A stretch of DNA of 64,000 bases from the NCBI RefSeq assembly GCF_030440425.1, contig NZ_CP098023.1, positions 2,159,501 to 2,223,500 on the forward strand, read 5' to 3'. This document shows positions 1-64,000 of the stretch, one piece after another. A program made the translations under genes and the position numbers. The stretch is from Microbulbifer sp. MI-G (GTDB lineage Bacteria; Pseudomonadota; Gammaproteobacteria; Pseudomonadales; Cellvibrionaceae). The notes beneath the pieces are model-generated. The model had not been told where the DNA came from. It worked only from the letters and a program-made list of their open reading frames with translations, and searched no databases. Numbering within the stretch: position 1 is the stretch's first letter; every line of letters starts with the position of its first letter.

Positions 1-675
1 AACGAAAGTAAACAGCGAAGGGTCCATTACCGCAGCCAACTGCGGATTAATGCTTGCACCCTGAAGCACGATCACAGCAAACATCCACAACATCATCAAA
101 GCCGCAGCGAGCCCAAAGGGACCTGCCAGGCTTCGAGTGCGCAGTGTCATAATAAAATACAGAGCACCGATACCGACGCTGGCAGGGATCTGTAACCAGA
201 TCCATGCAAAGCCGAGGGCTTTCCAGGGGGCTGGGCCAATCGCCGCTTCAGGCAGTAAGCCCATCCAGACCAATACCGGCGAGAATAAAAAGCCCACCAG
301 TGCCGATGCACTTAATATGGCTCCTATCACCGCTGCACCGATAAACCGCCCCCAAAGCATAACTTTCAAGGAATTCGGGGTTGTATAAATGACTTCGTGC
401 AAACTGGCTTTGCGATCGCGCAGAATCGGTTGTGAGAATACCCAGGCCCAGGCAAAAAACTGGAAGAACATACACCCAGCACCCATCAGGTAAATGAGCG
501 ATGGCGAGTTCCGGGGGATATCCGTAGCCCCCATTTTTTGCATATAGTCTGCGTTTACCAAATTCAAAAGCAGGTAGATCACCAGCCCCCAAAAGGCCAA
601 TGCCACAATGCCGCTGCTAAAACCGGCCCTTATTTCCAGCTTTGCCTCATGGGCAATAAGCGCCAGCTTATTCAT
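1..675 (-). CDS. ABC-2 type permease, C-terminus outside window
   Basis: Integral membrane half of an ABC transporter, read on the minus strand from an ATG at 675 and open to the window edge (225 codons visible). The translation begins MNKLALIAHEAKLEIRAGF and has several hydrophobic segments (around residues 18-36, 57-75, 108-130 and 150-205), the pattern of ABC-2 permeases. Its start overlaps the stop of the ATPase gene by 4 bases (ATGA), so the two are translationally coupled and very likely form one transporter. Some permeases of this type carry an extra C-terminal peptidase domain; that part lies outside the window and cannot be judged. As the last visible genes of the siderophore operon, the pair may move siderophore, precursor or a related molecule, but the substrate is unknown. 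Confidence 0.85.
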   Translation of the reverse strand, partial: MNKLALIAHEAKLEIRAGFSSGIVALAFWGLVIYLLLNLVNADYMQKMGATDIPRNSPSLIYLMGAGCMFFQFFAWAWVFSQPILRDRKASLHEVIYTTPNSLKVMLWGRFIGAAVIGAILSASALVGFLFSPVLVWMGLLPEAAIGPAPWKALGFAWIWLQIPASVGIGALYFIMTLRTRSLAGPFGLAAALMMLWMFAVIVLQGASINPQLAAVMDPSLFTFV

Positions 676-1559
676 GCCGCCTCCCGCTGGTCTTTTACCT
701 GCTCAATCGCCAGGTGATAAATATCTTCCAGACGCGGGGTATGGGCCGTAAAGCGCGGGTCTTCGGGTTTCTCACCGTGTACGATTACCTGGGTACCATC
801 GGGCTTGGCAATATTGTGCAGGGATGCCGGTAACTGCTCACCGCGAGGAATCAGTGCTTGCCACATCTTGTCTTTATGGGGAGCAGTCACTTCCGGGGCT
901 GTCCCCTCAACGACGATGCGCCCTGAGGCCAATATCGCCAGGCGCTGACACAGGTTTTCGATATCTTCAACGATATGGGTGGAGAGCAATACAATGGCAT
1001 CCGCCGCGACATCCGCCAAAACACAGTGAAAGCGGTTGCGCTCAGCGGGGTCCAGGCCTGCTGTGGGTTCGTCGACAATAATTAGGCGCGGCTCACCGAT
1101 AAGTGCAATGGCAATACCAAAGCGGCGCAACATGCCGCCGGAATAAGTTGATACAGCTCGATCGGCCACATCGGCCAAATTGACCTGCTCCAAAAGCCTG
1201 TCCACTTCGCGGCGCCTTGTACTCGTTTGGGTAAAACCTTTAAGCCAGGCAAAACGATCCAATAATGTCCGCGCGGTAATCCCGGGGTAAGCGCCAATAT
1301 GTTGCGGTAAATAACCCAATTTACTGCGCATAAAATCCGGATTTGCCAGAACATCCACACCATCGAGAATAATCCGACCACTATCTGGTGTTTGCAGGGT
1401 TGCCAAAGTGCGCATCAAACTACTTTTCCCGGCACCATTAGGCCCGAGTAATCCATACATTCCGGGGCCAACTTCCAAATCAACACCGTTTAGCGCTTTC
1501 ACCCCGTTTTTATAAGTCTTAAAGAGCCCTTCAACGATCAACCCTGATTGCTTTTGCAT
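672..1559 (-). CDS. ABC transporter ATP-binding protein (ABC-2 type)
   Basis: A 295-residue nucleotide-binding subunit that powers the adjacent permease. Walker A GPNGAGKSS lies near residues 39-47, the signature is YSGGMLRR and Walker B is LIIVDEPTAGLDP, followed by the H-loop in STHIVED. Length and the extra C-terminal segment fit the CcmA/NatA-like exporter ATPases. The ATG at 1559 has a strong ribosome site (AGGAGG a few bases upstream). It lies 67 bases after the thiazolinyl reductase gene on the same strand and overlaps the permease by 4 bases, so it is probably part of the Fur-controlled operon. The role in siderophore traffic is inferred from position only. Confidence 0.9.
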   Translation of the reverse strand: MQKQSGLIVEGLFKTYKNGVKALNGVDLEVGPGMYGLLGPNGAGKSSLMRTLATLQTPDSGRIILDGVDVLANPDFMRSKLGYLPQHIGAYPGITARTLLDRFAWLKGFTQTSTRRREVDRLLEQVNLADVADRAVSTYSGGMLRRFGIAIALIGEPRLIIVDEPTAGLDPAERNRFHCVLADVAADAIVLLSTHIVEDIENLCQRLAILASGRIVVEGTAPEVTAPHKDKMWQALIPRGEQLPASLHNIAKPDGTQVIVHGEKPEDPRFTAHTPRLEDIYHLAIEQVKDQREAA

Positions 1560-1626
1560 CTCTCCTCCTAACCCCGTTTATCAGTAAAAATTCCGTAATC
1601 ACTTTTTGTGCTATTTGCGTATTCTT

Positions 1627-2733
1627 TTAGTCGCAAGCCTGGCTAACAATATCGGTAAGCGCCTGCACTGATACTGGCTCCGGTTCCCCGGGCTGGATTA
1701 ATGCCGGCATACCGATACGCGCAGTTAAATCACTCCATGCCATCGACACACTCAATGCCCACTGGCCGCTTTGCCTGCGTCTTTCAGGTTGCGCGATATC
1801 GGCGCACAGGGAATGCAGAGCCTGAATCACGGCCTCAGGCCAGGTGAGGGCAAAAATATCGTGATAACTGCGCATGTCCGAATCACCCAGGGTTACCATG
1901 CTGGGCACCGCCAATCGCTCGGTACCCTCACCGCTCAGTATCAGCCTGCCTGTTTGATCCCGTGGTGAATGCAGCCTTGGATTCCACAGCACGGGGCCGT
2001 GGGTATCGGCCAGAGTTAGAACACCCCCCTCACTACCTATGGCAAGTCGATGCAGTAACAGGGAGTGATTGTCCGGGTCCTGTGGGTGCACCTGATTTTG
2101 TATGCGCAACGTCAAGGGCACTCCGCCAAGAGTGGCCGATAAACTTTGAAAAGGGTGTCCTTCAGCGTGCTCCGGCTCACTAAAAGACCAGGGGCGAAGG
2201 CCACCTACCGCGCGGCCAATTACATCCAGCAGCGGATAGGCCATCTGGCTGTTGCAGATAGCATCGACCATTTCCAGGCGCTGGTGCCAACGTAAATATT
2301 CGGCCGCTGCCAAAAATTGCCTGGTGGGACGCAAATTTGGATATAGCGTATTAACCGCGTAAGCCGCATTTCCCTGCTTTGCCGCCAGCAGGTTTGCAGT
2401 AATTTCCTTGGTGTGGACCGGGTGCTCCTGCAATACATGAATACCGCGCTTGAGTAGCGATTGGGCCAATTCAGAACCCTCGCCCCCCGTTGCCCCTGAA
2501 CGAACAACAACACAGACTATGTCGATGTCATCGGGAATTTGCTCAGCCTCGGTATAAAGCGGCACCCCATATTGTTCGGCACAACTTCTGGAATAATCAC
2601 TACCCCGAGCCAATAAACCGGCCAATTCAAAATAATCCCGACCGGGTAATCTGGAGGAAGTCAGGGCTTCGAGATAAATACGGCCAAAGCCTGTCCCTGC
2701 AACGACAACTCGTTTGCGCTTATCAACTCCCAT
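1627..2733 (-). CDS. ybtU: Thiazolinyl imide reductase
   Basis: NAD(P)H-dependent reductase of the YbtU/PchG/Irp3 family, 368 residues. In the family it reduces one enzyme-bound thiazoline ring to thiazolidine during siderophore assembly. The N-terminus RVVVAGTGFGRIYLEAL is the Gfo/Idh/MocA-type nucleotide fold, and QEHPVHTKEI and the NTLYPNLRPTRQF stretch are typical of thiazolinyl reductases. The start overlaps the preceding gene by 11 bases, so it is coupled to it. With three predicted thiazoline rings on the NRPS, this enzyme should reduce one of them; which one cannot be read from sequence. Function is secure at family level. Confidence 0.93.
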   Translation of the reverse strand: MGVDKRKRVVVAGTGFGRIYLEALTSSRLPGRDYFELAGLLARGSDYSRSCAEQYGVPLYTEAEQIPDDIDIVCVVVRSGATGGEGSELAQSLLKRGIHVLQEHPVHTKEITANLLAAKQGNAAYAVNTLYPNLRPTRQFLAAAEYLRWHQRLEMVDAICNSQMAYPLLDVIGRAVGGLRPWSFSEPEHAEGHPFQSLSATLGGVPLTLRIQNQVHPQDPDNHSLLLHRLAIGSEGGVLTLADTHGPVLWNPRLHSPRDQTGRLILSGEGTERLAVPSMVTLGDSDMRSYHDIFALTWPEAVIQALHSLCADIAQPERRRQSGQWALSVSMAWSDLTARIGMPALIQPGEPEPVSVQALTDIVSQACD

Positions 2734-5017
2734 AGGACGAATCTCCCTGATGGCTGCCCATGGACTGAGCCCATTCCTGCAACTGGGCGTTGTCTACCTC
2801 ACCGTCAATCGTCAAAGGCAACTGGTCCAAAACCTCGATACAAATATCTGAATCAAAATGATCGATATATTCGGCCAGGCAATCCGCAGTCAGACGCATT
2901 TGATTTTGTTTGGCTCTACAGGCAAAGAAGCGATGTCCTTGCCTGGATAGGGGGTGTTCAGATACTGGCAAATCCATAGCCAACTCTAATCCGGCAGCCT
3001 CCAGGGCATTGTGCCACTGGGAAAGTGACAGAAATGTTGCACCGGAATCCGTACGTTCGTCGACGGCATCAACCAACATAAATGCCTGTGAAGCCATTAC
3101 CCAGAACTCCTCACTGGTTGGCTCGGTCATAATGAACCAACCTCCCGGGCGCAATAACTCAGCCACTCTTCGCAGTGAGGCATCTGTGTTATGAGCGGCA
3201 TTAAAAACACCACCAGCAATAATTACGTCGAAGCTATTTGGAGAAAATCCCTGTCTCCGCAGCGGACGATCAATATCAAACAAACCACGGCGCAACCAGG
3301 GGCGTTGCTTCTGATCACCATGTCGTGCGAAAAAGCTGTCGAGAAAAGCCGCAGAGATATCCGTGAACTGATAATCAAACTGGGTATGACCACTGGCACC
3401 GTCCAACACGGGCAAGAGGGCCAGGGTTGTCGCACCGGTGCCTGCACCAACCTCTAAAATTTTCAGGGGCTGTGGCTGCCCTTCCCAGTTATTTAAAATG
3501 GACTTCAATAAAGCACTGACTGCACGCTGTTGGTACCTGGCAGCTATACCCTCCCGGTAAAGCGCACTCGCCAACTCAGTGCTGCCACGGGGGAACAGCA
3601 GGTGCACAGCCTGGACTTTGCCTAGAATCAAATCTGGTAATTGCTCCGCATTAGCGCGGGCATAATCGATCGTTTTGCTAGCTCCAGAGAGTGCTCGCCA
3701 ATCCTGTTCCAGTTGGTCCCAGGCCTGGGCAAGAGCGGTATCACTGTAGCTGCCTGGATCAACCTCGACACGCCAGCTGTCACCGTCAGCACTCAGTAAC
3801 TGTTGCTCCTGCAAAACCCTGATCCAACGTTTAATCAAGGCTCGGTGCTGTTGGGCAATCGGTGGGGTTTCGAGTATCTCTGCCAAACTGTGTGCTGAGT
3901 GCTGCTCACAAAACAGTCCCAGGTGACTAAAGGCATTCAGCATAGATAGCAAAGCGGTAGCGTTAAGCTGTTCGGTAACCTTTACCGCATGCTCCAAGTC
4001 AATATGGGCAAACTCTGTATCCAACTCGGTATTGATACCCTCAAATAACCCAGCCATATCGAGCATGCCAGGTTTGTCCTGTATCTTCTCCAGTACCTTA
4101 GCTTGTGCAAACACAGCCCAGCGGTCGCCCCCGGTTAGGGGCACAGTGGCAGAGTTGGCGACGGCGGGATGTTTCGCAACGCTCTCAGTAATGGCCTCAA
4201 GCTTTTGGGTCAACGCCTGCTCCGCCTTTGCAACAGGTTCTATACCCACCTTGGAAGAGATCCAACCGGCTATATCACTGGTTAATAAGCGACGAGCATC
4301 CTGCAACAAGGGTTGTGGCAACAAAACTTCGGTTTCATAGAGCAGACATCGCAGATTTTTCAGGTTTGTCAGGGCAATTGCGGGATGTGCGACCAACCCC
4401 TTTAATAAAGTTGCCGGCAGTATCACTCCGCTAAACCCCGAGCGTTCCAATACGACCAGTGCTTTTGCGGGATTGATTTCAGGCGGCTGCAAATAGACAG
4501 CAAGCCCACAACTCCATGCTGCAAAAATGGCAAATCGAGAAAATTTATTGAGAGGGGAAAATACCCCTACACTGCCCTGAAGAGCCCTTAGCGACTCTTT
4601 TTGGGATTTATACAGTGTGAAATTTGCTTCAGCGGTGTCAGCCTTTATCATCCCCTTGTCTGTTAACAACAGGGAAAGTTCTTCTTGAACGACTTCCAAT
4701 AAATCTGGGGTTTGTACTTTAATTGCCAGGGGCTCACCCTCTGCATTAGTCGGGGCTTCAGTTTCAAACCCGATCCCCAACCTTAGCGCCACCAAGTGCA
4801 AAAGCAGTCGCACTGCTTCTTCGCAACTATTGGCAGGTAACAGCAGTGCTTTACCTTGCAAGATATCCAGCTGCTCACCCAGGTTTTCTGCCACGGAGTT
4901 TGTCCAGGCCAGTACCTGGCTGCCACTCCACTCATGGCCACCAAAGGATAATGCCGGTGCTTCCCCCAGCTGTTCTAACCCACTTAAGATTTCCGCTGTT
5001 ATTACTTCATTTTTCAT
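2723..5017 (-). CDS. Degenerate adenylation domain with embedded methyltransferase
   Basis: A 764-residue free-standing protein with the layout of an interrupted A-MT-A NRPS domain. Residues 1 to about 290 resemble the N-lobe of an AMP-forming ligase, but the phosphate-binding TSGSTG loop is missing (KSQKESLRALQG stands in that zone). A remnant of the A8-like part (HPAVANSA) then leads into a SAM-dependent methyltransferase (motif I ILEVGAGTGATT near residue 519, FDVIIAGGVFN later). The C-terminal tail LPLTIDGEVDNAQL matches the A10 motif but has Glu where the catalytic Lys of NGK should be. Adenylation is therefore probably dead and the methyltransferase retained. There is no carrier or condensation domain. 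The ATG has AGGAG upstream. It probably methylates a carrier-bound ring in trans. Confidence 0.8.
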   Translation of the reverse strand: MKNEVITAEILSGLEQLGEAPALSFGGHEWSGSQVLAWTNSVAENLGEQLDILQGKALLLPANSCEEAVRLLLHLVALRLGIGFETEAPTNAEGEPLAIKVQTPDLLEVVQEELSLLLTDKGMIKADTAEANFTLYKSQKESLRALQGSVGVFSPLNKFSRFAIFAAWSCGLAVYLQPPEINPAKALVVLERSGFSGVILPATLLKGLVAHPAIALTNLKNLRCLLYETEVLLPQPLLQDARRLLTSDIAGWISSKVGIEPVAKAEQALTQKLEAITESVAKHPAVANSATVPLTGGDRWAVFAQAKVLEKIQDKPGMLDMAGLFEGINTELDTEFAHIDLEHAVKVTEQLNATALLSMLNAFSHLGLFCEQHSAHSLAEILETPPIAQQHRALIKRWIRVLQEQQLLSADGDSWRVEVDPGSYSDTALAQAWDQLEQDWRALSGASKTIDYARANAEQLPDLILGKVQAVHLLFPRGSTELASALYREGIAARYQQRAVSALLKSILNNWEGQPQPLKILEVGAGTGATTLALLPVLDGASGHTQFDYQFTDISAAFLDSFFARHGDQKQRPWLRRGLFDIDRPLRRQGFSPNSFDVIIAGGVFNAAHNTDASLRRVAELLRPGGWFIMTEPTSEEFWVMASQAFMLVDAVDERTDSGATFLSLSQWHNALEAAGLELAMDLPVSEHPLSRQGHRFFACRAKQNQMRLTADCLAEYIDHFDSDICIEVLDQLPLTIDGEVDNAQLQEWAQSMGSHQGDSSYGS

Positions 5018-5026
5018 TACAGCTCC

Positions 5027-6178
5027 TTAAACAGCTATCGCAAAAAATAGAGTCTGACCCGCGACCGATAATGGCGATGTCGATGCAGGTAAGAAGCACT
5101 TAACCTCAAAGCCGGCCACAACCAGTTCTTCCTGCCATGCTGTGCTGTCGATAAACACCTGGTCGGTTCCCCCTCTCCGGTCTTCGCTCCCCAGAAGAGG
5201 CTCCGATTTTGCGGGAGAAAGAAGAAACTGCATTGCCGTTAACATGGCATGGTTTTCCCGAGTGGATTCGCTAAACAACAGCCAGCCACCGGTGACCAGA
5301 GAACGACGAATACGCTGTAAGGTCTGGCCAATATGAGCGGCGTTGTGCAAAACATTGCCAGCCACAACAATGTCGGTGCTGGCTGCTGGGATTGACTGCG
5401 CGGTGAAATCCGCATTGATATCGAGCAGGCTGCAGCGCAAACCGATGTGATTGCGGAATTTCTTCTGGGCAGCGGTGGTGAATAGAGGCGATATATCCGT
5501 AAAGCGATAATTAATCGGCCTGCCAGCCAGAGTATCTAAGATTGCAGCAGTGGTTAGACCCGCTCCACCGCCTAATTCGAGCACTCTTAACATAGGACCG
5601 GGTTTTACGGCCTGTTTGACAATGCTCGCCGCCGCATAATTGAGATAAGTCGTAAACCAGTTGTTCTGGTAGGCGGCCAATGCGGTTAGTATTTCTCCAT
5701 TCTCGAATAGCAGTTGATTAATGGAGACCTGATCCCGCACCAGTTCAGCCAAATGCGTGAGGAACTTTTGATGAGACTGAGCCATTTCCGGGGGAAATCC
5801 CAGCGCATCGTAGGCCTCTGGTAATTTATCTGCCCCAGCTGCACTCTCGGGAATTTGCTCCCAGGAATAGTTGCCATTACTGAGCTTCAAAAACTCTCGT
5901 TCAACCAAGGCCACCAGCCAGCGGCGAACCAGCCAGTGGTGTCGGGAAGCGGCACCCAGTGTATTAATAATTTCGTCACTGCTGCGCCCGACATTTTCGG
6001 CGGTCAACGCGCCGCTGGAAGAAAGCAACTCCATAATCGCCCACAGGCTGATGAATTCCAGCCTCTGCATTGCGCCAGGCAGTTGCGCCAAACCACTGTC
6101 TACCGTCAGCTCAGCAGGTAGAGCGGCCAGCCCAGCCTCATGGACGGTATTGGCAGTTGGAGGTGTTAGGTTTTTCAA
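5027..6178 (-). CDS. Stand-alone NRPS-type SAM methyltransferase
   Basis: A 383-residue class I methyltransferase of the same lineage as those embedded in siderophore A domains. It keeps the helical N-terminal lid (RHHWLVRRWLVALVE, compare HHWLVRRWLDLLV in NRPS 2) and the SAM site VLELGGGAGLTT near residue 194, followed by DIVVAGNVLHNAAH. No adenylation fragment surrounds it. It ends 9 bases before the degenerate A-MT gene and overlaps the oxidoreductase upstream by 4 bases, so it belongs to the operon. Together with the NRPS 2 domain and the degenerate A-MT protein it makes three candidate methyltransferases for a product with three cysteine-derived rings. Whether it is a C- or N-methylase cannot be decided. 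Confidence 0.85.
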   Translation of the reverse strand: MKNLTPPTANTVHEAGLAALPAELTVDSGLAQLPGAMQRLEFISLWAIMELLSSSGALTAENVGRSSDEIINTLGAASRHHWLVRRWLVALVEREFLKLSNGNYSWEQIPESAAGADKLPEAYDALGFPPEMAQSHQKFLTHLAELVRDQVSINQLLFENGEILTALAAYQNNWFTTYLNYAAASIVKQAVKPGPMLRVLELGGGAGLTTAAILDTLAGRPINYRFTDISPLFTTAAQKKFRNHIGLRCSLLDINADFTAQSIPAASTDIVVAGNVLHNAAHIGQTLQRIRRSLVTGGWLLFSESTRENHAMLTAMQFLLSPAKSEPLLGSEDRRGGTDQVFIDSTAWQEELVVAGFEVKCFLPASTSPLSVAGQTLFFAIAV

Positions 6179-7275
6179 ATGGCTCCCTCCTCAAGGCACT
6201 CCATATCTTCAATACTTGTTTCCAGGGTGGTTAAAAAACTGAATGCCCCAATCTCCGACATGCGCTCCATCGCTGACGCCGGCGGCAATACTTGGGCGCA
6301 GTAGTGACAACCCGCTGGGATTTCATCGCGAAGTACAGCCAAAGTGGTAACTGCGGCTACCGCTGCTGTTAGATCTGCATTACCGGTGCCCCGCAACGCC
6401 GCCGTGCGAGTGCGCTCTTGCCCGCTGTATCTACCGGTAAGCTGCAAAAGCATGACCACATAAGGATGGCGCCCCGCCAGATCCAGCGCACTGGCCCGAC
6501 ACAGCGCTGCCCGCGCTTCGTCGCGGCTCAAACCATGGGCGCTATTAAATGCCGACAAGATATGAGAGCCGGTAATCGCGTTATACCAATCGCCTTCAGA
6601 GAGGGATAAGTCCCGGGCCAAACGCTCGCTTTCACTGTTTAAATACGGGAGAACCGTGGCTGTGTCTGGGAAAAACGGCAGCTCCACATCGGAGCGGCGT
6701 TTCAGTACACCGTTCAAACGGCGACCATTACGCCAGGCCGCCAAGGGCTTGCTGTGCTGTTCGTTGGCGCCTTGTAAATAATCATCGGCAGCGACATCGG
6801 TAAACCGATCGCGCAGGCCGAAATAACTGGTCAGGCTCTCTACCTGCGAAAATTCCTGCTCAGCCAGCCAGCGTGGTAGCAGGCTACTAAGCCCCGGCTG
6901 TAAGCCGGCTGATAAAACTGCGATCAATCCACGGCTCTGGTAATAGGATAAATCGAGTTGCTCATAGAGAGCCTCATCGCCAGCAACATCGATATAGGCT
7001 GCCCCCACTTGTGCCGCAGCCTTGGCAACCCTGTCGCCAATTAAATGTGAAGGTCCTGCGCAATTGATCAGAACCTTACAACCGGATACAAACTGATCCA
7101 GCGAGGCTGTATCCAGGTAGTCCACCGCCTGATAAGAAACAACTGAATTACTGGATAGCGGCTGTTTATGTGCATTGCGACCACCGATACGCAAAGGGCC
7201 CACTTCCAGGGACTGTAAATAACCGGTAACGGCTGCGCCCACATCGCCGTAGCCACCTAAAATCGCAATTGTCAC
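6175..7275 (-). CDS. Saccharopine dehydrogenase-like NAD(P)-binding oxidoreductase
   Basis: A 366-residue protein with an N-terminal Rossmann fold (IAILGGYGDVGAAV) and the CKVLINCAGPSHLIG and AYIDVAGDEALYEQ stretches typical of the saccharopine dehydrogenase NADP-binding family, which includes enzymes outside lysine metabolism. The start is GTG and overlaps the stop of the upstream ABC gene (GTGA); the stop overlaps the methyltransferase start by 4 bases. It is not a classical pyochelin or yersiniabactin enzyme, so it is a candidate second reductase or dehydrogenase acting on the siderophore, in addition to the thiazolinyl reductase. The substrate is unknown. Confidence 0.75.
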   Translation of the reverse strand: MTIAILGGYGDVGAAVTGYLQSLEVGPLRIGGRNAHKQPLSSNSVVSYQAVDYLDTASLDQFVSGCKVLINCAGPSHLIGDRVAKAAAQVGAAYIDVAGDEALYEQLDLSYYQSRGLIAVLSAGLQPGLSSLLPRWLAEQEFSQVESLTSYFGLRDRFTDVAADDYLQGANEQHSKPLAAWRNGRRLNGVLKRRSDVELPFFPDTATVLPYLNSESERLARDLSLSEGDWYNAITGSHILSAFNSAHGLSRDEARAALCRASALDLAGRHPYVVMLLQLTGRYSGQERTRTAALRGTGNADLTAAVAAVTTLAVLRDEIPAGCHYCAQVLPPASAMERMSEIGAFSFLTTLETSIEDMECLEEGAI

Positions 7276-9026
7276 AAGCTCACCTCCGTATCGGTCTCAA
7301 CCAGTTGCCAGCCAGTTGCACGGCTGCGCTGGTGCCAAAAATGTGCGTACAGGCCTTGCTGGGATAACAATTCCCGGTGATTTCCAATCTCGGCCACAGT
7401 ACCTGCATCAAGTACGATAATTTGGTCCGCATTCATCACGGTGGACAATTGATGGGCGATCACAATAAGAGTGGAACCCTGTTGTAACTGCCTCAGGGAG
7501 CTGTTCAGGTATTTTTCATTGCGCGGGTCCAGTGCCGCTGTCGCTTCATCCAGCACAACGATCGGTGCGGCTTTTAATAGGGCGCGGGCGATGGAAACCC
7601 GCTGGCGTTCGCCGCCGGAAAGTGCAGCGCCTCCCTCCCCCACCTGAGTCTGCCACCCCTGCGGCAAGCGCTCGATAATCTCATCCACGCCAGCCAGTTT
7701 CGCCACACGTTCCAGTTCTTCCTGACTGGCTTCGGGACAGCTCAAACGAATATTCGCTTCCAGGGTGTCGCTGAACAGATACACATCCTGCATAACGATA
7801 GAGACTTGCCGCATCAGGTCTTCTGTGCGCAGTTGCCGCACATCCACCCCGCCCACTTTTACCTGGCCCTGGTCGGTATCAAAAAAACGCAGCAACAAAC
7901 GGGTGATGGTGGTTTTACCGGAGCCTGATGCGCCGACTATCGCTGTAGTGGTACCCGGAGAAGCCCTAAAGGAAAGATCCTTCAATACCGGTTGCCCCGG
8001 CTCGTAGCTGAAATTCACGTTTGAAAATTCAACCAATCCGATTTGCTCGGTAAATGACTGAGGCTTGGATGGCTGAGGTAGCGGCTGCTCAAAAAGAATA
8101 GCGGCCAGTCTGCGTAGATCATTACCGGCCATGCGCAGCAGACCACTGCGCCCGGCGAGTTCCGCCAGAGGACCGGTAAATCGGGCCGCCAAAGCTAGCA
8201 AAGCCACCAATTCGATAGGGGGAAGTTGTTGATGGAGCGTGAGCCAAATGCCCACGACAGTAACCGCGGCGAAGGCGAGTTGCACCGTAAATCCCCCTGC
8301 AAACAAACGGGGGAAGGTCTGCCGCAACATGGAACCCGCCGCTCTGCTTTGCCCGGCAATCGCCTCTTCCAGTGGGGGGTAACTGCTGACATTTTTGCCA
8401 AAAGACCTGAGTACCGCTTGATTGCGGGCAAACTCCACTACCCGGCTACTGGCGCGGGCACCGGCAGCATCCACTTCTGTTTCCATGGCGCCTATCCACT
8501 GGGCGGACCAGCGATGGCCGATATAAATCAGGGGCACAAACAACAAAGCGGTCAGCCCCAGTCGCCAGTCAAACCACAGCATCGCCACCCCCACTGTCAG
8601 AGGAGTGACAACGCCGCTGACAACAGGGGGTAGCAGATGTGCAAAGATATTGGTCACCATCAAGGTGCCCCCGGTTGCACTGCGGGATACACGACCCACT
8701 TTTTCGGGGTTGAACCAACCCAGGGGAAGTTGAGAGAGGTGTTCACCCAACCGATTATGCAGGGTTTTCAATACCAGAATGGCCAGTGCCGCCCCTTTAA
8801 CGGTTTGCTGGTAGCGGGCAACGCAGGCGATCACAACAACCGAGAACAGAGCGATCAACCAAAAGCCAACCGCCTGCATCTCAGAGGCCAACAGTGAGCT
8901 GAGCAGGGGCACCAGAAGTGTCACCGCGATTCCCTGTAAAACCCCATAGGCGAGAAGCCATACCGCATAAATGCCAACTTCACGGCGATACGCGGGTCCG
9001 AGAATGGCGAGCAAACTGCGAATCAT
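7272..9026 (-). CDS. ABC transporter, fused membrane and ATPase domains (YbtQ-like)
   Basis: A 584-residue half transporter: six hydrophobic segments in the first ~300 residues and a nucleotide-binding domain with Walker A GASGSGKTT, signature LSGGERQRVS and Walker B IVVLDEATAALDP. It pairs with the next gene upstream, with a 4-base overlap, the usual arrangement of heterodimers such as YbtP/YbtQ or IrtA/IrtB. Those systems have an exporter fold yet take up ferric siderophore across the inner membrane, whereas other members export peptides. Direction of transport is therefore not settled by sequence; the siderophore operon context makes siderophore traffic very likely. Confidence 0.88.
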   Translation of the reverse strand: MIRSLLAILGPAYRREVGIYAVWLLAYGVLQGIAVTLLVPLLSSLLASEMQAVGFWLIALFSVVVIACVARYQQTVKGAALAILVLKTLHNRLGEHLSQLPLGWFNPEKVGRVSRSATGGTLMVTNIFAHLLPPVVSGVVTPLTVGVAMLWFDWRLGLTALLFVPLIYIGHRWSAQWIGAMETEVDAAGARASSRVVEFARNQAVLRSFGKNVSSYPPLEEAIAGQSRAAGSMLRQTFPRLFAGGFTVQLAFAAVTVVGIWLTLHQQLPPIELVALLALAARFTGPLAELAGRSGLLRMAGNDLRRLAAILFEQPLPQPSKPQSFTEQIGLVEFSNVNFSYEPGQPVLKDLSFRASPGTTTAIVGASGSGKTTITRLLLRFFDTDQGQVKVGGVDVRQLRTEDLMRQVSIVMQDVYLFSDTLEANIRLSCPEASQEELERVAKLAGVDEIIERLPQGWQTQVGEGGAALSGGERQRVSIARALLKAAPIVVLDEATAALDPRNEKYLNSSLRQLQQGSTLIVIAHQLSTVMNADQIIVLDAGTVAEIGNHRELLSQQGLYAHFWHQRSRATGWQLVETDTEVSL

Positions 9027-10831
9027 GATGAGACCCCGCTAGTAACCTGAGCCTCACCACTCATTGCTTTTTCATTCTTTTCCGCACTGTTGTACAAACG
9101 CCATAATTCCGCGTAGTGCTTGCCCTCAGCCAACAATTGCCGGTGACTTCCGCATTCAACCAAGCGGCCGCCGTCCAGGACCGCAATCTGATCGACACCG
9201 GTGATGGTGTGCAGCTTATGGGCAATCACCAGTACCGTGCGATTGCGCACCAGGCAGGATAAAGCCTGCTGAATTTGCGCTTCGGACTCCGGATCGGCAT
9301 GGGCTGTGGCTTCATCCAAAATCAACACAGGGGCATCTGCTAAAAGCGTGCGCGCGATACTTAGGCGCTGCGCTTCTCCACCAGAAAAAAAGGCATCCTT
9401 GCCAATAACCGCCTGGTATCCTTGGGGGAAACTTAAAATGTGTTCATGGATGCAGGCACTGCGCGCTGCATCCTCCAAATCCTGGTCACTGGCATCCGGG
9501 CGCCCAAGGCGCAAGTTGTCTGCCACAGTGCCAGCCAACAGTTGGGTCTCCTGAAGTACAAAACCCACATGTCGATATAAATTGTCTGGCGCAATATCAC
9601 GGACATCGACGCCCCCCAGGAGTACAGCACCCTGAGTCACGTCATAAAAACGGGGCACCAGCTTGGCCAGGGTGGATTTCCCGGCACCGGAACTCCCAAC
9701 CAAAGCCGTGATCGAACCGGGGCGACAGCGCAAATTAATATCGCTTAATACCGGCCGATCCTGGGTGTAGGCAAAACTGACCTGCTTAAAGAGCAGCCCT
9801 GCACCTTTGGGCTCTTTGGGTTCAGAGGTAACAGCCAGGGGCGCAACCCCCAATAGTTGATCGATCCTGCCTGCGGCAGCTTTGGCTTTTTGCTGGGCGG
9901 TCAGCCCCTGGCTCAAGGTGAGGATGGTCTGGGGAATCATCACGGCGATCAGCGTTGTTGCGAGAACATCAATCGGCTGAATACCTGTATTCACTACCAG
10001 CCAGGCGCCCCCAGACAAACTCACCAACATAATGACTGGCACCGACAGGGCCAGAGACGTCACGGCCTCCAAACGGACAAGCGGTGTCACCCAGCCCGTG
10101 TAACGGCGGCTGAAATCCTCAACAGCCTGTTGGTAATTTTTGTGGGCGCGGCCGGTTTGCGAGAAAACCTTGACCACCGCAATACCGTGAACAAATTCAA
10201 CAATCGCAGCACTGACCCGAGCAAAGTCCTTATCCAGCTGCTGCATTTTTTCCCCGAAACCACGCATCATCCAGGCGTAGGACACCAGATAAACTGGCAG
10301 GGTGAGTACTGCCAACAGGGCCAAGCGCCAGTCGAGCCAGGATAAATAACCCAGGCCCGCCAGTGGCAGGACAAACGCTGCAGCCAACTCCACCTGGTGA
10401 TGCGCAACCATATGGTGAAGATCATCAAGGTCGTCTTGCACCGCTTTGCGCACCGCGCCGGAGGTGTGTTCGCTGTACCAACCCAGGGGCACCTGTCCCA
10501 ATTTCCGCACCAGGGCCCGTCGCAGTTCCGCCTGCATACGCTGGTCGGCAATATGGGTTAACCACAAACCGATCACGGTGCAGATCCAACCCATCGCCAG
10601 CCCGGCAACTATCGCGAATACAACGGGAATAATCGCATCGGCGATATCACTGATATCGGGCGTCAGGAACAGGCGAGCCAGCTCAACGATACCGATAAAA
10701 GGAATCAGTGAAGTGAGCGCACCACAGGCACCGAGCACCACCCCCAGCCACACGAGGCTACGAAATGGACGCATCAGTTCCCGCAGGTTGGGCTTTCGCA
10801 AGTTAGAATTTGGCAAAATGTGCTCAGCCAT
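9023..10831 (-). CDS. ABC transporter, fused membrane and ATPase domains (YbtP-like)
   Basis: A 602-residue partner of the following half transporter. It has a membrane domain with six hydrophobic segments and an ATPase with Walker A GSSGAGKST, signature FSGGEAQRLS and Walker B VLILDEATAHADP. The start directly abuts the NRPS 2 stop (10832), so translation is coupled to the synthetase. By analogy with YbtP/YbtQ in yersiniabactin loci the pair handles the ferric siderophore at the inner membrane; export of the finished siderophore is the alternative. No TonB receptor lies in this operon within the window, so outer-membrane uptake must be encoded elsewhere. Confidence 0.88.
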   Translation of the reverse strand: MAEHILPNSNLRKPNLRELMRPFRSLVWLGVVLGACGALTSLIPFIGIVELARLFLTPDISDIADAIIPVVFAIVAGLAMGWICTVIGLWLTHIADQRMQAELRRALVRKLGQVPLGWYSEHTSGAVRKAVQDDLDDLHHMVAHHQVELAAAFVLPLAGLGYLSWLDWRLALLAVLTLPVYLVSYAWMMRGFGEKMQQLDKDFARVSAAIVEFVHGIAVVKVFSQTGRAHKNYQQAVEDFSRRYTGWVTPLVRLEAVTSLALSVPVIMLVSLSGGAWLVVNTGIQPIDVLATTLIAVMIPQTILTLSQGLTAQQKAKAAAGRIDQLLGVAPLAVTSEPKEPKGAGLLFKQVSFAYTQDRPVLSDINLRCRPGSITALVGSSGAGKSTLAKLVPRFYDVTQGAVLLGGVDVRDIAPDNLYRHVGFVLQETQLLAGTVADNLRLGRPDASDQDLEDAARSACIHEHILSFPQGYQAVIGKDAFFSGGEAQRLSIARTLLADAPVLILDEATAHADPESEAQIQQALSCLVRNRTVLVIAHKLHTITGVDQIAVLDGGRLVECGSHRQLLAEGKHYAELWRLYNSAEKNEKAMSGEAQVTSGVSS

Positions 10832-13800
10832 CTATTCGCCCGCTTTACCGCGCTGTAATGGTTTTGCCAAGAGCTCAACGACAGTGGCAACCTGTGGCGG
10901 CTCCATCACGCTGAAGTGATTGCCCGGCACATGGATTAATTCAAAATCACCCAGACAAACATCCTGCCAATAAGGCGCAGCCATATGCCCTACGCCGGCA
11001 GTGACACCGAAGGATTGCTCTTCCTGGCAGCGCAAGTAGGTCATATCGCCAATATAAGGAGGCAGGTCAAAACAGGCGGCGCGCATACTGTGTCGGCACA
11101 CCCGGAAAAGCCCCGGTATCATCGCGGCTTCAACCGGCACACCCGCCTGGGCAGAGGCCAACTCGGTGTAACCGGCCAGGCGCTGTTCCTGGGTGAGTTG
11201 TGAACGTTGCCGCACGGCTTCGGCGACCGCTTTAAGCCCGGCATCACCATCAAGTTCTGCCATTGCACCGGCAGGAACACGACCGCTGTGTTTCTGCATT
11301 AAGGTCTCGATCGCGCGGGAAATATCTTCGCTCCCGATATGCTCACCAAATACCGCTTTTACCGGGTCGAGATTGAGATTGGGGGCAAAAATCGCTTCGA
11401 AAGCCAGCTCTTCATCGGTATCCACAAACATTGGGATACTGTCGATCAGGCTCAGGTCAATCACATCGACACCGCGCTCCAGCAGTCTGCGCGAAACTTC
11501 CGTCGCCAGCAGGCCGCCCAGGCAGTAGCCAATTAGCTGGCAACGCTGATAGCCCTCGTCGATGATTCTCTGGGCGTAATCATCGGCGGTGCGCTCGATT
11601 AACTCTTTGGCATCAATGGACAGATACGTTTCTGTATCGGCGACAGCAATTCCAATGACCGGACCCAAATCCTGGGCCGCAAGCGCTTTGCCCAGGTGCT
11701 GGAAATAATCCAGGGTACCCAGGGCCGCATGGAACATAATCCGTACCGGCGCCTCTTCTTTGGATGCCCCTTTACCCTCGCCCTTATGACTGAAAGGCAC
11801 CATCAAGGAGTTGCTGCCCTCGCGGGTAGTTGCAACCAGGTTGTTGCTATCAGTGTCTGCGTGTTCCTCGGCAGCGGCATCCGGCTCGACTCTCAGTGCT
11901 CTGGCCAATGCCGCAACGGTTGGTCCATTGAGCATATGGCGCAACAAGGCGTCGTAAGTGAACGATTTTGCCTCGGGAATCTCTTCCAACAAGCGCCCTG
12001 CAACCCGCGCCATAATCAGCGAGTCACCACCGAGATCGAAAAAGCTGTCCTGTCGGCCCACATTATCGAGGCCCAGTGCGTTAGCCCAGAGCTTGCACAG
12101 AGCCGTTTCCAGAGGGTCCATCTGTTCTGAGTGGGCAGCCTCTTGCGCGTCTCCAGTCGCAGGTCGCCAACCGGCCAGCATTTTGCGATCGACTTTGCCA
12201 TTGGCGGTGAGCGGCAGCTGGTCGAGAACTTGTAAATGGGCGGGCACCATATGCGCGGGCAATCTATTCGCTAAAAAGTCCCGCAGTTTCCCGGCACTCA
12301 AATACTGCCGGTCAGTTTTCATCTGCGCGGCCAATAAGTTCATACCAAAAGCAGACAAAGGATGCTCATCTTCCGGCAGGCAGAGCACTTGGCCAGCGCC
12401 ATGGGCTTTTAACAGCGATTGCCATTTTTCGATAGACAGGAACTTGGTCGCACCACAAGCGCGATCATCACCGGCGGGGGCCATCATAAAACCCTGGGTG
12501 AGCAGGATATGGGCGTGATCCACCGTTGGCTCAGTCAGGATTAACCAGCCGCCGGGCGCCAGCAATTTGACAGCACTGGCAATAGCCGCCTCTGGATCTC
12601 GGGTACTGTTGAGCATCCCGGCACATAAAATGACATCTGCACTATTGGGCGCCAAACCCTGGGCGCGATAGTCTGTATTGAGATCCATTAACCCGAAGCG
12701 CACCCAAGGCCACTCTTTAAATTGACGGCGAGCCTCAGTCAGGAAAAATGCAGTCATGTCGGTAAATAGATAGTCAACGTCATATCCATCCAACATGGGA
12801 ATAACCGACGCACTGGTAGCCCCTGTGCCAGCACCCAGCTCAAGAACCGTTAACCCTCTATCGCTCTGGGCGGCAATGCGGTTAATTAATGCGGCAACGG
12901 CGGCATTGTTATAGCGGGCAATAAGATCGTCCCGATAGAGGGACAAAGCCACCTGCTGGTCACCCTGGGGGAACAACAATTCAAACGGATTTTGTTGATT
13001 CGCTAGTAACCGGGGTAATAACTCGACATGATCCCGGTGATATTGCAGGAATTCCCGATTACAAAAACCGCTTTCAATTCCCTGTTCAACGCGCTTCCAC
13101 GCTTCGTCAACAGCAGATACGTCGACTGCCCGGGTACGCGTATATTTTTCCTCAGCTGCGGCGCTGATCGTGGATAAGCTGAGCAGCCTTGCATTAACGA
13201 GAAGGTCCAACCAACGACGCACCAGCCAGTGATGCTTTTCGTGGACTTCCGCTAGCGAAAGAATTTCTTCTGCACTGTATCCCTGCTCGCAATCTGCAAA
13301 TACCCCCAGGCCCATCAAGCCGTGAAGCATCGACAACAGGGCCGCTTTTTCAAGCGCCTGCACATAGTCACCGACACTGACAGCTTCCGGCTCACCGGCC
13401 TGGTAGTGCGCAAAATGACGTACCGAATTTACCAGCTCGGGATCGATAACCGCCGGCTCGGCATCATCCATGCGACGACTTTCCACAAAACCCAACAGAT
13501 TTAAATCCGCTCGCGAGCCGCCCTCTTTCTTCTCAATCACCGCCGTTGCTGCTGACACTGCGGGGTGGGCCAATAATGCAGACTCCACTTCTCCCAGTTC
13601 GATACGGTGTCCGCGAATTTTTACCTGCCCGTCTTCACGGCCCAGGAATTCGAGTTCGCCACCGGGCAAATAGCGGCCCAAATCGCCGGTGCGGTAAAGG
13701 CGCTGGCCATCCACCGGGTGAGAGAAGAATTTCTGTTCAGAGAAGGCCGCATCACCGAGGTAACCATCGGCCAACCCCAGGCCAGTAATCATCAGCTCGC

Positions 13801-16417
13801 CCGCCACCCACACAGGGGCATCGCGCAACTGGCTATCCAGCACCCGGAAACCCTGGTTCGTCAGCGGCACGCCATAGGGAATACTGCTCCAGGCAGGATC
13901 GACTCGCTCAATACGGTGGTAGTTGGACCAGATTGCAGCTTCCGTAGCCCCACCCATGCCGATCAGGTCCAGTGCTGGCACATGGCGCCTGATATGTTCC
14001 GGTAAAGTAACCGGAATCCAATCTCCCGATAGCATTGCCAATCGCCATTCGGACAGCGGCCGAGGCTCTGTATCCAGATAGGTGGCCAGCATTTGCAACT
14101 GCGCGGGGACAGAGTTCCACAATGTCACCCGGTGCTCATCCATGACCTCCGCCCAATGTGAAGGGTCTGCACCGCGGGCCGGATCGGGCAGCACCAAAAT
14201 CGCACCGGCTGCCAAGGGGCCAAAAATATCGTAGACCGACAAGTCAAAACTGAGTTGGGCCAGCCCCAAAATACGGTCGCCCGGGCCCACTTCGAAGCGG
14301 CGATTAATATCCAGCACCGTATTTAAAGCGGCCCGATGATTAATCATCACACCCTTGGGCTCGCCGGTAGAGCCGGAGGTGTAAATTACATAAGCCAGCT
14401 GCTCCGGGTCGCCATTACTGGCTACCGGGATCTCGGTTTCAGGTGCCAGGGTATCTACACTGATCACCTGCACTTCTGATGGCCACTTAATTTGCGCGGC
14501 GATGTCGCTGAGTGTCAGGACGTATTCCGCCTCTGCACTCAGCAACAATTTATTGAGCCGTATTTCCGGTTGTGCCGCGTCCAGTGGCAAATAGATACCA
14601 CCGGCCAGGAGCACACCGAGGGTCGCCGCTATTTGCTCTCGCCCTTTCGGCATTGCAATGGCCACGCGGCCACCCAGCTGGAAACCTTCTTTGCCCAGCG
14701 ATTTGGCGATACCCGCCGCTTTTTTTGCCAGGTCGCCATAACTCACACTGCCATTGCTATCAATAATGGCAGTAGCTTCCGGCGTTGCCGCTGCCTGGGC
14801 AAATACGCCCTGATGCAATAACTCTGAAGGAACTAGTCCATCGGTTTGATTGACCTGAAGCCTCTCCTGTTGCTGCCACTCGGGTAAAGAAACCGGAGAT
14901 TTGCCTAGCCATTGCCCGTCGCCGCCAGCGGCAAGCGCATTCAACAAGCCGGTAAAGGCCGCGAACATATCCTCCACCAGGCCCGATGGAAAAACGCCCT
15001 GGCGCACGTCCCAGTTAATTTCCAGGCCTTCGGCATCATCTCTCACCTGGCAATCCAGGGTGACTTGCGGTGTCTGGGTAATTCCCCTGCCGGACTTTCT
15101 ACCGCTAGCGGGTTTTTCGCTATCTCCCAGCCCAATAGCACTGGTAAATACCACCGGCATCAATGCGGCCTCGGGTCCGCGCGCACGGGACATTTCCCGC
15201 AGTACTTCCACACCGGAGAACAAGCGGTGATCAATATCACTGAACAGCTGTTCGCCAATGCCAGCCGCCCAATCGCGAAAGGTTTTTCCATTGGAATCAC
15301 CAATCGCCAATACACTGACCGAAGTAAAATCACCGATCAGCTGGTTAACCTGAGGGTGTAAGAGCAGCCGATTCAATAAGGTAAGACTCAGGCTGAAGCA
15401 TGGCTGGCGGCTCCACCGCTGCAATACCGCTCCATAGGCAGCCAGAACAGCAACCGACGCGGTCAAGCCAGCAGTACCGGCTCGCTGCTTCAGTGTCTGC
15501 CAGTGCGCCGTGTCCAAGCGATAGTGGCGGCGATCAAAACGTACAGATTCCGCCTCTGAAGCGGGCGGCAATACCGGTAACTCAGGTGCCGCCGGCAGTT
15601 GCTCAAGGCGATCCAACCAATAGCGACGATCATTTTGGTAGCCCTGGCTGTCCAATAGACTTCGTTCGGCCAGCAGGTAATCGCGAAAATCAATTTCCAG
15701 TGCTGGCAGGACTGCGCTCGGGTGAGACAGCAGGAGATCGAGCTCATTAAATAAAATGCCCGCACTGGCCCAGTCCGCGATCAGTGCATCCATAGAGAAA
15801 TGTACTATATGACCCATATCTGTGCGGGTATGGCGCAGCTCGAACATGGGCCACTCACCAATGGGGTAGTTGCGGTGGCCCAGTTCATCTCTCACCGATT
15901 CCAAGGCAAGCTCCAGGTCCGCTTCGTCCAAACCGGTGAGGTCCTGGCTTTGCATTTCGTAGTGCGGCACTTGGGGGAGAATCCGCTGGTATCCCTCCTG
16001 CTCGATAACCACCCGCAACATTGGGTGACGCTCAATCAATTGGTTCCAGGCTTCCTGCAAGCCTTTTGGGTTTAATCCCGGGTATTCCAGCTCCAGGTAA
16101 CCGTGACAAGCAACGCCCCCATAGCCAAATGCATTTTGCCGCCCCAACAGATAGGCGGTCTGCACATCGCTTAAAGGGAAAGGCGCATGCCGATTTTCCA
16201 CGTCGGCCTCGACCACCACTCCCAAACCCTGGTCGTTGCCAGCGACTGATTGAGCCGCGTTCAGTATTTCGATAATTTGTAATTTGTGTTCCCGCAACCT
16301 CTGCTTGTGCCGCTCCGTCAGCAGGCCTTTGGCCGCGCGAAAACGCAGTTGTTCGGACTCGGTCCAGAGTTCCACCCCAAGCCCTTGTAGTTCGTTGATC
16401 AGTTCCATAGCCGCCAT
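10832..16417 (-). CDS. NRPS 2: docking-Cy-A(MT)-PCP-TE
   Basis: An 1861-residue synthetase for the last cysteine and release. Residues 1-60 resemble a TubC-type docking domain (ELQGLGVELWTESEQLRFRA). A heterocyclisation domain follows with the DxxxxDxxS signature intact (D210, D215, S218). The A domain (TSGSTG near 680, LSGDWI, GGATEAAIW, close to the cysteine domains of NRPS 1) is interrupted after its RGHRIELGE motif by a methyltransferase (VLELGAGTGATS near 1190) and resumes with LPLTANGKVDRKML. The carrier serine is S1466 (LGGDSL). The thioesterase has GYCLGG with Cys 1632 where Ser is usual, and a late GNH histidine near 1834. The A-MT-A layout is that of PchF, which N-methylates the last ring. 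GGAG precedes the ATG; a second ATG lies 9 bases in. Confidence 0.92.
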   Translation of the reverse strand: MAAMELINELQGLGVELWTESEQLRFRAAKGLLTERHKQRLREHKLQIIEILNAAQSVAGNDQGLGVVVEADVENRHAPFPLSDVQTAYLLGRQNAFGYGGVACHGYLELEYPGLNPKGLQEAWNQLIERHPMLRVVIEQEGYQRILPQVPHYEMQSQDLTGLDEADLELALESVRDELGHRNYPIGEWPMFELRHTRTDMGHIVHFSMDALIADWASAGILFNELDLLLSHPSAVLPALEIDFRDYLLAERSLLDSQGYQNDRRYWLDRLEQLPAAPELPVLPPASEAESVRFDRRHYRLDTAHWQTLKQRAGTAGLTASVAVLAAYGAVLQRWSRQPCFSLSLTLLNRLLLHPQVNQLIGDFTSVSVLAIGDSNGKTFRDWAAGIGEQLFSDIDHRLFSGVEVLREMSRARGPEAALMPVVFTSAIGLGDSEKPASGRKSGRGITQTPQVTLDCQVRDDAEGLEINWDVRQGVFPSGLVEDMFAAFTGLLNALAAGGDGQWLGKSPVSLPEWQQQERLQVNQTDGLVPSELLHQGVFAQAAATPEATAIIDSNGSVSYGDLAKKAAGIAKSLGKEGFQLGGRVAIAMPKGREQIAATLGVLLAGGIYLPLDAAQPEIRLNKLLLSAEAEYVLTLSDIAAQIKWPSEVQVISVDTLAPETEIPVASNGDPEQLAYVIYTSGSTGEPKGVMINHRAALNTVLDINRRFEVGPGDRILGLAQLSFDLSVYDIFGPLAAGAILVLPDPARGADPSHWAEVMDEHRVTLWNSVPAQLQMLATYLDTEPRPLSEWRLAMLSGDWIPVTLPEHIRRHVPALDLIGMGGATEAAIWSNYHRIERVDPAWSSIPYGVPLTNQGFRVLDSQLRDAPVWVAGELMITGLGLADGYLGDAAFSEQKFFSHPVDGQRLYRTGDLGRYLPGGELEFLGREDGQVKIRGHRIELGEVESALLAHPAVSAATAVIEKKEGGSRADLNLLGFVESRRMDDAEPAVIDPELVNSVRHFAHYQAGEPEAVSVGDYVQALEKAALLSMLHGLMGLGVFADCEQGYSAEEILSLAEVHEKHHWLVRRWLDLLVNARLLSLSTISAAAEEKYTRTRAVDVSAVDEAWKRVEQGIESGFCNREFLQYHRDHVELLPRLLANQQNPFELLFPQGDQQVALSLYRDDLIARYNNAAVAALINRIAAQSDRGLTVLELGAGTGATSASVIPMLDGYDVDYLFTDMTAFFLTEARRQFKEWPWVRFGLMDLNTDYRAQGLAPNSADVILCAGMLNSTRDPEAAIASAVKLLAPGGWLILTEPTVDHAHILLTQGFMMAPAGDDRACGATKFLSIEKWQSLLKAHGAGQVLCLPEDEHPLSAFGMNLLAAQMKTDRQYLSAGKLRDFLANRLPAHMVPAHLQVLDQLPLTANGKVDRKMLAGWRPATGDAQEAAHSEQMDPLETALCKLWANALGLDNVGRQDSFFDLGGDSLIMARVAGRLLEEIPEAKSFTYDALLRHMLNGPTVAALARALRVEPDAAAEEHADTDSNNLVATTREGSNSLMVPFSHKGEGKGASKEEAPVRIMFHAALGTLDYFQHLGKALAAQDLGPVIGIAVADTETYLSIDAKELIERTADDYAQRIIDEGYQRCQLIGYCLGGLLATEVSRRLLERGVDVIDLSLIDSIPMFVDTDEELAFEAIFAPNLNLDPVKAVFGEHIGSEDISRAIETLMQKHSGRVPAGAMAELDGDAGLKAVAEAVRQRSQLTQEQRLAGYTELASAQAGVPVEAAMIPGLFRVCRHSMRAACFDLPPYIGDMTYLRCQEEQSFGVTAGVGHMAAPYWQDVCLGDFELIHVPGNHFSVMEPPQVATVVELLAKPLQRGKAGE

Positions 16418-16465
16418 GGGGTTAAGACTCCGTCCAATCGCTGAAAAATAAAATTGCCAACAAGC

Positions 16466-19400
16466 TCATATCACGCCCTCTTCCACCGTATCGGGATCAA
16501 CATCCACTAGCGGTTCCATTGCACTTAGGGCACCGGCAACATCTGCCAGTCTCGGAGAGGCAAATAAACGTCTGAGGGGAAGCAGCAAACGGTGTTGCTG
16601 TTTTAGGCGGTCGATAAACCGGGTTGCCAATAAACTATCGCCACCCAATTCAAAGAAATTCTGATCGCGGTTTATTACGGGCAGGCTAAGAAGCTCTTGC
16701 CAAATCTGGGCTACCAGGCGCTCGTTATCCGTCACCAGTTCAGCCGCTTTTTCCTGTTGCGGTTTTTCCACTGCATGCACGAGCTTTAATACTGAAGCCC
16801 GATCCAATTTGCCATTTGCACTTAGGGGCATTTCCGGCAAAGTCACAATGAAATCCGGGACCATATAGGAAGGCAGATGGTGGCGAAGGTACTCACGCAA
16901 GTCATCAGTACTAAAAGTTGAAGGACATTCAGGTTTAAGCACAACGGCAGCAACCAGCTGTTGTTCTGTGGCCAGCACTAGCGCGCGTTGCACAAACATC
17001 TGACGATTAAATACGGTTTCGATTTCACCCAGCTCTATGCGATGGCCACGGACCTTGACCAGGCTATCGGCGCGCCCCAAAAATTCCAGGCATCCATTGG
17101 GCCAGTAGCGTCCAAGATCCCCTGTGCGATACCAGCGCTCACCATCGACCGTAACAAAGCGCGCTTCGGTCAATTCGGGCGCCCCGCGATAGCCCATGGC
17201 GACACCATCACCACCGATCCACAGCTCACCCGTTGCCCAGTCAGGGCAGTCGCGCCCCTGGGTATCCACCACCCTGAATTTCTGGTTGGCCAGGGGGTAT
17301 CCGTATGGGATCGAGTGCCAGCTTGGGTCAACCTCTATAACTTCAAAACTGTTGGACCAAATAGAAGCTTCCGTGGCGCCACCCAGTGCGATAAAACGGC
17401 ATTCGGGCTGTACTTGTTTTAAGCGCTGGGGTAAATCCAGGCCAATCCAATCGCCGGAATTTAATACCAAACGCAATTTGCCAGGCGGTGTACCGGCACC
17501 GACAGTGAGCAACATATCCAGTAGCGCCGGTACCGTATTCCAGACGGTGATGCCGTAGTGACATACCCGTTGATGCCAGCGCTCGGCATCCCGCCGGTCC
17601 TCCTCATCAATCAATACCAGCGCACCACCGACCGATAGCAGTCCGAAGATATCGTAAACAGAGAGGTCAAAATCCAGGGCTGAAATGGCCAGTACACGAT
17701 CATTTTCATCAACAGAGAAACGTTCGTTGATATCCGCAATGGTATTCCAGGCAGCACCGTGACTGATTTCGACGCCCTTGGGTTCACCTGTGGAGCCGGA
17801 AGTGAAAATGATATAAACCAGTTGCTCAGCTTCTGTTGCAATAGGCTTATCTATAGGAGCGAACTGTTCGGCCTGTTGAATTGCACTTTGGTCGAGCACC
17901 ACTTTTACCTCGGCACGGCGCAACATTGACTCGCGCCTTGCCTGCGGTTGATCGATACCGACAGGTAAATAAGCGGCTCCCGCTGCGAGTACCCCCAAAA
18001 CAGCGGCAATCTGGTCGGGCCCTTTGGGCAGGTTAACGGCCACTACCTCGGCAGATGAAACCTGGCTTTGCAATAACCAGGCAGCGATGCGCAAAGCACG
18101 CTCTGCCAGGACGCCATAGCTCAGGGAATTATCGTCCCCCCAATATAAGGCGATATTCTCGGGATTTGCTTTTACCTGCTGGAAAAATCGCTGTGACAAA
18201 TTATCCGTTGAATCAATTGCGATATGCTTTTCAAGCTGGGTTCTCAGCTCCCGTTGAGCACTGGGTAATAAATCAGGCGGTGTGGAATCCCATTCAGCGT
18301 CACCCGCCCATTGGAGCAAGCCGATATAGGCCTGAAACATTTCCGCGCACATCCCCTCTGGGAAAAGCGCTTCGACAACATCCCAATTTAAGAAAACGCC
18401 ACCCTCGACTTCGACCACCTGGTGATCCAGCCAGACTTGTGGTGTTTGTGTCAGGGCCCAGATAGGTTCTCTCAGAGGCCCATTCTCCGGTGCCGCTGTG
18501 CCACCGGGAATACCCAGTGCGCTGGTGAAGACCACGGGCATTGTGGCTTCCGCCTCGCTCTGCCGGCGGGCTAATTCCCGCATCAGGCTAACACTGGAAA
18601 TATCTCGATGTTCCAGGGCCGCGCCAACTTCCCCTTGTATTTTTTTCGCTCGCACCAACCAGCTGTCACCGGCCTCTGGCCGGTAACCCACCAGGGTCAG
18701 GGAGGTGAAATCCCCCATCACTCGATAGATATCCGGGTGAACTTCACGGCGATCAAACAAAGTAAGGTTCAAGCTCAGGTCAGGGCGACTGCTCCAACGA
18801 CTAAGCACTTCGGCAAAAGCCGTTAAAAGGAGGCTCGAAGGCGTGATTCCCTGCTCAGCCGCGCGCGCAACCAGGTTTTGCCAGGTCCCCTTATCAATCT
18901 GCTGTTGATGGCGCACAAAGTGCGGGCGCTCAATGGATGCCGGCTCCCGCACAATGGGCAGCTGGGGCGCGGGAGGCAACTCCGATAATTTGTGCTGCCA
19001 AAAGGTTTTTGCGGCAGCCAGTGGACCTTCGGCAAGATCACTATCAAATACTGCGGTAGTTTGCGGCAGTACATTGCGCACATAATCGCGGAAAGAGAGT
19101 TCGATAGAAGGTAGATCAATACCGGGACTCTGATAGAGGATATTTAACTCACGATAAAACAGCAGAATACTGAAAGCATCGAGAATCAAATTATCCAACC
19201 CAATAGCCAATCGGGTATTGCGCCCACAGCGCACCGCACGGACATCAAACAGTGGCCACCTGCTGGGCTCAAACACCTGCTCCGCGCACTCCTGTCGCTG
19301 TTGCGCAAAAGCAGAAGCTGGATCGCGGTCTACCTCTGTAACATCAATGGAAAATCTCGGCACATCGGCAAGGATGCGCTGTCGACCTTCGCTGTCGAAT

Positions 19401-22400
19401 ACAGCCCGCAGCATTTCATGGCGTGCAATCATGGCGTTTAGTGCAGACTCCAAACGCTCCAGATCGAGATCAACAACATCGTATTCGCGATAAAAATGAC
19501 AACCGATACCACCCAAAACAAATTCCGGGTCCCTTCCCAGCCAATAGGCCCGCTGGACATCGGTAGGTTCAAAAGCGGTGTACCGGTTGGCCTTATCCGA
19601 TTGCCACTGTGTGGCAGCAATTTCGCTAGTACCTTTGTTTCGCTGTGGGTTCTCAGTTGGATCTTGAACTAATGTCGCAGCAAAGTCGGCCAGGCTGGGC
19701 TGGCTAAATAATTCCGAAAGTGTGACACCTTCAAAGCCAGACTCGCGCAGGTCTCGCACAACACGGGTTGCTAACAGGGAGTCACCCCCAAGTGCGAAGA
19801 AGTTATCGTCCCGCGCTATATCGGTAACATCGAGGAATTTGCACCAGGCGACAGCCACCTGCTGCTCCAATTGACCTTGCGGTGGGTTCTGCTTTGCCTG
19901 GTGCTGCGACAGGGATTCATCGGCAAACTGCTGTAAACCACCGCGATCAATTTTGCCATTGGCGGTAAGAGGTATTTCGGCGAGACAGCAAAGCTCACTG
20001 GGCAGCATGGCGCTGGTCAATCGTTGGCTCAGGAATTCACGCAGGTCGTTCAAGGGTTCCTGCAACTGCTGCAAATCAACAAAGTACTTTTCTGGATTGA
20101 TATTCCCTTGCGATAATTTGGGTTCCAGAACGACAACCGCAACCACACCTCGCTGAGTCAGCAGTGCCACCGCTTGCGCAATCCCTTTGTGCGCAGTCAG
20201 TGCCGCTTCAATCTCGCCGAGTTCAATGCGGTGTCCACGCACCTTGACCTGATTATCGGCGCGGCCCAAAAACTCCAGGCATCCGTTCGGCCAGTAGCGG
20301 CCCAAGTCTCCGGTGCGGTACCAGCGCTCGCCTTCGTCTGTCACAAAACGGGCTGCAGTGATACCGGGAGCACCGCGATACCCCAAAGCAACGCCAGCAC
20401 CACCGATCCACAACTCCCCTGTCACCCAGTCAGGGCAATCGCGCCCCAGGGCATCCACCACTCTGAATTGCTGGTTAGCCAAGGGGTAACCATAGGGAAT
20501 AGATCGCCAAGAGGAATCAACTTCTTTGACTTCAAAATTGTTCGACCAAATAGAAGCTTCAGTGGCGCCACCCAAAGCGATAAAGCGGCAATCCGGGTTA
20601 ACTCGTTTTAACCGTTCCGGCAGGTCGAGGCTGATCCAGTCGCCAGAATTTAAAACCAGGCGCAGCTCGCCAGCTGGAGTATCACCACCCGTGGTCAGCA
20701 GCATATCCAACAGCGCCGGCACCGTATTCCAAACAGTAACGCCATACTGACACACCAGCTGATGCCAGCGCTCAGCATCCCGCCGGGATTCCTCTTCAAC
20801 CAATACCAGTGCACCGCCGGCGGACAAGAGCCCAAAAATATCGTAAACGGAAAGGTCGAAATCCAATGCTGATACGGCGAGCACTCGATCATTTTCGTTA
20901 ACCGAAAAGCGCGCGTTAATGTCCGCTATGGTATTCCAGGCACTACCATGACTAATTTCGACGCCCTTGGGTTCACCGGTAGAACCAGAGGTGAAAATGG
21001 TATAGGCGAGATCTTTTGCCTCTCCCACCACAGGCTGGGATAAAGGCGCGACACCAGAGAGCACAGACAAGTTATCTATAACCAGCTTGGCTCCGGCAAG
21101 TTTGAGTACGCGCTGTCTACGCAACGGTGGCTGGTCTATACCCAGCGGCAGATAAGCCGCTCCTGCCGCTAATACGCCCAAGGCTGCAATAATCTGCTCC
21201 GGCCCCTTGGGTAATAAAATACCGACCAAATCACCGGGCTCAACACCTTGAAGCTGTAAATACGCGGCCATCGCCAAAGCACTGTGGGCCAACTCCCCGT
21301 AACGGATTTGATCACCGTTCCAATAGAGAGCCACTGCTTCAGGGCAGTTTTTAGCATTGCTAAAAAAATGTTCATGTAATTGGTGAGGCTGGTATGGCTT
21401 GGCTGTGGAATTAACCTGCTGGCGCTGCTGCTTTTGCTCCGCTGGCAGCAGCGATGGTATCGGCTGGGCCCAGAATTCCGGGCTGCCGATCAGGCATTCC
21501 AGTAACTGCGTAAAGGCGGCAAACATGCCATCCAGGACGCCGGGAGCAAAAGCAGCTTCCCGCGCATCCCAGTTTACGGACAGGCCACCTTTGAGTTCCA
21601 TAACCTGTACGTCCAGCCACACTTGTGGCCCTTGGGAGATAATCCAATTGACATCTCCAAAGGCACTGCGAACTGACTCGCCAAATAATTCTCCCAACCC
21701 AAGCGCACTGGTAAAGACAACCGGCGCAAACACCGTTTGTCCCTGTTGCCTGCTGAGGTCACGCAGCACCTCTACGCCGGAATAACTCCCGTGCGCTACA
21801 TCCTGACGGAAGTTGTGTTGTAAACGCTGTGCACGCTCAACAAAGGTTCCACTCTGGCTGCCCTGCCAGGCAAGCAAGATCGAAGAAGTAAAGTCTCCTA
21901 CCAGAGAGTTGACATCCCGGTGCAGGGATTCCCGGTCGAACAGGGGGAGATTCAGCAGGAAGTCTGACTCTTCGCTATAGACCGTAAGCACTTCGGCAAG
22001 GGCCGCTGCCAGGGTCATGGACAAAGTAATACCGTGACGGCTCGCAAATTCCGCTAGCCGGTTTTTCCGATCAGCAGACAGACTATAGTGGCGACGAACC
22101 ACTCGACGAGTGTCTTTAGACTCAGTATCTATCGCAGTGGGTAATTGAGGGACACCGGGCAAATCTGCCAGGCGACCCTGCCAGTGTTCTTTGGCCTGCT
22201 GCTTCTCAGCCTGCCGCTCTTCCTTTGAGTGAAGAGCGCTGCGGTCAGCCTGGTAGCGCGGATAACTGTAATTCAGCGGTACCAGTGAGTGCTTTGGTTC
22301 CAGGTAGAGCTTGGCCAAGTCATTCAGTAACACGCGCAGACTAAAGGCATCTGCAGCTACCATATCCAGATTAATATGCAGGCGTGTGCCGCCAGCTTTT

Positions 22401-23089
22401 AATTCCGCAGGTAACAATGAGAGCTGTACATCAAAAACCTCGCCCTGCAATATATCCAGCTGCCGATGGGAGAGTTGCTCCCTAACAGCGATAAGACTCT
22501 GCTCCGCTTCTGCGGCAGCCTGATGCCTGAAATCATGAACCTTTAAACCGGGCCAGCTCACTTCAGCGGGAATCTGCTGTCGACCATCATCGAGGATTTG
22601 AACACGCAGCATCCCATGTCGCTCGAACAGGGAGCGCACAGCCTGTTCCAATCGATCAGGTACTACTTCCTGGCCATCAAACTCATGATAAAAGTGTGCG
22701 GCAACGCCCCCTAAATATTGATTCGGGTCTCGTCCAATCCAATAGGCATGTTGCATCGGTGCCAAATCAAAGGGAGTGCCTTCATCAAAGGCTCCCAGCA
22801 CAGATAAATGTTCACTGGTACTTTCTTCAGTTCCAGTAGCCAACTGAGGTAGAGAAAGCCAGGCTTCCAATTGAGGCACCGCGATAAGATCAGCAAATTT
22901 TACTTTGATCTTTTTCTGCCTTAATTGGCCAGCTATCTTCATGATTTGTACTGAGTTGAGCCCCAGCGCAATTAAGTCAGCCTGCGGATGAATGTCATTA
23001 ATATCGGCATCAATAGCCTGATAAACTAAATCCTTTAACAAACTGGCCGGGCTGATTGGCTCTGATTTATCCTGCGGCTTCGGCGACAA
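16466..23089 (-). CDS. NRPS 1: ArCP-Cy-A-PCP-Cy-A-PCP
   Basis: A 2207-residue synthetase resembling HMWP2/PchE. It starts with an aryl carrier domain (S46 in LGLNSVQ) that should receive salicylate. Cy1 has intact DxxxxDxxS (D242, D247, S250), A1 carries TSGSTG near 700 and cysteine-type pocket strings (FDLSVYDIFG, LVLNSGDWI, GGATEASIW), and PCP1 has S1104. A second Cy (D1299, D1304, S1307), a second A domain (TSGSTG near 1763) and PCP2 (S2152) follow. There is no methyltransferase and no thioesterase. HMWP2 has a single A domain; here each module has its own. The start is TTG at 23089 with AAGGAG 8 bases upstream, overlapping the isochorismate synthase end by 23 bases. It builds salicyl-bis-thiazoline and passes it to NRPS 2. 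Confidence 0.93.
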   Translation of the reverse strand: MSPKPQDKSEPISPASLLKDLVYQAIDADINDIHPQADLIALGLNSVQIMKIAGQLRQKKIKVKFADLIAVPQLEAWLSLPQLATGTEESTSEHLSVLGAFDEGTPFDLAPMQHAYWIGRDPNQYLGGVAAHFYHEFDGQEVVPDRLEQAVRSLFERHGMLRVQILDDGRQQIPAEVSWPGLKVHDFRHQAAAEAEQSLIAVREQLSHRQLDILQGEVFDVQLSLLPAELKAGGTRLHINLDMVAADAFSLRVLLNDLAKLYLEPKHSLVPLNYSYPRYQADRSALHSKEERQAEKQQAKEHWQGRLADLPGVPQLPTAIDTESKDTRRVVRRHYSLSADRKNRLAEFASRHGITLSMTLAAALAEVLTVYSEESDFLLNLPLFDRESLHRDVNSLVGDFTSSILLAWQGSQSGTFVERAQRLQHNFRQDVAHGSYSGVEVLRDLSRQQGQTVFAPVVFTSALGLGELFGESVRSAFGDVNWIISQGPQVWLDVQVMELKGGLSVNWDAREAAFAPGVLDGMFAAFTQLLECLIGSPEFWAQPIPSLLPAEQKQQRQQVNSTAKPYQPHQLHEHFFSNAKNCPEAVALYWNGDQIRYGELAHSALAMAAYLQLQGVEPGDLVGILLPKGPEQIIAALGVLAAGAAYLPLGIDQPPLRRQRVLKLAGAKLVIDNLSVLSGVAPLSQPVVGEAKDLAYTIFTSGSTGEPKGVEISHGSAWNTIADINARFSVNENDRVLAVSALDFDLSVYDIFGLLSAGGALVLVEEESRRDAERWHQLVCQYGVTVWNTVPALLDMLLTTGGDTPAGELRLVLNSGDWISLDLPERLKRVNPDCRFIALGGATEASIWSNNFEVKEVDSSWRSIPYGYPLANQQFRVVDALGRDCPDWVTGELWIGGAGVALGYRGAPGITAARFVTDEGERWYRTGDLGRYWPNGCLEFLGRADNQVKVRGHRIELGEIEAALTAHKGIAQAVALLTQRGVVAVVVLEPKLSQGNINPEKYFVDLQQLQEPLNDLREFLSQRLTSAMLPSELCCLAEIPLTANGKIDRGGLQQFADESLSQHQAKQNPPQGQLEQQVAVAWCKFLDVTDIARDDNFFALGGDSLLATRVVRDLRESGFEGVTLSELFSQPSLADFAATLVQDPTENPQRNKGTSEIAATQWQSDKANRYTAFEPTDVQRAYWLGRDPEFVLGGIGCHFYREYDVVDLDLERLESALNAMIARHEMLRAVFDSEGRQRILADVPRFSIDVTEVDRDPASAFAQQRQECAEQVFEPSRWPLFDVRAVRCGRNTRLAIGLDNLILDAFSILLFYRELNILYQSPGIDLPSIELSFRDYVRNVLPQTTAVFDSDLAEGPLAAAKTFWQHKLSELPPAPQLPIVREPASIERPHFVRHQQQIDKGTWQNLVARAAEQGITPSSLLLTAFAEVLSRWSSRPDLSLNLTLFDRREVHPDIYRVMGDFTSLTLVGYRPEAGDSWLVRAKKIQGEVGAALEHRDISSVSLMRELARRQSEAEATMPVVFTSALGIPGGTAAPENGPLREPIWALTQTPQVWLDHQVVEVEGGVFLNWDVVEALFPEGMCAEMFQAYIGLLQWAGDAEWDSTPPDLLPSAQRELRTQLEKHIAIDSTDNLSQRFFQQVKANPENIALYWGDDNSLSYGVLAERALRIAAWLLQSQVSSAEVVAVNLPKGPDQIAAVLGVLAAGAAYLPVGIDQPQARRESMLRRAEVKVVLDQSAIQQAEQFAPIDKPIATEAEQLVYIIFTSGSTGEPKGVEISHGAAWNTIADINERFSVDENDRVLAISALDFDLSVYDIFGLLSVGGALVLIDEEDRRDAERWHQRVCHYGITVWNTVPALLDMLLTVGAGTPPGKLRLVLNSGDWIGLDLPQRLKQVQPECRFIALGGATEASIWSNSFEVIEVDPSWHSIPYGYPLANQKFRVVDTQGRDCPDWATGELWIGGDGVAMGYRGAPELTEARFVTVDGERWYRTGDLGRYWPNGCLEFLGRADSLVKVRGHRIELGEIETVFNRQMFVQRALVLATEQQLVAAVVLKPECPSTFSTDDLREYLRHHLPSYMVPDFIVTLPEMPLSANGKLDRASVLKLVHAVEKPQQEKAAELVTDNERLVAQIWQELLSLPVINRDQNFFELGGDSLLATRFIDRLKQQHRLLLPLRRLFASPRLADVAGALSAMEPLVDVDPDTVEEGVI
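16990..17860 (-). repeat. A-domain core repeat, copy 2 (NRPS 1 module 2)
   Basis: The adenylation core of module 2 is nearly the same as that of module 1 about 3.19 kb away. Shared blocks include SIPYGYPLANQ, WYRTGDLGRYWPNG, LEFLGRAD and VKVRGHRIELGEIE. Similarity falls off into the Cy and PCP domains, which differ more. Boundaries are approximate and read by eye. This suggests recent duplication or gene conversion limited to the adenylation cores. Confidence 0.7.
20175..21050 (-). repeat. A-domain core repeat, copy 1 (NRPS 1 module 1)
   Basis: Partner of the repeat at about 16990-17860; see the blocks named there. The near-identity means both modules should activate the same amino acid, cysteine by motif resemblance. 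Such blocks also make the locus prone to assembly collapse or recombination. Confidence 0.7.
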
Positions 23090-24482
23090 GAGATACGCTC
23101 CTTATTGCGTCTCGGATAACACGCATTTTGATACAGCTTTCACGATACTCGTGGGTAGGAAGGGAAGCCTCAACCAGGCCGCAACCGGCAAATAGTGTCA
23201 CCCTGCCCGGGGTAAAAAGTGCAGAACGCAGCGCAACAGCAAACTCCCCTTCCCCCTCGGCATTGAGCCAACCAACAGGTCCGGCATACCAACCGCGATC
23301 CAGACCTTCATTTTCACGGATATACTTCAGTGCTTTTTTCCTCGGCAGGCCACCCACCGCAGCACTTGGGTGTAAATCCGATAAGACATCCAACAGATTT
23401 ACGCCATCTTTCACAAAGCCTTCCAGCGGCGTAAGCAAATGCTGAATTTGCTTTAATTTGCAGAGTTGGGGCGGTTCCGGTTCCGCTACGTTGTGGCAGC
23501 ATTTGCGTAAGATAGAAAGGAGATGCTGAACGACCAAGTGATGTTCAAATCGGTCTTTATCGCTGTTGAGAAGAGATAACCCCAGGCTATAATCAGTTGC
23601 AAAATCTTTTCCCCTAGGCGCGCTACCCGCCAGTGCTACAGTATTAATACACTTATCTTTCAATGCGACCAAACGCTCGGGTGACGCGCCAAGAAAACAG
23701 CTCTTTTCCCGTACGAAAGCAAACAAAAATGCACCGGGATAGTACTCTCTCAGATACTTGAGAATATCCCCAGGACAACAATTCACGGCTAGTGAGTCCG
23801 ATCGCGCAAGGACGACTTTTTGCAATTCGTTACGCTTGATTGACTCAACCGCATCAACGACGCGCTGTTGCCAGCTCAAGGCATCAGTACTGCTGTTGTC
23901 AAAATCCACACCATCCAGCAATAAACTGTCATAGTCAGGCGCTGATAAGGGGCGCGATACAATACTTTGCCACCGTGCTCTCGCCCGCTTAGCAGCAAGG
24001 CTGCAATCCGTTTGGCTACTGACCATAATGTTGATTACCAGGTAACTACGGTCCCTTTCACAGAAAAAGATAAGATCAGGCAGTGTCAGTACGGCTGTGG
24101 GAAAATTTTTCCATAGGAGTGACGGTGCTTTCTGGCAATCAAAGGCAAATCCACCGTATAAAACCGGTTGATGACCTCCGATTATCACCGAGGAAGCCAG
24201 CAGTTTTTGCCAGTTAGTTTGGATTTCGGACCAGGATCCCCCAGGGGCACAGCTAAGCTCACAGGCAGAACCAAAACCTACAGCGTAATGATCACTAGAG
24301 GGTGTACTCCACAAGCACACGGTCCGTTCATATTGATAGTTTGCGGCAAACAGTGCGAGTGGATCGTGCCTGTTGCATGGCAGTAGATACGATGCAAGTA
24401 CCCTAGATTGCTGGTGATTCGCCCGCAATTTTGCTTGTTGCAAGCATTGCTTCAAGCCGGCAAACTCGAAGCGGGCCTTCAT
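23067..24482 (-). CDS. pchA: Isochorismate synthase
   Basis: A 471-residue chorismate-utilising enzyme of the PchA/EntC/MenF type, which makes isochorismate from chorismate for salicylate. Family strings are present: LQKVVLARSD, FLGASPERLV, LAGSAPRGKD (where MenF-type synthases have the LAGT-type motif), HHLVVQHLL, LHPSAAVGGLPR and GWYAGPVGW. The start overlaps the lyase stop by 4 bases, and the end overlaps NRPS 1 by 23 bases. Because a separate PchB-type lyase is next to it, salicylate is made in two steps as in pyochelin loci, rather than by a bifunctional Irp9/MbtI salicylate synthase. Confidence 0.93.
   Translation of the reverse strand: MKARFEFAGLKQCLQQAKLRANHQQSRVLASYLLPCNRHDPLALFAANYQYERTVCLWSTPSSDHYAVGFGSACELSCAPGGSWSEIQTNWQKLLASSVIIGGHQPVLYGGFAFDCQKAPSLLWKNFPTAVLTLPDLIFFCERDRSYLVINIMVSSQTDCSLAAKRARARWQSIVSRPLSAPDYDSLLLDGVDFDNSSTDALSWQQRVVDAVESIKRNELQKVVLARSDSLAVNCCPGDILKYLREYYPGAFLFAFVREKSCFLGASPERLVALKDKCINTVALAGSAPRGKDFATDYSLGLSLLNSDKDRFEHHLVVQHLLSILRKCCHNVAEPEPPQLCKLKQIQHLLTPLEGFVKDGVNLLDVLSDLHPSAAVGGLPRKKALKYIRENEGLDRGWYAGPVGWLNAEGEGEFAVALRSALFTPGRVTLFAGCGLVEASLPTHEYRESCIKMRVIRDAIRSVSLVAEAAG
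23098..23103 (-). promoter_or_regulatory. Ribosome binding site fixing the TTG start of NRPS 1
   Basis: On the minus strand AAGGAG lies 8 bases before the TTG at 23089. No ATG or GTG with a comparable site occurs near the N-terminus of the carrier domain, so the TTG start is supported. Confidence 0.7.
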
Positions 24483-24808
24483 ACATCCTCTCCCACAGAC
24501 GCCCGATAGTTTTCACGCCAGTGCAGTGTTTGCTGATTAATAAACCACTGGATAATGTCGGTAAATAGCAATTCGATGTAGTCTGCGCACAGCTTTGCCT
24601 CCTCAGCCCAGTGGCGCCGATCAATTAGCATAGCCACAACACGATCTGGAGCAGGGATACTGATTTCATCTGGTTTGAACTGTGCGGCGGACAATACATA
24701 GCCCATGCGCTGCTGCAACAAGCTGATAATCTCACGATCTATAGCGTCGATACCCTGGCGTATTTCAGTCAGATTTTCGCATTCCATTGGCAACTTGGCG
24801 GCTTGCAT
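24479..24808 (-). CDS. pchB: Isochorismate pyruvate lyase
   Basis: A 109-residue chorismate-mutase-fold enzyme that splits isochorismate into salicylate and pyruvate. It aligns by eye with PchB along its whole length: IRQGIDAIDREI, LLQQRMGYVLSAAQFK, IPAPDRVVAML, WAEEAKL and INQQTLHWR. The active-site positions known from PchB are kept (Arg in IRQGID, Arg in QQRMGY, Lys in QFKPDE, Gln in NQQ). It is the first gene of the siderophore operon and starts 46 bases after a Fur box. A damaged second copy lies immediately upstream. Confidence 0.94.
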   Translation of the reverse strand: MQAAKLPMECENLTEIRQGIDAIDREIISLLQQRMGYVLSAAQFKPDEISIPAPDRVVAMLIDRRHWAEEAKLCADYIELLFTDIIQWFINQQTLHWRENYRASVGEDV

Positions 24809-24853
24809 AAAAACTCCATCACTATAGAGTTGATTTTTTCATTGCAATTGTAA

Positions 24854-24870
24854 ATGATAATCATTATCAT
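24854..24870 (-). promoter_or_regulatory. Fur box of the siderophore operon
   Basis: The 17-base element ATGATAATCATTATCAT is an inverted repeat perfect except for its centre and matches the core of the GATAATGATAATCATTATC Fur consensus. It lies 46-62 bases upstream of the lyase start within an AT-rich promoter zone. This predicts repression of the whole operon by Fe(II)-Fur when iron is plentiful. Confidence 0.88.
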
Positions 24871-24951
24871 ATTATTTTGCAAATCAATGGGTAGCCTAGA
24901 AGAAGAGATCGGCGCCTAACTGCACCTCCACATCCCAGTGACACTGATTAA

Positions 24952-25134
24952 TCAATTCAGCCGGAACTGGTCTGGAGCAGGAATGCTGGTTTCATTGGGC
25001 TTTAACTGTGCTGCAGACAATGCATAGCCCATAGGTTGCTGCAACCATCTAGTGATCTCGTGGTTTATGGCATCAATACCCTGGCGGAACTCATTAAGAT
25101 TTTTACCTTTTGTCGGCAATTTGGTTGCTTGCAT
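24952..25134 (-). pseudogene. Truncated isochorismate pyruvate lyase copy
   Basis: A reading frame from ATG 25134 gives a product like the first half of the adjacent lyase (MQATKLP, FRQGIDAINHEI, MGYALSAAQLKPNE, SIPAPDQ) and then leaves the homologous frame and stops at 24952. The Arg that corresponds to the active-site residue in QQRMGY is Pro here. The homologous DNA continues to about 24913 out of frame. It is a decayed product of the tandem duplication and is probably inactive. Confidence 0.82.
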
Positions 25135-25176
25135 AAACTTTCTATCATCCAGAGTCGATCTTCCCATTGAATGAGC

Positions 25177-25196
25177 AATGTTATAACATATCATTT
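25177..25196. promoter_or_regulatory. Decayed Fur box of the duplicated promoter
   Basis: The stretch AATGTTATAACATATCATTT occupies the place in copy 2 where copy 1 has its Fur box. Only the TATCAT half and an AT-rich inverted motif remain, and several bases are missing. Probably non-functional, but it may still act as a promoter. Confidence 0.45.
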
Positions 25197-25241
25197 TTTG
25201 AATCAATGGGTTATTCTGGATAACTTGATGGAAGAGATCGA

Positions 25242-25541
25242 AAGGGAGTGACTTTTTTGAAATTTGATGATTACGGGACTCTACGATCTTTACACTGCAC
25301 TTGAGATTAATGGTTCAGGGTGAACTCTGTAGTGACTAGGATAACGGTAATGCTTTAACTAGCAGGTTAATGGAGTGACAGCAACCCCTCTACAACCCTA
25401 TTTCGCTTTTCGTTCTTATTTTTTTACCGCGGATACAAAAAGTGCTTCCGTCAGTTTATTTAGAGCGATCGCTAACTGAATCTGTGCAGGATGGGTAGCA
25501 ATTAACGGATGATGTCCCGGCAACTCTGGTCTTTTCCAGAC
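25242..25541. other. Intergenic stretch downstream of the type II thioesterase
   Basis: About 300 bases between the duplicated lyase promoter and the thioesterase stop. No frame with homology or a good ribosome site was found on either strand. A GCGATCGC palindrome lies near 25467, which may be chance. Confidence 0.5.
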
Positions 25542-26279
25542 TTACGTAATACGCAGTTGCTGTACTATGTGATTAATCACTAAATGGGGGCGCTCAGAGA
25601 AATAAAAATGATTGCCAGTATATTCATGGAGATGAAAATGACAGTTGGTCCACCGTTGCCAGCCACGAGCATCGTCAGCAGTGAGTTCAGGATCATCCCG
25701 GCCCACCATGGCTGTAATCGGGCAATTCAAATATTGATCCGAAGACACCCTACTGGTTTCGATCAAATGGTAGTCCTGGCGTATAGTGGGGAGAAGCAGG
25801 GCCCGTAATTCCGGTATCTCTAACAATTCAGGAGCAGTTCCACCAAGCTGTATGAGCTGTTGGCATAGGGAATCATCATCCAGTTGATGCAGATTTCCAA
25901 CTTCTTGAAACTGAGGAGCTTTGCGAGCAGACACAAACAGATGCTCAGGACCACACAGGTTTCGGCCCTGCAAAGAGAGAATCAACTCATGGGCAACCGT
26001 TGCGCCCATGCTATGCCCAAATACGGCCCAGGGTCGATCGAGAATGGAGGTGACGGCATTACCCAGTAACGTGATTAAACTCCGCATATCTGCTGGCATC
26101 ACCTCATTACAGCGCTGCTCCCTGCCCGGCAGGCAGACGAGTACTAGTTCAATTGACTCCGGCAGTAGTTTTGCCCAGGGCCGGTACAGTGCAGCAGTAC
26201 CACCAGCATGGGGCAGGCACAAAAGTTGTATTGCTGCATTGGGTTTGGGGCGAGGAACATTTAGCCAGGCGCAGGACAT
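25542..26279 (-). CDS. Type II thioesterase
   Basis: A 245-residue alpha/beta hydrolase of the YbtT/PchC/GrsT family that clears mis-loaded carrier domains. It has the N-terminal LLCLPHAGGTAALYRPW typical of the family, nucleophile motif GHSMGA, acidic residue in VGRDDPE and histidine in GNHFYF. It lies upstream of the siderophore operon on the same strand but is separated by more than 300 bases, so it probably has its own promoter in the divergent 122-base gap shared with the salicyl-AMP ligase. Confidence 0.92.
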   Translation of the reverse strand: MSCAWLNVPRPKPNAAIQLLCLPHAGGTAALYRPWAKLLPESIELVLVCLPGREQRCNEVMPADMRSLITLLGNAVTSILDRPWAVFGHSMGATVAHELILSLQGRNLCGPEHLFVSARKAPQFQEVGNLHQLDDDSLCQQLIQLGGTAPELLEIPELRALLLPTIRQDYHLIETSRVSSDQYLNCPITAMVGRDDPELTADDARGWQRWTNCHFHLHEYTGNHFYFSERPHLVINHIVQQLRIT

Positions 26280-26400
26280 AAAAACGTATCTCGATAAATG
26301 ACTTGGATTGTAGATACTACCCTGTATTTTTAAATTTAGAAATGTGAAATAGTGGCGAGTCTTATTAGTCTGCTCCAGCTACTAATTACAGGAGATCAAA

Positions 26401-28026
26401 ATGAATAACGATTTACTTAACGGTTTCAAGCCTCATCCTGAAGAAATCGAACTTCATTACAAACAACAGGGAATTTGGGATAATCAACCTATTTGGGAAC
26501 TGATTGCGCGCAATGCCCAGGATTTGCCAGACCGCTGTGCGGTTCGTGATTTATCACACCAGCTAACTTACGCCGAACTGCTGAAAGAGGCCGACCTTAT
26601 TGCCGCAGGGTTACTGGCAAAAGGTTTCAACACAGGGGAGCGCGTGGTATTCCAGTGGAGTAATCAGGTCAGTTTTGCCACAACTCTACTCGGAATATTT
26701 CGAGCAGGACTGGTGCCGGTGATGTCTTTACCGGCACACCGCCAAAATGAAATCTGTCATTTTGCACAGTTGTCTGGTGCAAGCGTGTATATCACCTCTG
26801 GAGTTGAGGGGGATGCAAGCCGTCTCAGCATGATAAAGCAAATCGCTGAACAAGCTAAAACCCTGCGTGGCATATACAGCGCTGATGACATGGACCCGTT
26901 TGACCCTTTACCCAAGGGAGAAGACGATTTTACCCCACCTTCTACAGATCCCGATGCCCCGGCTTTATTCCTGGTATCAGGTGGCACAACGGGTCTCCCC
27001 AAGCTGATTCCACGCAGTCACAACGATTATCGTTACAATATTGCCTGCGCTGCTTCTGCTTGCGAATTGCAAAGCAATGAGGCTTATCTGGCCGTACTCC
27101 CTGCTGCGCATAATTTTCCACTTGGTTGCCCCGGCATTCTCGGCACCCTGGCAATGGGCGGACAAGTCGTATTTACTCGAGATGCCAGCCCGGATCAATG
27201 CTTTGAACTGATAGAGCGCTTCGGTGTTACTGCTACTGCGCTCGTCCCGGCTCTGGCCCAAGTCTGGACTGCAGCGACCGCTTGGGAGGCAATGGACCTT
27301 AGCTCCCTACATCTGTTACAAGTTGGTGGTTCAAAACTTGCCAAATCCGATGCCCAAGCTGTCATGGCTGCCTTTCCCGACGCATTGCAACAGGTTTTTG
27401 GTATGGCTGAAGGGCTCGTTTGTTATACCCATCTCGGTGATACCGATGAAACGATTGTTACCACTCAGGGCAGACCCATGAGCCCACTGGATGAGCTGCG
27501 TGTTGTGGATGACTTTGGGCAGGATGTTGTCGCAGGCCAAGAGGGAGAATTACTCACCCGCGGTCCTTATACGCTGAGAGGCTACTATCGTGCTGAAATA
27601 CACAACCGCCGTGCCTTCACTCCAGACGGTTTTTATCGTAGCGGCGATCGGGTACGAATACAGCCAGATGGCAATATCGTTGTCACCGGTCGAATCAAAG
27701 ATGTTGTTAATCGCGGAGGAGAAACTTTCGCATGTGATGAGATCGAAGAGCATTTACTCGCACACCCAAATATTCTACAAGCGGCCGTACTCCCTATGCC
27801 AGACACAGCGCTGGGAGAACGGGTTGGAGCCGCCATTGTATGTAACGGCAAAGTGCCTACCCTACAAACGCTACGCAGTTTTCTGATCGAAAGAGGTCTG
27901 GCAACTTTCAAGTTGCCAGAACATCTTCATGTGCGATCAAGCCTTCCGATGACTCCTGTAGGTAAAATTGATAAAAAGAAGATCTTGGAGATTGAAGGTG
28001 AGTCGAGGACGAATATTGCCTATTGA
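26401..28026 (+). CDS. ybtE: Salicyl-AMP ligase
   Basis: A 541-residue stand-alone aryl acid adenylation enzyme that activates salicylate and loads the aryl carrier domain of NRPS 1. The phosphate loop is VSGGTTGLPK and the C-terminal catalytic Lys lies in PVGKIDKKK. The pocket string AHNFPLGC (N238, F239, C243) has Phe and Cys at places where 2,3-dihydroxybenzoate enzymes usually have Tyr and Ser, which favours salicylate as in YbtE. AGGAG precedes the ATG. It is the only plus-strand gene of the locus and is divergent from the thioesterase. No clear Fur box was seen in that gap. Confidence 0.93.
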   Translation: MNNDLLNGFKPHPEEIELHYKQQGIWDNQPIWELIARNAQDLPDRCAVRDLSHQLTYAELLKEADLIAAGLLAKGFNTGERVVFQWSNQVSFATTLLGIFRAGLVPVMSLPAHRQNEICHFAQLSGASVYITSGVEGDASRLSMIKQIAEQAKTLRGIYSADDMDPFDPLPKGEDDFTPPSTDPDAPALFLVSGGTTGLPKLIPRSHNDYRYNIACAASACELQSNEAYLAVLPAAHNFPLGCPGILGTLAMGGQVVFTRDASPDQCFELIERFGVTATALVPALAQVWTAATAWEAMDLSSLHLLQVGGSKLAKSDAQAVMAAFPDALQQVFGMAEGLVCYTHLGDTDETIVTTQGRPMSPLDELRVVDDFGQDVVAGQEGELLTRGPYTLRGYYRAEIHNRRAFTPDGFYRSGDRVRIQPDGNIVVTGRIKDVVNRGGETFACDEIEEHLLAHPNILQAAVLPMPDTALGERVGAAIVCNGKVPTLQTLRSFLIERGLATFKLPEHLHVRSSLPMTPVGKIDKKKILEIEGESRTNIAY

Positions 28027-28442
28027 AAACTCTTTTTTGCAGAAATTAGAGATATCTCTGTGAATTTATCCGCCTGAGTTTGGCAGATTAGAGGTAAAGG
28101 ATAAAAGCCACTTGTGAAGACATGGGCGCCATAGATATGCAGATTTCGCTTGAAACAGGATAGAGAAAACCTTGATACTAAGATATCAGCACTAAGCTAA
28201 GAGGAACCTAGACTCAGGCTACAGAATAGGCAATAAACGTCTCTGAATCTTGGATGCCCTAAGCCACATCTGATATTGGTGTTTCTGATGGAAAAAAGCT
28301 TCTGATCAACTCGCAGAAGAGATTTTGAAAGTTTCTTCCATGGTCCTGTTCTAAGGATAGTGGAGAGGCCCGAACACACCCTGAGACAGCGACGTCGCAG
28401 GTGATCTGTGCTTTCTGAAGTCAATAACCGTGAGGAACCAAC
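28027..28442. other. Intergenic stretch
   Basis: About 416 bases between the ligase and the next plus-strand gene. A short AGAGATATCTCT palindrome lies at 28048-28059, without a following T run. No reading frame worth naming was found. GC content drops here relative to the siderophore operon. Confidence 0.5.
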
Positions 28443-29972
28443 ATGTCGCAGCACAACGTAGCCATTGCAGTACACGCGGTGGAACATTCGCTGAAGTTGC
28501 TGCTGAGATCACTTCTTTGCATTTTTCTGCCTACTGTCACCCTGCATGCACAGATTGCACCTCCCGCCTCACCTTCGAATCTGACAGTGGAGGTGAAACC
28601 CGCTGGTACGATGTCCGTAAAACCAGGAGACAACATCGCTTCGCCGCAACCTTATGGTTTCAAAGAACTATTCCTTATCAGCCACAATCCAATCGCCATT
28701 TATAGCTTCGATACACATTCTGAAATAACTAGGCAGATCTTTGATGTATCGCAGGTCCCGGCAGAGATCGAACCGGTGGGGACCTTTGCATTGATGAATG
28801 TCGTCGGAAATCCCCTATGGAAAAAAGTCTATATGGTGTTCACTTCGCGGACACTTCCTGCTGGAATTCCCGCCAGCTACCTGCCGAATCCCGACAGTGA
28901 CCCATCTGGCGGTCGTGAGGATTTCGAATTCATCGATACCTTTGCTCCTGAACTCGGTTATGGAAACTTCAACGGCAGTGGTACTGGGGAAGTTGAAGAA
29001 TTCAAGCGCTTCAATCAAGACATTTACAATATTGATGCGCCGGATTACCAGCTGTTTTTCAACCCCGCTCCAATTGAAGTCGTCTATCACGTCTTCATCG
29101 AGTTTGAATATAGGAACGGCAAGCTTTTCAACCCAAGGCCTGTCCTCGGCATCCAAGTTCAGGAGGGTCCCTTTCACCGCGGCGGCGGACTGACGGTCAT
29201 GCCTGGAAACAAGCTCGCCTATACGACTGGTGACAATCTCCCGTTTGGCATGGATGGACGCCGCGCTCCACAGGACGACAGCACGCACCTCAGTAAGCTC
29301 TTGATTGTCGATCCGCGCACCGGCAATTTCCAAGTTGCCGCAAAGGGTCTCCGGAATGTCCAGCACATGCAGGCGACTACACTGCCCCCGGGCATTGCGT
29401 TCACGGATATTGGCGGCGTAACGGCTGAAGAGGTCAACTTTATTCCTTGGAGTGAATTTATTGACACATCGACGATTGAAAACTTCGGTTGGGGCCGAAG
29501 CGCAGATGGCCTCGCGCGCGAAGGGACTTTTTACGTAGGCGAGGGTCAGCCCTTCAAGCTGGGTGATGAGCCTGCGTCGGTTGGTGAGGCTCCAATTCCT
29601 GAGCCAGGGTTCCACCAACCTCTCGCTCAGTATGGGCGTAGCACAATGACTCCTTTCACGGCCGTTGCAGTGTCAGGACCCGTAGTAACCAGGCGGTCTT
29701 TCAAGGAGATTACCCTTGTTATGGGTGACCTGGCCAGCGGGGAAGTGTACGCAACAACCGATAAGCTCACTGAAATCGACGTTGAACTCTTCATTGTTAA
29801 TCTGGTTGACCAGAGCGGTGAACCAATTGGCCCCAGCAACTCACTCAATGACCTCGTGGGGCCAGATCCCGCGACGAATCGTTCAGATCCGCGTTTTTTT
29901 CTATTTCCGAATGGAGAGGCCGGTGTCCTGCTCGAAAAAACAGGCGACTTTTACGTTCTGAGTGAGAAGTAA
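28443..29972 (+). CDS. Secreted protein of unknown function, possible beta-propeller
   Basis: A 509-residue protein with a probable long signal peptide ending near LHAQ (residue 37). The mature part is acidic, with repeated short strand-like blocks (ISHNPIAIYSFDTHSE, GGLTVMPGNKLAYTTGDN, LLIVDPRTGNFQVAAKGLRNVQH, ITLVMGDLASGEVYATTDK). These resemble the style of PQQ-dependent sugar dehydrogenase or sorbosone dehydrogenase propellers, but no diagnostic motif was confirmed. A GAGGAACC ribosome site lies before the ATG. Base composition is GC-richer than its AT-rich neighbours, which hints at separate origin. The function is not recognised. Confidence 0.75.
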   Translation: MSQHNVAIAVHAVEHSLKLLLRSLLCIFLPTVTLHAQIAPPASPSNLTVEVKPAGTMSVKPGDNIASPQPYGFKELFLISHNPIAIYSFDTHSEITRQIFDVSQVPAEIEPVGTFALMNVVGNPLWKKVYMVFTSRTLPAGIPASYLPNPDSDPSGGREDFEFIDTFAPELGYGNFNGSGTGEVEEFKRFNQDIYNIDAPDYQLFFNPAPIEVVYHVFIEFEYRNGKLFNPRPVLGIQVQEGPFHRGGGLTVMPGNKLAYTTGDNLPFGMDGRRAPQDDSTHLSKLLIVDPRTGNFQVAAKGLRNVQHMQATTLPPGIAFTDIGGVTAEEVNFIPWSEFIDTSTIENFGWGRSADGLAREGTFYVGEGQPFKLGDEPASVGEAPIPEPGFHQPLAQYGRSTMTPFTAVAVSGPVVTRRSFKEITLVMGDLASGEVYATTDKLTEIDVELFIVNLVDQSGEPIGPSNSLNDLVGPDPATNRSDPRFFLFPNGEAGVLLEKTGDFYVLSEK

Positions 29973-30003
29973 AAGATGCCAATTGCCGGCAAACCTGACG
30001 GAT

Positions 30004-30027
30004 CACCTCCCTTCACTGGGGGAGGTG
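30004..30027 (+). terminator. Hairpin downstream of the 509-residue protein gene
   Basis: CACCTCCC and GGGAGGTG form an 8-base stem with an 8-base loop, 32 bases after the stop codon. No T run follows, so it is a terminator-like or transcript-end hairpin rather than a textbook intrinsic terminator. Confidence 0.5.
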
Positions 30028-30258
30028 TGTATCTTGCCAAGCAGTCTCTGGACGGTGATTTGATATGCATTACAGTGCATCCAATGAAGAGATTATTATC
30101 ATTCTCCCACCGGACAGATGCTTGTTACGGAAGAGCATCCCTGCCCTACCAAGGTATCCAGTTGCATAAGCGTAAAGTGCATTGGAAGAGAGACACTCCC
30201 TTAGCAAGCACAATGACGACATGGGCACTGACGATTTCCCGTTCTAAACGCTAAGTCG

Positions 30259-30322
30259 GTAGTAGTTCAGACCTCACTTGGCAAGTCACTGATTGTTGAA
30301 AGGCTCCAGTCTGAGCTACTAC
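30259..30322 (-). terminator. Long inverted repeat after the PKD/CxxCH gene
   Basis: GTAGTAGTTCAGAC (30259-30272) pairs with GTCTGAGCTACTAC (30309-30322) at 13 of 14 positions, enclosing a 36-base loop. It begins 8 bases past the stop of the minus-strand gene. No T run follows. It is probably an mRNA-end structure; a small mobile-element end is a weaker alternative. Confidence 0.45.
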
Positions 30323-30329
30323 AACTCAC

Positions 30330-32321
30330 TCAATATTCCAATGCCACCTGCAGTGTCATCCCTAAATGCGCACCAATAACACTAATATACCGATAACCTG
30401 AACTGGGGTTGAATACGGTAATTGATTCCGTATTATCTGGATTGCTTGAATTTTGGTCATAGGTGGTCGAGGTTGCCCAGGTACTGGATTTGTAGTAAAC
30501 GTTGCCATTGCCACTGCCATAACCACTGTTGATCTGGATACTACTAGTGTCCTCAGGTACATAGATCCAATAGTACTGGATATTATTGGGGTTTGTACTA
30601 GCGGGTACACACACAGCATCGGCACTAATCAACTGGTGCTCGTTACTGGGGTGAGGTTCTTCTGTTAAACAGACATTTTCCAGGCCACTCACGTCCCCTG
30701 ATATTATTGTCACAGTAGCAGTGTCTGCTCTGCTATCCCCATTGTCATCAGTTACTGTCAGCTTGGCATTAAACAAACCAGTTGAGGTATAGGTGTGATC
30801 TGGACTGGCAAGTGGACTACTGTTGCCATCGCCAAAATCCCAGCTATATGCAGTAATTGATCCGTCAGGGTCTGATGAGCCATTGCTACTGAAACTGATA
30901 CTGGTATGCACCTGACCTGAGTAGGGGCCATTGGCATTGGCAATAGGCAGTTTATTACCATTATTGCTATCCGGAATAGATGTATCCAGGTTGGAGGCGA
31001 GATAGTTACACAGCGGTGCTCTTACCTGATCAGTGACAACCTGATCAGTACGGGAAATATCAACATCGAAAAAAGTTTCCTGGACTTGCTGACGTGCCTC
31101 GCCACGGATTTTATAATAGTGCAGCATCTTGTAATCCAGTACCTCATCGGTACTGCGTCCCAGATTTGGACATCCAAAAACACCAAAGTTATTGGGGCCA
31201 GACTGCAGAATATTTTTTATATTGGGATCAGCTTGTCTCAAGTCATCCAGAATCAGCCCGGACATAACACCCCAGAAACTGTCTGTATTGATATTGTAGT
31301 CGTCTGCGGGTGGCGTTGGATCAGTGCGCAGCCAGTGGATTTTAAATTCCTGGTCTACATCCATTCCCAGGGCTGCGTAGAAATCTATAATGGTATTACC
31401 GGATCCACCCAGAGAGTCAATTAACTGACCAATTTTGTCTTTCTGTTCAGGCCCAGCAAGCCTTGCTCTACGATCACAATACTGGGAGTACAGAAATTCA
31501 TGGCGCACATCAGTCCAATTCGGATGACTCTCCAACCGCAATGACACCCCCTCGGCTACCTGGCTGGCAATCGCCATATTGAAAATAGACATGGCAAAAC
31601 CGTAAACATTGTCTTTCAGGTGCTGAGCCCGGTAGTCCTCGTACCGGTCTTCCCATAATAAATTATGAAAACGATCCGGGTTGCCCTGGCCAGTCTTCAA
31701 TTCACGAAAGCGTCTGGCATGGCGGGGTTCGAGAGTCTCCGGGGCGTTGGTATCACTGTCATCATCACCAAACACACCGGGCCAGTTCAAATACTGTTGC
31801 CAAAATGGGCGAGCAGGACTGCCATGACACTGAATGCATGAGGCCGGATTTTTATTCAATGTAGCTGGGGTGGTAGTGAAGTCGAATTGGGAAAATTCCC
31901 AGTTACCGTCGTCATGACGATAAGAAACATCAAGCTTTTCATAGTCCGGATCGGTGGGATCCGTAGGAATATTCACCATAAACCGAGCGTCTGAACCAAA
32001 CATCAGGATGCGTGGGTATTCTATCGAGGATTTACCCGGTGTCTCGGTGTGCTCGATCAATGCGAAATTCTTCAACATATGATCAGGCATGACATCCAGA
32101 AAACCTTTCATGGTGGTGATATTCTTTTCATTTAGAAAAGTAATCACATCATCCGGGGTCAGTTTCGGTGTTCCGGCCTGTGGTGGAGGATCAAAGCTGC
32201 TCAAAGGCACTACTGTGTCAGAGCCATCTACGGGACAGGTGCCTGCGGCAAGAGATTGAGTTGAAAATCCTGCCAATAGAACGAAACCAATAGGTACTAC
32301 GCACTTTTTGACGATCCGCAT
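30330..32321 (-). CDS. Secreted CxxCH protein with PKD and C-terminal PPC-like domains
   Basis: A 663-residue exported protein. The ATG at 32321 is preferred because GGAGAG precedes it and it opens a clean signal peptide (MRIVKKCVVPIGFVLLAGF, cleavage near SLAA). One c-type heme motif CIQCH lies around residue 162, in a long N-terminal region otherwise unrecognised. A PKD domain follows (ISFSSNGSSDPDG, SWDFGDGNSS), then a C-terminal domain like the bacterial pre-peptidase type (YYWIYVPEDTSSIQI). The layout suggests an extracellular or periplasmic redox protein; the reaction is unknown. A longer start 30 bases upstream is less likely. Confidence 0.82.
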   Translation of the reverse strand: MRIVKKCVVPIGFVLLAGFSTQSLAAGTCPVDGSDTVVPLSSFDPPPQAGTPKLTPDDVITFLNEKNITTMKGFLDVMPDHMLKNFALIEHTETPGKSSIEYPRILMFGSDARFMVNIPTDPTDPDYEKLDVSYRHDDGNWEFSQFDFTTTPATLNKNPASCIQCHGSPARPFWQQYLNWPGVFGDDDSDTNAPETLEPRHARRFRELKTGQGNPDRFHNLLWEDRYEDYRAQHLKDNVYGFAMSIFNMAIASQVAEGVSLRLESHPNWTDVRHEFLYSQYCDRRARLAGPEQKDKIGQLIDSLGGSGNTIIDFYAALGMDVDQEFKIHWLRTDPTPPADDYNINTDSFWGVMSGLILDDLRQADPNIKNILQSGPNNFGVFGCPNLGRSTDEVLDYKMLHYYKIRGEARQQVQETFFDVDISRTDQVVTDQVRAPLCNYLASNLDTSIPDSNNGNKLPIANANGPYSGQVHTSISFSSNGSSDPDGSITAYSWDFGDGNSSPLASPDHTYTSTGLFNAKLTVTDDNGDSRADTATVTIISGDVSGLENVCLTEEPHPSNEHQLISADAVCVPASTNPNNIQYYWIYVPEDTSSIQINSGYGSGNGNVYYKSSTWATSTTYDQNSSNPDNTESITVFNPSSGYRYISVIGAHLGMTLQVALEY

Positions 32322-33327
32322 ATCACTCTCCGTGTATCGATTCAGTCTCACTACGCAATTTTAGTTATTGTATGCAATATACATTTTAAAGTATAAATCT
32401 CTCCTGAACCAATAAATGAGACACAGTTCACGCTTGTGTGCGGAAGACTGGCGGTATTGCGGTATGGTGATGATTAGACTTCTGGGTTAATAGCAAAGGC
32501 TTCACAGGGAATCAGGAACATGGTTGGACTCTGCCAAGATTCATTACCTGAGGCAGCTTTTCACACCTCATAGCTGCAATGAACTAGATGGAAAGCCATA
32601 AGTTCTACAGAGCTGAGTGTTTGACTGCTTGCCGGTCAATTCACCCAAAAACAGTCAAGTGCCCAAGAATGCTCGAAGCTCTGAGTAATCATTGAAGCTG
32701 AATCCCTAGGCTGGCTGTAGGTCGGATATTGTGGAACGGGTTTTGAGGTTGCCATGAATAAGCTTGAAGTGCGGGTTCTAGTTGGGACCCCATTCTACAG
32801 AGTTTGCCAACTTATATCGAATAGTAAACTCTATTAGAAGCCATAAGATTCATCACATTGCAGGCTACTCACCGTCATTTCCGTTTTCCCTCATGCGCCG
32901 ACGCTGACGAACATACTGGGTCGGAGGTTGAGTGTTCGATATTATTGGGCAGAAATTACTTAAGAAGTTCCCTTAATAAATTGATTCTAAAATATTTATT
33001 TTGGTTTTTTAAATATTTGCGTTGATATTCAGCATCTGGTTAAACATAAGCGTTCGGCAGTTAAGTAGATCAAATCATGTACTAGAATTGTCACTTTATG
33101 AGATTTTCAAAATATCAACGAATTATATACAAAAATATACATTTCAGGTCATTATATTGTTAAAGGCCTTGGCGATAGGCTGGTCCATTAAATCCCGCTC
33201 TCAACCGACGAAGCGTATACCCAAATGGTCACCACTGCTCAACGGTAACAATCCAAAACCCAGCAGTGCCGAGTCAATCCGCTCAAGATTTTTTGATGTA
33301 AGCTAGTAGAGTATTCCCTTCTTTCCA
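32322..33327. other. Gene-free, AT-rich stretch
   Basis: About 1 kb with no frame I can support. A 94-codon plus-strand frame at 33022-33306 lacks homology and a ribosome site. A fragment on the minus strand near 32880-32940 reads PPTQYVRQRRRMRENGNDGE and may be the tail of a lost gene. The promoter of the CxxCH gene is at its left end. It marks the left border of the enediyne-like region. Confidence 0.5.
32367..32378 (-). promoter_or_regulatory. TTGTATACAA-like element upstream of the CxxCH gene
   Basis: ATTGTATGCAAT, nearly palindromic, lies 46-57 bases upstream of the ATG at 32321. Similar elements precede the M9 peptidase and TonB receptor genes. It could be an operator, or part of a TG-extended -10 element. 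Confidence 0.4.
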
Positions 33328-33831
33328 TTAAGGCTGCTGATAACTCCCATCGAGATAGATCAGAGAAGAGACTGGTCCAGCCTCCACCAATACCTCTTGA
33401 ATACGCCCGATGACAATATCATGTGTGTTATACAATATGGTTTTATCCTGCTCACAAAAAAAGACTGCTTGAGCCCCCTCTAAATAAGGTACGCCATTGC
33501 TGCTAACATGTTTCCAACGGCTGTCAGAGAAACGCATATTTTTGGAGCCAGAAGAAGCACAATACCTGGAGATTAGCTCTTGATTATACGAGAGCACATT
33601 GATACAAAAGGGTACACCTTTTCTTAAAACCTCGCCGGTCGACGTTGTGTTGTTAACACAAACCAGGAGTGAGGGTGGTGTATCCGATACCGAAGTAACT
33701 GAGGAAACCGTCATTGCAAATGGCGTCCCCTCAGCACATTTTGTTGAGAGTATACAAACTCCTGATGCAAGCCGCCTCATTCCCAGCTTCATGGCTTTAC
33801 CGACATCTATATCTAAATCTTGACTCGCCAT
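33328..33831 (-). CDS. Flavin reductase (HpaC/E6-like)
   Basis: A 167-residue flavin reductase domain protein: RLASGVCILST, FAMTVSSVTSVSDTPPSLLVCVN, FCINVLSYNQELISRYC and the HDIVIGRIQEV strand match the family that supplies reduced flavin to two-component monooxygenases. Enediyne loci often contain such a gene (SgcE6 type). It is the last gene of the minus-strand series, 22 bases after the outer-membrane protein. No flavin-dependent monooxygenase partner is visible in the window, so the partner must be elsewhere or the role differs. Confidence 0.85.
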   Translation of the reverse strand: MASQDLDIDVGKAMKLGMRRLASGVCILSTKCAEGTPFAMTVSSVTSVSDTPPSLLVCVNNTTSTGEVLRKGVPFCINVLSYNQELISRYCASSGSKNMRFSDSRWKHVSSNGVPYLEGAQAVFFCEQDKTILYNTHDIVIGRIQEVLVEAGPVSSLIYLDGSYQQP

Positions 33832-33853
33832 TAATTAATTTTTACACCTATAT

Positions 33854-35107
33854 TTAGAAATTATATAATACTGAAATCTCAAAATAGTCATCTTGGCGGA
33901 ATGAATAACTGTGTTCCTCAATATTTGTATTTGAAAATATCTGTGCGCGTAACTCAGCTGATAAATACTCACTGATGCGTCGGGAGCCTTCGATAGTGTA
34001 AATACGACTATTATCTTTTATGTCAACAACCATGCCAAAAATTAAGGAGGTCGTTTGATAATCATTGAAGACAATACGTGTTCCGAACGCCAAATCATTT
34101 TCAAATGGAGTCGTCGCTTCGATGCCGCGATCATCATAATAATATTCCGCTAGAACACCAACATCAATTGACGATTCTACAACGCCTACAAAAGTATACT
34201 CGGATCCAATACCCACAGTATTGAAAGCTGAGTCATCTTCAGCACGATGATAACCTTCAAATTTAAATAAGGTGTTGCCGGTAGTCAACTGTATATCAAG
34301 CGCAGTTTGGTGGATAACCGAATAATGAGGCCTGAGTACAGGCGAAGAATCCGGTAGTTTGACCAATATTAAACTGGGGTCTCGATTCGTACCGTAGAAA
34401 TGCGAGAACCCAATTTCCCAATCTCCAATTAAATGTTCATATCTTAGAGCCAGATCGAGATGTTTTTCTTCAGCCCCGGATTCAAAGGTACTCTCACTGT
34501 GATCGACGCGCAAAGGTGCCCGCAATCTGTCTTCAGCATTGGCAAAAGATCGCTCCCTAAAATAAGGTAGTAGGAATAAATCGAAGGTCCCCCAATCCTT
34601 AATCAGAGTCAAGTTCGCCATAGGCTGGCCCAGCTTGGATTCCGCATCGAGACCTTCATGTGTATCGGTTTGATTGATGATATCTACCAGATGCCTGAAC
34701 TCTAATACCCCCCAAAAGACTTTTTTAAATCCGAGGCGTAGCTCCCAAATGTCCGAGACACCCTCCCAATAAAGTTCACGGATATCGAAGTGTTTTCGGC
34801 CGCTATCTTGATAGCGATAAAATAAAGAGGATACTAAGGATTGGTGGTTATTATCCCAATTGTGATAGTACTCGATTCCAAGAGAAACCGAGGGATCTTC
34901 ATGTCGTGATTGATCCAGATATACAGGGGGTTGATAGAAGAATCTCTTTTCCATCGCAACGTTGCCGGTAAGCTCATGAGCGTAAATGAAACCTACCGGC
35001 CAAGCATAACAGCACAAGAAAAAAGTACCTGCTGAAAATATGCGAAGCGATATGTCTTTCATGAAATACAGATCGGCTTGCAGTAAACTTATATTACTAA
35101 AAGGCAT
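33854..35107 (-). CDS. Outer-membrane beta-barrel protein
   Basis: A 417-residue protein with a hydrophobic signal region and then alternating aromatic-rich strands (VSLGIEYYHNWDN, SLVSSLFYRYQDSG, LRLGFKKVFWGVLEF), ending in YFEISVLYNF, a typical C-terminal barrel strand closing on Phe. It is not a recognised porin by sequence alone. Barrel proteins of this length often accompany MMPL transporters and LolA-like proteins, both of which are encoded a few kb upstream. An internal ATG at 35062 would give a more regular signal peptide and may be the real start; neither start has a strong ribosome site. Confidence 0.72.
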   Translation of the reverse strand: MPFSNISLLQADLYFMKDISLRIFSAGTFFLCCYAWPVGFIYAHELTGNVAMEKRFFYQPPVYLDQSRHEDPSVSLGIEYYHNWDNNHQSLVSSLFYRYQDSGRKHFDIRELYWEGVSDIWELRLGFKKVFWGVLEFRHLVDIINQTDTHEGLDAESKLGQPMANLTLIKDWGTFDLFLLPYFRERSFANAEDRLRAPLRVDHSESTFESGAEEKHLDLALRYEHLIGDWEIGFSHFYGTNRDPSLILVKLPDSSPVLRPHYSVIHQTALDIQLTTGNTLFKFEGYHRAEDDSAFNTVGIGSEYTFVGVVESSIDVGVLAEYYYDDRGIEATTPFENDLAFGTRIVFNDYQTTSLIFGMVVDIKDNSRIYTIEGSRRISEYLSAELRAQIFSNTNIEEHSYSFRQDDYFEISVLYNF

Positions 35108-35199
35108 AATATGATTTTAAATTGAATACCTACGTGTCAGTAATTTTCGTATTATAAAATCTTTCCTAAACTCTAAGCCTTTGACTCTTGATATGAAAG

Positions 35200-37872
35200 T
35201 CAGAGGTTACAGCTATAAACACCGATCTTCCTATCGATACAAATTTTTTGATTTATAGCTGGATCATCTAGAACTATCTTTTGTGTATTCGTACTTCCGG
35301 ATGGCCAGGTAATATCAACAGAGTGTAAAGCTTCATCTCCCAAGCCAATATGCAGGTCTGTAGTGACAGCTCCAAAGGCCGAACCGCCAACTCGTGTATA
35401 ATATAGCTTATCTCTATTGACAATTAGTTTGGCGCCGATCGCAAACAAGTTATTGGAACTCTGATCGCGAAGGTGAATCTTCACCCAATTGCCCTGTGAG
35501 TTTTTAGGTGAACCACCGTTGATATACAATGAGGTATGACCTTCCTCAAACTGCGTTGGGGGGCTAACTACCTTATTGGGTGCCGGGACAGCAAGAATTC
35601 TCCCACCAAACTCCACTTTCAGGTTTCTCGCCTGGGGAGAAACTGAATTATAACCTCCGGCATGGGTTACTAAAATATCGATAAATCCATCTGCATTTAC
35701 ATCTGCATTAAGGGTTGCACTGGCAGCTTCATGCATCCGGAAAATATCGCGGATAGTACTTTCCGCCGCATCCACTCCACTGGAACTATAAGCATCGGTA
35801 TCGCTTATATAGATGTAATCTCTCTTAGTCCAACCAGTGCCCGGGGCAACACGACGAGGAGGGTTATGGGTGTAGTCCATATGCCGAATATCCAGTAATT
35901 GATACTCCAAAGTCCTGTCTGTGAATTCATAGCCGCCCTCGGAACTTTCATTGACCAGAAGGCGACCTGGGCTGCCTAGTGTGTCACCAATGAAGTTGTC
36001 ATTACCCCTGGCGAGAGCACCTGCCATATACAGATCGAGATCCTGGTCGTTATCGATATCAAGCAGAGAAAGGTTCCAAGCGAATTCATAGGCACGTAAA
36101 CTTGTAGAGAAATTATTTCTCTCAAAAAAATCCTTGTCACGTAAAGTGAAATTCATGGGGTTTGACATATCCGGTGGTATGTGAGAAGAATGATTGACTT
36201 TCACCTTACCCGAAAGATCATGAAATCCGCTATTGCCTCCGTGATATTCCAGCACAGCGTGGTGTAAGGTGCTCTTACCTTTCATATAATTAATGTATGC
36301 GAGTGCAGTTAGGTTCAACTCCTCCTCAGTTTCAACCAACAATCCGGTATTTTTTGCCGACATGGTTTGACTGCCACAGTTGGCGATTAATAATTCTTCC
36401 TTTAGGTCACCATTCAGATCTCCGGCCGACAAACCCATCCAGCAGCCATCCCATACCGCATCGTTAAAAGCTTTCAGGTAGTGAAAAGATTTGCCCTGAA
36501 TGTTTTCATAGATCCGCAGGCGATTACTCATGTCATTGGAGACAACCAGATCTGGCCAGTGATCTTGGTTAAAATCCATAAACATCGCCGACCAACTGTG
36601 ATCAGCCTGCTCACCAACCTGTTTACCATCTACGATATGCTTCGAGGTTTTGAAAAAAGATTGATCCTTATCTCGCCACACGCTGGCCTCAAGTCCCTCT
36701 TCTAAATGCAGGCCAGACACATTGAAAGTCGCGCTTTTATCTTGAAAAGTCAGCTTTCCGGTGTCAACGAGTCGATTGATGTAGAGCTGATTTGGATTGC
36801 CGGCAAAATACTTTGCTCCAAACCCCCAATAATCAGGATCGAGAAAGTTGGCAACATACAAATCCAAATCGCCATCCCTGTCTACGTCCGCAACGGCAGC
36901 GCTGGTAGAGGTCCAGTTCCCGCCAACACCTGCTTCATGAGTCACATCTTCCCACTCCGGCAAACCATCTCCATCCTTGTCTCCGAGGTTGATAAACAGA
37001 GAATTCCGCCCCTCGGCTTCAAATTGTTCGCCAAAATTAACCATTACGTCTTTACCGTCCTGCATCTCTCCCCAGAGAAAAGCAGGCGTTCGGACTACCA
37101 CAGCTTCTCGAGCGCTGCGAGCCTCCCTGCCCAAGTGGTTCTTTGCAGGATAAGATGGAAATCCCAACTCATGGCTCTGAGCCATGATGCCATAGTGGGA
37201 TGCCAATACATAAAGATCCAGAAGGCCATCTCCATTGAAATCTGCTGCTATAGCACCAGTGGATATACGACCCACAGAAAACTCATCGTCATCCGGGGTA
37301 CGACGGGGATTGTATTTATTTTCAATCAACAACTCCTGTTCCAAAAATAGACTATTACCGTTTTTTGTAAGATCTTGAATACTACGATATACTGGCACTC
37401 CGCTATCATTATTGCCTTGATTGAGGTATAGAACGTTGGGTTTGGCCGGTGCGGTTTCCCCAGTCAGTACATTACGTTGGTCAACCTTTTTTGTTACAGG
37501 CCTGCCCGAGTGAGTAAGGTAAATATCTTCCCGGCCATCATTATTTGCATCGAATATGGCCCCTCCCTGTGACCAGAGCATACTATTATTTCTAAGTGCC
37601 CGTTCGCCCAGTGATGATCCGATATCCCTGAATGGTATATATTCAGAATCGATTGTTATGGCTTCCGGAAGCTTCTCTAGCGCCTCTCTGCGAGAATGAA
37701 TTGGCTGCTGTATTTTAGCTGTACTCTCAAATCCTAAATATTGTTTGATGACACTAACGGCAACGGTTACTTCGGATACGCCGTATTTCTTGAGAATATA
37801 ACTTTTCAACGGAAAGTACACTGTAATACCGATTATTACCGCAGTAGTAATACCTATAGTAAGTCTCTTCAT
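35200..37872 (-). CDS. Second UnbV/ASPIC repeat protein (890 aa)
   Basis: A membrane-anchored or secreted protein (hydrophobic segment at residues 5-25) built of FG-GAP/VCBS-like calcium loops: DANNDGREDIYL, DFNGDGLLDLYV, DVDRDGDLDLYV, DFNQDHWPDLVV, DIDNDQDLDLYM, DVNADGFIDILV. It ends in an ASPIC/UnbV domain (IGAKLIVNRDKLYYTRVGGSAFG, DLHIGLGDEALHSVDITWPSG). It belongs to the same broad family as the E4 protein of the cassette but is some 240 residues longer. It lies 12 bases before the next upstream gene, so the two are cotranscribed. E4 proteins are needed for enediyne biosynthesis in known systems but their reaction is not understood; a paralogue in the same locus is unusual. Confidence 0.85.
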   Translation of the reverse strand: MKRLTIGITTAVIIGITVYFPLKSYILKKYGVSEVTVAVSVIKQYLGFESTAKIQQPIHSRREALEKLPEAITIDSEYIPFRDIGSSLGERALRNNSMLWSQGGAIFDANNDGREDIYLTHSGRPVTKKVDQRNVLTGETAPAKPNVLYLNQGNNDSGVPVYRSIQDLTKNGNSLFLEQELLIENKYNPRRTPDDDEFSVGRISTGAIAADFNGDGLLDLYVLASHYGIMAQSHELGFPSYPAKNHLGREARSAREAVVVRTPAFLWGEMQDGKDVMVNFGEQFEAEGRNSLFINLGDKDGDGLPEWEDVTHEAGVGGNWTSTSAAVADVDRDGDLDLYVANFLDPDYWGFGAKYFAGNPNQLYINRLVDTGKLTFQDKSATFNVSGLHLEEGLEASVWRDKDQSFFKTSKHIVDGKQVGEQADHSWSAMFMDFNQDHWPDLVVSNDMSNRLRIYENIQGKSFHYLKAFNDAVWDGCWMGLSAGDLNGDLKEELLIANCGSQTMSAKNTGLLVETEEELNLTALAYINYMKGKSTLHHAVLEYHGGNSGFHDLSGKVKVNHSSHIPPDMSNPMNFTLRDKDFFERNNFSTSLRAYEFAWNLSLLDIDNDQDLDLYMAGALARGNDNFIGDTLGSPGRLLVNESSEGGYEFTDRTLEYQLLDIRHMDYTHNPPRRVAPGTGWTKRDYIYISDTDAYSSSGVDAAESTIRDIFRMHEAASATLNADVNADGFIDILVTHAGGYNSVSPQARNLKVEFGGRILAVPAPNKVVSPPTQFEEGHTSLYINGGSPKNSQGNWVKIHLRDQSSNNLFAIGAKLIVNRDKLYYTRVGGSAFGAVTTDLHIGLGDEALHSVDITWPSGSTNTQKIVLDDPAINQKICIDRKIGVYSCNL

Positions 37873-37884
37873 AGCCGACTTTTC

Positions 37885-39414
37885 TCACAAAATATTGATA
37901 TCTTCATAAACCCTGAACAACGGTGGCACATAGGCATCAGTAGCATTAACAATTTTTTTTTGTAAAATCCCTCCTATTGGCAACTCCAACTCTACAAGAT
38001 CGACGATTCTTTCATAGGAAACAATATTTACCCGTAAGTACCATTTTCCGTCACGTTCGAAAGGTCGTAAGAAAACCTGTTCATACCCAGTTTCGTGATT
38101 ATTGACCAATACCCATTTTCCTTCCTTCTTTTGAACTTCATAGGCGTAGTGAGGAATGGGACCCTGGTGGTATCGGAGATAACGACGCTCTATCGATTCC
38201 ATTGGGGGGAAGATACCGACTCCAAAAGCTGAAATCTCATAGTCTTCCTGTGCCACCAAGAGATCCACAGGGATATTGCCCAGGACAATACCGCGATCAC
38301 CGTCTCCTTTATAAATAAATATTTCTATATATTCATTTTTATTTTTGAAATTATTTTTTGCTGTATAACTCGTCTTCGGCACCACACTGCTTATTGCAGC
38401 AAAGTTCCAATCACTGCTAAAGGGTATTTCCTCAGATTGGGTTTCGCTGTATACGCCAGGAGCAACAAATCGTTTAACTTGAAAAACATCTCCCTTTTTG
38501 AGTTCTGACACATATTTCTTTTCAAGCTGTTGTTCATCTCTAATAATCTTGAAATATCCCTTTTGCACTTTACGGCGTGAATCCTGGGTAGAATATCCCG
38601 CAATCGGCTTGTTCAATACAACCGTTGGCTTGACTGTCAGGATGGTATCTTGCTTGGTACGAAGTTTTTCCAGTTGCAATTCTACATTTGACAGATCCTT
38701 TTGATACCGCAGTGTCAAATACAATGCAAAATCTGAACTCTCTATTCCATTTATTGAGCGTATCATTCGGTAATAGGTATCTTTAGGAAAGTCGAACCAA
38801 CTATGATACATTTCCCCAACAGAATCCGTTGCATTAAATTCCCACAATCCGGGTTTGAGACAGTTGTTGGTTACGCTGAAGCGGGTTGGTTGCAAATCTG
38901 GCTTTGGCTGGATTAAGCCGTTGCGATAGTGATACTCCTCAACGGCATTACTGAATAAACCATCTTTGGAATTGAAGTAACCATACAGACTATTGCTTTG
39001 TTGATAACTTAATTGGATACCATTCCTTGCATACTCGGCAAGCATAAGATTTGCCTTATCAAAATTATCCAGTTCACTATCGTGTGCATAGGGAAGCAGA
39101 GGTATCAGAAATCCTGCATCGATATGATTGAGATATATTTTTTTATCTTCATTATCTGCATTTTCTGATCTAATGACCATCGATATTCGTTTGGTTTGTT
39201 CAGAAAACTCGACGTCAACACGTTTCATATCTCGAAGGACAGAATAATAACGGTTGAGGGATTGTGTGGATGGGTTGATCACATTTCCATTGACATCTAA
39301 ATGTTCTTGATCAAACTTTATTTTTTCCCCTTCATGGAAATCAATAAAGAATATAAAAGTCAAAGCTGTGAATAACGTACCAATAGGCAAGCCGTACCGA
39401 ATCCAATAAATCAT
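37885..39414 (-). CDS. Membrane-anchored protein of unknown function
   Basis: A 509-residue protein with one N-terminal transmembrane segment (around residues 5-25, GLPIGTLFTALTFIFFIDF) and a large probably periplasmic part rich in aromatic and charged residues. I do not recognise a family. The ATG at 39414 is chosen because GTGGAG precedes it; an upstream TTG is less likely. It is 12 bases from the large UnbV protein gene, which suggests a joint function, perhaps a periplasmic complex. AT-rich like the rest of the region. Confidence 0.75.
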   Translation of the reverse strand: MIYWIRYGLPIGTLFTALTFIFFIDFHEGEKIKFDQEHLDVNGNVINPSTQSLNRYYSVLRDMKRVDVEFSEQTKRISMVIRSENADNEDKKIYLNHIDAGFLIPLLPYAHDSELDNFDKANLMLAEYARNGIQLSYQQSNSLYGYFNSKDGLFSNAVEEYHYRNGLIQPKPDLQPTRFSVTNNCLKPGLWEFNATDSVGEMYHSWFDFPKDTYYRMIRSINGIESSDFALYLTLRYQKDLSNVELQLEKLRTKQDTILTVKPTVVLNKPIAGYSTQDSRRKVQKGYFKIIRDEQQLEKKYVSELKKGDVFQVKRFVAPGVYSETQSEEIPFSSDWNFAAISSVVPKTSYTAKNNFKNKNEYIEIFIYKGDGDRGIVLGNIPVDLLVAQEDYEISAFGVGIFPPMESIERRYLRYHQGPIPHYAYEVQKKEGKWVLVNNHETGYEQVFLRPFERDGKWYLRVNIVSYERIVDLVELELPIGGILQKKIVNATDAYVPPLFRVYEDINIL

Positions 39415-39520
39415 AAGTTTCTCCACTTTGCTGGCAGTCAAAAAGTGTATAGAAAATCACTGTTTTGTTTTATCCTCAATCCCGTTAAACTACATATAGA
39501 ACCATGCAAGGGACCTCGTT

Positions 39521-39910
39521 ATGCTAAACAAAACCCGTCTTATTCTTTTTTTGTCTTCTATAGTTGTATGCTTTATTGTTATGCGTACATATCTGTACTT
39601 TTCTCCAGGTACAAACCTCGACATAGGCCCATACAATATCCATCATTTGTATACCGGATTAGTGTTGATGGTCATTGCCTGTGTGCCTTTAATAATCTTG
39701 CAGGGCTATGACAAGCTTCTTAACTTCGCAACACTATTGTTTGGAGTTGGTCTATGCTTGGCATTAGATGAGTGGGTTTACCTTATCGCCACTGGAGGTT
39801 CCGATGCCGAGTACCTTCTCCCCATATCATTTTGGGGGGCTGTTGTTGTGATCGGGTCAACCTGTCTATACACACTATTTGTATCCTATTTAGCAAAGAA
39901 TAAATCTTAA
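39521..39910 (+). CDS. Small four-helix integral membrane protein
   Basis: A 129-residue protein with four hydrophobic segments (near residues 7-27, 41-61, 66-86 and 100-122) and a GPYNIHHLYTG motif between the first two. It is the only plus-strand gene between 30 and 57 kb, divergent from the anchored protein and convergent with the LolA-like gene. No family was recognised. Being separately transcribed inside the locus, it could serve regulation or immunity, but nothing in the sequence shows that. Confidence 0.65.
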   Translation: MLNKTRLILFLSSIVVCFIVMRTYLYFSPGTNLDIGPYNIHHLYTGLVLMVIACVPLIILQGYDKLLNFATLLFGVGLCLALDEWVYLIATGGSDAEYLLPISFWGAVVVIGSTCLYTLFVSYLAKNKS

Positions 39911-39920
39911 TATCTGTACT

Positions 39921-39944
39921 CTGCTCCAGTCATAACTGGGGCAG
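39921..39944. terminator. Bidirectional hairpin between convergent genes
   Basis: CTGCTCCAG and CTGGGGCAG form a 9-base stem (one G-T pair) around a 6-base loop, placed between the stop of the membrane protein gene at 39910 and the stop of the LolA-like gene at 39971. Neither side has a clear T run. Confidence 0.5.
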
Positions 39945-39970
39945 AACAACCTGTACGACAGCTCAAACTC

Positions 39971-40774
39971 CTAGTTCCGGCTGCGTCTTAATGCACTGCG
40001 ATCAAAATCCCTATCATTGAAGCCGTTCTCGAATTGGTAATTATTCATTATCAATAATGTTTTTTTTCCGGTTTGAATATTTTCCATAAGCATTTTTTCG
40101 GGACGCCAAAACCCATTTAAATATTGCTTGTATCCCTCAAAAGTTAACACTTTCAACAGACTGTCCTTTCTATCGTAGTAGTCTAAGCGTAATGGTTGGT
40201 ACATAATTTTGTCGAGCCATACAATCTGGCGATGATAACCAGAATATTCGTAAACCGGCTTACGCTCGATCACAAACGCTTCTCGATCGTCGACAGTTTC
40301 ATCCCGTAGCCATTTATAGGTGTATCTTTCCAGTTCTTGCGATGTCATGTCTTCATAAGCAAATTCACTACCTACAAAGGGACCAGATTTGTAAACGGAA
40401 GAAATTCGCTTAATTCTTTTCAGCGCTGGCAAATATAGCCACTGATCATCTGGATCAAGTGAATGCGTATAGCTTAAAAATGCAGTTCCCTTAATATCTT
40501 TTGGGTAATGAAATGTAGTTAATGTCTTGTCTCCATCGTTTTCCACTTCCAACCGGCTAATTTTAAGCAATCGTGTGCTGCTCTCTCCCTGCTTATTGGA
40601 AAGTATCATTTCCATTTCCACACGCTGGTCTACCCAACCTGAATCGCGGCGAATCATTTCACTGGCAATTTCAAACCCTTTAGCTACTGGGTCAATAGGT
40701 TTAATCTCTGCATCTAACAAAGTGCTATACAGACCCAGACACAGGGTGATCATGATTAAAGGCGGTATTCTCAT
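39971..40774 (-). CDS. LolA-like periplasmic protein (outer membrane lipoprotein-sorting family)
   Basis: A 267-residue exported protein. The ATG at 40774 has GAGGAG upstream and opens a signal peptide (MRIPPLIMITLCLGLYS); a TTG 15 bases upstream is disfavoured. The mature part has the LolA-like sequence pattern of proteins paired with MMPL transporters: WVDQRVEMEMILSNKQG, TFHYPKDIKGTAFLSY, WLYLPALKRIKRIS, FVGSEFAYEDM. It overlaps the MMPL gene by 50 bases and should act with it, carrying a hydrophobic molecule or lipid across the periplasm. The substrate is unknown. Confidence 0.85.
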   Translation of the reverse strand: MRIPPLIMITLCLGLYSTLLDAEIKPIDPVAKGFEIASEMIRRDSGWVDQRVEMEMILSNKQGESSTRLLKISRLEVENDGDKTLTTFHYPKDIKGTAFLSYTHSLDPDDQWLYLPALKRIKRISSVYKSGPFVGSEFAYEDMTSQELERYTYKWLRDETVDDREAFVIERKPVYEYSGYHRQIVWLDKIMYQPLRLDYYDRKDSLLKVLTFEGYKQYLNGFWRPEKMLMENIQTGKKTLLIMNNYQFENGFNDRDFDRSALRRSRN

Positions 40775-43067
40775 TCTTGATCTCCTCAATCTTCATAAGC
40801 ACTGCAGGTAACAACAGCAAATCGGCAAGGAGCGCAAACACGATGACAATCGCGGTTAAAAGACCCATGCCAGCATTTAGGTAAAAACTTGATGTGGCCA
40901 GTATTGAAAAACCAATCACCAATAAAAAGGAAGTTGTGATTAAAGCTGGGCCTACCATTTTAAACGCATAACGAATGGCATTTTCACTACTAATATTCTG
41001 TTCTTTTCTTGCCCGCAGGTATTTGCTTAAAAAATGTACTGTATCGTCCACCACTATCCCCATAGTAATAGCCATTACGACTGAAAGGCTAAGTCCAATT
41101 TGTCCTACCAGTATCCCCCACAAACCAAATCCCATGGCAGCAGGAACTAAATTTGGAATCAAACTGATAAGTCCGAATTTTACAGAGCGGAAAGCAATCA
41201 TTAGCAAAAAGGAAATAATTAACAGGGCTACAGTTGTTCCTAAAAGCATACTCTTGATGTTATGCATGCCGAGTTTGGCAAAAACAATATTTGTACCTGT
41301 TGCTTGGGTTATTTTTATATGTGAGCCGTTCTCTTTAAGCCAGTCATTTGCTCTTTCTTCTAATGCCAATAATTGTTGTGATGACAGGGTGTTGACGGAC
41401 ACGGTCAGGCGTGTAGAAGACTTATCAACATTTAACTGATTATTGAGGTCCAAACCATATGGAAGTGACATCTCAAATAACAATATGTACTGTGCCGCCA
41501 GGTCCCGGTCAACAGGCAATCGATATGCATTCGGGTCATCTCCATGCATATTTTTATTTAAACGCTTAAGAATATCAGTAATACTGCTGACATGAATTGT
41601 CTCTGGCTGTTGGCGAAACCACTGGGCGAATGCTTCCAGTTCAGCTAGAAACCTGGGATTGTGAATACCGCCTGACTCTCCGGACTCAACCGAATACCCC
41701 AGATAGTACAACCCTGTCAGGTTGTTAGTGGTATAATCACTATCGACTCTAAATTGAATAGAATCATCAAAATAGTGTAAGAAAGTATCGTTAAGCTCAT
41801 TACGTGGAATATTTGCAATAAGTAGCACCACAATAGCCATGGTTGTCCATAACAAAATTACCCTGCGACGTACCACTAGATCTGCGAGTTTTTCAATTAA
41901 TTGACCACCTCTTCTCTCACCTTGTTGAGGTCTAAGTGGAAATAAGCTCATCAAGGCGGGTAAAAGGCACAGAGACATATAACAGGAGGTCAGTACACCA
42001 ACCCCTACTATTGTGCCAAGATGATTAAAAGGCGGAACATCCGAAAAATTCATTGATAGAAATCCTACCGCAGTAGTTACACAAGCAAGCAGCACAGGTT
42101 GCGCATTGACCCGAACACTTTCCTGTAGTGCCTTTTTCTTACCTGAACCTCTACGCATAGCAAAATTTATGGATCCGAGAATATGAACACAATTCGCGAT
42201 TGCAACTGTTAATATAATCGAGGGAGACAGTGCCGAGGGTGGCGAGAGCGGAAATCCCAAGTGACCAGCAGTCCCCATTGCTACCAGAATTGATGAAAGA
42301 ATAACCAAAAAAGTTGACAACGTACCCCAAAATCGACCTACTATGACAGCCAGCAGGATAAGCATGACTGCAAAACTAAAAGGGACTAATTTTTTCATGT
42401 CCCGCTGTGATGATTCGGGAAAGGCATTATTTAGCAGCAGTGTTCCAGTCAGGTAAACCTTGATATCCGGCCTTTCCTGACGTATTTCCTCCGCCATAGA
42501 TCTGGCAAAACTTACCGCTGCAGGGATTTCCGCTATTTCATTTTTCCGCGGCATCTGCACGGTTACATTTATCGCCGTAACTGTCGCATCTATGGAAATG
42601 AGCCGCCTGAATAACAGTGGTTCATCGAGAGTTATTTCCCGAATTTTACGCAGCGATTGTTCATCAAGGAGCTGATCCTTTTCCACTAAATCGTGAACAC
42701 TGAGCTCATCGCCGTCTGCATAGCTATACTGAAAGTTTGTGATTGAGTCAACACGCGTTGAGAAAGGCACCTTCCAGGCTTTATCCGTCAACTCCCGGAT
42801 CAACTGAAGATTATCTTTTGTGAAAACATTTTTGTCATCCGGCGCCAATACGATCAGTATATTATCATCTTTCGTATAAGTATTCTCCAGTGCTTCATAG
42901 GCTAATCGGTTGGGATTTTCTTCACTAAAAAATACGCGAAAATTATTTGTGAAATATAAATTACGGACACCAATCGCTGCAATTAAAACCATACTTAATG
43001 CAAGTGATATAACTAACCAGCGTTTTTCAATAACCCAAACGGCAAGCCGATTTTCACACTTTTCCAT
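40725..43067 (-). CDS. MMPL/RND family transporter
   Basis: A 780-residue membrane protein in two similar halves, each with one hydrophobic helix, a large periplasmic loop and a cluster of about five helices (SFAVMLILLAVIVGRFWG..., LIPNLVPAAMGFGLWGILVG, MAITMGIVVDDTVHFLSKY). The conserved GIVVDDTVHF and ILTVAIANCVHIL stretches are typical of MMPL proteins. It uses proton flow to move hydrophobic substrates. Together with the LolA-like protein and the barrel protein encoded downstream it could form an envelope export or lipid-transport route, possibly for the polyketide product. That link is inferred from gene order. Confidence 0.9.
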   Translation of the reverse strand: MEKCENRLAVWVIEKRWLVISLALSMVLIAAIGVRNLYFTNNFRVFFSEENPNRLAYEALENTYTKDDNILIVLAPDDKNVFTKDNLQLIRELTDKAWKVPFSTRVDSITNFQYSYADGDELSVHDLVEKDQLLDEQSLRKIREITLDEPLLFRRLISIDATVTAINVTVQMPRKNEIAEIPAAVSFARSMAEEIRQERPDIKVYLTGTLLLNNAFPESSQRDMKKLVPFSFAVMLILLAVIVGRFWGTLSTFLVILSSILVAMGTAGHLGFPLSPPSALSPSIILTVAIANCVHILGSINFAMRRGSGKKKALQESVRVNAQPVLLACVTTAVGFLSMNFSDVPPFNHLGTIVGVGVLTSCYMSLCLLPALMSLFPLRPQQGERRGGQLIEKLADLVVRRRVILLWTTMAIVVLLIANIPRNELNDTFLHYFDDSIQFRVDSDYTTNNLTGLYYLGYSVESGESGGIHNPRFLAELEAFAQWFRQQPETIHVSSITDILKRLNKNMHGDDPNAYRLPVDRDLAAQYILLFEMSLPYGLDLNNQLNVDKSSTRLTVSVNTLSSQQLLALEERANDWLKENGSHIKITQATGTNIVFAKLGMHNIKSMLLGTTVALLIISFLLMIAFRSVKFGLISLIPNLVPAAMGFGLWGILVGQIGLSLSVVMAITMGIVVDDTVHFLSKYLRARKEQNISSENAIRYAFKMVGPALITTSFLLVIGFSILATSSFYLNAGMGLLTAIVIVFALLADLLLLPAVLMKIEEIKNENTAFNHDHPVSGSV

Positions 43068-43082
43068 TATTAGTCAGCCCGC

Positions 43083-43988
43083 TCAATTCGACGATACAGC
43101 TTGGATAACTCTTTTTTGATTTGATGTTCTGTGTAATGTCCTGTAGGCACCGTATACAAGAGCAATTACTAAAAGTGTAAGAGTTGTATATGAAAGCATC
43201 TGAAAATTACTTGTATGCTCACCAGGATAAGCCTGTAATATTGACCAGGCGATACACCCAGAATAAAAATAAACCCAATAAGTTATTAGATTGAAGCAAT
43301 TTTCGCCGGTATGAAGTCGTGAGATAACCCAATAGGCAACACTCAAGAAAGAAAGTCCATACAATGCAATCACATGAGGTAACAGTATACGCCCGGCCTC
43401 TCCGGCTACGTATAGATTGGCATCAGTGCGCCCAAGATAAAACAACAAATAGACGACATTAGCTATAATAGTGAAGCCCATCAAATTGCCGATACTAAAG
43501 AAAACCAGTCCCGCCCTGACAGTCCGTGCTAGTGCCGAAGGTATCCCTGTAGATAGCGATTTATAACTTTGAAAGGTTATAACAAGTGCACCTATACAGG
43601 CTAATACGGCAAATAATATGATAAGTCTGGCAATAACGGCATTAAATGCCCCTGTCAACCAGTTGAAATGCGACATGGTTCCGCGTAGTTGTTGCATAAA
43701 AACGAAGACCAGTGTTAATGTTACTGCCCAACCGATAAATCCTACAGTAACTAGAGATCTCCTCCGCCAGACTGGCAAATAACTCAATAACCATGCAATA
43801 TTGATTTGTATCATGCTGAAACTGATGGAAAAAAGAATTGGTTTTCGCCAGGAAACAGTACCCGTAAGAGGCCCTCCCTCTACGACAAAAATAACAATGC
43901 TAACCGCACCAATAATCAAGCCGAATATAGCAAACAGGTAGAGAACCTTCTGATCCTTCTCCAACTCTCTCCAATATTGATTATTCAT
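43083..43988 (-). CDS. Multi-helix membrane protein of unknown function
   Basis: A 301-residue protein with about eight hydrophobic segments and short loops, including SWRKPILFSISFSM and GNLMGFTIIANVVYLLFYLG. I do not recognise a family. It precedes the MMPL gene by 15 bases on the same strand and so probably shares its transcript. The 274-base gap upstream may hold a promoter for a separate transporter operon. Confidence 0.75.
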   Translation of the reverse strand: MNNQYWRELEKDQKVLYLFAIFGLIIGAVSIVIFVVEGGPLTGTVSWRKPILFSISFSMIQINIAWLLSYLPVWRRRSLVTVGFIGWAVTLTLVFVFMQQLRGTMSHFNWLTGAFNAVIARLIILFAVLACIGALVITFQSYKSLSTGIPSALARTVRAGLVFFSIGNLMGFTIIANVVYLLFYLGRTDANLYVAGEAGRILLPHVIALYGLSFLSVAYWVISRLHTGENCFNLITYWVYFYSGCIAWSILQAYPGEHTSNFQMLSYTTLTLLVIALVYGAYRTLHRTSNQKRVIQAVSSN

Positions 43989-44262
43989 TTCGATAGCTCA
44001 ATGTTTGTTAAATTATAAAATACTATCTATTTGATTATACATGTAAACTTCCATATCGCATTGACTTTCTAAATATTGTCAAACATGTCACTTATTCTCT
44101 GGATGTCAGAGTCAAATAAAATTTATTTAGGACAATTTTTATAGGTGGATAAGGCCCGTATATAGTAATTTTCTTATCACTCATAAGTTCAGCTACCATT
44201 TATAACCAACTACAGCTAAACAGTTCATGTACTTAAGTCGGTATTGAAAAACTAATCTTGCA
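43989..44262. other. AT-rich gap inside the enediyne-like region
   Basis: The largest gap between minus-strand genes of the region, 274 bases, strongly AT-rich. It splits the biosynthetic core from the transporter series and is a plausible place for an independent promoter, though no convincing -35/-10 pair was identified. Confidence 0.4.
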
Positions 44263-44880
44263 TTATCCTGTGTACTGCCAGGGAAAATACCTACTCCAGA
44301 TCAACATGCCAACGAGAGGAAGACCGGAGAATAGAACACCGGCACAAACTATTTTTGCTCCCCAAGATCTTAGAGACTCTCCATTGGCACTATATCTTTT
44401 GGAAGCATCTTGAGATTCAATACCAAATAAAATATTCAGTGGTCTTTGTACTAATATATATATTATGGACATAACCAGCGCAGCGCCAATTGGTGCAACA
44501 AATTGTCGATTAGCCGGTAGTTTGTAAAGCTCAGTAGGCATTTCATGAACAATCAAACCATAGGTGGCAAAGAAGAAGCCTAAGGTAGCTCCACCCAGAC
44601 CGTAGCGGACTAGTCTGGAGAAGCGGTGTTTGCTGTACATACTACTAATCCACAAAAATAACATATTCCATATGCCAAAGTATAATGCCGGCACAATCAG
44701 CATATTTTCTATAATTAGTGGACGGATAACCCCATTCGGATTGCTTAAGTCTATAGGGTGTATGCGGTGCATTTGACCAAAAACAAACAACGGTAAAAAC
44801 ATAACCGGATAACTACTGCCCGCTATAAATGCTTTAAGATGGTTTATATTACTCACACGAGTTAAAGAAAAATCACTCAT
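44263..44880 (-). CDS. Membrane protein of unknown function
   Basis: A 205-residue protein with about five hydrophobic segments (for example YPVMFLPLFVFGQM, ALVMSIIYILVQRPL, IVCAGVLFSGLPLVGMLIW). GAGGAG lies 7 bases before the ATG. It follows the rhodanese-E1 gene by 22 bases, so it is part of the same transcript. No family was recognised; a role in membrane anchoring or tailoring of a hydrophobic product is speculative. Confidence 0.72.
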   Translation of the reverse strand: MSDFSLTRVSNINHLKAFIAGSSYPVMFLPLFVFGQMHRIHPIDLSNPNGVIRPLIIENMLIVPALYFGIWNMLFLWISSMYSKHRFSRLVRYGLGGATLGFFFATYGLIVHEMPTELYKLPANRQFVAPIGAALVMSIIYILVQRPLNILFGIESQDASKRYSANGESLRSWGAKIVCAGVLFSGLPLVGMLIWSRYFPWQYTG

Positions 44881-44902
44881 AGTTTACTCCTCATTTTTAT
44901 TT

Positions 44903-46066
44903 TTACAACGCACAAGCAATAGGTTGTATTTCAGCGTAGTCGGGATATTTTTCAGTACTGCTTTTACACCACCGACACTCCATATTTGCCTCAATCGGCA
45001 ATTTCTTAAAAGTCATGTGCAGAGCATTAATGCTTAATACATGACCGAGTAATGGTACCCCAATTCCGAGTAACCACTTAACCGTTTCCGTAGCCATTAG
45101 ACAACCGATCACACCCGGAACAACACCTAAAACTCCCGCTTCGCTGCAAGAGGGAGCCAATTCCGGTGGCGGCGGTTCCGGATAAAGGCACCGGTAGCAG
45201 GGCGTAGAAGGTTTGACACCGGGTGCAAATACTGACACCAATCCTTCGAAACGATAAACTGATCCATGTATGTTCGGAATCTTTAATTTGGTACAAGCGT
45301 CTGCTATTAAATAACGTGTATTGAAATTATCTGTACCATCGATAACGACATCGTAACCCTCGAATATCGATTCGACATTATCTCTATTAAGCCGATTTTC
45401 GATGGCAATAACGTCAATATCGGTATTCATCTCCTGTAGCCTATGCCTGCTAGCCTGTGCCTTTGCGCTATCGAGATCATCTTCCGTATACATCACTTGG
45501 CGCTGCAAATTACTTAACTCGACCTTATCGTCGTCTATCATAGCCAAGGTACCAATCCCCGCTGCCGCCAGATATAAAGCCACCGGGCTGCCAAGACCAC
45601 CGGCACCAACAATCAGTACCCGGCTGTCTCTTAACTTCAGTTGACCCTCGAGACCTACCTCTGGCATCAACAAGTGCCGTGCGTAACGCGATTGTTCGTG
45701 ACTAGCCAGAATACGGGGTTGACAGCTTGGCAAATCCGACGCTTTCCAAGCGTCAAATCCGCCCGCAAGGGAAACGACATCCCGATAACCCAGTTCTTGC
45801 AACTGATGGGCGGCTATAAGAGATCGTTTACCCGAGGCACACATCAGTATGATTGTATCTTTGGGTTGAGCATATTGTGAGATCCGTAACTCCAAAAAAG
45901 CCCGCGCAATATGCTTTGCGCCCTGCGCCGTGCCGGATTCTATTTCCCGATCTTCACGTATATCAAACAGCTTTGATGTATCGTCACTAACTAATTTTAA
46001 AGCAGCCTCGGGCGTAATTTCTTTGACGGATGTCTGTATCTTTTTAAAAAAATCGTTTGTAGACAT
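44903..46066 (-). CDS. Rhodanese-E1 (ThiF/MoeB-like) sulfur-carrier activating enzyme
   Basis: A 387-residue two-domain protein. Residues 1-110 are a rhodanese domain with the persulfide loop CASGKR (Cys 76). The rest is an E1-like adenylating domain: VGAGGLGSPVALYLAAAGIG near residue 150, MIDDDKVELSNLQRQ, DGTDNFNTRYLIAD, the APSCSEAGVLGVV crossover segment and two CxxC pairs (CYRC, CRWC) that should bind zinc. In MoeZ/MOCS3-type fusions the rhodanese is C-terminal; here it is N-terminal. It should adenylate the C-terminal Gly-Gly of the sulfur carrier encoded two genes upstream and turn it into a thiocarboxylate. Its place in the operon points to sulfur insertion into the polyketide product rather than housekeeping. 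Confidence 0.9.
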   Translation of the reverse strand: MSTNDFFKKIQTSVKEITPEAALKLVSDDTSKLFDIREDREIESGTAQGAKHIARAFLELRISQYAQPKDTIILMCASGKRSLIAAHQLQELGYRDVVSLAGGFDAWKASDLPSCQPRILASHEQSRYARHLLMPEVGLEGQLKLRDSRVLIVGAGGLGSPVALYLAAAGIGTLAMIDDDKVELSNLQRQVMYTEDDLDSAKAQASRHRLQEMNTDIDVIAIENRLNRDNVESIFEGYDVVIDGTDNFNTRYLIADACTKLKIPNIHGSVYRFEGLVSVFAPGVKPSTPCYRCLYPEPPPPELAPSCSEAGVLGVVPGVIGCLMATETVKWLLGIGVPLLGHVLSINALHMTFKKLPIEANMECRWCKSSTEKYPDYAEIQPIACAL

Positions 46067-46131
46067 GTGCGCTCATCCCTAATATTTATTATAACGATAA
46101 CGCGGTTAGCGACTTCCCCGCACTGATATCT

Positions 46132-46599
46132 CTAACGCGGTATATCCATATACAGCATCACCATTGCCACTGTATTGAGAAGCCCACAGACAAAAATAAC
46201 ATAGGCTCTATACATATAGTATTGATAAATCGCCCAGGCTTCGCCACTGGAGGAAACCTGCAACTTTGGCCAACTGGAAAAGGTTCCATACAGAGTGAAC
46301 CCGATCATTATTGATAAAGCAAAAGATCGCAATCCCAAAAAGAATATTTCTATATTACCTTCAGGTGGATGTAGTATCGCCAGACCGGCACTTGTTGTGA
46401 GCTGTAAAAAGATGGCAAGGTATACCCAAAAAAATATATTTGAACCTTGCCCGACAACGAATCGAAAAGGAAATTTCCCATTTTGAGCCATAGATTTAAT
46501 AGCGGGCCAATCTATAATTGACCCCATAAATACGGCTCCCACCCACATTGCATTACTTACAGCATGCACACTTAGAAGAAAAATATAGAAGTCTTCCAT
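46132..46599 (-). CDS. Four-helix membrane protein
   Basis: A 155-residue protein with about four hydrophobic segments, starting LLSVHAVSNAMWVGAVFMG and containing FFWVYLAIFLQLTTSAGLAIL. The His-rich first helix recalls DUF2269 or CopD-like proteins, but this is weak. The ATG at 46599 lies 2 bases after the stop of the sulfur-carrier gene. A TTG 6 bases earlier would overlap that gene; the ATG is preferred. It is inserted between the sulfur carrier and its activating enzyme, so the three are presumably expressed together. Confidence 0.72.
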   Translation of the reverse strand: MEDFYIFLLSVHAVSNAMWVGAVFMGSIIDWPAIKSMAQNGKFPFRFVVGQGSNIFFWVYLAIFLQLTTSAGLAILHPPEGNIEIFFLGLRSFALSIMIGFTLYGTFSSWPKLQVSSSGEAWAIYQYYMYRAYVIFVCGLLNTVAMVMLYMDIPR

Positions 46600-46601
46600 T
46601 T

Positions 46602-46883
46602 TCAACCACCAGCATTCGACATCAATATAGTCAGCTCATCGCCGTCTTTTATGGGGGCCGACAACCCGCCACGTTGTTTTACATCCCTCTCACCCAAAAA
46701 CATCCGCAAAAAAGGTCGCAGTTCACCGTCATCGATTACTCTCTCGCTGATATCATTCGACAGTGAACAATCATCCAGTGTGCGGAACAGATCCATCAAT
46801 GTATCGCCCTCAACATCCACTTCGACAATACCCGGCATAAATTTTTGTAGCGCTGAAGGAAAATTCAGTTTTATACTTTTCAT
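46602..46883 (-). CDS. ThiS/MoaD-like sulfur carrier protein
   Basis: A 93-residue beta-grasp protein with the family pattern: IKLNFPSALQKFM at the start, VDVEGDTLMDLFRTLD, then a FLRMFLGERDV...IKDGDELTIL stretch and the exposed C-terminal Gly-Gly (MSNAGG) directly before the stop. The Gly-Gly end is where an E1 enzyme forms the thiocarboxylate, so no trimming protease is required. AAGGAG precedes the ATG. It lies between the E10 thioesterase and the rhodanese-E1 gene. Dedicated copies of such carriers in biosynthetic loci, for example thioquinolobactin, deliver sulfur to secondary metabolites. Confidence 0.9.
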   Translation of the reverse strand: MKSIKLNFPSALQKFMPGIVEVDVEGDTLMDLFRTLDDCSLSNDISERVIDDGELRPFLRMFLGERDVKQRGGLSAPIKDGDELTILMSNAGG

Positions 46884-46973
46884 TTGTTTATTCTCCTTAT
46901 AGGGAATACAGTTGTAAGATGACGACTTTATTGCTCAATATAAAATCAATCAGATCTCAATTATTAAAGATAA

Positions 46974-47432
46974 CTATTTCTCGATCATGTCATAGCTATC
47001 TATGATGTCGAGCATAGAGTCGGGGAAGGCAACTGCTCTAATTTTTCCATCGATCTCCTGCATGGCAGCTGTGCCCTGCGAACCAAGGCATACGAGTTTG
47101 CGCTCGCCATGGTTATCCTCTTTATAATAGCGAAATTGGAGCATCATCTTCTCAGTTCCCAAAACACCTATATTCATATGCATAACTACTTTGTCAAATG
47201 CGTACAGCTGATCCAGGTACTGACAAGAAACATCCAGCGTAATCAATTTCAAACCATTATTGATTTTTTCCAATACATCTGTGCAGTATTCCTGGATGAA
47301 CATCTCCCGACAGCTACCCTGCCACACAACGAAGTTAGCAAAGTAAATATTTCCAACCACATTGGTTTGTTCAAATGTGGTGAAAAAACTGTATTCAAAA
47401 AATGCACCCTCATTGGTTCTCACAATAGGCAT
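46974..47432 (-). CDS. E10: Enediyne-type hot-dog thioesterase (E10/TEBC)
   Basis: A 152-residue hot-dog fold thioesterase closely matching SgcE10/CalE7: FFTTFEQTNVVGNIYFANFV, WQGSCREMF, LITLDVSCQYLDQLYAFD. The Asn in VGN and the Arg in SCREMF correspond to the catalytic or binding residues known in CalE7. It releases the polyene from the PKS in known systems. The ATG at 47432 has GAGGAG 7 bases upstream and overlaps the PKS gene end by 23 bases. A GTG 30 bases earlier has no such site. Its coupling to the PKS is a hallmark of the cassette. Confidence 0.93.
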   Translation of the reverse strand: MPIVRTNEGAFFEYSFFTTFEQTNVVGNIYFANFVVWQGSCREMFIQEYCTDVLEKINNGLKLITLDVSCQYLDQLYAFDKVVMHMNIGVLGTEKMMLQFRYYKEDNHGERKLVCLGSQGTAAMQEIDGKIRAVAFPDSMLDIIDSYDMIEK

Positions 47433-50400
47433 ATTCCAACTCCTCTTCTTCACACAGACCACTTAATACGAGGTACTTATCCCTACTGTTCAGTGGAATC
47501 AAGCTTATCCAATATTGCCCCCCATGAGCGCCAACCAAAGCCCAACCGCGATTAGCGGAAACGAGTTTGGGATTTTTTAATTCAGGCCAAAACCGTTTTA
47601 TCTCGCTCCAGGTCTTAGCTCCGCTATCATCGCTCGCTTCAAACCAGTCTTTAAGCTGTTCTTGGGTCACCTGCGAGTCGATATTGACCACCCGGACTCT
47701 ACAATCCAACGGATTTGAATTCACCGTTAACACCAATTCATGCGCTTTATCTGCCACCACGGAAATAGTGTCGACGGCACTGTACCGATTCAGTATCTCT
47801 CCCAACCGATGGCCGATATAAGCCGGCAACAGATCCTTATGCAGAGTCTGATGAATTTGGGCTCCGGATACGGGAGTCAAAGTCAAGCCCTGCCAATATT
47901 GGAGCAACTGACCATGTGCATCGCGCAATTGTGCGTTGACTAAAAAGCCATCTTTCCAGCGCCGCACTTGCTGGGTTTCAATATGATAGGGGGTTTCGTT
48001 ACTCTCAGCGATATAGGAGATTGACTCTACGCTGGACGGCAAAATACTCTCGTGGGGTATTGCCGCCTGGTGAGCGTGAATCACAGCGTCGTTAATCCCT
48101 ATGTCGCCCAATACGAGATCCAGAGAGTATTGTCCTCCCCAAGTAAGCTCTTGCTGCCTTGCTATCTTGCCTTGCACTCCAAGGTGTGTGATTTTTTGAA
48201 AACTATCGATACAGCGAAACTGACCGGTATGGAACAACAATGGCTCGTATACATCAGCGACGGGATTTATAACCAGATTTTCCTCGCAAGCCTGGAAGGG
48301 TGGAAGCTTTTGTTGCGCCTGGGGACTGAGTAGCAATCGGGCTTCATAGCAGTGGCTGTTGAAGCGATTTTCTCCGCTTTGCACACTGCTCCATAGCTGG
48401 TTGTCACTAACTCGCACAGCACTGACGCGTATACGTCTCGTGCCCTGTTTTGGTATCAGCACCGGTTCGCTGATATTTAAATCCTGAATGGTATGGATTT
48501 TTGCCCCAGGTACCAACGCACCGGCTACTTGCGCCATGGCCTCAAGGGCAATGACTGTGGGCAATACACACTGGCCAAGATAGACATGATCTTTGAGATA
48601 GGGATCCTGCTCGAAGGAAAGTTCACTGTCTGCTACCAATTCAACCCCGGCGTGGTAGTGTTGCACATGTTGCAGAAAACGATGAGAAGGCAGCCTGCTG
48701 GCAGTAAATTTAAGAGTGTTCAATCCTGCGTATCGTCCGCAAATCAGCGTGCGCAAAGATATGGGAGTTTGATGCCTGAGCAGCGCATCAAGCGCCTCCA
48801 GCCCAGTTTTCACTGGAATTGATGACACGCCGATGGCTGATAATTGACGCTGCATGCCATCGGCGCTACCCATACCGATCTCCGACCACACAGACCATTC
48901 GAGCACATGGCAGCGGGTATCCGGGTGGCTGGCCCCATAAGTCTCTATCAGCTCCGCCATCTCTTCGTTGGCCTGAGCATAGTCTGCGTTGCCGTGCATG
49001 CCGCTTTCCGCGATGATGGAGCCATAGCCCACAAGTAATTTCAAGGCGGGCAGCTGTTCAAGCAGGTTGGCCAGTCCAGCCACTTTTGGGCCGGCGGTTG
49101 TTTTAAAATCCTGTTGCCTGAGTTCACCCAGTACTTTTGGCTGGTTGATGCCCGCGGCATGTAAGACGGCGGAAATTTGCCCCCCCTCTTTTTGAATAAG
49201 GCCTATTACTGCTGCCAGCGCCTGGGCGTCGCACACATCCACAGATACATAGCTGGCCCGAATTCCCTCTTGAGACAGTTGTTGTATACGTTTGCTGAGT
49301 TCCGCATCTTGAGAGAGGTTTCTCCGCCCCAGCAGTACAATGGATGCGCCCGTGGTTTTCGCCAGGTGACAGGCGGATACATAGCCCAGTCCGGAACTGC
49401 CGCCGGTTACCAGGAGCCGGTCTTCCGAGGTGAGTAGTGAGGATGCAGCCCTCCTGTCTAACTGAATCCGCTGCCACTGTATCTGCAGGCGCCGGGAATC
49501 ACTATCGTATTCTATTTCATGCCAGCCTACACACAGAGACGCCTCCACCAGGGACCGGTCTATCCAGCGCGTGTCGGCGTCGGGAAAGCGCAGATAACAC
49601 ACGGGTATGTGGCTGTTCTCAAGGTGCCAGGTGCGCCAAAGGGGTGCCATATTCGGGGCATCTCCAGCTTGTATCACAACCACGCAATGCAGTTCCCGCT
49701 TGGCCAGTTCAACCAGTTCACCCAGCATTGCGTCATCGATGATGCTATCTTCAGATAGTCCGTAAAAGACAAGTTTACCCACCTGGGCTGCAGGATCCCT
49801 GCCATGCTTATCCAGGGCCTGCCGCCATTGGGGAAGTATCGCTCCGCAGTAAGTCCAGTTATTTATGGCTTCCTGTCGGGAAACCAAATCCATCGGCGGC
49901 AATTGTTTTTTAACCGCTTCAAAACAATGTACCCAATTGGGTAATGCCTCCAGGTCTACTTCTGCAATGGAGTCTACGGCTCGGGCATCGCCAGCGCTGT
50001 CAGCAATCAGTTGTGCCAGCTCACTCAACCGACTGTCGGTGTTGGCCAGCAGGGCGGCGGTGGAATAGGCCTTATGCTCCTTGCCAAAGTGTTTGACAAT
50101 TTTTGAAACAACTTCTGCAACAGTAAGAGAATTGATATGTAAATCAGATAAAATCTTGTCGTCGTTCTGAATTGATGCTACAGGAATTTCCAGGCGATCA
50201 CCGATAAGCTCTTTGGTATACGCCAGTATCGCAGCGGGATTATCACCATTACTGACGTCGTCACCTGCGACGAATTGCTCTCTTATACTGCTCTGTTTGC
50301 TGGTCGCTTCCATGGACTTGGCTGCGCGCTCCCGCAGCCACGCTTTATAACTTTCATCGTCAGTAATCAGTTCGCAGGGACTGGTAAGAAAATCAAAGGA

Positions 50401-53142
50401 CCAATTCCAATTCATCACATTTTTTTTCAAAATAAGATGGTCAAGTTCAGCAGCATCACTGCTTCCACTGACAAATTTCAATGCCAATAGACTTAGCAAT
50501 GGAAAGGTGGAATTTCCGCCTATATCCATAGCAATAACTGGTTTCGCACTATAATTTTTCAGTGTACTGGTCAGTGAGTTTCCAGGTCCCACCTCTACAA
50601 ACAGGTCGATCTCCGATTGCGCCAGCGTGATCGCCTGGTAAAATTGCACCGGATCACAAACCTGCTTTACCAGTAGCGACCGCCAGGCCGACGCTTCAGT
50701 GATGTTTCTCCCCGATATTGTGGAGATAACTCGCCTGGTGGGCTCCTGAAAATTCAGTTCCGACAAGCAGTCAGCGAACGGTTTATTGACCGATTTCATC
50801 ATTCTGGAGTGGAAGCCATGAGAAACCGGAAGAAGCGTGCAGAAATGGTCGGAGGTGATACGCTGTTGTAAAGCCTCTAATTTATCGACAGCACCGGCGA
50901 GAACGGTATCGTTGGGCCCGTTATAGCAGGCCACTTCAACATCGAACTTCTGAGCCAGCTTCAACGCCATTTCACTGGGAGCATGCAGGGCCAGCATGGC
51001 ACCGCCGGCTTCACCGCCGGAACTCATCAATGCACCCCGTTTTGTCGCAAGCGAAACCGTATCTTTGATACCTAGGCATCCCGACCAGCACAGCGCCACC
51101 AACTCACCGACACTGTGTCCGATGGCGAGTTCGGCCTGGATATCGAATTTTTCCAGAATCTGCAAAGCATTTAAGCTGCCACTCACAACTGCAGGCTGGG
51201 CAATAGCGGTATCCACAACACTACCATAGGCACCTCGCTTTTTTATCGAGGTAAAGGCTTCTTCATTGTCGAGATACCGTTTGTAAGCTCCACTGTCTGG
51301 GTAAACAGGGGCACCCTGTCCGGGAAACAGCAGACCAATGCGCGCTTCTGCTCCACTCCCGCTATAGGCTATACCCTGTTCCAAATCAAAATAACTATCG
51401 ACACCACTTTTTATTTTTTTAATCAGGTCAAGAATTTTTTTATTGAGTACAATACCATTTTTAGCACCGTTGTCGATGACCAGCGCAGCTCTGTACATAC
51501 ACTTCTTGTCTGCTATCTCGGGCCGCCCGCATAAGTAGGAAGACAAGTCTGTCAGCTCGGCATTGGATGCCTGCCAAGCGAAATTCTTGAGTTTTTCCAG
51601 TTGCCCTAACAGCTTATCTTGATTGGCTTCAGCCACGGGAAAAATATTTGCGTCCTGCCAGGTATGGTTGATATTGGAGTTATCACCCAGAAGGCCCTTA
51701 TGACTTAAAAACGCAAGTCCCTGAGCTGAATCTGAATCACTGTCTCCAGCCTCTAGGGTCAAATGAGTATTGATACCGCCGAATCCCATGGAGGAAACGC
51801 CCGCGCGATAGGGATTGAGACCTTCATAGGCGAGGAGCCGGTCCGATCGCTTCAACAATAGGGCATTTTCTTTTAGCAGTGGATGCAGTGTGTCAGTGGG
51901 TATACCCGGCGGCAGAATTCTATGCTTCAATACCAATGCCGCTTTAATCACACCCGCGATCCCCGCAGCACCCTTGGTATGGCCAATCAGGTGTTTTACC
52001 GAGCCGATATAAACGGCCTCATTCCGATCTGTCTTTCGCAACAGACTCAACACGGCACGCAATTCGGCTTCATCACCCACCGCAGTGCCGGTACCATGCC
52101 CTTCAAAGTAACTCACGGTGCCGGCGTTATAGGGAGACTTTTCATAGGCACGATTCAGGGCCAGTGCCTGAGTTTCAGCTTTGGGGCGGATAATTGCACC
52201 GCCGCCATCCGAGGATACCCCCCAACCCTGAATTGTTGCATAGATATTACAATCGAATCGACGTGCCTTTTCCTCGGTCATGACCAGTATCATCCCGCAG
52301 CCCTCGCCGGGCCAGAATCCCTGACTGTACTGATCAAAAATCCTCATTTGCTCGGGGGCCAGGGCACCGGTTCGTGAAAAACCGATGATTTCAAACGGAT
52401 CGATACTTAGGTCCACACCACCGACCAATACTGCATCAAATCCTCCGGCCTGCAGGGCATCACAGGCCTGAGTGACGGCCAGCAACGAGGAGGAACAAGC
52501 CCCATCTACGGTGAAACCACCACCATTAAAGTCAAAATAGTTGCAAATACGCCCGGCAATGGTATTGGCTAGGCCTCCCGCCAGACTATCCGCGTCTGGC
52601 TCAGGAAAGGGACTCTTATATAGCATTTCGAGGTCGTGCATAAAATGATGTTTGGCTTCTCTGCTCAACCCAAAATCCTGCTGCTCCCAGATTTGACTCA
52701 CGACACGAGCGACATAGGGCCATCGCAAGCGCATATTATTTGCCCGGGTAAATTCGCCGGCAAGTGAGTTACCCACTACAACGCCTATACGTTCCTTGTT
52801 CAGGCCGAGGCCGTTGGGAAAACCGGCATCCTCCAGGGCACCGTTGGCCACATCCAGGGCCAACCAGTGTGTCATATCTGTTTGCCGAAAAGTTGACTCA
52901 GCAATTCGATAACTCAGCCGATCAAATGTGTATTGATTGAGTACCGCAGCCTGGGTTGAATATGTATGATCTCTAGCGCCCGTATCGGTATTGTGATAAT
53001 CATCCAAATTAAGACGCTGTTCTGGAATGCGCCGAAATTGCTGGCGTAGATTCAATACGGTATCCAAAAAATCACTTTTATTGTGTATACCCGCGTACCG
53101 ACAATCAATCCCAACAATAGCCACTGAGCTATGTTCTATCAC
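47410..53142 (-). CDS. pksE: Enediyne-type iterative type I PKS (PKSE)
   Basis: A 1910-residue synthase in the order KS-AT-ACP-KR-DH-C-terminal domain, the layout and length of enediyne PKSs. KS: DGACSSS with Cys 216, then EGHGTGTAVGDE and KHLIGHTKGAAG. AT: GHSVGE with Ser 677. A single ACP with HINSLTV (Ser 1005), unlike the tandem ACPs of PUFA synthases. KR: TGGSSGLG and Tyr 1388 in DYAQANEE. DH: DHVYLGQCVLPT with His 1519. The tail resembles the integrated phosphopantetheinyl transferase, but the metal-binding acidic motif seems lost (NPLDCRVRV). GTG at 53142 is the likely start, with AGGAG 8 bases upstream; a TTG 30 bases earlier has no site. It should make a polyene from malonyl-CoA. Confidence 0.93.
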   Translation of the reverse strand: MIEHSSVAIVGIDCRYAGIHNKSDFLDTVLNLRQQFRRIPEQRLNLDDYHNTDTGARDHTYSTQAAVLNQYTFDRLSYRIAESTFRQTDMTHWLALDVANGALEDAGFPNGLGLNKERIGVVVGNSLAGEFTRANNMRLRWPYVARVVSQIWEQQDFGLSREAKHHFMHDLEMLYKSPFPEPDADSLAGGLANTIAGRICNYFDFNGGGFTVDGACSSSLLAVTQACDALQAGGFDAVLVGGVDLSIDPFEIIGFSRTGALAPEQMRIFDQYSQGFWPGEGCGMILVMTEEKARRFDCNIYATIQGWGVSSDGGGAIIRPKAETQALALNRAYEKSPYNAGTVSYFEGHGTGTAVGDEAELRAVLSLLRKTDRNEAVYIGSVKHLIGHTKGAAGIAGVIKAALVLKHRILPPGIPTDTLHPLLKENALLLKRSDRLLAYEGLNPYRAGVSSMGFGGINTHLTLEAGDSDSDSAQGLAFLSHKGLLGDNSNINHTWQDANIFPVAEANQDKLLGQLEKLKNFAWQASNAELTDLSSYLCGRPEIADKKCMYRAALVIDNGAKNGIVLNKKILDLIKKIKSGVDSYFDLEQGIAYSGSGAEARIGLLFPGQGAPVYPDSGAYKRYLDNEEAFTSIKKRGAYGSVVDTAIAQPAVVSGSLNALQILEKFDIQAELAIGHSVGELVALCWSGCLGIKDTVSLATKRGALMSSGGEAGGAMLALHAPSEMALKLAQKFDVEVACYNGPNDTVLAGAVDKLEALQQRITSDHFCTLLPVSHGFHSRMMKSVNKPFADCLSELNFQEPTRRVISTISGRNITEASAWRSLLVKQVCDPVQFYQAITLAQSEIDLFVEVGPGNSLTSTLKNYSAKPVIAMDIGGNSTFPLLSLLALKFVSGSSDAAELDHLILKKNVMNWNWSFDFLTSPCELITDDESYKAWLRERAAKSMEATSKQSSIREQFVAGDDVSNGDNPAAILAYTKELIGDRLEIPVASIQNDDKILSDLHINSLTVAEVVSKIVKHFGKEHKAYSTAALLANTDSRLSELAQLIADSAGDARAVDSIAEVDLEALPNWVHCFEAVKKQLPPMDLVSRQEAINNWTYCGAILPQWRQALDKHGRDPAAQVGKLVFYGLSEDSIIDDAMLGELVELAKRELHCVVVIQAGDAPNMAPLWRTWHLENSHIPVCYLRFPDADTRWIDRSLVEASLCVGWHEIEYDSDSRRLQIQWQRIQLDRRAASSLLTSEDRLLVTGGSSGLGYVSACHLAKTTGASIVLLGRRNLSQDAELSKRIQQLSQEGIRASYVSVDVCDAQALAAVIGLIQKEGGQISAVLHAAGINQPKVLGELRQQDFKTTAGPKVAGLANLLEQLPALKLLVGYGSIIAESGMHGNADYAQANEEMAELIETYGASHPDTRCHVLEWSVWSEIGMGSADGMQRQLSAIGVSSIPVKTGLEALDALLRHQTPISLRTLICGRYAGLNTLKFTASRLPSHRFLQHVQHYHAGVELVADSELSFEQDPYLKDHVYLGQCVLPTVIALEAMAQVAGALVPGAKIHTIQDLNISEPVLIPKQGTRRIRVSAVRVSDNQLWSSVQSGENRFNSHCYEARLLLSPQAQQKLPPFQACEENLVINPVADVYEPLLFHTGQFRCIDSFQKITHLGVQGKIARQQELTWGGQYSLDLVLGDIGINDAVIHAHQAAIPHESILPSSVESISYIAESNETPYHIETQQVRRWKDGFLVNAQLRDAHGQLLQYWQGLTLTPVSGAQIHQTLHKDLLPAYIGHRLGEILNRYSAVDTISVVADKAHELVLTVNSNPLDCRVRVVNIDSQVTQEQLKDWFEASDDSGAKTWSEIKRFWPELKNPKLVSANRGWALVGAHGGQYWISLIPLNSRDKYLVLSGLCEEEELEYAYCENQ

Positions 53143-53150
53143 CTTGTCTT

Positions 53151-53155
53151 CTCCT
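53151..53155 (-). promoter_or_regulatory. Ribosome binding site fixing the GTG start of the PKS
   Basis: AGGAG lies 8 bases before the GTG at 53142 on the minus strand. It supports that start over the TTG at 53172, and puts the conserved VAIVG motif of the KS close to the N-terminus, as usual. Confidence 0.65.
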
Positions 53156-53200
53156 ATAAACCCACAAGACAATTCTTTAATTTTACGATGTAAACGCTAA

Positions 53201-54136
53201 TTATGATGAGGGTAGTACATTGCCTGCCAGATTGGCTTGCACCCGTTGTCTTTCGAACCACAGGCTCAGCATGATAAACAGCCCGCGCGACCCGGTAACG
53301 ATGGTTACGGCAAAAAATATGGCAAAAACAACATGGAAGTACATCAGAACTCCATACGCCATGGCGATAGAAAAGCCGAACACAATTTGCGGTATAAGTT
53401 TACTTGGCGAAGTCATCGGGTCGGTAATCATGTAGAAGGTAAAGAGTACAAAGGCTGGAGCGGTGATCATGGTAATTTCGGCAGCCATTTGCACAGGATA
53501 TAATTGACCGCGAAGAAAAGCCTGAAGGAAAAAGCCCGATACCCAAGCCAATATGATCGCCATACGCTTGGTGAGAAACAAATTCATTCTCATACCTAAT
53601 AATGCAATAACGATGAGGACCAGCCAATCCCAAAATCCGCTATAGGTTTCAGTGAACTGATACACAATAATATTTGCCCATGGGGCCACTAGGAAAATTA
53701 CTGCAATACCGAAATTGGATGGGTTGAAAAAATGTTGATATCGGCTCCCGTTCTTGTAGCGAAAAACATGTTTTGAACCGATCGCCAGGACAACTGCAAA
53801 AACCATCATCAAGAGGCTGTCATTTACATATATGAGAAATGATATAGTGATCGCAGTCATGTGGGCGGGCAACATGAAAAATACAAAACCGCTCCAGCCA
53901 TTGCCTAGATACCGCGGCCTTCTCTGTAAACACTTCGCATCGATATATTCAAACAGAATTGCTGAAGAGTATCCCGCCATTAGGGCGACCGCCATTTGCA
54001 TTAAAGACTGTTCAAAACCTAGAAAAGCGTGGCCAAATACAGTTAATACGGTAGCTAAACTTGCGCTGTTTATTAATGCCATCTTTAAATTTGGCGGCCC
54101 TACAAATAAATCTTTAAGTGTACTCACAGTATCCAT
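53201..54136 (-). CDS. E5: Enediyne cassette membrane protein E5 (UnbU-like)
   Basis: A 311-residue integral membrane protein with about eight helices. It contains HFFNPSNFGIAVIFLVAPW and FYMITDPMTSPSK, the conserved blocks shared by enediyne E5 proteins and the RnfD/NqrB family of redox-linked membrane subunits. In known enediyne loci E5 always accompanies E3, E4 and PKSE; its reaction is not established, and a redox role is suggested by the RnfD similarity. It lies 58 bases upstream of the PKS start and 11 bases downstream of E4. Confidence 0.9.
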   Translation of the reverse strand: MDTVSTLKDLFVGPPNLKMALINSASLATVLTVFGHAFLGFEQSLMQMAVALMAGYSSAILFEYIDAKCLQRRPRYLGNGWSGFVFFMLPAHMTAITISFLIYVNDSLLMMVFAVVLAIGSKHVFRYKNGSRYQHFFNPSNFGIAVIFLVAPWANIIVYQFTETYSGFWDWLVLIVIALLGMRMNLFLTKRMAIILAWVSGFFLQAFLRGQLYPVQMAAEITMITAPAFVLFTFYMITDPMTSPSKLIPQIVFGFSIAMAYGVLMYFHVVFAIFFAVTIVTGSRGLFIMLSLWFERQRVQANLAGNVLPSS

Positions 54137-54147
54137 CCTTAACTGGG

Positions 54148-56091
54148 TTAAAAATTAGTGTTTGTGGCATACTGATCCTGGTTGCCCAGTAAAATGGTAT
54201 GCTGTCCTATTGATAATTTACCTTCCCAGCTGTCTAACTGTCCCAGGCGATTACGCCAGCGAATCTTTACATTCACCTGCGCATTTTCAGAAACGGACCC
54301 CAGACCAAAATGCACTGACTTGCTACGCGCACCCGCATGGCCGTTGCCCCCATCGACAAATCCGATGAACTTTTCACCTCTGGGCCCGGTAACCGTAACT
54401 TCTGCACCGATGGCCGGTGTACCTTCTCTGGCTAGCGGTCGACGCGGATTGGAGGAAAATCCGGTGTTGTTGTCCAGGGGCAGGAGGAGGGAAAGGCTCA
54501 GATAGCCGTTGCTATTTTTTGTTTCATTAAGTAGCAAATAGTGATCTTCCCACTGGTTGCCGACGGCATAGTCCAGGTCTCCGTCTCCATCGACATCGGC
54601 AATAGCAAAACCGCGACTCAGCCAGGGACCAGCCACACCCAGTTCCTCACTGATATCTTCAAAGTGTCCCTCACTGGACATAACATAAAAGGGGTTCCCT
54701 TCATTGCCACTGATGTCTCCCCCGATCATATTGGGCCAGGTTTTGGGATCGCTGAGCAGCGGATCCAGATTCATGGACCACTGGTGTAATTCCGGCCATT
54801 TATTGACCTCTCCGCGAAAAAAACCAGTTGCCTGAAGCGCCTCAAGGATTCCATCATTGTCAAAATCGGCAAATTTTGTATCCCAGCCCCAGCCACTATA
54901 AGCTACTCCCAGGGAGCTGGATTTTTCCAGGAACGGAGCAATTCCTTTTTCTATTGCTGCTTCATCGCCGGTATTCATCCATAAAAAATGTCCCTCTTCC
55001 AGTTTCCACTCACCGGCAATGTTGCTGACAAATATGTCGTAGTATCCATCGCGATTTACATCGCCAAAATCCACGCCCATTCCCTTGAAGGAGTCGTACC
55101 CCATGACTTTTGACTTTGGTATGGAAAATCCCTTTCTACCCTTCAAGCGTTTGAAACTTAAATTCCCCGGTGTGGATTTATTGAGGTACATGCCATCGGG
55201 CCCAAAATCATTCGCGATATACAAATCACTGGCGCCATCCCGGTTGATATCGGCCGCGCCTATAGCCAGGGTCCAACGCTCATCATCACCTTCCGGCATG
55301 CCAGTATCTGCCTCTTTGAATTGCACGTATGGCTCGGAGCCGCTGCCGGAGTTTTGCCAGAGAAAGATCCGGTTACTGCCTGCATTATCAGCATTCGAGA
55401 GAGAGTTGTGGAATTTTGGATAGTGCGTGCTATTTGCGTCATAAACTCTGTTTCCATCGGGAAAATAATTTCCCAAAATCACATCGATATGACCATCGTT
55501 GTCAAAGTCCGCCAAGGTAGCCGTCGATGTATACCAGTCCCTTATATCGCCCTTTACCAGCTCCTGTTTGATAAATCTCTGCTCCAGGGGCAGATTCACA
55601 TCACTTTTTTGCATTAATATTATCGGGGAGCGCCCGAAGAAGATTGCAAGTATATCTGCCAAGCCATCCTCATTAAAATCACCCACTCGACATCCACTGG
55701 GAAATGAAGCCTCGTTAAAATCCTGGCTGACAACCAGCAAGGTGGTAGGGGAAAAACGCCGATCTGTCTCTATTGCTGGCGCGACATAAAGGCTTCGGCT
55801 GCGGGGATCAGTAATACAAAAATCGTTTTCCAATCCATCCAGGTCCAAGTCCAGCACTGCGATGCTGGCTCCGACTGTGGATATCCAGGGTTCTATGTGT
55901 TTTAATGCCGGGTTCACAGGCAGCCGTTCACCGGGCGGAATCCTGCTGTCGACAGGGACCGTAGATTGGCGAAATTCAAATCGCTTGGCCATTGCTTTCT
56001 TTTCTTCAGTGCTAACAGATGGCAGCTGAACCAGGCCATACAAGCCTATCCAGGAAAAAAATATAAAAATGGCAACTACGCGGCTCATCAT
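54148..56091 (-). CDS. E4: Enediyne cassette protein E4 (UnbV/ASPIC)
   Basis: A 647-residue exported or anchored repeat protein: an N-terminal hydrophobic segment (RVVAIFIFFSWIGLYGLV), seven or so FG-GAP/VCBS loops (DFNEDGLADILA, DFDNDGHIDVIL, DINRDGASDLYI, DVNRDGYYDIFV, DVDGDGDLDYAV) and an ASPIC/UnbV end (IGAEVTVTGPRGEKFIGFV, KSVHFGLGSV). Length and gene position are those of E4 proteins. The start is one of three consecutive codons (GTG ATG ATG) after AGGGAG; the first ATG is used here. It follows E3 by 6 bases. Confidence 0.9.
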   Translation of the reverse strand: MMSRVVAIFIFFSWIGLYGLVQLPSVSTEEKKAMAKRFEFRQSTVPVDSRIPPGERLPVNPALKHIEPWISTVGASIAVLDLDLDGLENDFCITDPRSRSLYVAPAIETDRRFSPTTLLVVSQDFNEASFPSGCRVGDFNEDGLADILAIFFGRSPIILMQKSDVNLPLEQRFIKQELVKGDIRDWYTSTATLADFDNDGHIDVILGNYFPDGNRVYDANSTHYPKFHNSLSNADNAGSNRIFLWQNSGSGSEPYVQFKEADTGMPEGDDERWTLAIGAADINRDGASDLYIANDFGPDGMYLNKSTPGNLSFKRLKGRKGFSIPKSKVMGYDSFKGMGVDFGDVNRDGYYDIFVSNIAGEWKLEEGHFLWMNTGDEAAIEKGIAPFLEKSSSLGVAYSGWGWDTKFADFDNDGILEALQATGFFRGEVNKWPELHQWSMNLDPLLSDPKTWPNMIGGDISGNEGNPFYVMSSEGHFEDISEELGVAGPWLSRGFAIADVDGDGDLDYAVGNQWEDHYLLLNETKNSNGYLSLSLLLPLDNNTGFSSNPRRPLAREGTPAIGAEVTVTGPRGEKFIGFVDGGNGHAGARSKSVHFGLGSVSENAQVNVKIRWRNRLGQLDSWEGKLSIGQHTILLGNQDQYATNTNF

Positions 56092-56097
56092 CACTCC

Positions 56098-57138
56098 CTA
56101 CTCCACAATGGCTATTTTTTTAACTTGTTTGTCCTGAGAAGCGCAATCGTCTCTTTCCCCTGATAGCGCTGTGGCCATACGTTCCAGCCATATATTCCAA
56201 CTCGATTTTTCCTCAATCTCTGCAATATTTTGCAGCCCTTCCATTGCCTTCATGGCGATTGTATGCAGTTGATTTGCACTGAGGTTACTCAGGCAGTTTG
56301 CAGCCAAGTCGTTATGCTCTACCGCGTTACCAGCCCGAATTCGCGTATGGCAGGCGAGCGCCGATCCAACCTGCAGTGCAGTCTGGTAGTGCTCCTTCTC
56401 CGCAATCGCGGCCAATGAGGTAATTCCCGCCTGATCTATACCTCCCGCATAAGCACAGGCCAGGCCAATACCACACCAGAGGTCAGCACGAGCGGACTCG
56501 GGATAGTGCAGAAGACATTGCTCTATAGAATGCGGATCAGCACCGGAAATAAACCAAAGAGCTCGGCCTGCACCGGCATAGTACTGAGCCAGGCAATGGT
56601 TACCCGATGCTGGATTAGCAGAGATTTTGGAGACAAATGATTTGGGTAGATATTGTTCAAAAACGCTCGCTTGAGACTTGAAGTAGGTATGGTAAAAACC
56701 AATCCCGTTAATAACCAAACTGCCATATAGAGGGCTCAATCTGTCCATAAAACGCTTGTAAGGAAAACCTACTGCACCCACTGCTAATCCAGCTCCGACA
56801 CAAGCCATATAACTGTGCGGCGCTCCTTCATTCTGTATAAAATCAAAAAACTCATTGCGTCGGAAAAAGCTAATGGCATCACGTAAAAACAGTCCCATTG
56901 CCAAACCTTCGCTATAAAATCCGTTCAGTTCTGGTTTCGTTGCTCGTAATGACTGTACCAGACGCGATGAATAGCCTTCCTCTAGGGCGGTGTTATAGGC
57001 ACGTAAAACTGTTTTTGCGATCAGTTCCAGTCTATCTCTTGAACGACTGTTCAAGTTAAAGCCCCGTCTTTTGAAGTCTGCTTCACTCAACGGCTGTCCA
57101 AAGATGACTTTAATGAAGATCCCTGCACTAATAAACAT
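56098..57138 (-). CDS. E3: Enediyne cassette protein E3 (DUF1702/UnbL)
   Basis: A 346-residue DUF1702 protein: FIKVIFGQPLSEADFKRRGF at the start, then LELIAKTVLRAYNTALEEG, GFYSEGLAMGLFLRD, FIQNEGAPHSYMACVGAGLA and GLACAYAGGID, which are typical of E3 proteins. The function is not known biochemically, but the family is essentially tied to enediyne loci. It is the first gene of the cassette, so the promoter of the core operon lies upstream of 57138; no strong ribosome site or -35/-10 pair is evident. Confidence 0.92.
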   Translation of the reverse strand: MFISAGIFIKVIFGQPLSEADFKRRGFNLNSRSRDRLELIAKTVLRAYNTALEEGYSSRLVQSLRATKPELNGFYSEGLAMGLFLRDAISFFRRNEFFDFIQNEGAPHSYMACVGAGLAVGAVGFPYKRFMDRLSPLYGSLVINGIGFYHTYFKSQASVFEQYLPKSFVSKISANPASGNHCLAQYYAGAGRALWFISGADPHSIEQCLLHYPESARADLWCGIGLACAYAGGIDQAGITSLAAIAEKEHYQTALQVGSALACHTRIRAGNAVEHNDLAANCLSNLSANQLHTIAMKAMEGLQNIAEIEEKSSWNIWLERMATALSGERDDCASQDKQVKKIAIVE

Positions 57139-60100
57139 AGTTCATATCCATATTATTTTTCATTGTTTTCTTATTTGTACTGTTTGGGCTCAATATTCTT
57201 TTTGGGATTCCAGCGAGCGCTTGTCTTCTTTGCTCAAATGAGAAAATGCTCTTTCAAAAGCGCGATATTGACCCAATATGTGAATCCAGCTATCCCATCG
57301 CATAGTATTTTCACCAGATATCTCACTCAGAATGCCATGGACCAAATATCTCCGAACCTCCAACTACCAAAGGTCGATCCCGAGCATGAAGATAGCTTAT
57401 GACGAAATATAAGCCGCTTTCATTCTGAGTCGTGATGCTCGGAATGCTATAGAGGATCTATATTGATCTTCTCTTCCTTATGGAGATCTGAGAGTGAAAT
57501 AATTTGCAGCTGTAAGACTTCCTATCATTATTTTTTATTATTCTTTGATACAGTTGTACCAACAATCATTTTTCTATTAGCACCAATCCTAATTATAAAT
57601 GCGCCTTGTAGTCAACACTTGATTTCAGTCTGCATTCCACGAAGTTTAAACTTTCGCACAATATATCTTCCAAATAGTTTATCGAAAAATACCGACTATG
57701 CTCTTTCGAGAGATTTATCTTTGTTTTTCAAACTGCCATCCAGGTAAACCAAACATGATCATGTCTGTGCTAGCCGCCGTATGTTATTAATACGCTATAA
57801 ATAGATGAATTCCAATGGGAATAATTCACTTAAGCTTTTGCAAGCTTAATTGTTTATTAACTTGGTCTCCGGTACTATTAAGCAACTACAATAGTTGAGG
57901 TGCAATCATTAAAGGAGCCATATCAACTGACTGGAATTGTAACGTCCTGAAATAATTGAGAAAACCGCTTGATTGCTAAGGTATGTTTGAGCTAATTAAA
58001 ATATCGACAATTGGCACAAAATAAGTAAGGAACGTTAAAACTACAATCGGTTTTTCAAAGCGTAAAAAATTCTTCTGAAGATTTTCAGGCAATAAACAGT
58101 CTCTCCACTTTACCTCACTTTTTGTAACTCTCTAAGTCATATTGCCAGATATACAATTGGTTAATTTTCGGCGACACGACCGATTGCATTCCCAGATCAA
58201 ATACTAACTGCTGAGGCTATATCTCGTAGGCTCTGCCATGATCACTTTGGCATCATGCCAACTACAGCTCTAAAGGCTTTCAGCAGTTTTCGGCCCTCCG
58301 GCATGCCCCCCACCCTGCTCTTGATTTGCCGATAAAAGAGAATCGTTTTTTACACGAAAGTGCCACCTGAATGAACCATATTAGCCGTGGAATCAAGAGA
58401 GACATGATCAGTCTGAACATTGATCACAGTAATTTCTTTAGAGCAAGAAATATCTTATCTAGTACACCTTGCTTGGCCCAACGATTCGTCCGTATGTAGA
58501 CACTACACCAAGGGCGAATTTCTTCGGTGAGCCTCGCAATTATTGCAACCATGCTCGGTTATCTAAATAATTGTGTCCTGCACCTGTAAGTTGACTCTTT
58601 TCACGTTGTCATGCTGAAGAAGCAGAAATTTTCTATAATTTTTATTGTTGTCCTGTGATTTTCATGCTGAGTTATACAGGTTTTAGTACGAACAGAACCT
58701 GGATAAAGCTGGTCATAGTAAACCTTAGCCAATCTCGTCGTTTTACTACTTTAGGGACGCACTCTGCTATCTGCCTGTATACTAACGGAACCTGTGGTGA
58801 CCAAACTAAATGACACTCCGCTGGCTTCATACTAGATGAGCATGAGTCCATCCCGGATCCTATGATTATAGAACTTGCTGCCAATTTAACAGTGCTAGTC
58901 AGTAAATGACCTCCCCCTGGGCGAGTTTGTGTATCTGGGAACCGCCATGTTAAAGCACTCCAGTCTAGGATTGATCAATAATTCTAGGGTAAAGTTACTG
59001 CTTGGTAACGTTACCGTTGGGTCAAAAATTTTCCATATGCCACTTTTTATTATTATCTATTCATCTGGGGTCTGTCTACAAAAGTTTATTTAAAGTTTAC
59101 ATTTATAGAAATTATAAAGGAACAAGTTAAAATTATTGAACGCTCTCTGTCTGTGTAGCATGTTAACCTTGAAATGCCGAACGTATGGGTCATTAATGCC
59201 ATTTTGGACATATTCACCCGTTGACTATATAGGCCTGTATAAGGGGATTCTTAGAATTTTTCTCTCGTGGATTGCTATTCCCTCTTCAAGTTTGGTCATT
59301 CGTGCCTGTAGAGACATATGAAGTTTACTGTGGTACAAAACTCGATATAATTCTTGCTTTTTACTTTTTAGATCAAAGAATAGACAAAAATAAGTGCTAG
59401 TAATACTCGCAAAATCTGAAATTTAAGAGCTTCATCTTCACCAGTGCTCTCTGAATCCCATTGACAATATGCTTCGCCATCAATGAGCGATAATGGCAGA
59501 AATCAATCACCGCAGAGATCGTAAACACCGGATAGTCACAATTGAATTGTGAAATTATTTCAAGTTTCAACTGTTTCCATTAAATCTCAGTTTCAAAATC
59601 TTGTAAACGAACCTGTCTTTCATATCAAGGTTTTATTTTAATGACCTGAAATACTATCGAGTTTGTTTCAAATTTAATCAGAAGTTATCAATATAGGAAC
59701 GCATCCAATTGTTACTTCAGGTGGATACTTGAAATGATCTTAGGTAGCAGATAGCCTTCGCTAGGTATTTTCTGGAGAAAGTAAACAGCTGGGCAGCACC
59801 ACGAACCCTCTTTGATCTGGCAATCGAATACCTGGTCCAGAATACAATTGTTATCCCTGTCTACAGTACTCTTCAGAAGAGCATAGACCAAGTACTGATT
59901 CTGTACCAGAAAGCATTGCATAAGCTGGTGGTACACGCTTGTACTCAGGGGTTGAGTAATGTACTCAGTGAACTGCTGTCTGGGAAACACTTATTTGCTC
60001 TACACACCTTCGTCAGAACGTTCGTAACTTCATTGGTACCGAACGGTATAAAAAAATGAAAGTGTATCGCACCTTCAGCCGTTGATGACTGACGTCATTC

Positions 60101-60893
60101 AGGTAAAGAAGCACCTTGGAATGTCACAGATGAATCATCAGAATCATACCGAGTGTGTAGATTACTACAGGGCCACGCTCGACTGATTTTCTTAAGGCTT
60201 TGACGAAGAATCTTGTCATATTTTCAGTCTCCCTAGACAGTCCACTGTGCCTGGGTGATGAGCAATGAATCTTCCTTTTCCATACGAACTATCTAATTAT
60301 CTGGGGAATGCCGATCGACTCCACAGCAAGCATTGCGTCATCTTTCTTCCGACAAATTTGTGACAAAAATCACATCCCACGGCTCTACCTCATCACAGTA
60401 CCCATCCAATTCTTTTTTATATTCCCTCCAGTTAATATAGTGTTCTCGACTATCACGATAATTTTCACTCAGCTCAAAGATATAAAAAGGTCAATTGTAC
60501 CGGTTCTCTTGATAGTTCTTACAAAATTCAGAGTGGGAAATAATCTGTGTGGATTTTATCCCCTTGAACATTCTTTGAGGATTTGGTAGTAACGATTTCC
60601 TTTCAATGTTCACGTATCCAACGAATATTGAAACTATTTTTCTTTGAAGCCCAGAACAGATATCCACCCGCTGCGTTTGTTTTTTGCTTCGACAGTCTTC
60701 ATGACTGGTTCAGTGACCCTGGATGTCACAGGCCCCATGAATGAATCTCCAAAGTTGTAGACTTTGGTGATCAAGCCATAATCCGCGCTCTCAAGAAATG
60801 CTGCCTCACAGTAACCGCGTATTCTACGGAATCGTAGCTCCAGCCATAGATGTCTGGTCACTTTGGCTTGCTGGCTAATTTTTCTTTCCATAT
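57139..60893. other. Gene-poor AT-rich region
   Basis: About 3.75 kb with only short frames (60-95 codons) that lack ribosome sites, coding bias or recognisable motifs. Several of them overlap on opposite strands. It probably consists of decayed genes and mobile-element debris, consistent with the IS66 relic at its right end. The promoter for the enediyne cassette must be in the first few hundred bases. No tRNA, CRISPR or clear terminator was found. Confidence 0.6.
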
Positions 60894-61170
60894 TCATGGT
60901 GACAGATCCGCAACTGCTCTGGATGGATGCTGCTCAACGCGCAACAGTATATCCGTGAGATAAGTATACAAATCGATATCCTGCAGCTTGCAGGTAGTGA
61001 TCAGGCTTTGGATGGTGCTCACAAGTACCGCCCCCAGTTCTGTCCAGACAACTTCCGGTTCTTGCTGCCCAGCAGGGAAATCGTTCAACTCAACGATTGC
61101 GCAAATACGTGCATTGCTGGGTGCGGCTAATAAGGCTGGCCACCCGCCTGTTCTTTCAGATTTTTCTTAA
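60894..61170 (-). pseudogene. IS66-family transposase relic (C-terminal part)
   Basis: The minus-strand frame reads VVWTELGAVLVSTIQSL, ITTCKLQDIDLYTYLTDIL and RVEQHPSRAVADLSP. This matches the C-terminus of one IS66 transposase subgroup (WTELGAEHVGIIQSLI..TCKL..I.PYTYLVDVLQRV.QHP). Just upstream the expected GRKNW-type residues occur in a different frame (LLGSKNRKL), so at least one frameshift is present. Only about 65 codons keep homology and the rest of the element is missing. It records past insertion activity at the right border of the gene-poor region. Confidence 0.78.
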
Positions 61171-61331
61171 TTCACCCACCTCGCCGACTGGTCTTATATT
61201 GGCCACTAAATGCTCGACCGGGCACGGCACACAGGCGACTGAATATCCCAGTTATCGATGGAGAAACCCGGGCGCTCTCACTCAGTGAAAAATAATCGGA
61301 TTCTGGCTACAGCCTGTTGTTTAATTTTGTT

Positions 61332-61345
61332 ATTGTATACATAAT
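61332..61345 (+). promoter_or_regulatory. TTGTATACAA-like element upstream of the M9 peptidase
   Basis: ATTGTATACATAAT lies 21-34 bases before the ATG, with GGAGAG between. The TTGTATACAT core differs from the palindrome TTGTATACAA at one base. Compare the elements at 32367 and 63275. It may be an operator or an extended -10 promoter element. Confidence 0.4.
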
Positions 61346-61365
61346 AAATATATGGAGAGGCGCTC

Positions 61366-63153
61366 ATGCTGAAACACTACCTGTTTAACACACTGACAAT
61401 CCCGATGGCCATTGCAATACTGAGCTGTACAGCCAGCTGTGGTAAAAAACCAGAGAGTGATTTGCTCATGCAATTGAAGAATCCCGATACAGAACTTTGG
61501 GAGACCGGTCTTCTTCACCAACCAAAGCAATTTGCAAAGGCACTAGACCAATTGGATCGCTTTACCGCGATCGCCGAGGCCAAATTTCAGGATCTCGATG
61601 CTCTGTTTTACTATCTGCGCGCCTACAGTTACTTTGGTCCGCTGGGAGCTATAGATGATCTGCACTGGTTTGCACTCGATAAGGTACTGACTCAACTGCG
61701 GCAGCACCCTCTATTCATTCAGCGAAATGACCAGGCGGCCCGGTTGCAGGAGCACTTTGTGGTTACCCTATACCGCTACTACAATCGAAGTCCTCTGTCT
61801 GTCCGGCTTACCCCGCACTTGGATTCTGTTTACGGCATCCTCAATCGGTATGCGCCAATTGCAAACGGCTTGAGTGAACAAGAGCGCTACAGTCTTTTGG
61901 AGGCCTACAGAGCGATTGGGTTCCTCGCCTATGAAGCGAGGAACACACCATTGATAAAGCTGGCATTACTCGCCAACATACCCTCCACGGATGTATTGCT
62001 CAATAACGCGCAGTCAACGCCCGAAGGCACCGGCGCGGGATTCTGGCGCCTGCAACATGCGCTATGGGCCCTTGGCAACCTGAGGGCACTTGGTGGTCAC
62101 GACGATGATATCGTCAATCTCGACGAAACTGTCTGGCAACTCCTGTCAAAGGACCTTCCATTTCTCAAGCCAGAGGACCAGCGTAAACTCTATACGCGCC
62201 CCTATCTGGTCACTTCCTATCGCGGTAAAAGCGCCTGCGATAACGAATTTTCCGGAAGATGTCACTTCCCCGAAGTGCAAAGCGTGCTTCCAATTACTCA
62301 CAGCTGTTCACCCACACTGCTTATTCGTGCAAACAGCATCAGTGAACCCGCCCTAGCAGCAGCCTGTGACACCCTGCTTACCCATGAAAGCGATTTCCAC
62401 CACAAACTGCAAAGCCGACATAAGCCAGTTGACAAAGACCATAATGATCGCCTGGAGGTGGTCGTTTTTGACAATTACAGCCAATACAACGAATACGCGT
62501 CTCTACTGTTTGATATCAATACCAATAATGGTGGCATGTTCCTGGAGGGCGACCCGGGCAAAGCCGGAAACCAGGCGCGACTCTTCGCCTTTGAAGCCTT
62601 CTGGACAAATCCCGATTTCAGCATCTGGAACCTGGAGCATGAATATGTGCACTATCTCGATGGGCGATTCAATAAAAGGGGTGGCTTTGGACACTTTCCC
62701 AGCCATATGGTCTGGTGGTCCGAGGGGCTTGCCAATTACATCGCACATGGAGATCACTACGATAGTGCAGAACGCGACCTGAGGAGGACTCGCCCCTCTG
62801 AATACCCTACCCTAGAGCAGATCTTCTCTACGACCTATGCTGATGGGACAGCCCGGGTCTATTCCTGGAGTTATCTGGCAATCCGCTTCCTTTACCAAGA
62901 GAATCCCGATAATCTCGTCAAATTGGCGACACATTTGCGCGAGGATAATTTTGAGGATTACCGCAACCAGCTCGATCAGTTTTCACAGCGTTGGCAAAGC
63001 GATTTTTTTGACTGGCTAACAGCCACTGCGCCTACCGGCAGCAATGATTCCACGGAAGAGAAGCTTCCCCGCAAGCGGTACCGTTATCTGTATAGGAACT
63101 ACCTCCAACCCGCGAATCTGCCCCAAACACCGCGGCATTACCACCATATCTGA
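61366..63153 (+). CDS. M9-family (collagenase-like) metallopeptidase lipoprotein
   Basis: A 595-residue probable lipoprotein: hydrophobic leader followed by a lipobox-like TASC near residue 25. The zinc motif HEYVH (H425, E426, H429) is followed by YLDGR, and the third ligand glutamate lies in WWSEGLANYIAHGD (E453). This is the arrangement of the M9 Vibrio-type collagenases. The N-terminal 390 residues are helical, like the activator part of M9 enzymes. GGAGAG precedes the ATG. It should cleave extracellular protein, perhaps collagen-like, at the cell surface. It lies next to a TonB-dependent receptor, fitting a nutrient-scavenging role. Confidence 0.88.
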   Translation: MLKHYLFNTLTIPMAIAILSCTASCGKKPESDLLMQLKNPDTELWETGLLHQPKQFAKALDQLDRFTAIAEAKFQDLDALFYYLRAYSYFGPLGAIDDLHWFALDKVLTQLRQHPLFIQRNDQAARLQEHFVVTLYRYYNRSPLSVRLTPHLDSVYGILNRYAPIANGLSEQERYSLLEAYRAIGFLAYEARNTPLIKLALLANIPSTDVLLNNAQSTPEGTGAGFWRLQHALWALGNLRALGGHDDDIVNLDETVWQLLSKDLPFLKPEDQRKLYTRPYLVTSYRGKSACDNEFSGRCHFPEVQSVLPITHSCSPTLLIRANSISEPALAAACDTLLTHESDFHHKLQSRHKPVDKDHNDRLEVVVFDNYSQYNEYASLLFDINTNNGGMFLEGDPGKAGNQARLFAFEAFWTNPDFSIWNLEHEYVHYLDGRFNKRGGFGHFPSHMVWWSEGLANYIAHGDHYDSAERDLRRTRPSEYPTLEQIFSTTYADGTARVYSWSYLAIRFLYQENPDNLVKLATHLREDNFEDYRNQLDQFSQRWQSDFFDWLTATAPTGSNDSTEEKLPRKRYRYLYRNYLQPANLPQTPRHYHHI

Positions 63154-63169
63154 GGCACTCACAGTGTCT

Positions 63170-63207
63170 ACTTCGGAGGCTCCCGAGATAATTCTATCCC
63201 GAGGCCT
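63170..63207 (+). terminator. Imperfect hairpin after the M9 peptidase gene
   Basis: GGAGGC and GCCTCC arms, with further partial pairing inside, lie shortly after the stop at 63153. No T run follows. A weak candidate for transcript end. Confidence 0.35.
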
Positions 63208-63274
63208 CCATGCATCTCCCTATTGCAAAATGACTATTGCACACAAAGTAAATAAAGGTTAGTCTTATTTTACT

Positions 63275-63288
63275 CTGTGTACAATATA
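63275..63288 (+). promoter_or_regulatory. TTGTATACAA-like element upstream of the TonB receptor
   Basis: CTGTGTACAATATA lies 40-53 bases before the ATG at 63328 and matches the TTGTATACAA palindrome at 8 of 10 positions. The TACAATAT part could equally be a -10 element with a TG extension. Confidence 0.35.
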
Positions 63289-63327
63289 ATAATATCTGAA
63301 AGCATAAGAACAAACGGGGAGACCACG

Positions 63328-64000
63328 ATGCAAACACATAGGAAGTTTTTAGCCATCGCTATTGCCGCCGCTGCAGGTCACAGCGGGTTACTTCACGGCC
63401 AATCCCAGGACAACACCGGCGATACAAGCCTTGAGGAAGTGGTTGTGACCGGTTCGCGTATCCAGCGCAGTACCTTCGATACGCCCTCACCCACTACCGT
63501 GATCGACAAAGAGTCCATCAAAATGAGTGGGGAGCTGAACCTTAATGAAGTGCTGTCCACCATGCCCCAGTTCGGCGAGGGATTTGATGCAACCTCCGGT
63601 AGCTATTCTTTTGGTAATTCCGGGTTGAATGCCCTGGATATGCGCGATCTGGGCGTCATACGCACCCTGTCACTGGTCAATGGGCACCGCCCTGTACAAA
63701 TCACCACCGATGGCAATACCATGGTGACAGAAATCGGTATGATCCCCAGCGAACTTGTGGAGCGTGTTGAAGTACTCACCGGCGGTGCCTCTGCGGTATA
63801 TGGCGCAGATGCGGTGGCGGGTGTGGTCAATTTCATCCTGAAGGATAATTACCAGGGCAAGTCCCTTCGTACTCAACTGGGCGCCTCACAAGAGGGTGGC
63901 GGCGAAACCGGAGGGGTCACGTTTACGCTCGGTGAAAATTTTGCCAACAATCGGGGTAACCTGGCGTTCTCGCTGGATTACTTCGAGCAGAAACCGCTGC
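63328..64000 (+). CDS. TonB-dependent receptor, 5' part
   Basis: An outer-membrane receptor beginning at ATG 63328 (GGGGAG upstream) and open to the window end, about 224 codons. It has a signal peptide (FLAIAIAAAAGHSGLLHGQ), the TonB-box-like LEEVVVTGSRIQR, and plug-domain blocks (PSPTTVIDKESI, LNEVLSTMPQF, LVERVEVLTGGASAVYGADAVAGVVNFILK). It is the style of receptor used for peptides, glycans or siderophores in marine gammaproteobacteria. It lies 35 kb from the siderophore operon and beside a peptidase, so peptide uptake is more likely than ferric siderophore uptake. Confidence 0.92.
   Translation, partial: MQTHRKFLAIAIAAAAGHSGLLHGQSQDNTGDTSLEEVVVTGSRIQRSTFDTPSPTTVIDKESIKMSGELNLNEVLSTMPQFGEGFDATSGSYSFGNSGLNALDMRDLGVIRTLSLVNGHRPVQITTDGNTMVTEIGMIPSELVERVEVLTGGASAVYGADAVAGVVNFILKDNYQGKSLRTQLGASQEGGGETGGVTFTLGENFANNRGNLAFSLDYFEQKPL

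Follow-up and report, generated by a model that had tools for sequence, protein, structure and literature searches.

A PPTase-less enediyne-type core cassette adjoining a sulfur trio in Microbulbifer sp. MI-G

Judged by its sequence, a locus of Microbulbifer sp. MI-G lying in the analysed stretch of contig NZ_CP098023.1 (the window, 64,000 nucleotides) is a genuine enediyne-type core cassette. What is new is a PPTase-less, sulfur-linked variant; the cassette as such is already in print for gammaproteobacteria. Direct support was obtained for the gene identities, the clade of the synthase, the missing PPTase domain and a co-inherited sulfur trio. Core genes of this kind are used by actinomycetes for enediyne antitumour antibiotics; this marine bacterium has an unusual form of them that marine Bacteroidetes share. 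The core comprises five adjoining minus-strand genes from 57138 down to 46974; they are separated by 3, 11 and 28 nt, except for PKSE and E10, which overlap by 53 nt (longest starts). The initial annotation had described these genes as lying in order on one strand with short gaps or overlaps in a gammaproteobacterial setting; all five were located where it had placed them, and the setting was confirmed.

56098..57138, minus strand: E3 (DUF1702), 346 aa; Pfam DUF1702 1.1e-66
54148..56094, minus strand: E4 (FG-GAP repeats and UnbV/ASPIC), 648 aa, N-terminal membrane anchor; UnbV_ASPIC 8.4e-11
53201..54136, minus strand: E5 (UnbU-like, NQR2/RnfD-like membrane protein), 311 aa; NQR2_RnfD_RnfE 1.5e-5, sub-threshold
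47410..53172, minus strand: PKSE (KS-AT-ACP-KR-DH), 1920 aa from a TTG start, no C-terminal PPTase domain; Pfam domains, KS and full-length trees
46974..47462, minus strand: E10, hot-dog thioesterase of CalE7/SgcE10 type, 162 aa; 4HBT_2 5.3e-6

E3 was the single DUF1702 match in its own genome and showed 98% and 82% identity to Microbulbifer proteins. The hydrophobic N-terminal stretch of E4 was present in 50 of 57 E4 ORFs, the window's included. The profile searches carried the assignments of E3 and E4, while E5 reached 25.0 bits on the NQR2/RnfD profile, short of the 27.7 cut-off, and is backed by homology, retrieving as query the E5 counterparts that adjoin PKSEs of other loci. The proposed KS-AT-ACP-KR-DH order with one ACP was found by Pfam, the only PP-binding stretch scoring 20.4 bits, just below the cut-off of 20.8; relatives of this PKSE are 1910 aa long. 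The CalE7-like nature of E10 was borne out by matches to CalE7 (2w3x, 1.2e-24), the 'ACP-polyene thioesterase' 4i4j (2.8e-24) and DynE7 (2xfl/2xem, ~1e-18). Among 80 loci picked by PKSE similarity alone (flanks of at most 10 kb, many ending at contig ends), counterparts of E3 were found in 64, E4 in 55, E5 in 56 and E10 in 70, and all five genes in 47. Because these genes recur in loci chosen by PKSE alone, the five-gene association is not due to chance. The absence of the usual P450s, glycosyltransferases and halogenases was reproduced in the 21 ORFs of 24-57 kb scanned with Pfam, in which tailoring or self-resistance genes of known enediynes were likewise not recognised. Nine-membered enediyne loci are marked by E2, a second DUF1702-type gene, along with genes such as SgcJ and epoxide hydrolase; the genome holds one DUF1702 gene, and the others were unrecognised in the scanned ORFs.

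The KS phylogeny, named beforehand as the refuting test, placed the window's KS inside the PKSE clade (81 rows, SH-aLRT 100), apart from the outgroup of 7 PfaA-type and 3 modular rows. Within this clade the Microbulbifer KS grouped with those of Bacteroidota (24 rows, support 95), and the actinobacterial KSs were separate (30 rows, support 99). The full-length tree, for a set in which 47 of 50 rows failed the composition check, placed the Microbulbifer PKSE as sister to those of Bacteroidota (16 rows, support 99). A single clade of the Microbulbifer PKSE with four other gammaproteobacterial PKSEs was rejected by the full-length data (p-AU 7e-55) and stayed unrejected by the KS alone (p-AU 0.07).

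The integrated C-terminal PPTase domain, a canonical PKSE feature, is missing. A profile built from 17 PKSE C-termini gave 0 bits for the window's PKSE, and 137 of 201 PKSEs, the 17 source sequences included, scored at least 60. All 27 rows of the wider PKSE clade holding the window scored at most 18 bits. The remaining 54 PKSE rows in the KS tree divide into 50 with at least 71 bits, one (L047) with 41, two (L011, L032) cut off by contig ends and one (L109) with no score. The reading as an enediyne-type core cassette stands, but the PKSE is not the standard six-domain enzyme, a departure on which the initial annotation had not remarked. The genome holds three PPTase-family genes; as the PKSE lacks such a domain, its ACP would have to be activated by one of these three, elsewhere in the genome.

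The actinobacterial loci, of C-1027/sgc type in Streptomyces globisporus (L012, which we take to be the C-1027 producer) and on a Streptomyces zaomyceticus plasmid (L109), have the same E3, E4, E5, PKSE and E10 families, in many cases in the same order, but their PKSEs carry the PPTase domain. At least two DUF1702 genes occur in 40 loci, all of Actinomycetota, as against one in the genome studied here, and the P450, oxidoreductases and regulators surrounding L109 have no recognised equivalents around the window's cassette. According to mSystems 2023 (PMC10308959), enediynes have been described solely from Actinobacteria and from extracts of marine ascidians, with enediyne KSs in many phyla. 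Gammaproteobacterial cassettes are already in print: PMC8788690 gives E3-E4-E5-PKSE-E10 in Methyloprofundus INp10 and two Methylotuvimicrobium species, and two further gammaproteobacterial loci with the same five genes were fetched, from Luteibacter anthropi (L080) and a member of the Methylococcales (L061). The PKSEs of the latter two have the PPTase domain and fall on other branches than the window's, and no sulfur trio was seen in their flanks. The Bacteroidota loci of Flavivirga jejuensis (L002) and Aquimarina acroporae (L003), together with L004, catalogued as a Williamsia MAG, share the PPTase-less PKSE, E3, E10, the sulfur trio and a LolA-like protein with the window. In the stretches fetched each has one pair, U518-UnbV2 in L002 and L003 and E4-E5 in L004, whereas the window has both. 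An ABC/MacB pair (putative export) takes the place of the window's MMPL protein in these loci, and MBL-fold or other genes peculiar to them are also present.

The sulfur trio follows E10 on the same strand.

46602..46883, minus strand: MoaD/CysO-like sulfur carrier protein, 93 aa, C-terminal AGG; PDB 4n6e_B 2.7e-10, 3dwg_C 3e-9
46132..46605, minus strand: M157, membrane protein with four helices, conserved alongside the carrier; 43-45% identity to the L002-L004 copies
44903..46066, minus strand: rhodanese-MoeB/ThiF fusion (E1-like adenylyltransferase and sulfurtransferase), 387 aa; NF006444 5.1e-156, above cut-off

Below the curated cut-offs, the carrier also matched NCBIfam SAMP1 (4.4e-7) and Pfam ThiS (0.0073); of its best PDB matches, 4n6e_B is presumably the BexX-CysO complex from the BE-7585A pathway and 3dwg_C the mycobacterial CysO. 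No Pfam or NCBIfam family was matched by M157. The AGG end of the carrier, and the CASGxRS rhodanese loop and the Cys third from the C-terminus of the fusion, were kept in 4 of 4 copies. By sequence, the parts of a CysO/MoeZ-type relay are thus present, namely a GG-ending ubiquitin-like carrier and an E1-like adenylyltransferase with a rhodanese Cys loop. The use of protein thiocarboxylates in the BE-7585A, thioquinolobactin and pyridine-2,6-dithiocarboxylic acid pathways is given in a section of PMC6225789. The natural-product relays of CysO-MoeZ type have the same carrier and E1-rhodanese fusion; unlike them, the window's relay adjoins an enediyne-type cassette, and no sulfur-accepting enzyme like BexX was identified. 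In each of the three PPTase-less loci with flanks (L002-L004; in L003 the rhodanese-MoeB gene lies in an extension of the locus), the trio came after the cassette; in the other 77 of the 80 loci it did not appear within flanks of at most 10 kb. The co-occurrence concerns four related loci. Earlier claims of a sulfur module, an MMPL set and another UnbV protein hold, and the claim that such surroundings match no known locus gives way to these Bacteroidota loci. In G575, a genome from the Flavobacteriaceae-side family, E3-E4-E5-PKSE is present with no sulfur trio within 57 kb, and sulfur is therefore unneeded for the cassette as such.

The remaining genes, among them the MMPL-LolA-outer-membrane set and the UnbV2-U518 pair, lie downstream of the trio.

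44263..44880, minus strand: M205 membrane protein; no Pfam/NCBIfam match
43083..43988, minus strand: M301 membrane protein; no Pfam/NCBIfam match
40725..43067, minus strand: putative MMPL/HAE3-type RND exporter, 780 aa; MMPL 2.2e-38
39971..40789, minus strand: LolA-like periplasmic protein, 272 aa; LolA_like 2.8e-61
37885..39441, minus strand: U518, membrane-anchored, two predicted beta-barrel domains, partner of UnbV2; model pLDDT 93.2
35200..37872, minus strand: UnbV2, second UnbV/ASPIC beta-propeller protein, 890 aa, N-terminal anchor; UnbV_ASPIC 2.6e-9
33854..35107, minus strand: OMP417, candidate outer-membrane barrel by sequence features (signal stretch, C-terminal Phe)
33328..33831, minus strand: flavin reductase, pathway membership unsure; Flavin_Reduct 5.1e-35

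M205 and M301 had no phmmer match in the Bacteroidota-type loci and OMP417 no Pfam match. The MMPL protein matched TIGR00921 at 1.4e-54, below the cut-off. LolA-like proteins likewise come after M157 in L002-L004, and flavin reductases were found near 51 of 80 PKSE loci as weak matches (~31-57 bits). U518 has no Pfam family, and its model gave no confident fold match, calycin/lipocalin-like barrels included. With a probability somewhat short of even, the UnbV2-U518 pair may be foreign to the pathway and drawn in by the neighbourhood: a second pair, with U518 again adjoining UnbV2, lies ~5 kb left of the window by a TonB receptor and a siderophore cluster, with no PKSE beside it. Against this, in L002 and L003 the pair lies between E3 and PKSE, and in L055 it adjoins PKSE, though these loci were picked for having a PKSE. 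Moreover, U518 is uncommon, occurring in 1 of 369 genomes of Gammaproteobacteria and 1 of 395 of Bacteroidota.

None of 95 genomes from other relatives, including 47 from the same genus (0/47), contained DUF1702. The G+C content was ~40-48% over 24-61 kb, except for the 5' part of that interval and the PKSE (up to 53%), and 50-56% left of 24 kb. We infer that the cassette represents a separate Bacteroidota/Microbulbifer lineage acquired by horizontal transfer, and likewise the direction of that transfer.

With about even confidence, the locus is read as a horizontally acquired pathway to an exported, sulfur-bearing, enediyne-type polyene product, in which sulfur entry, export and the enediyne end product are deduced from gene content. 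The PKSE would join malonyl units by iterative condensation, every round including a ketoreduction and a dehydration, and E10 would release a C15 polyene. E3, E4 and E5 would convert it to an enediyne-type core as in actinomycetes, with E4, and probably the UnbV2-U518 pair, acting at the outer face of the inner membrane. The rhodanese-MoeB protein would charge the CysO-like carrier to a thiocarboxylate as sulfur source for the product, and the MMPL, LolA-like and outer-membrane proteins would export it. It is possible, though less than probable, that the product is instead an exported polyene or thio-polyene lipid or pigment, E3-E5 modifying the polyene in the envelope without a diyne ring. 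The MMPL and LolA-like genes are of a lipid-handling type, and the missing P450, halogenase and glycosyltransferase genes in the scanned ORFs are in accordance with such a product. An excerpt of PMC11563203 describes RerA of Rhodococcus, an enediyne-like synthase with RerB as a PPTase/TE partner in trans, as yielding polyenes up to C22. RerA/RerB of Rhodococcus erythropolis resemble the window in the enediyne-like KS and the PPTase off the synthase, but RerA has two tandem ACPs against one, and the window's E10 stands alone. Retention of E3, E4 and E5 together, as in loci of known enediyne-producing genera, argues for the enediyne-type product, the five-gene set being said to build the enediyne core in a passage of PMC9464397.

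The trio is unlikely to serve another need (cysteine, molybdopterin, thiamin, tRNA or protein modification), standing behind E10 by chance or as an oxidative-stress accessory. CysO/MoaD-MoeB pairs do serve primary metabolism in many bacteria, and the carrier is also akin to the SAMP1 modifier family. However, the same trio follows the cassette in Bacteroidota-type loci of differing surroundings, and elsewhere the genome encodes another MoeB-like protein and a TcdA-like one. Moreover, the locus MoeB is nearer to the copies adjoining Bacteroidota-type PKSEs (49-51% identity) than to its own paralogue (39% over 249 aa). That the PKSE is a misread PUFA-type or ordinary iterative synthase has a negligible probability: NCBIfam PfaA matches its KS-AT part at 450.7 bits, far below the cut-off of 1010.1, but its KS scored 728 on the KS profile against 320-368 for PfaA-type KSs, the two form separate clades (support 100) in a tree that refutes this reading within the rows used, and one ACP in place of tandem ACPs, together with E3, E4, E5 and E10, sets it apart from a PUFA synthase.

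The locus is compact and lies in a cultivable Gram-negative genus, combining the cassette with an explicit putative sulfur donor system and two UnbV pairs, which makes the action of E3/E4/E5 and the enediyne sulfur source testable by deletion and mass spectrometry. The locus is also a caution that a PPTase is not necessarily part of the PKSE itself. A third, Gram-negative enediyne lineage in marine, often invertebrate-associated bacteria, with a protein thiocarboxylate sulfurating the core and maturation in the periplasm, could underlie the sulfur-bearing enediynes known only from ascidian extracts, although this is quite improbable at present. Microbulbifer may make a sulfur-bearing enediyne relative not yet isolated.

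The genome carrying the window comprises 4.48 Mb in two contigs. The five genes E3-E4-E5-PKSE-E10 lie consecutively on one strand and were assigned using Pfam and PDB searches, the support being weakest for E5:

56098-57138, minus strand, E3, DUF1702 protein
54148-56094, minus strand, E4, FG-GAP and UnbV/ASPIC protein
53201-54136, minus strand, E5, UnbU-like membrane protein
47410-53172, minus strand, PKSE, iterative enediyne-type polyketide synthase
46974-47462, minus strand, E10, CalE7/SgcE10-type thioesterase

The initial annotation had proposed a five-gene enediyne-type core cassette, and this was confirmed, each gene name being backed by these searches and all five genes recurring in 47 of 80 comparison loci, which were picked by PKSE similarity alone. 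Counterparts near the PKSEs were found for E3 in 64, E4 in 55, E5 in 56 and E10 in 70 of these loci; the assignment is therefore independent of any single profile. The core cassette is almost certainly real and, judged by gene content and clade, is of the enediyne core cassette kind. The nearest large-database proteins were from Microbulbifer strains, with 98% and 82% identity for E3 and 97% and 85% for PKSE, which makes a Microbulbifer host very probable. The window has a single DUF1702 gene, whereas a doubled arrangement was seen in 40/80 loci, all from Actinomycetota.

The ketosynthase (KS) tree was built from 81 PKSE, 7 PfaA-type (gammaproteobacterial genomes) and 3 modular PKS rows, the actinobacterial rows being thinned beforehand. 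The PKSE rows formed one clade with support 100, which included the window KS and excluded the PfaA-type and modular rows. Within the rows used, this clade sets the window KS apart from PUFA and modular synthases, and the KS profile gives it 728 bits vs 320-368 for PfaA-type KSs, so the enediyne-type reading stood under the phylogeny proposed as its check. The three Microbulbifer sequences and 21 other rows formed a clade with support 95 (97 for the 21 rows by themselves), and those of the 21 that carry a name are Bacteroidota. Sister to this 24-row clade were three sequences, one from a Myxococcota record (27 rows together, 99), and the Actinobacteria formed their own clade (30 rows, 99). The full-length PKSE tree (50 rows, 1856 columns) repeated this picture (16 rows, 99; 19 rows, 100). 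A single group of the Microbulbifer, Luteibacter, Methylococcales and two Thiotrichaceae PKSEs was rejected on full-length sequences with p-AU 7e-55, a value to be read cautiously as 47/50 rows failed the composition check; on KS alone it was not rejected (p-AU 0.07). Locus L004, filed under a Williamsia MAG, nests within Bacteroidota on both trees and may be a mis-binned contig.

The window PKSE, as read from its sequence, departs from the canonical synthase in one feature, the built-in PPTase. A PPTase-like C-terminal domain is present in PKSEs of actinobacteria, cyanobacteria, planctomycetes and other gammaproteobacteria and was not found at the C-terminus of the window PKSE. The profile built from 17 PKSE C-termini carrying this domain scored at least 60 bits in 137 of 201 PKSEs (those 17 among them), 41 bits in that of locus L047, and at most 18 bits in 27/27 rows of the wider Bacteroidota/Microbulbifer clade. 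Among the 80 loci, a complete PKSE without the domain occurred only in Flavivirga jejuensis (L002), Aquimarina acroporae (L003) and L004; the PKSEs of L011 and L032 also lacked it but are cut by contig ends. A separate PPTase-less Bacteroidota/Microbulbifer PKSE lineage is very probable. As the window PKSE has no PPTase of its own, ACP activation must occur in trans; the host genome has three PPTase-family genes. Rhodococcus RerA, reported as an enediyne-like synthase with the PPTase on a partner protein (PMC11563203), resembles the window PKSE in this respect.

Three genes lie immediately behind E10, encoding a 93-aa ubiquitin-like carrier with an AGG end, the four-helix membrane protein M157 of 157 aa, and a fusion of rhodanese and MoeB. 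The carrier and M157 were found in 3/80 loci, L002, L003 and L004, and the fusion in the same three (the L003 copy within its extension, L084); extensions were made for these three only, and absence elsewhere refers to single-sequence searches within at most 10 kb. The carrier AGG end and the CASGxRS rhodanese loop are conserved in 4/4. All four locus fusions (window 44903-46066, L082, L084, L004) also share a Cys third from the C-terminus that the second MoeB-like protein of the genome lacks. The window fusion shares 49-51% identity with the three locus copies vs 39% (over 249 aa) with that protein. The best solved relatives of the carrier were 4n6e_B and 3dwg_C, which we take to be the BexX-CysO complex and CysO of mycobacteria. 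The pathways of BE-7585A, thioquinolobactin and pyridine-2,6-dithiocarboxylic acid make use of protein thiocarboxylates (PMC6225789), and a thiolactone iodoanthracene is described on the dynemicin pathway (PMC8725005). A counter-example was G575, a Flavobacteriaceae-side genome of the wider group having E3-E4-E5-PKSE and no sulfur trio in 57 kb. Its PKSE is of another type (L112:18424-19899 with L113); its reading frame stops early, and DH, weak PPTase-like and thioesterase parts are encoded in the ORF that follows. We lean slightly towards the sulfur relay working for the cassette's product.

A hydrophobic anchor is present at the N-terminus of E4, as in 50/57 E4 ORFs examined, and both U518 and the adjoining second UnbV/ASPIC protein, UnbV2, also begin with a hydrophobic stretch. 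The U518 model showed a helix followed by two beta-barrel domains with high confidence, and its comparison with solved folds gave no convincing match. The window has both pairs, E4-E5 and U518-UnbV2, while L004 has E4-E5 behind the fusion. In L002 and L003 U518-UnbV2 stands between E3 and PKSE, the position held elsewhere by E4-E5. On one reading the pair acts in maturation, either in place of another partner or alongside it; against this, a second such pair of the same genome adjoins a TonB receptor, not a PKSE. That UnbV2-U518 pair (867 and 521 aa; L095:2325-6511, about G000:C1:2150324-2154510) lies ~5 kb left of the window, and other members of the U518 family are very rare among the genomes searched. 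Downstream in the window are MMPL and LolA-like proteins and one candidate outer-membrane protein, whereas Bacteroidota-type loci have an ABC/MacB pair with LolA-like and, in two, Porin_5 proteins; these sets suggest that a hydrophobic product is carried across the envelope.

DUF1702 was found in 0/95 other genomes of the host's kin, 47 of which belong to its own genus. Its rarity, the base composition and an IS66-transposase-like remnant (about 60958-61071) agree with horizontal gain, though transfer may have run either way. The remnant lies in 57139-61365, 4.2 kb of low G+C with no ORF of at least 100 aa and a possible edge of the acquired island; to its right is a Peptidase_M9 (collagenase) family lipoprotein-like protein (61366-63153). 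At 1-28026 is a siderophore-type cluster resembling pyochelin/yersiniabactin assembly, with G+C above that of the enediyne stretch (NRPSs, Irp3-like reductase, chorismate-binding enzyme, type II chorismate mutase, AMP ligase, thioesterase, ABC transporters). Between the two stretches are a 509-aa secreted protein with no Pfam match (28443-29972) and a PKD-domain protein of 673 aa that weakly matches cytochrome P460 (30330-32351).

An enediyne as end product is proposed tentatively, with some doubt, and the whole explanation, as a package of main points rather than every step, is given an even chance. A search of open-access papers found none that deals with the Microbulbifer locus or with an enediyne pathway using a sulfur carrier, and a phylogenomic Microbulbifer paper is free of the words enediyne and polyketide (PMC12538549). 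Gammaproteobacterial enediyne cassettes (PMC8788690) and enediyne KSs in many phyla (PMC10308959) are already published. The variant thus looks new, within a kind of enediyne core cassette that is already known.
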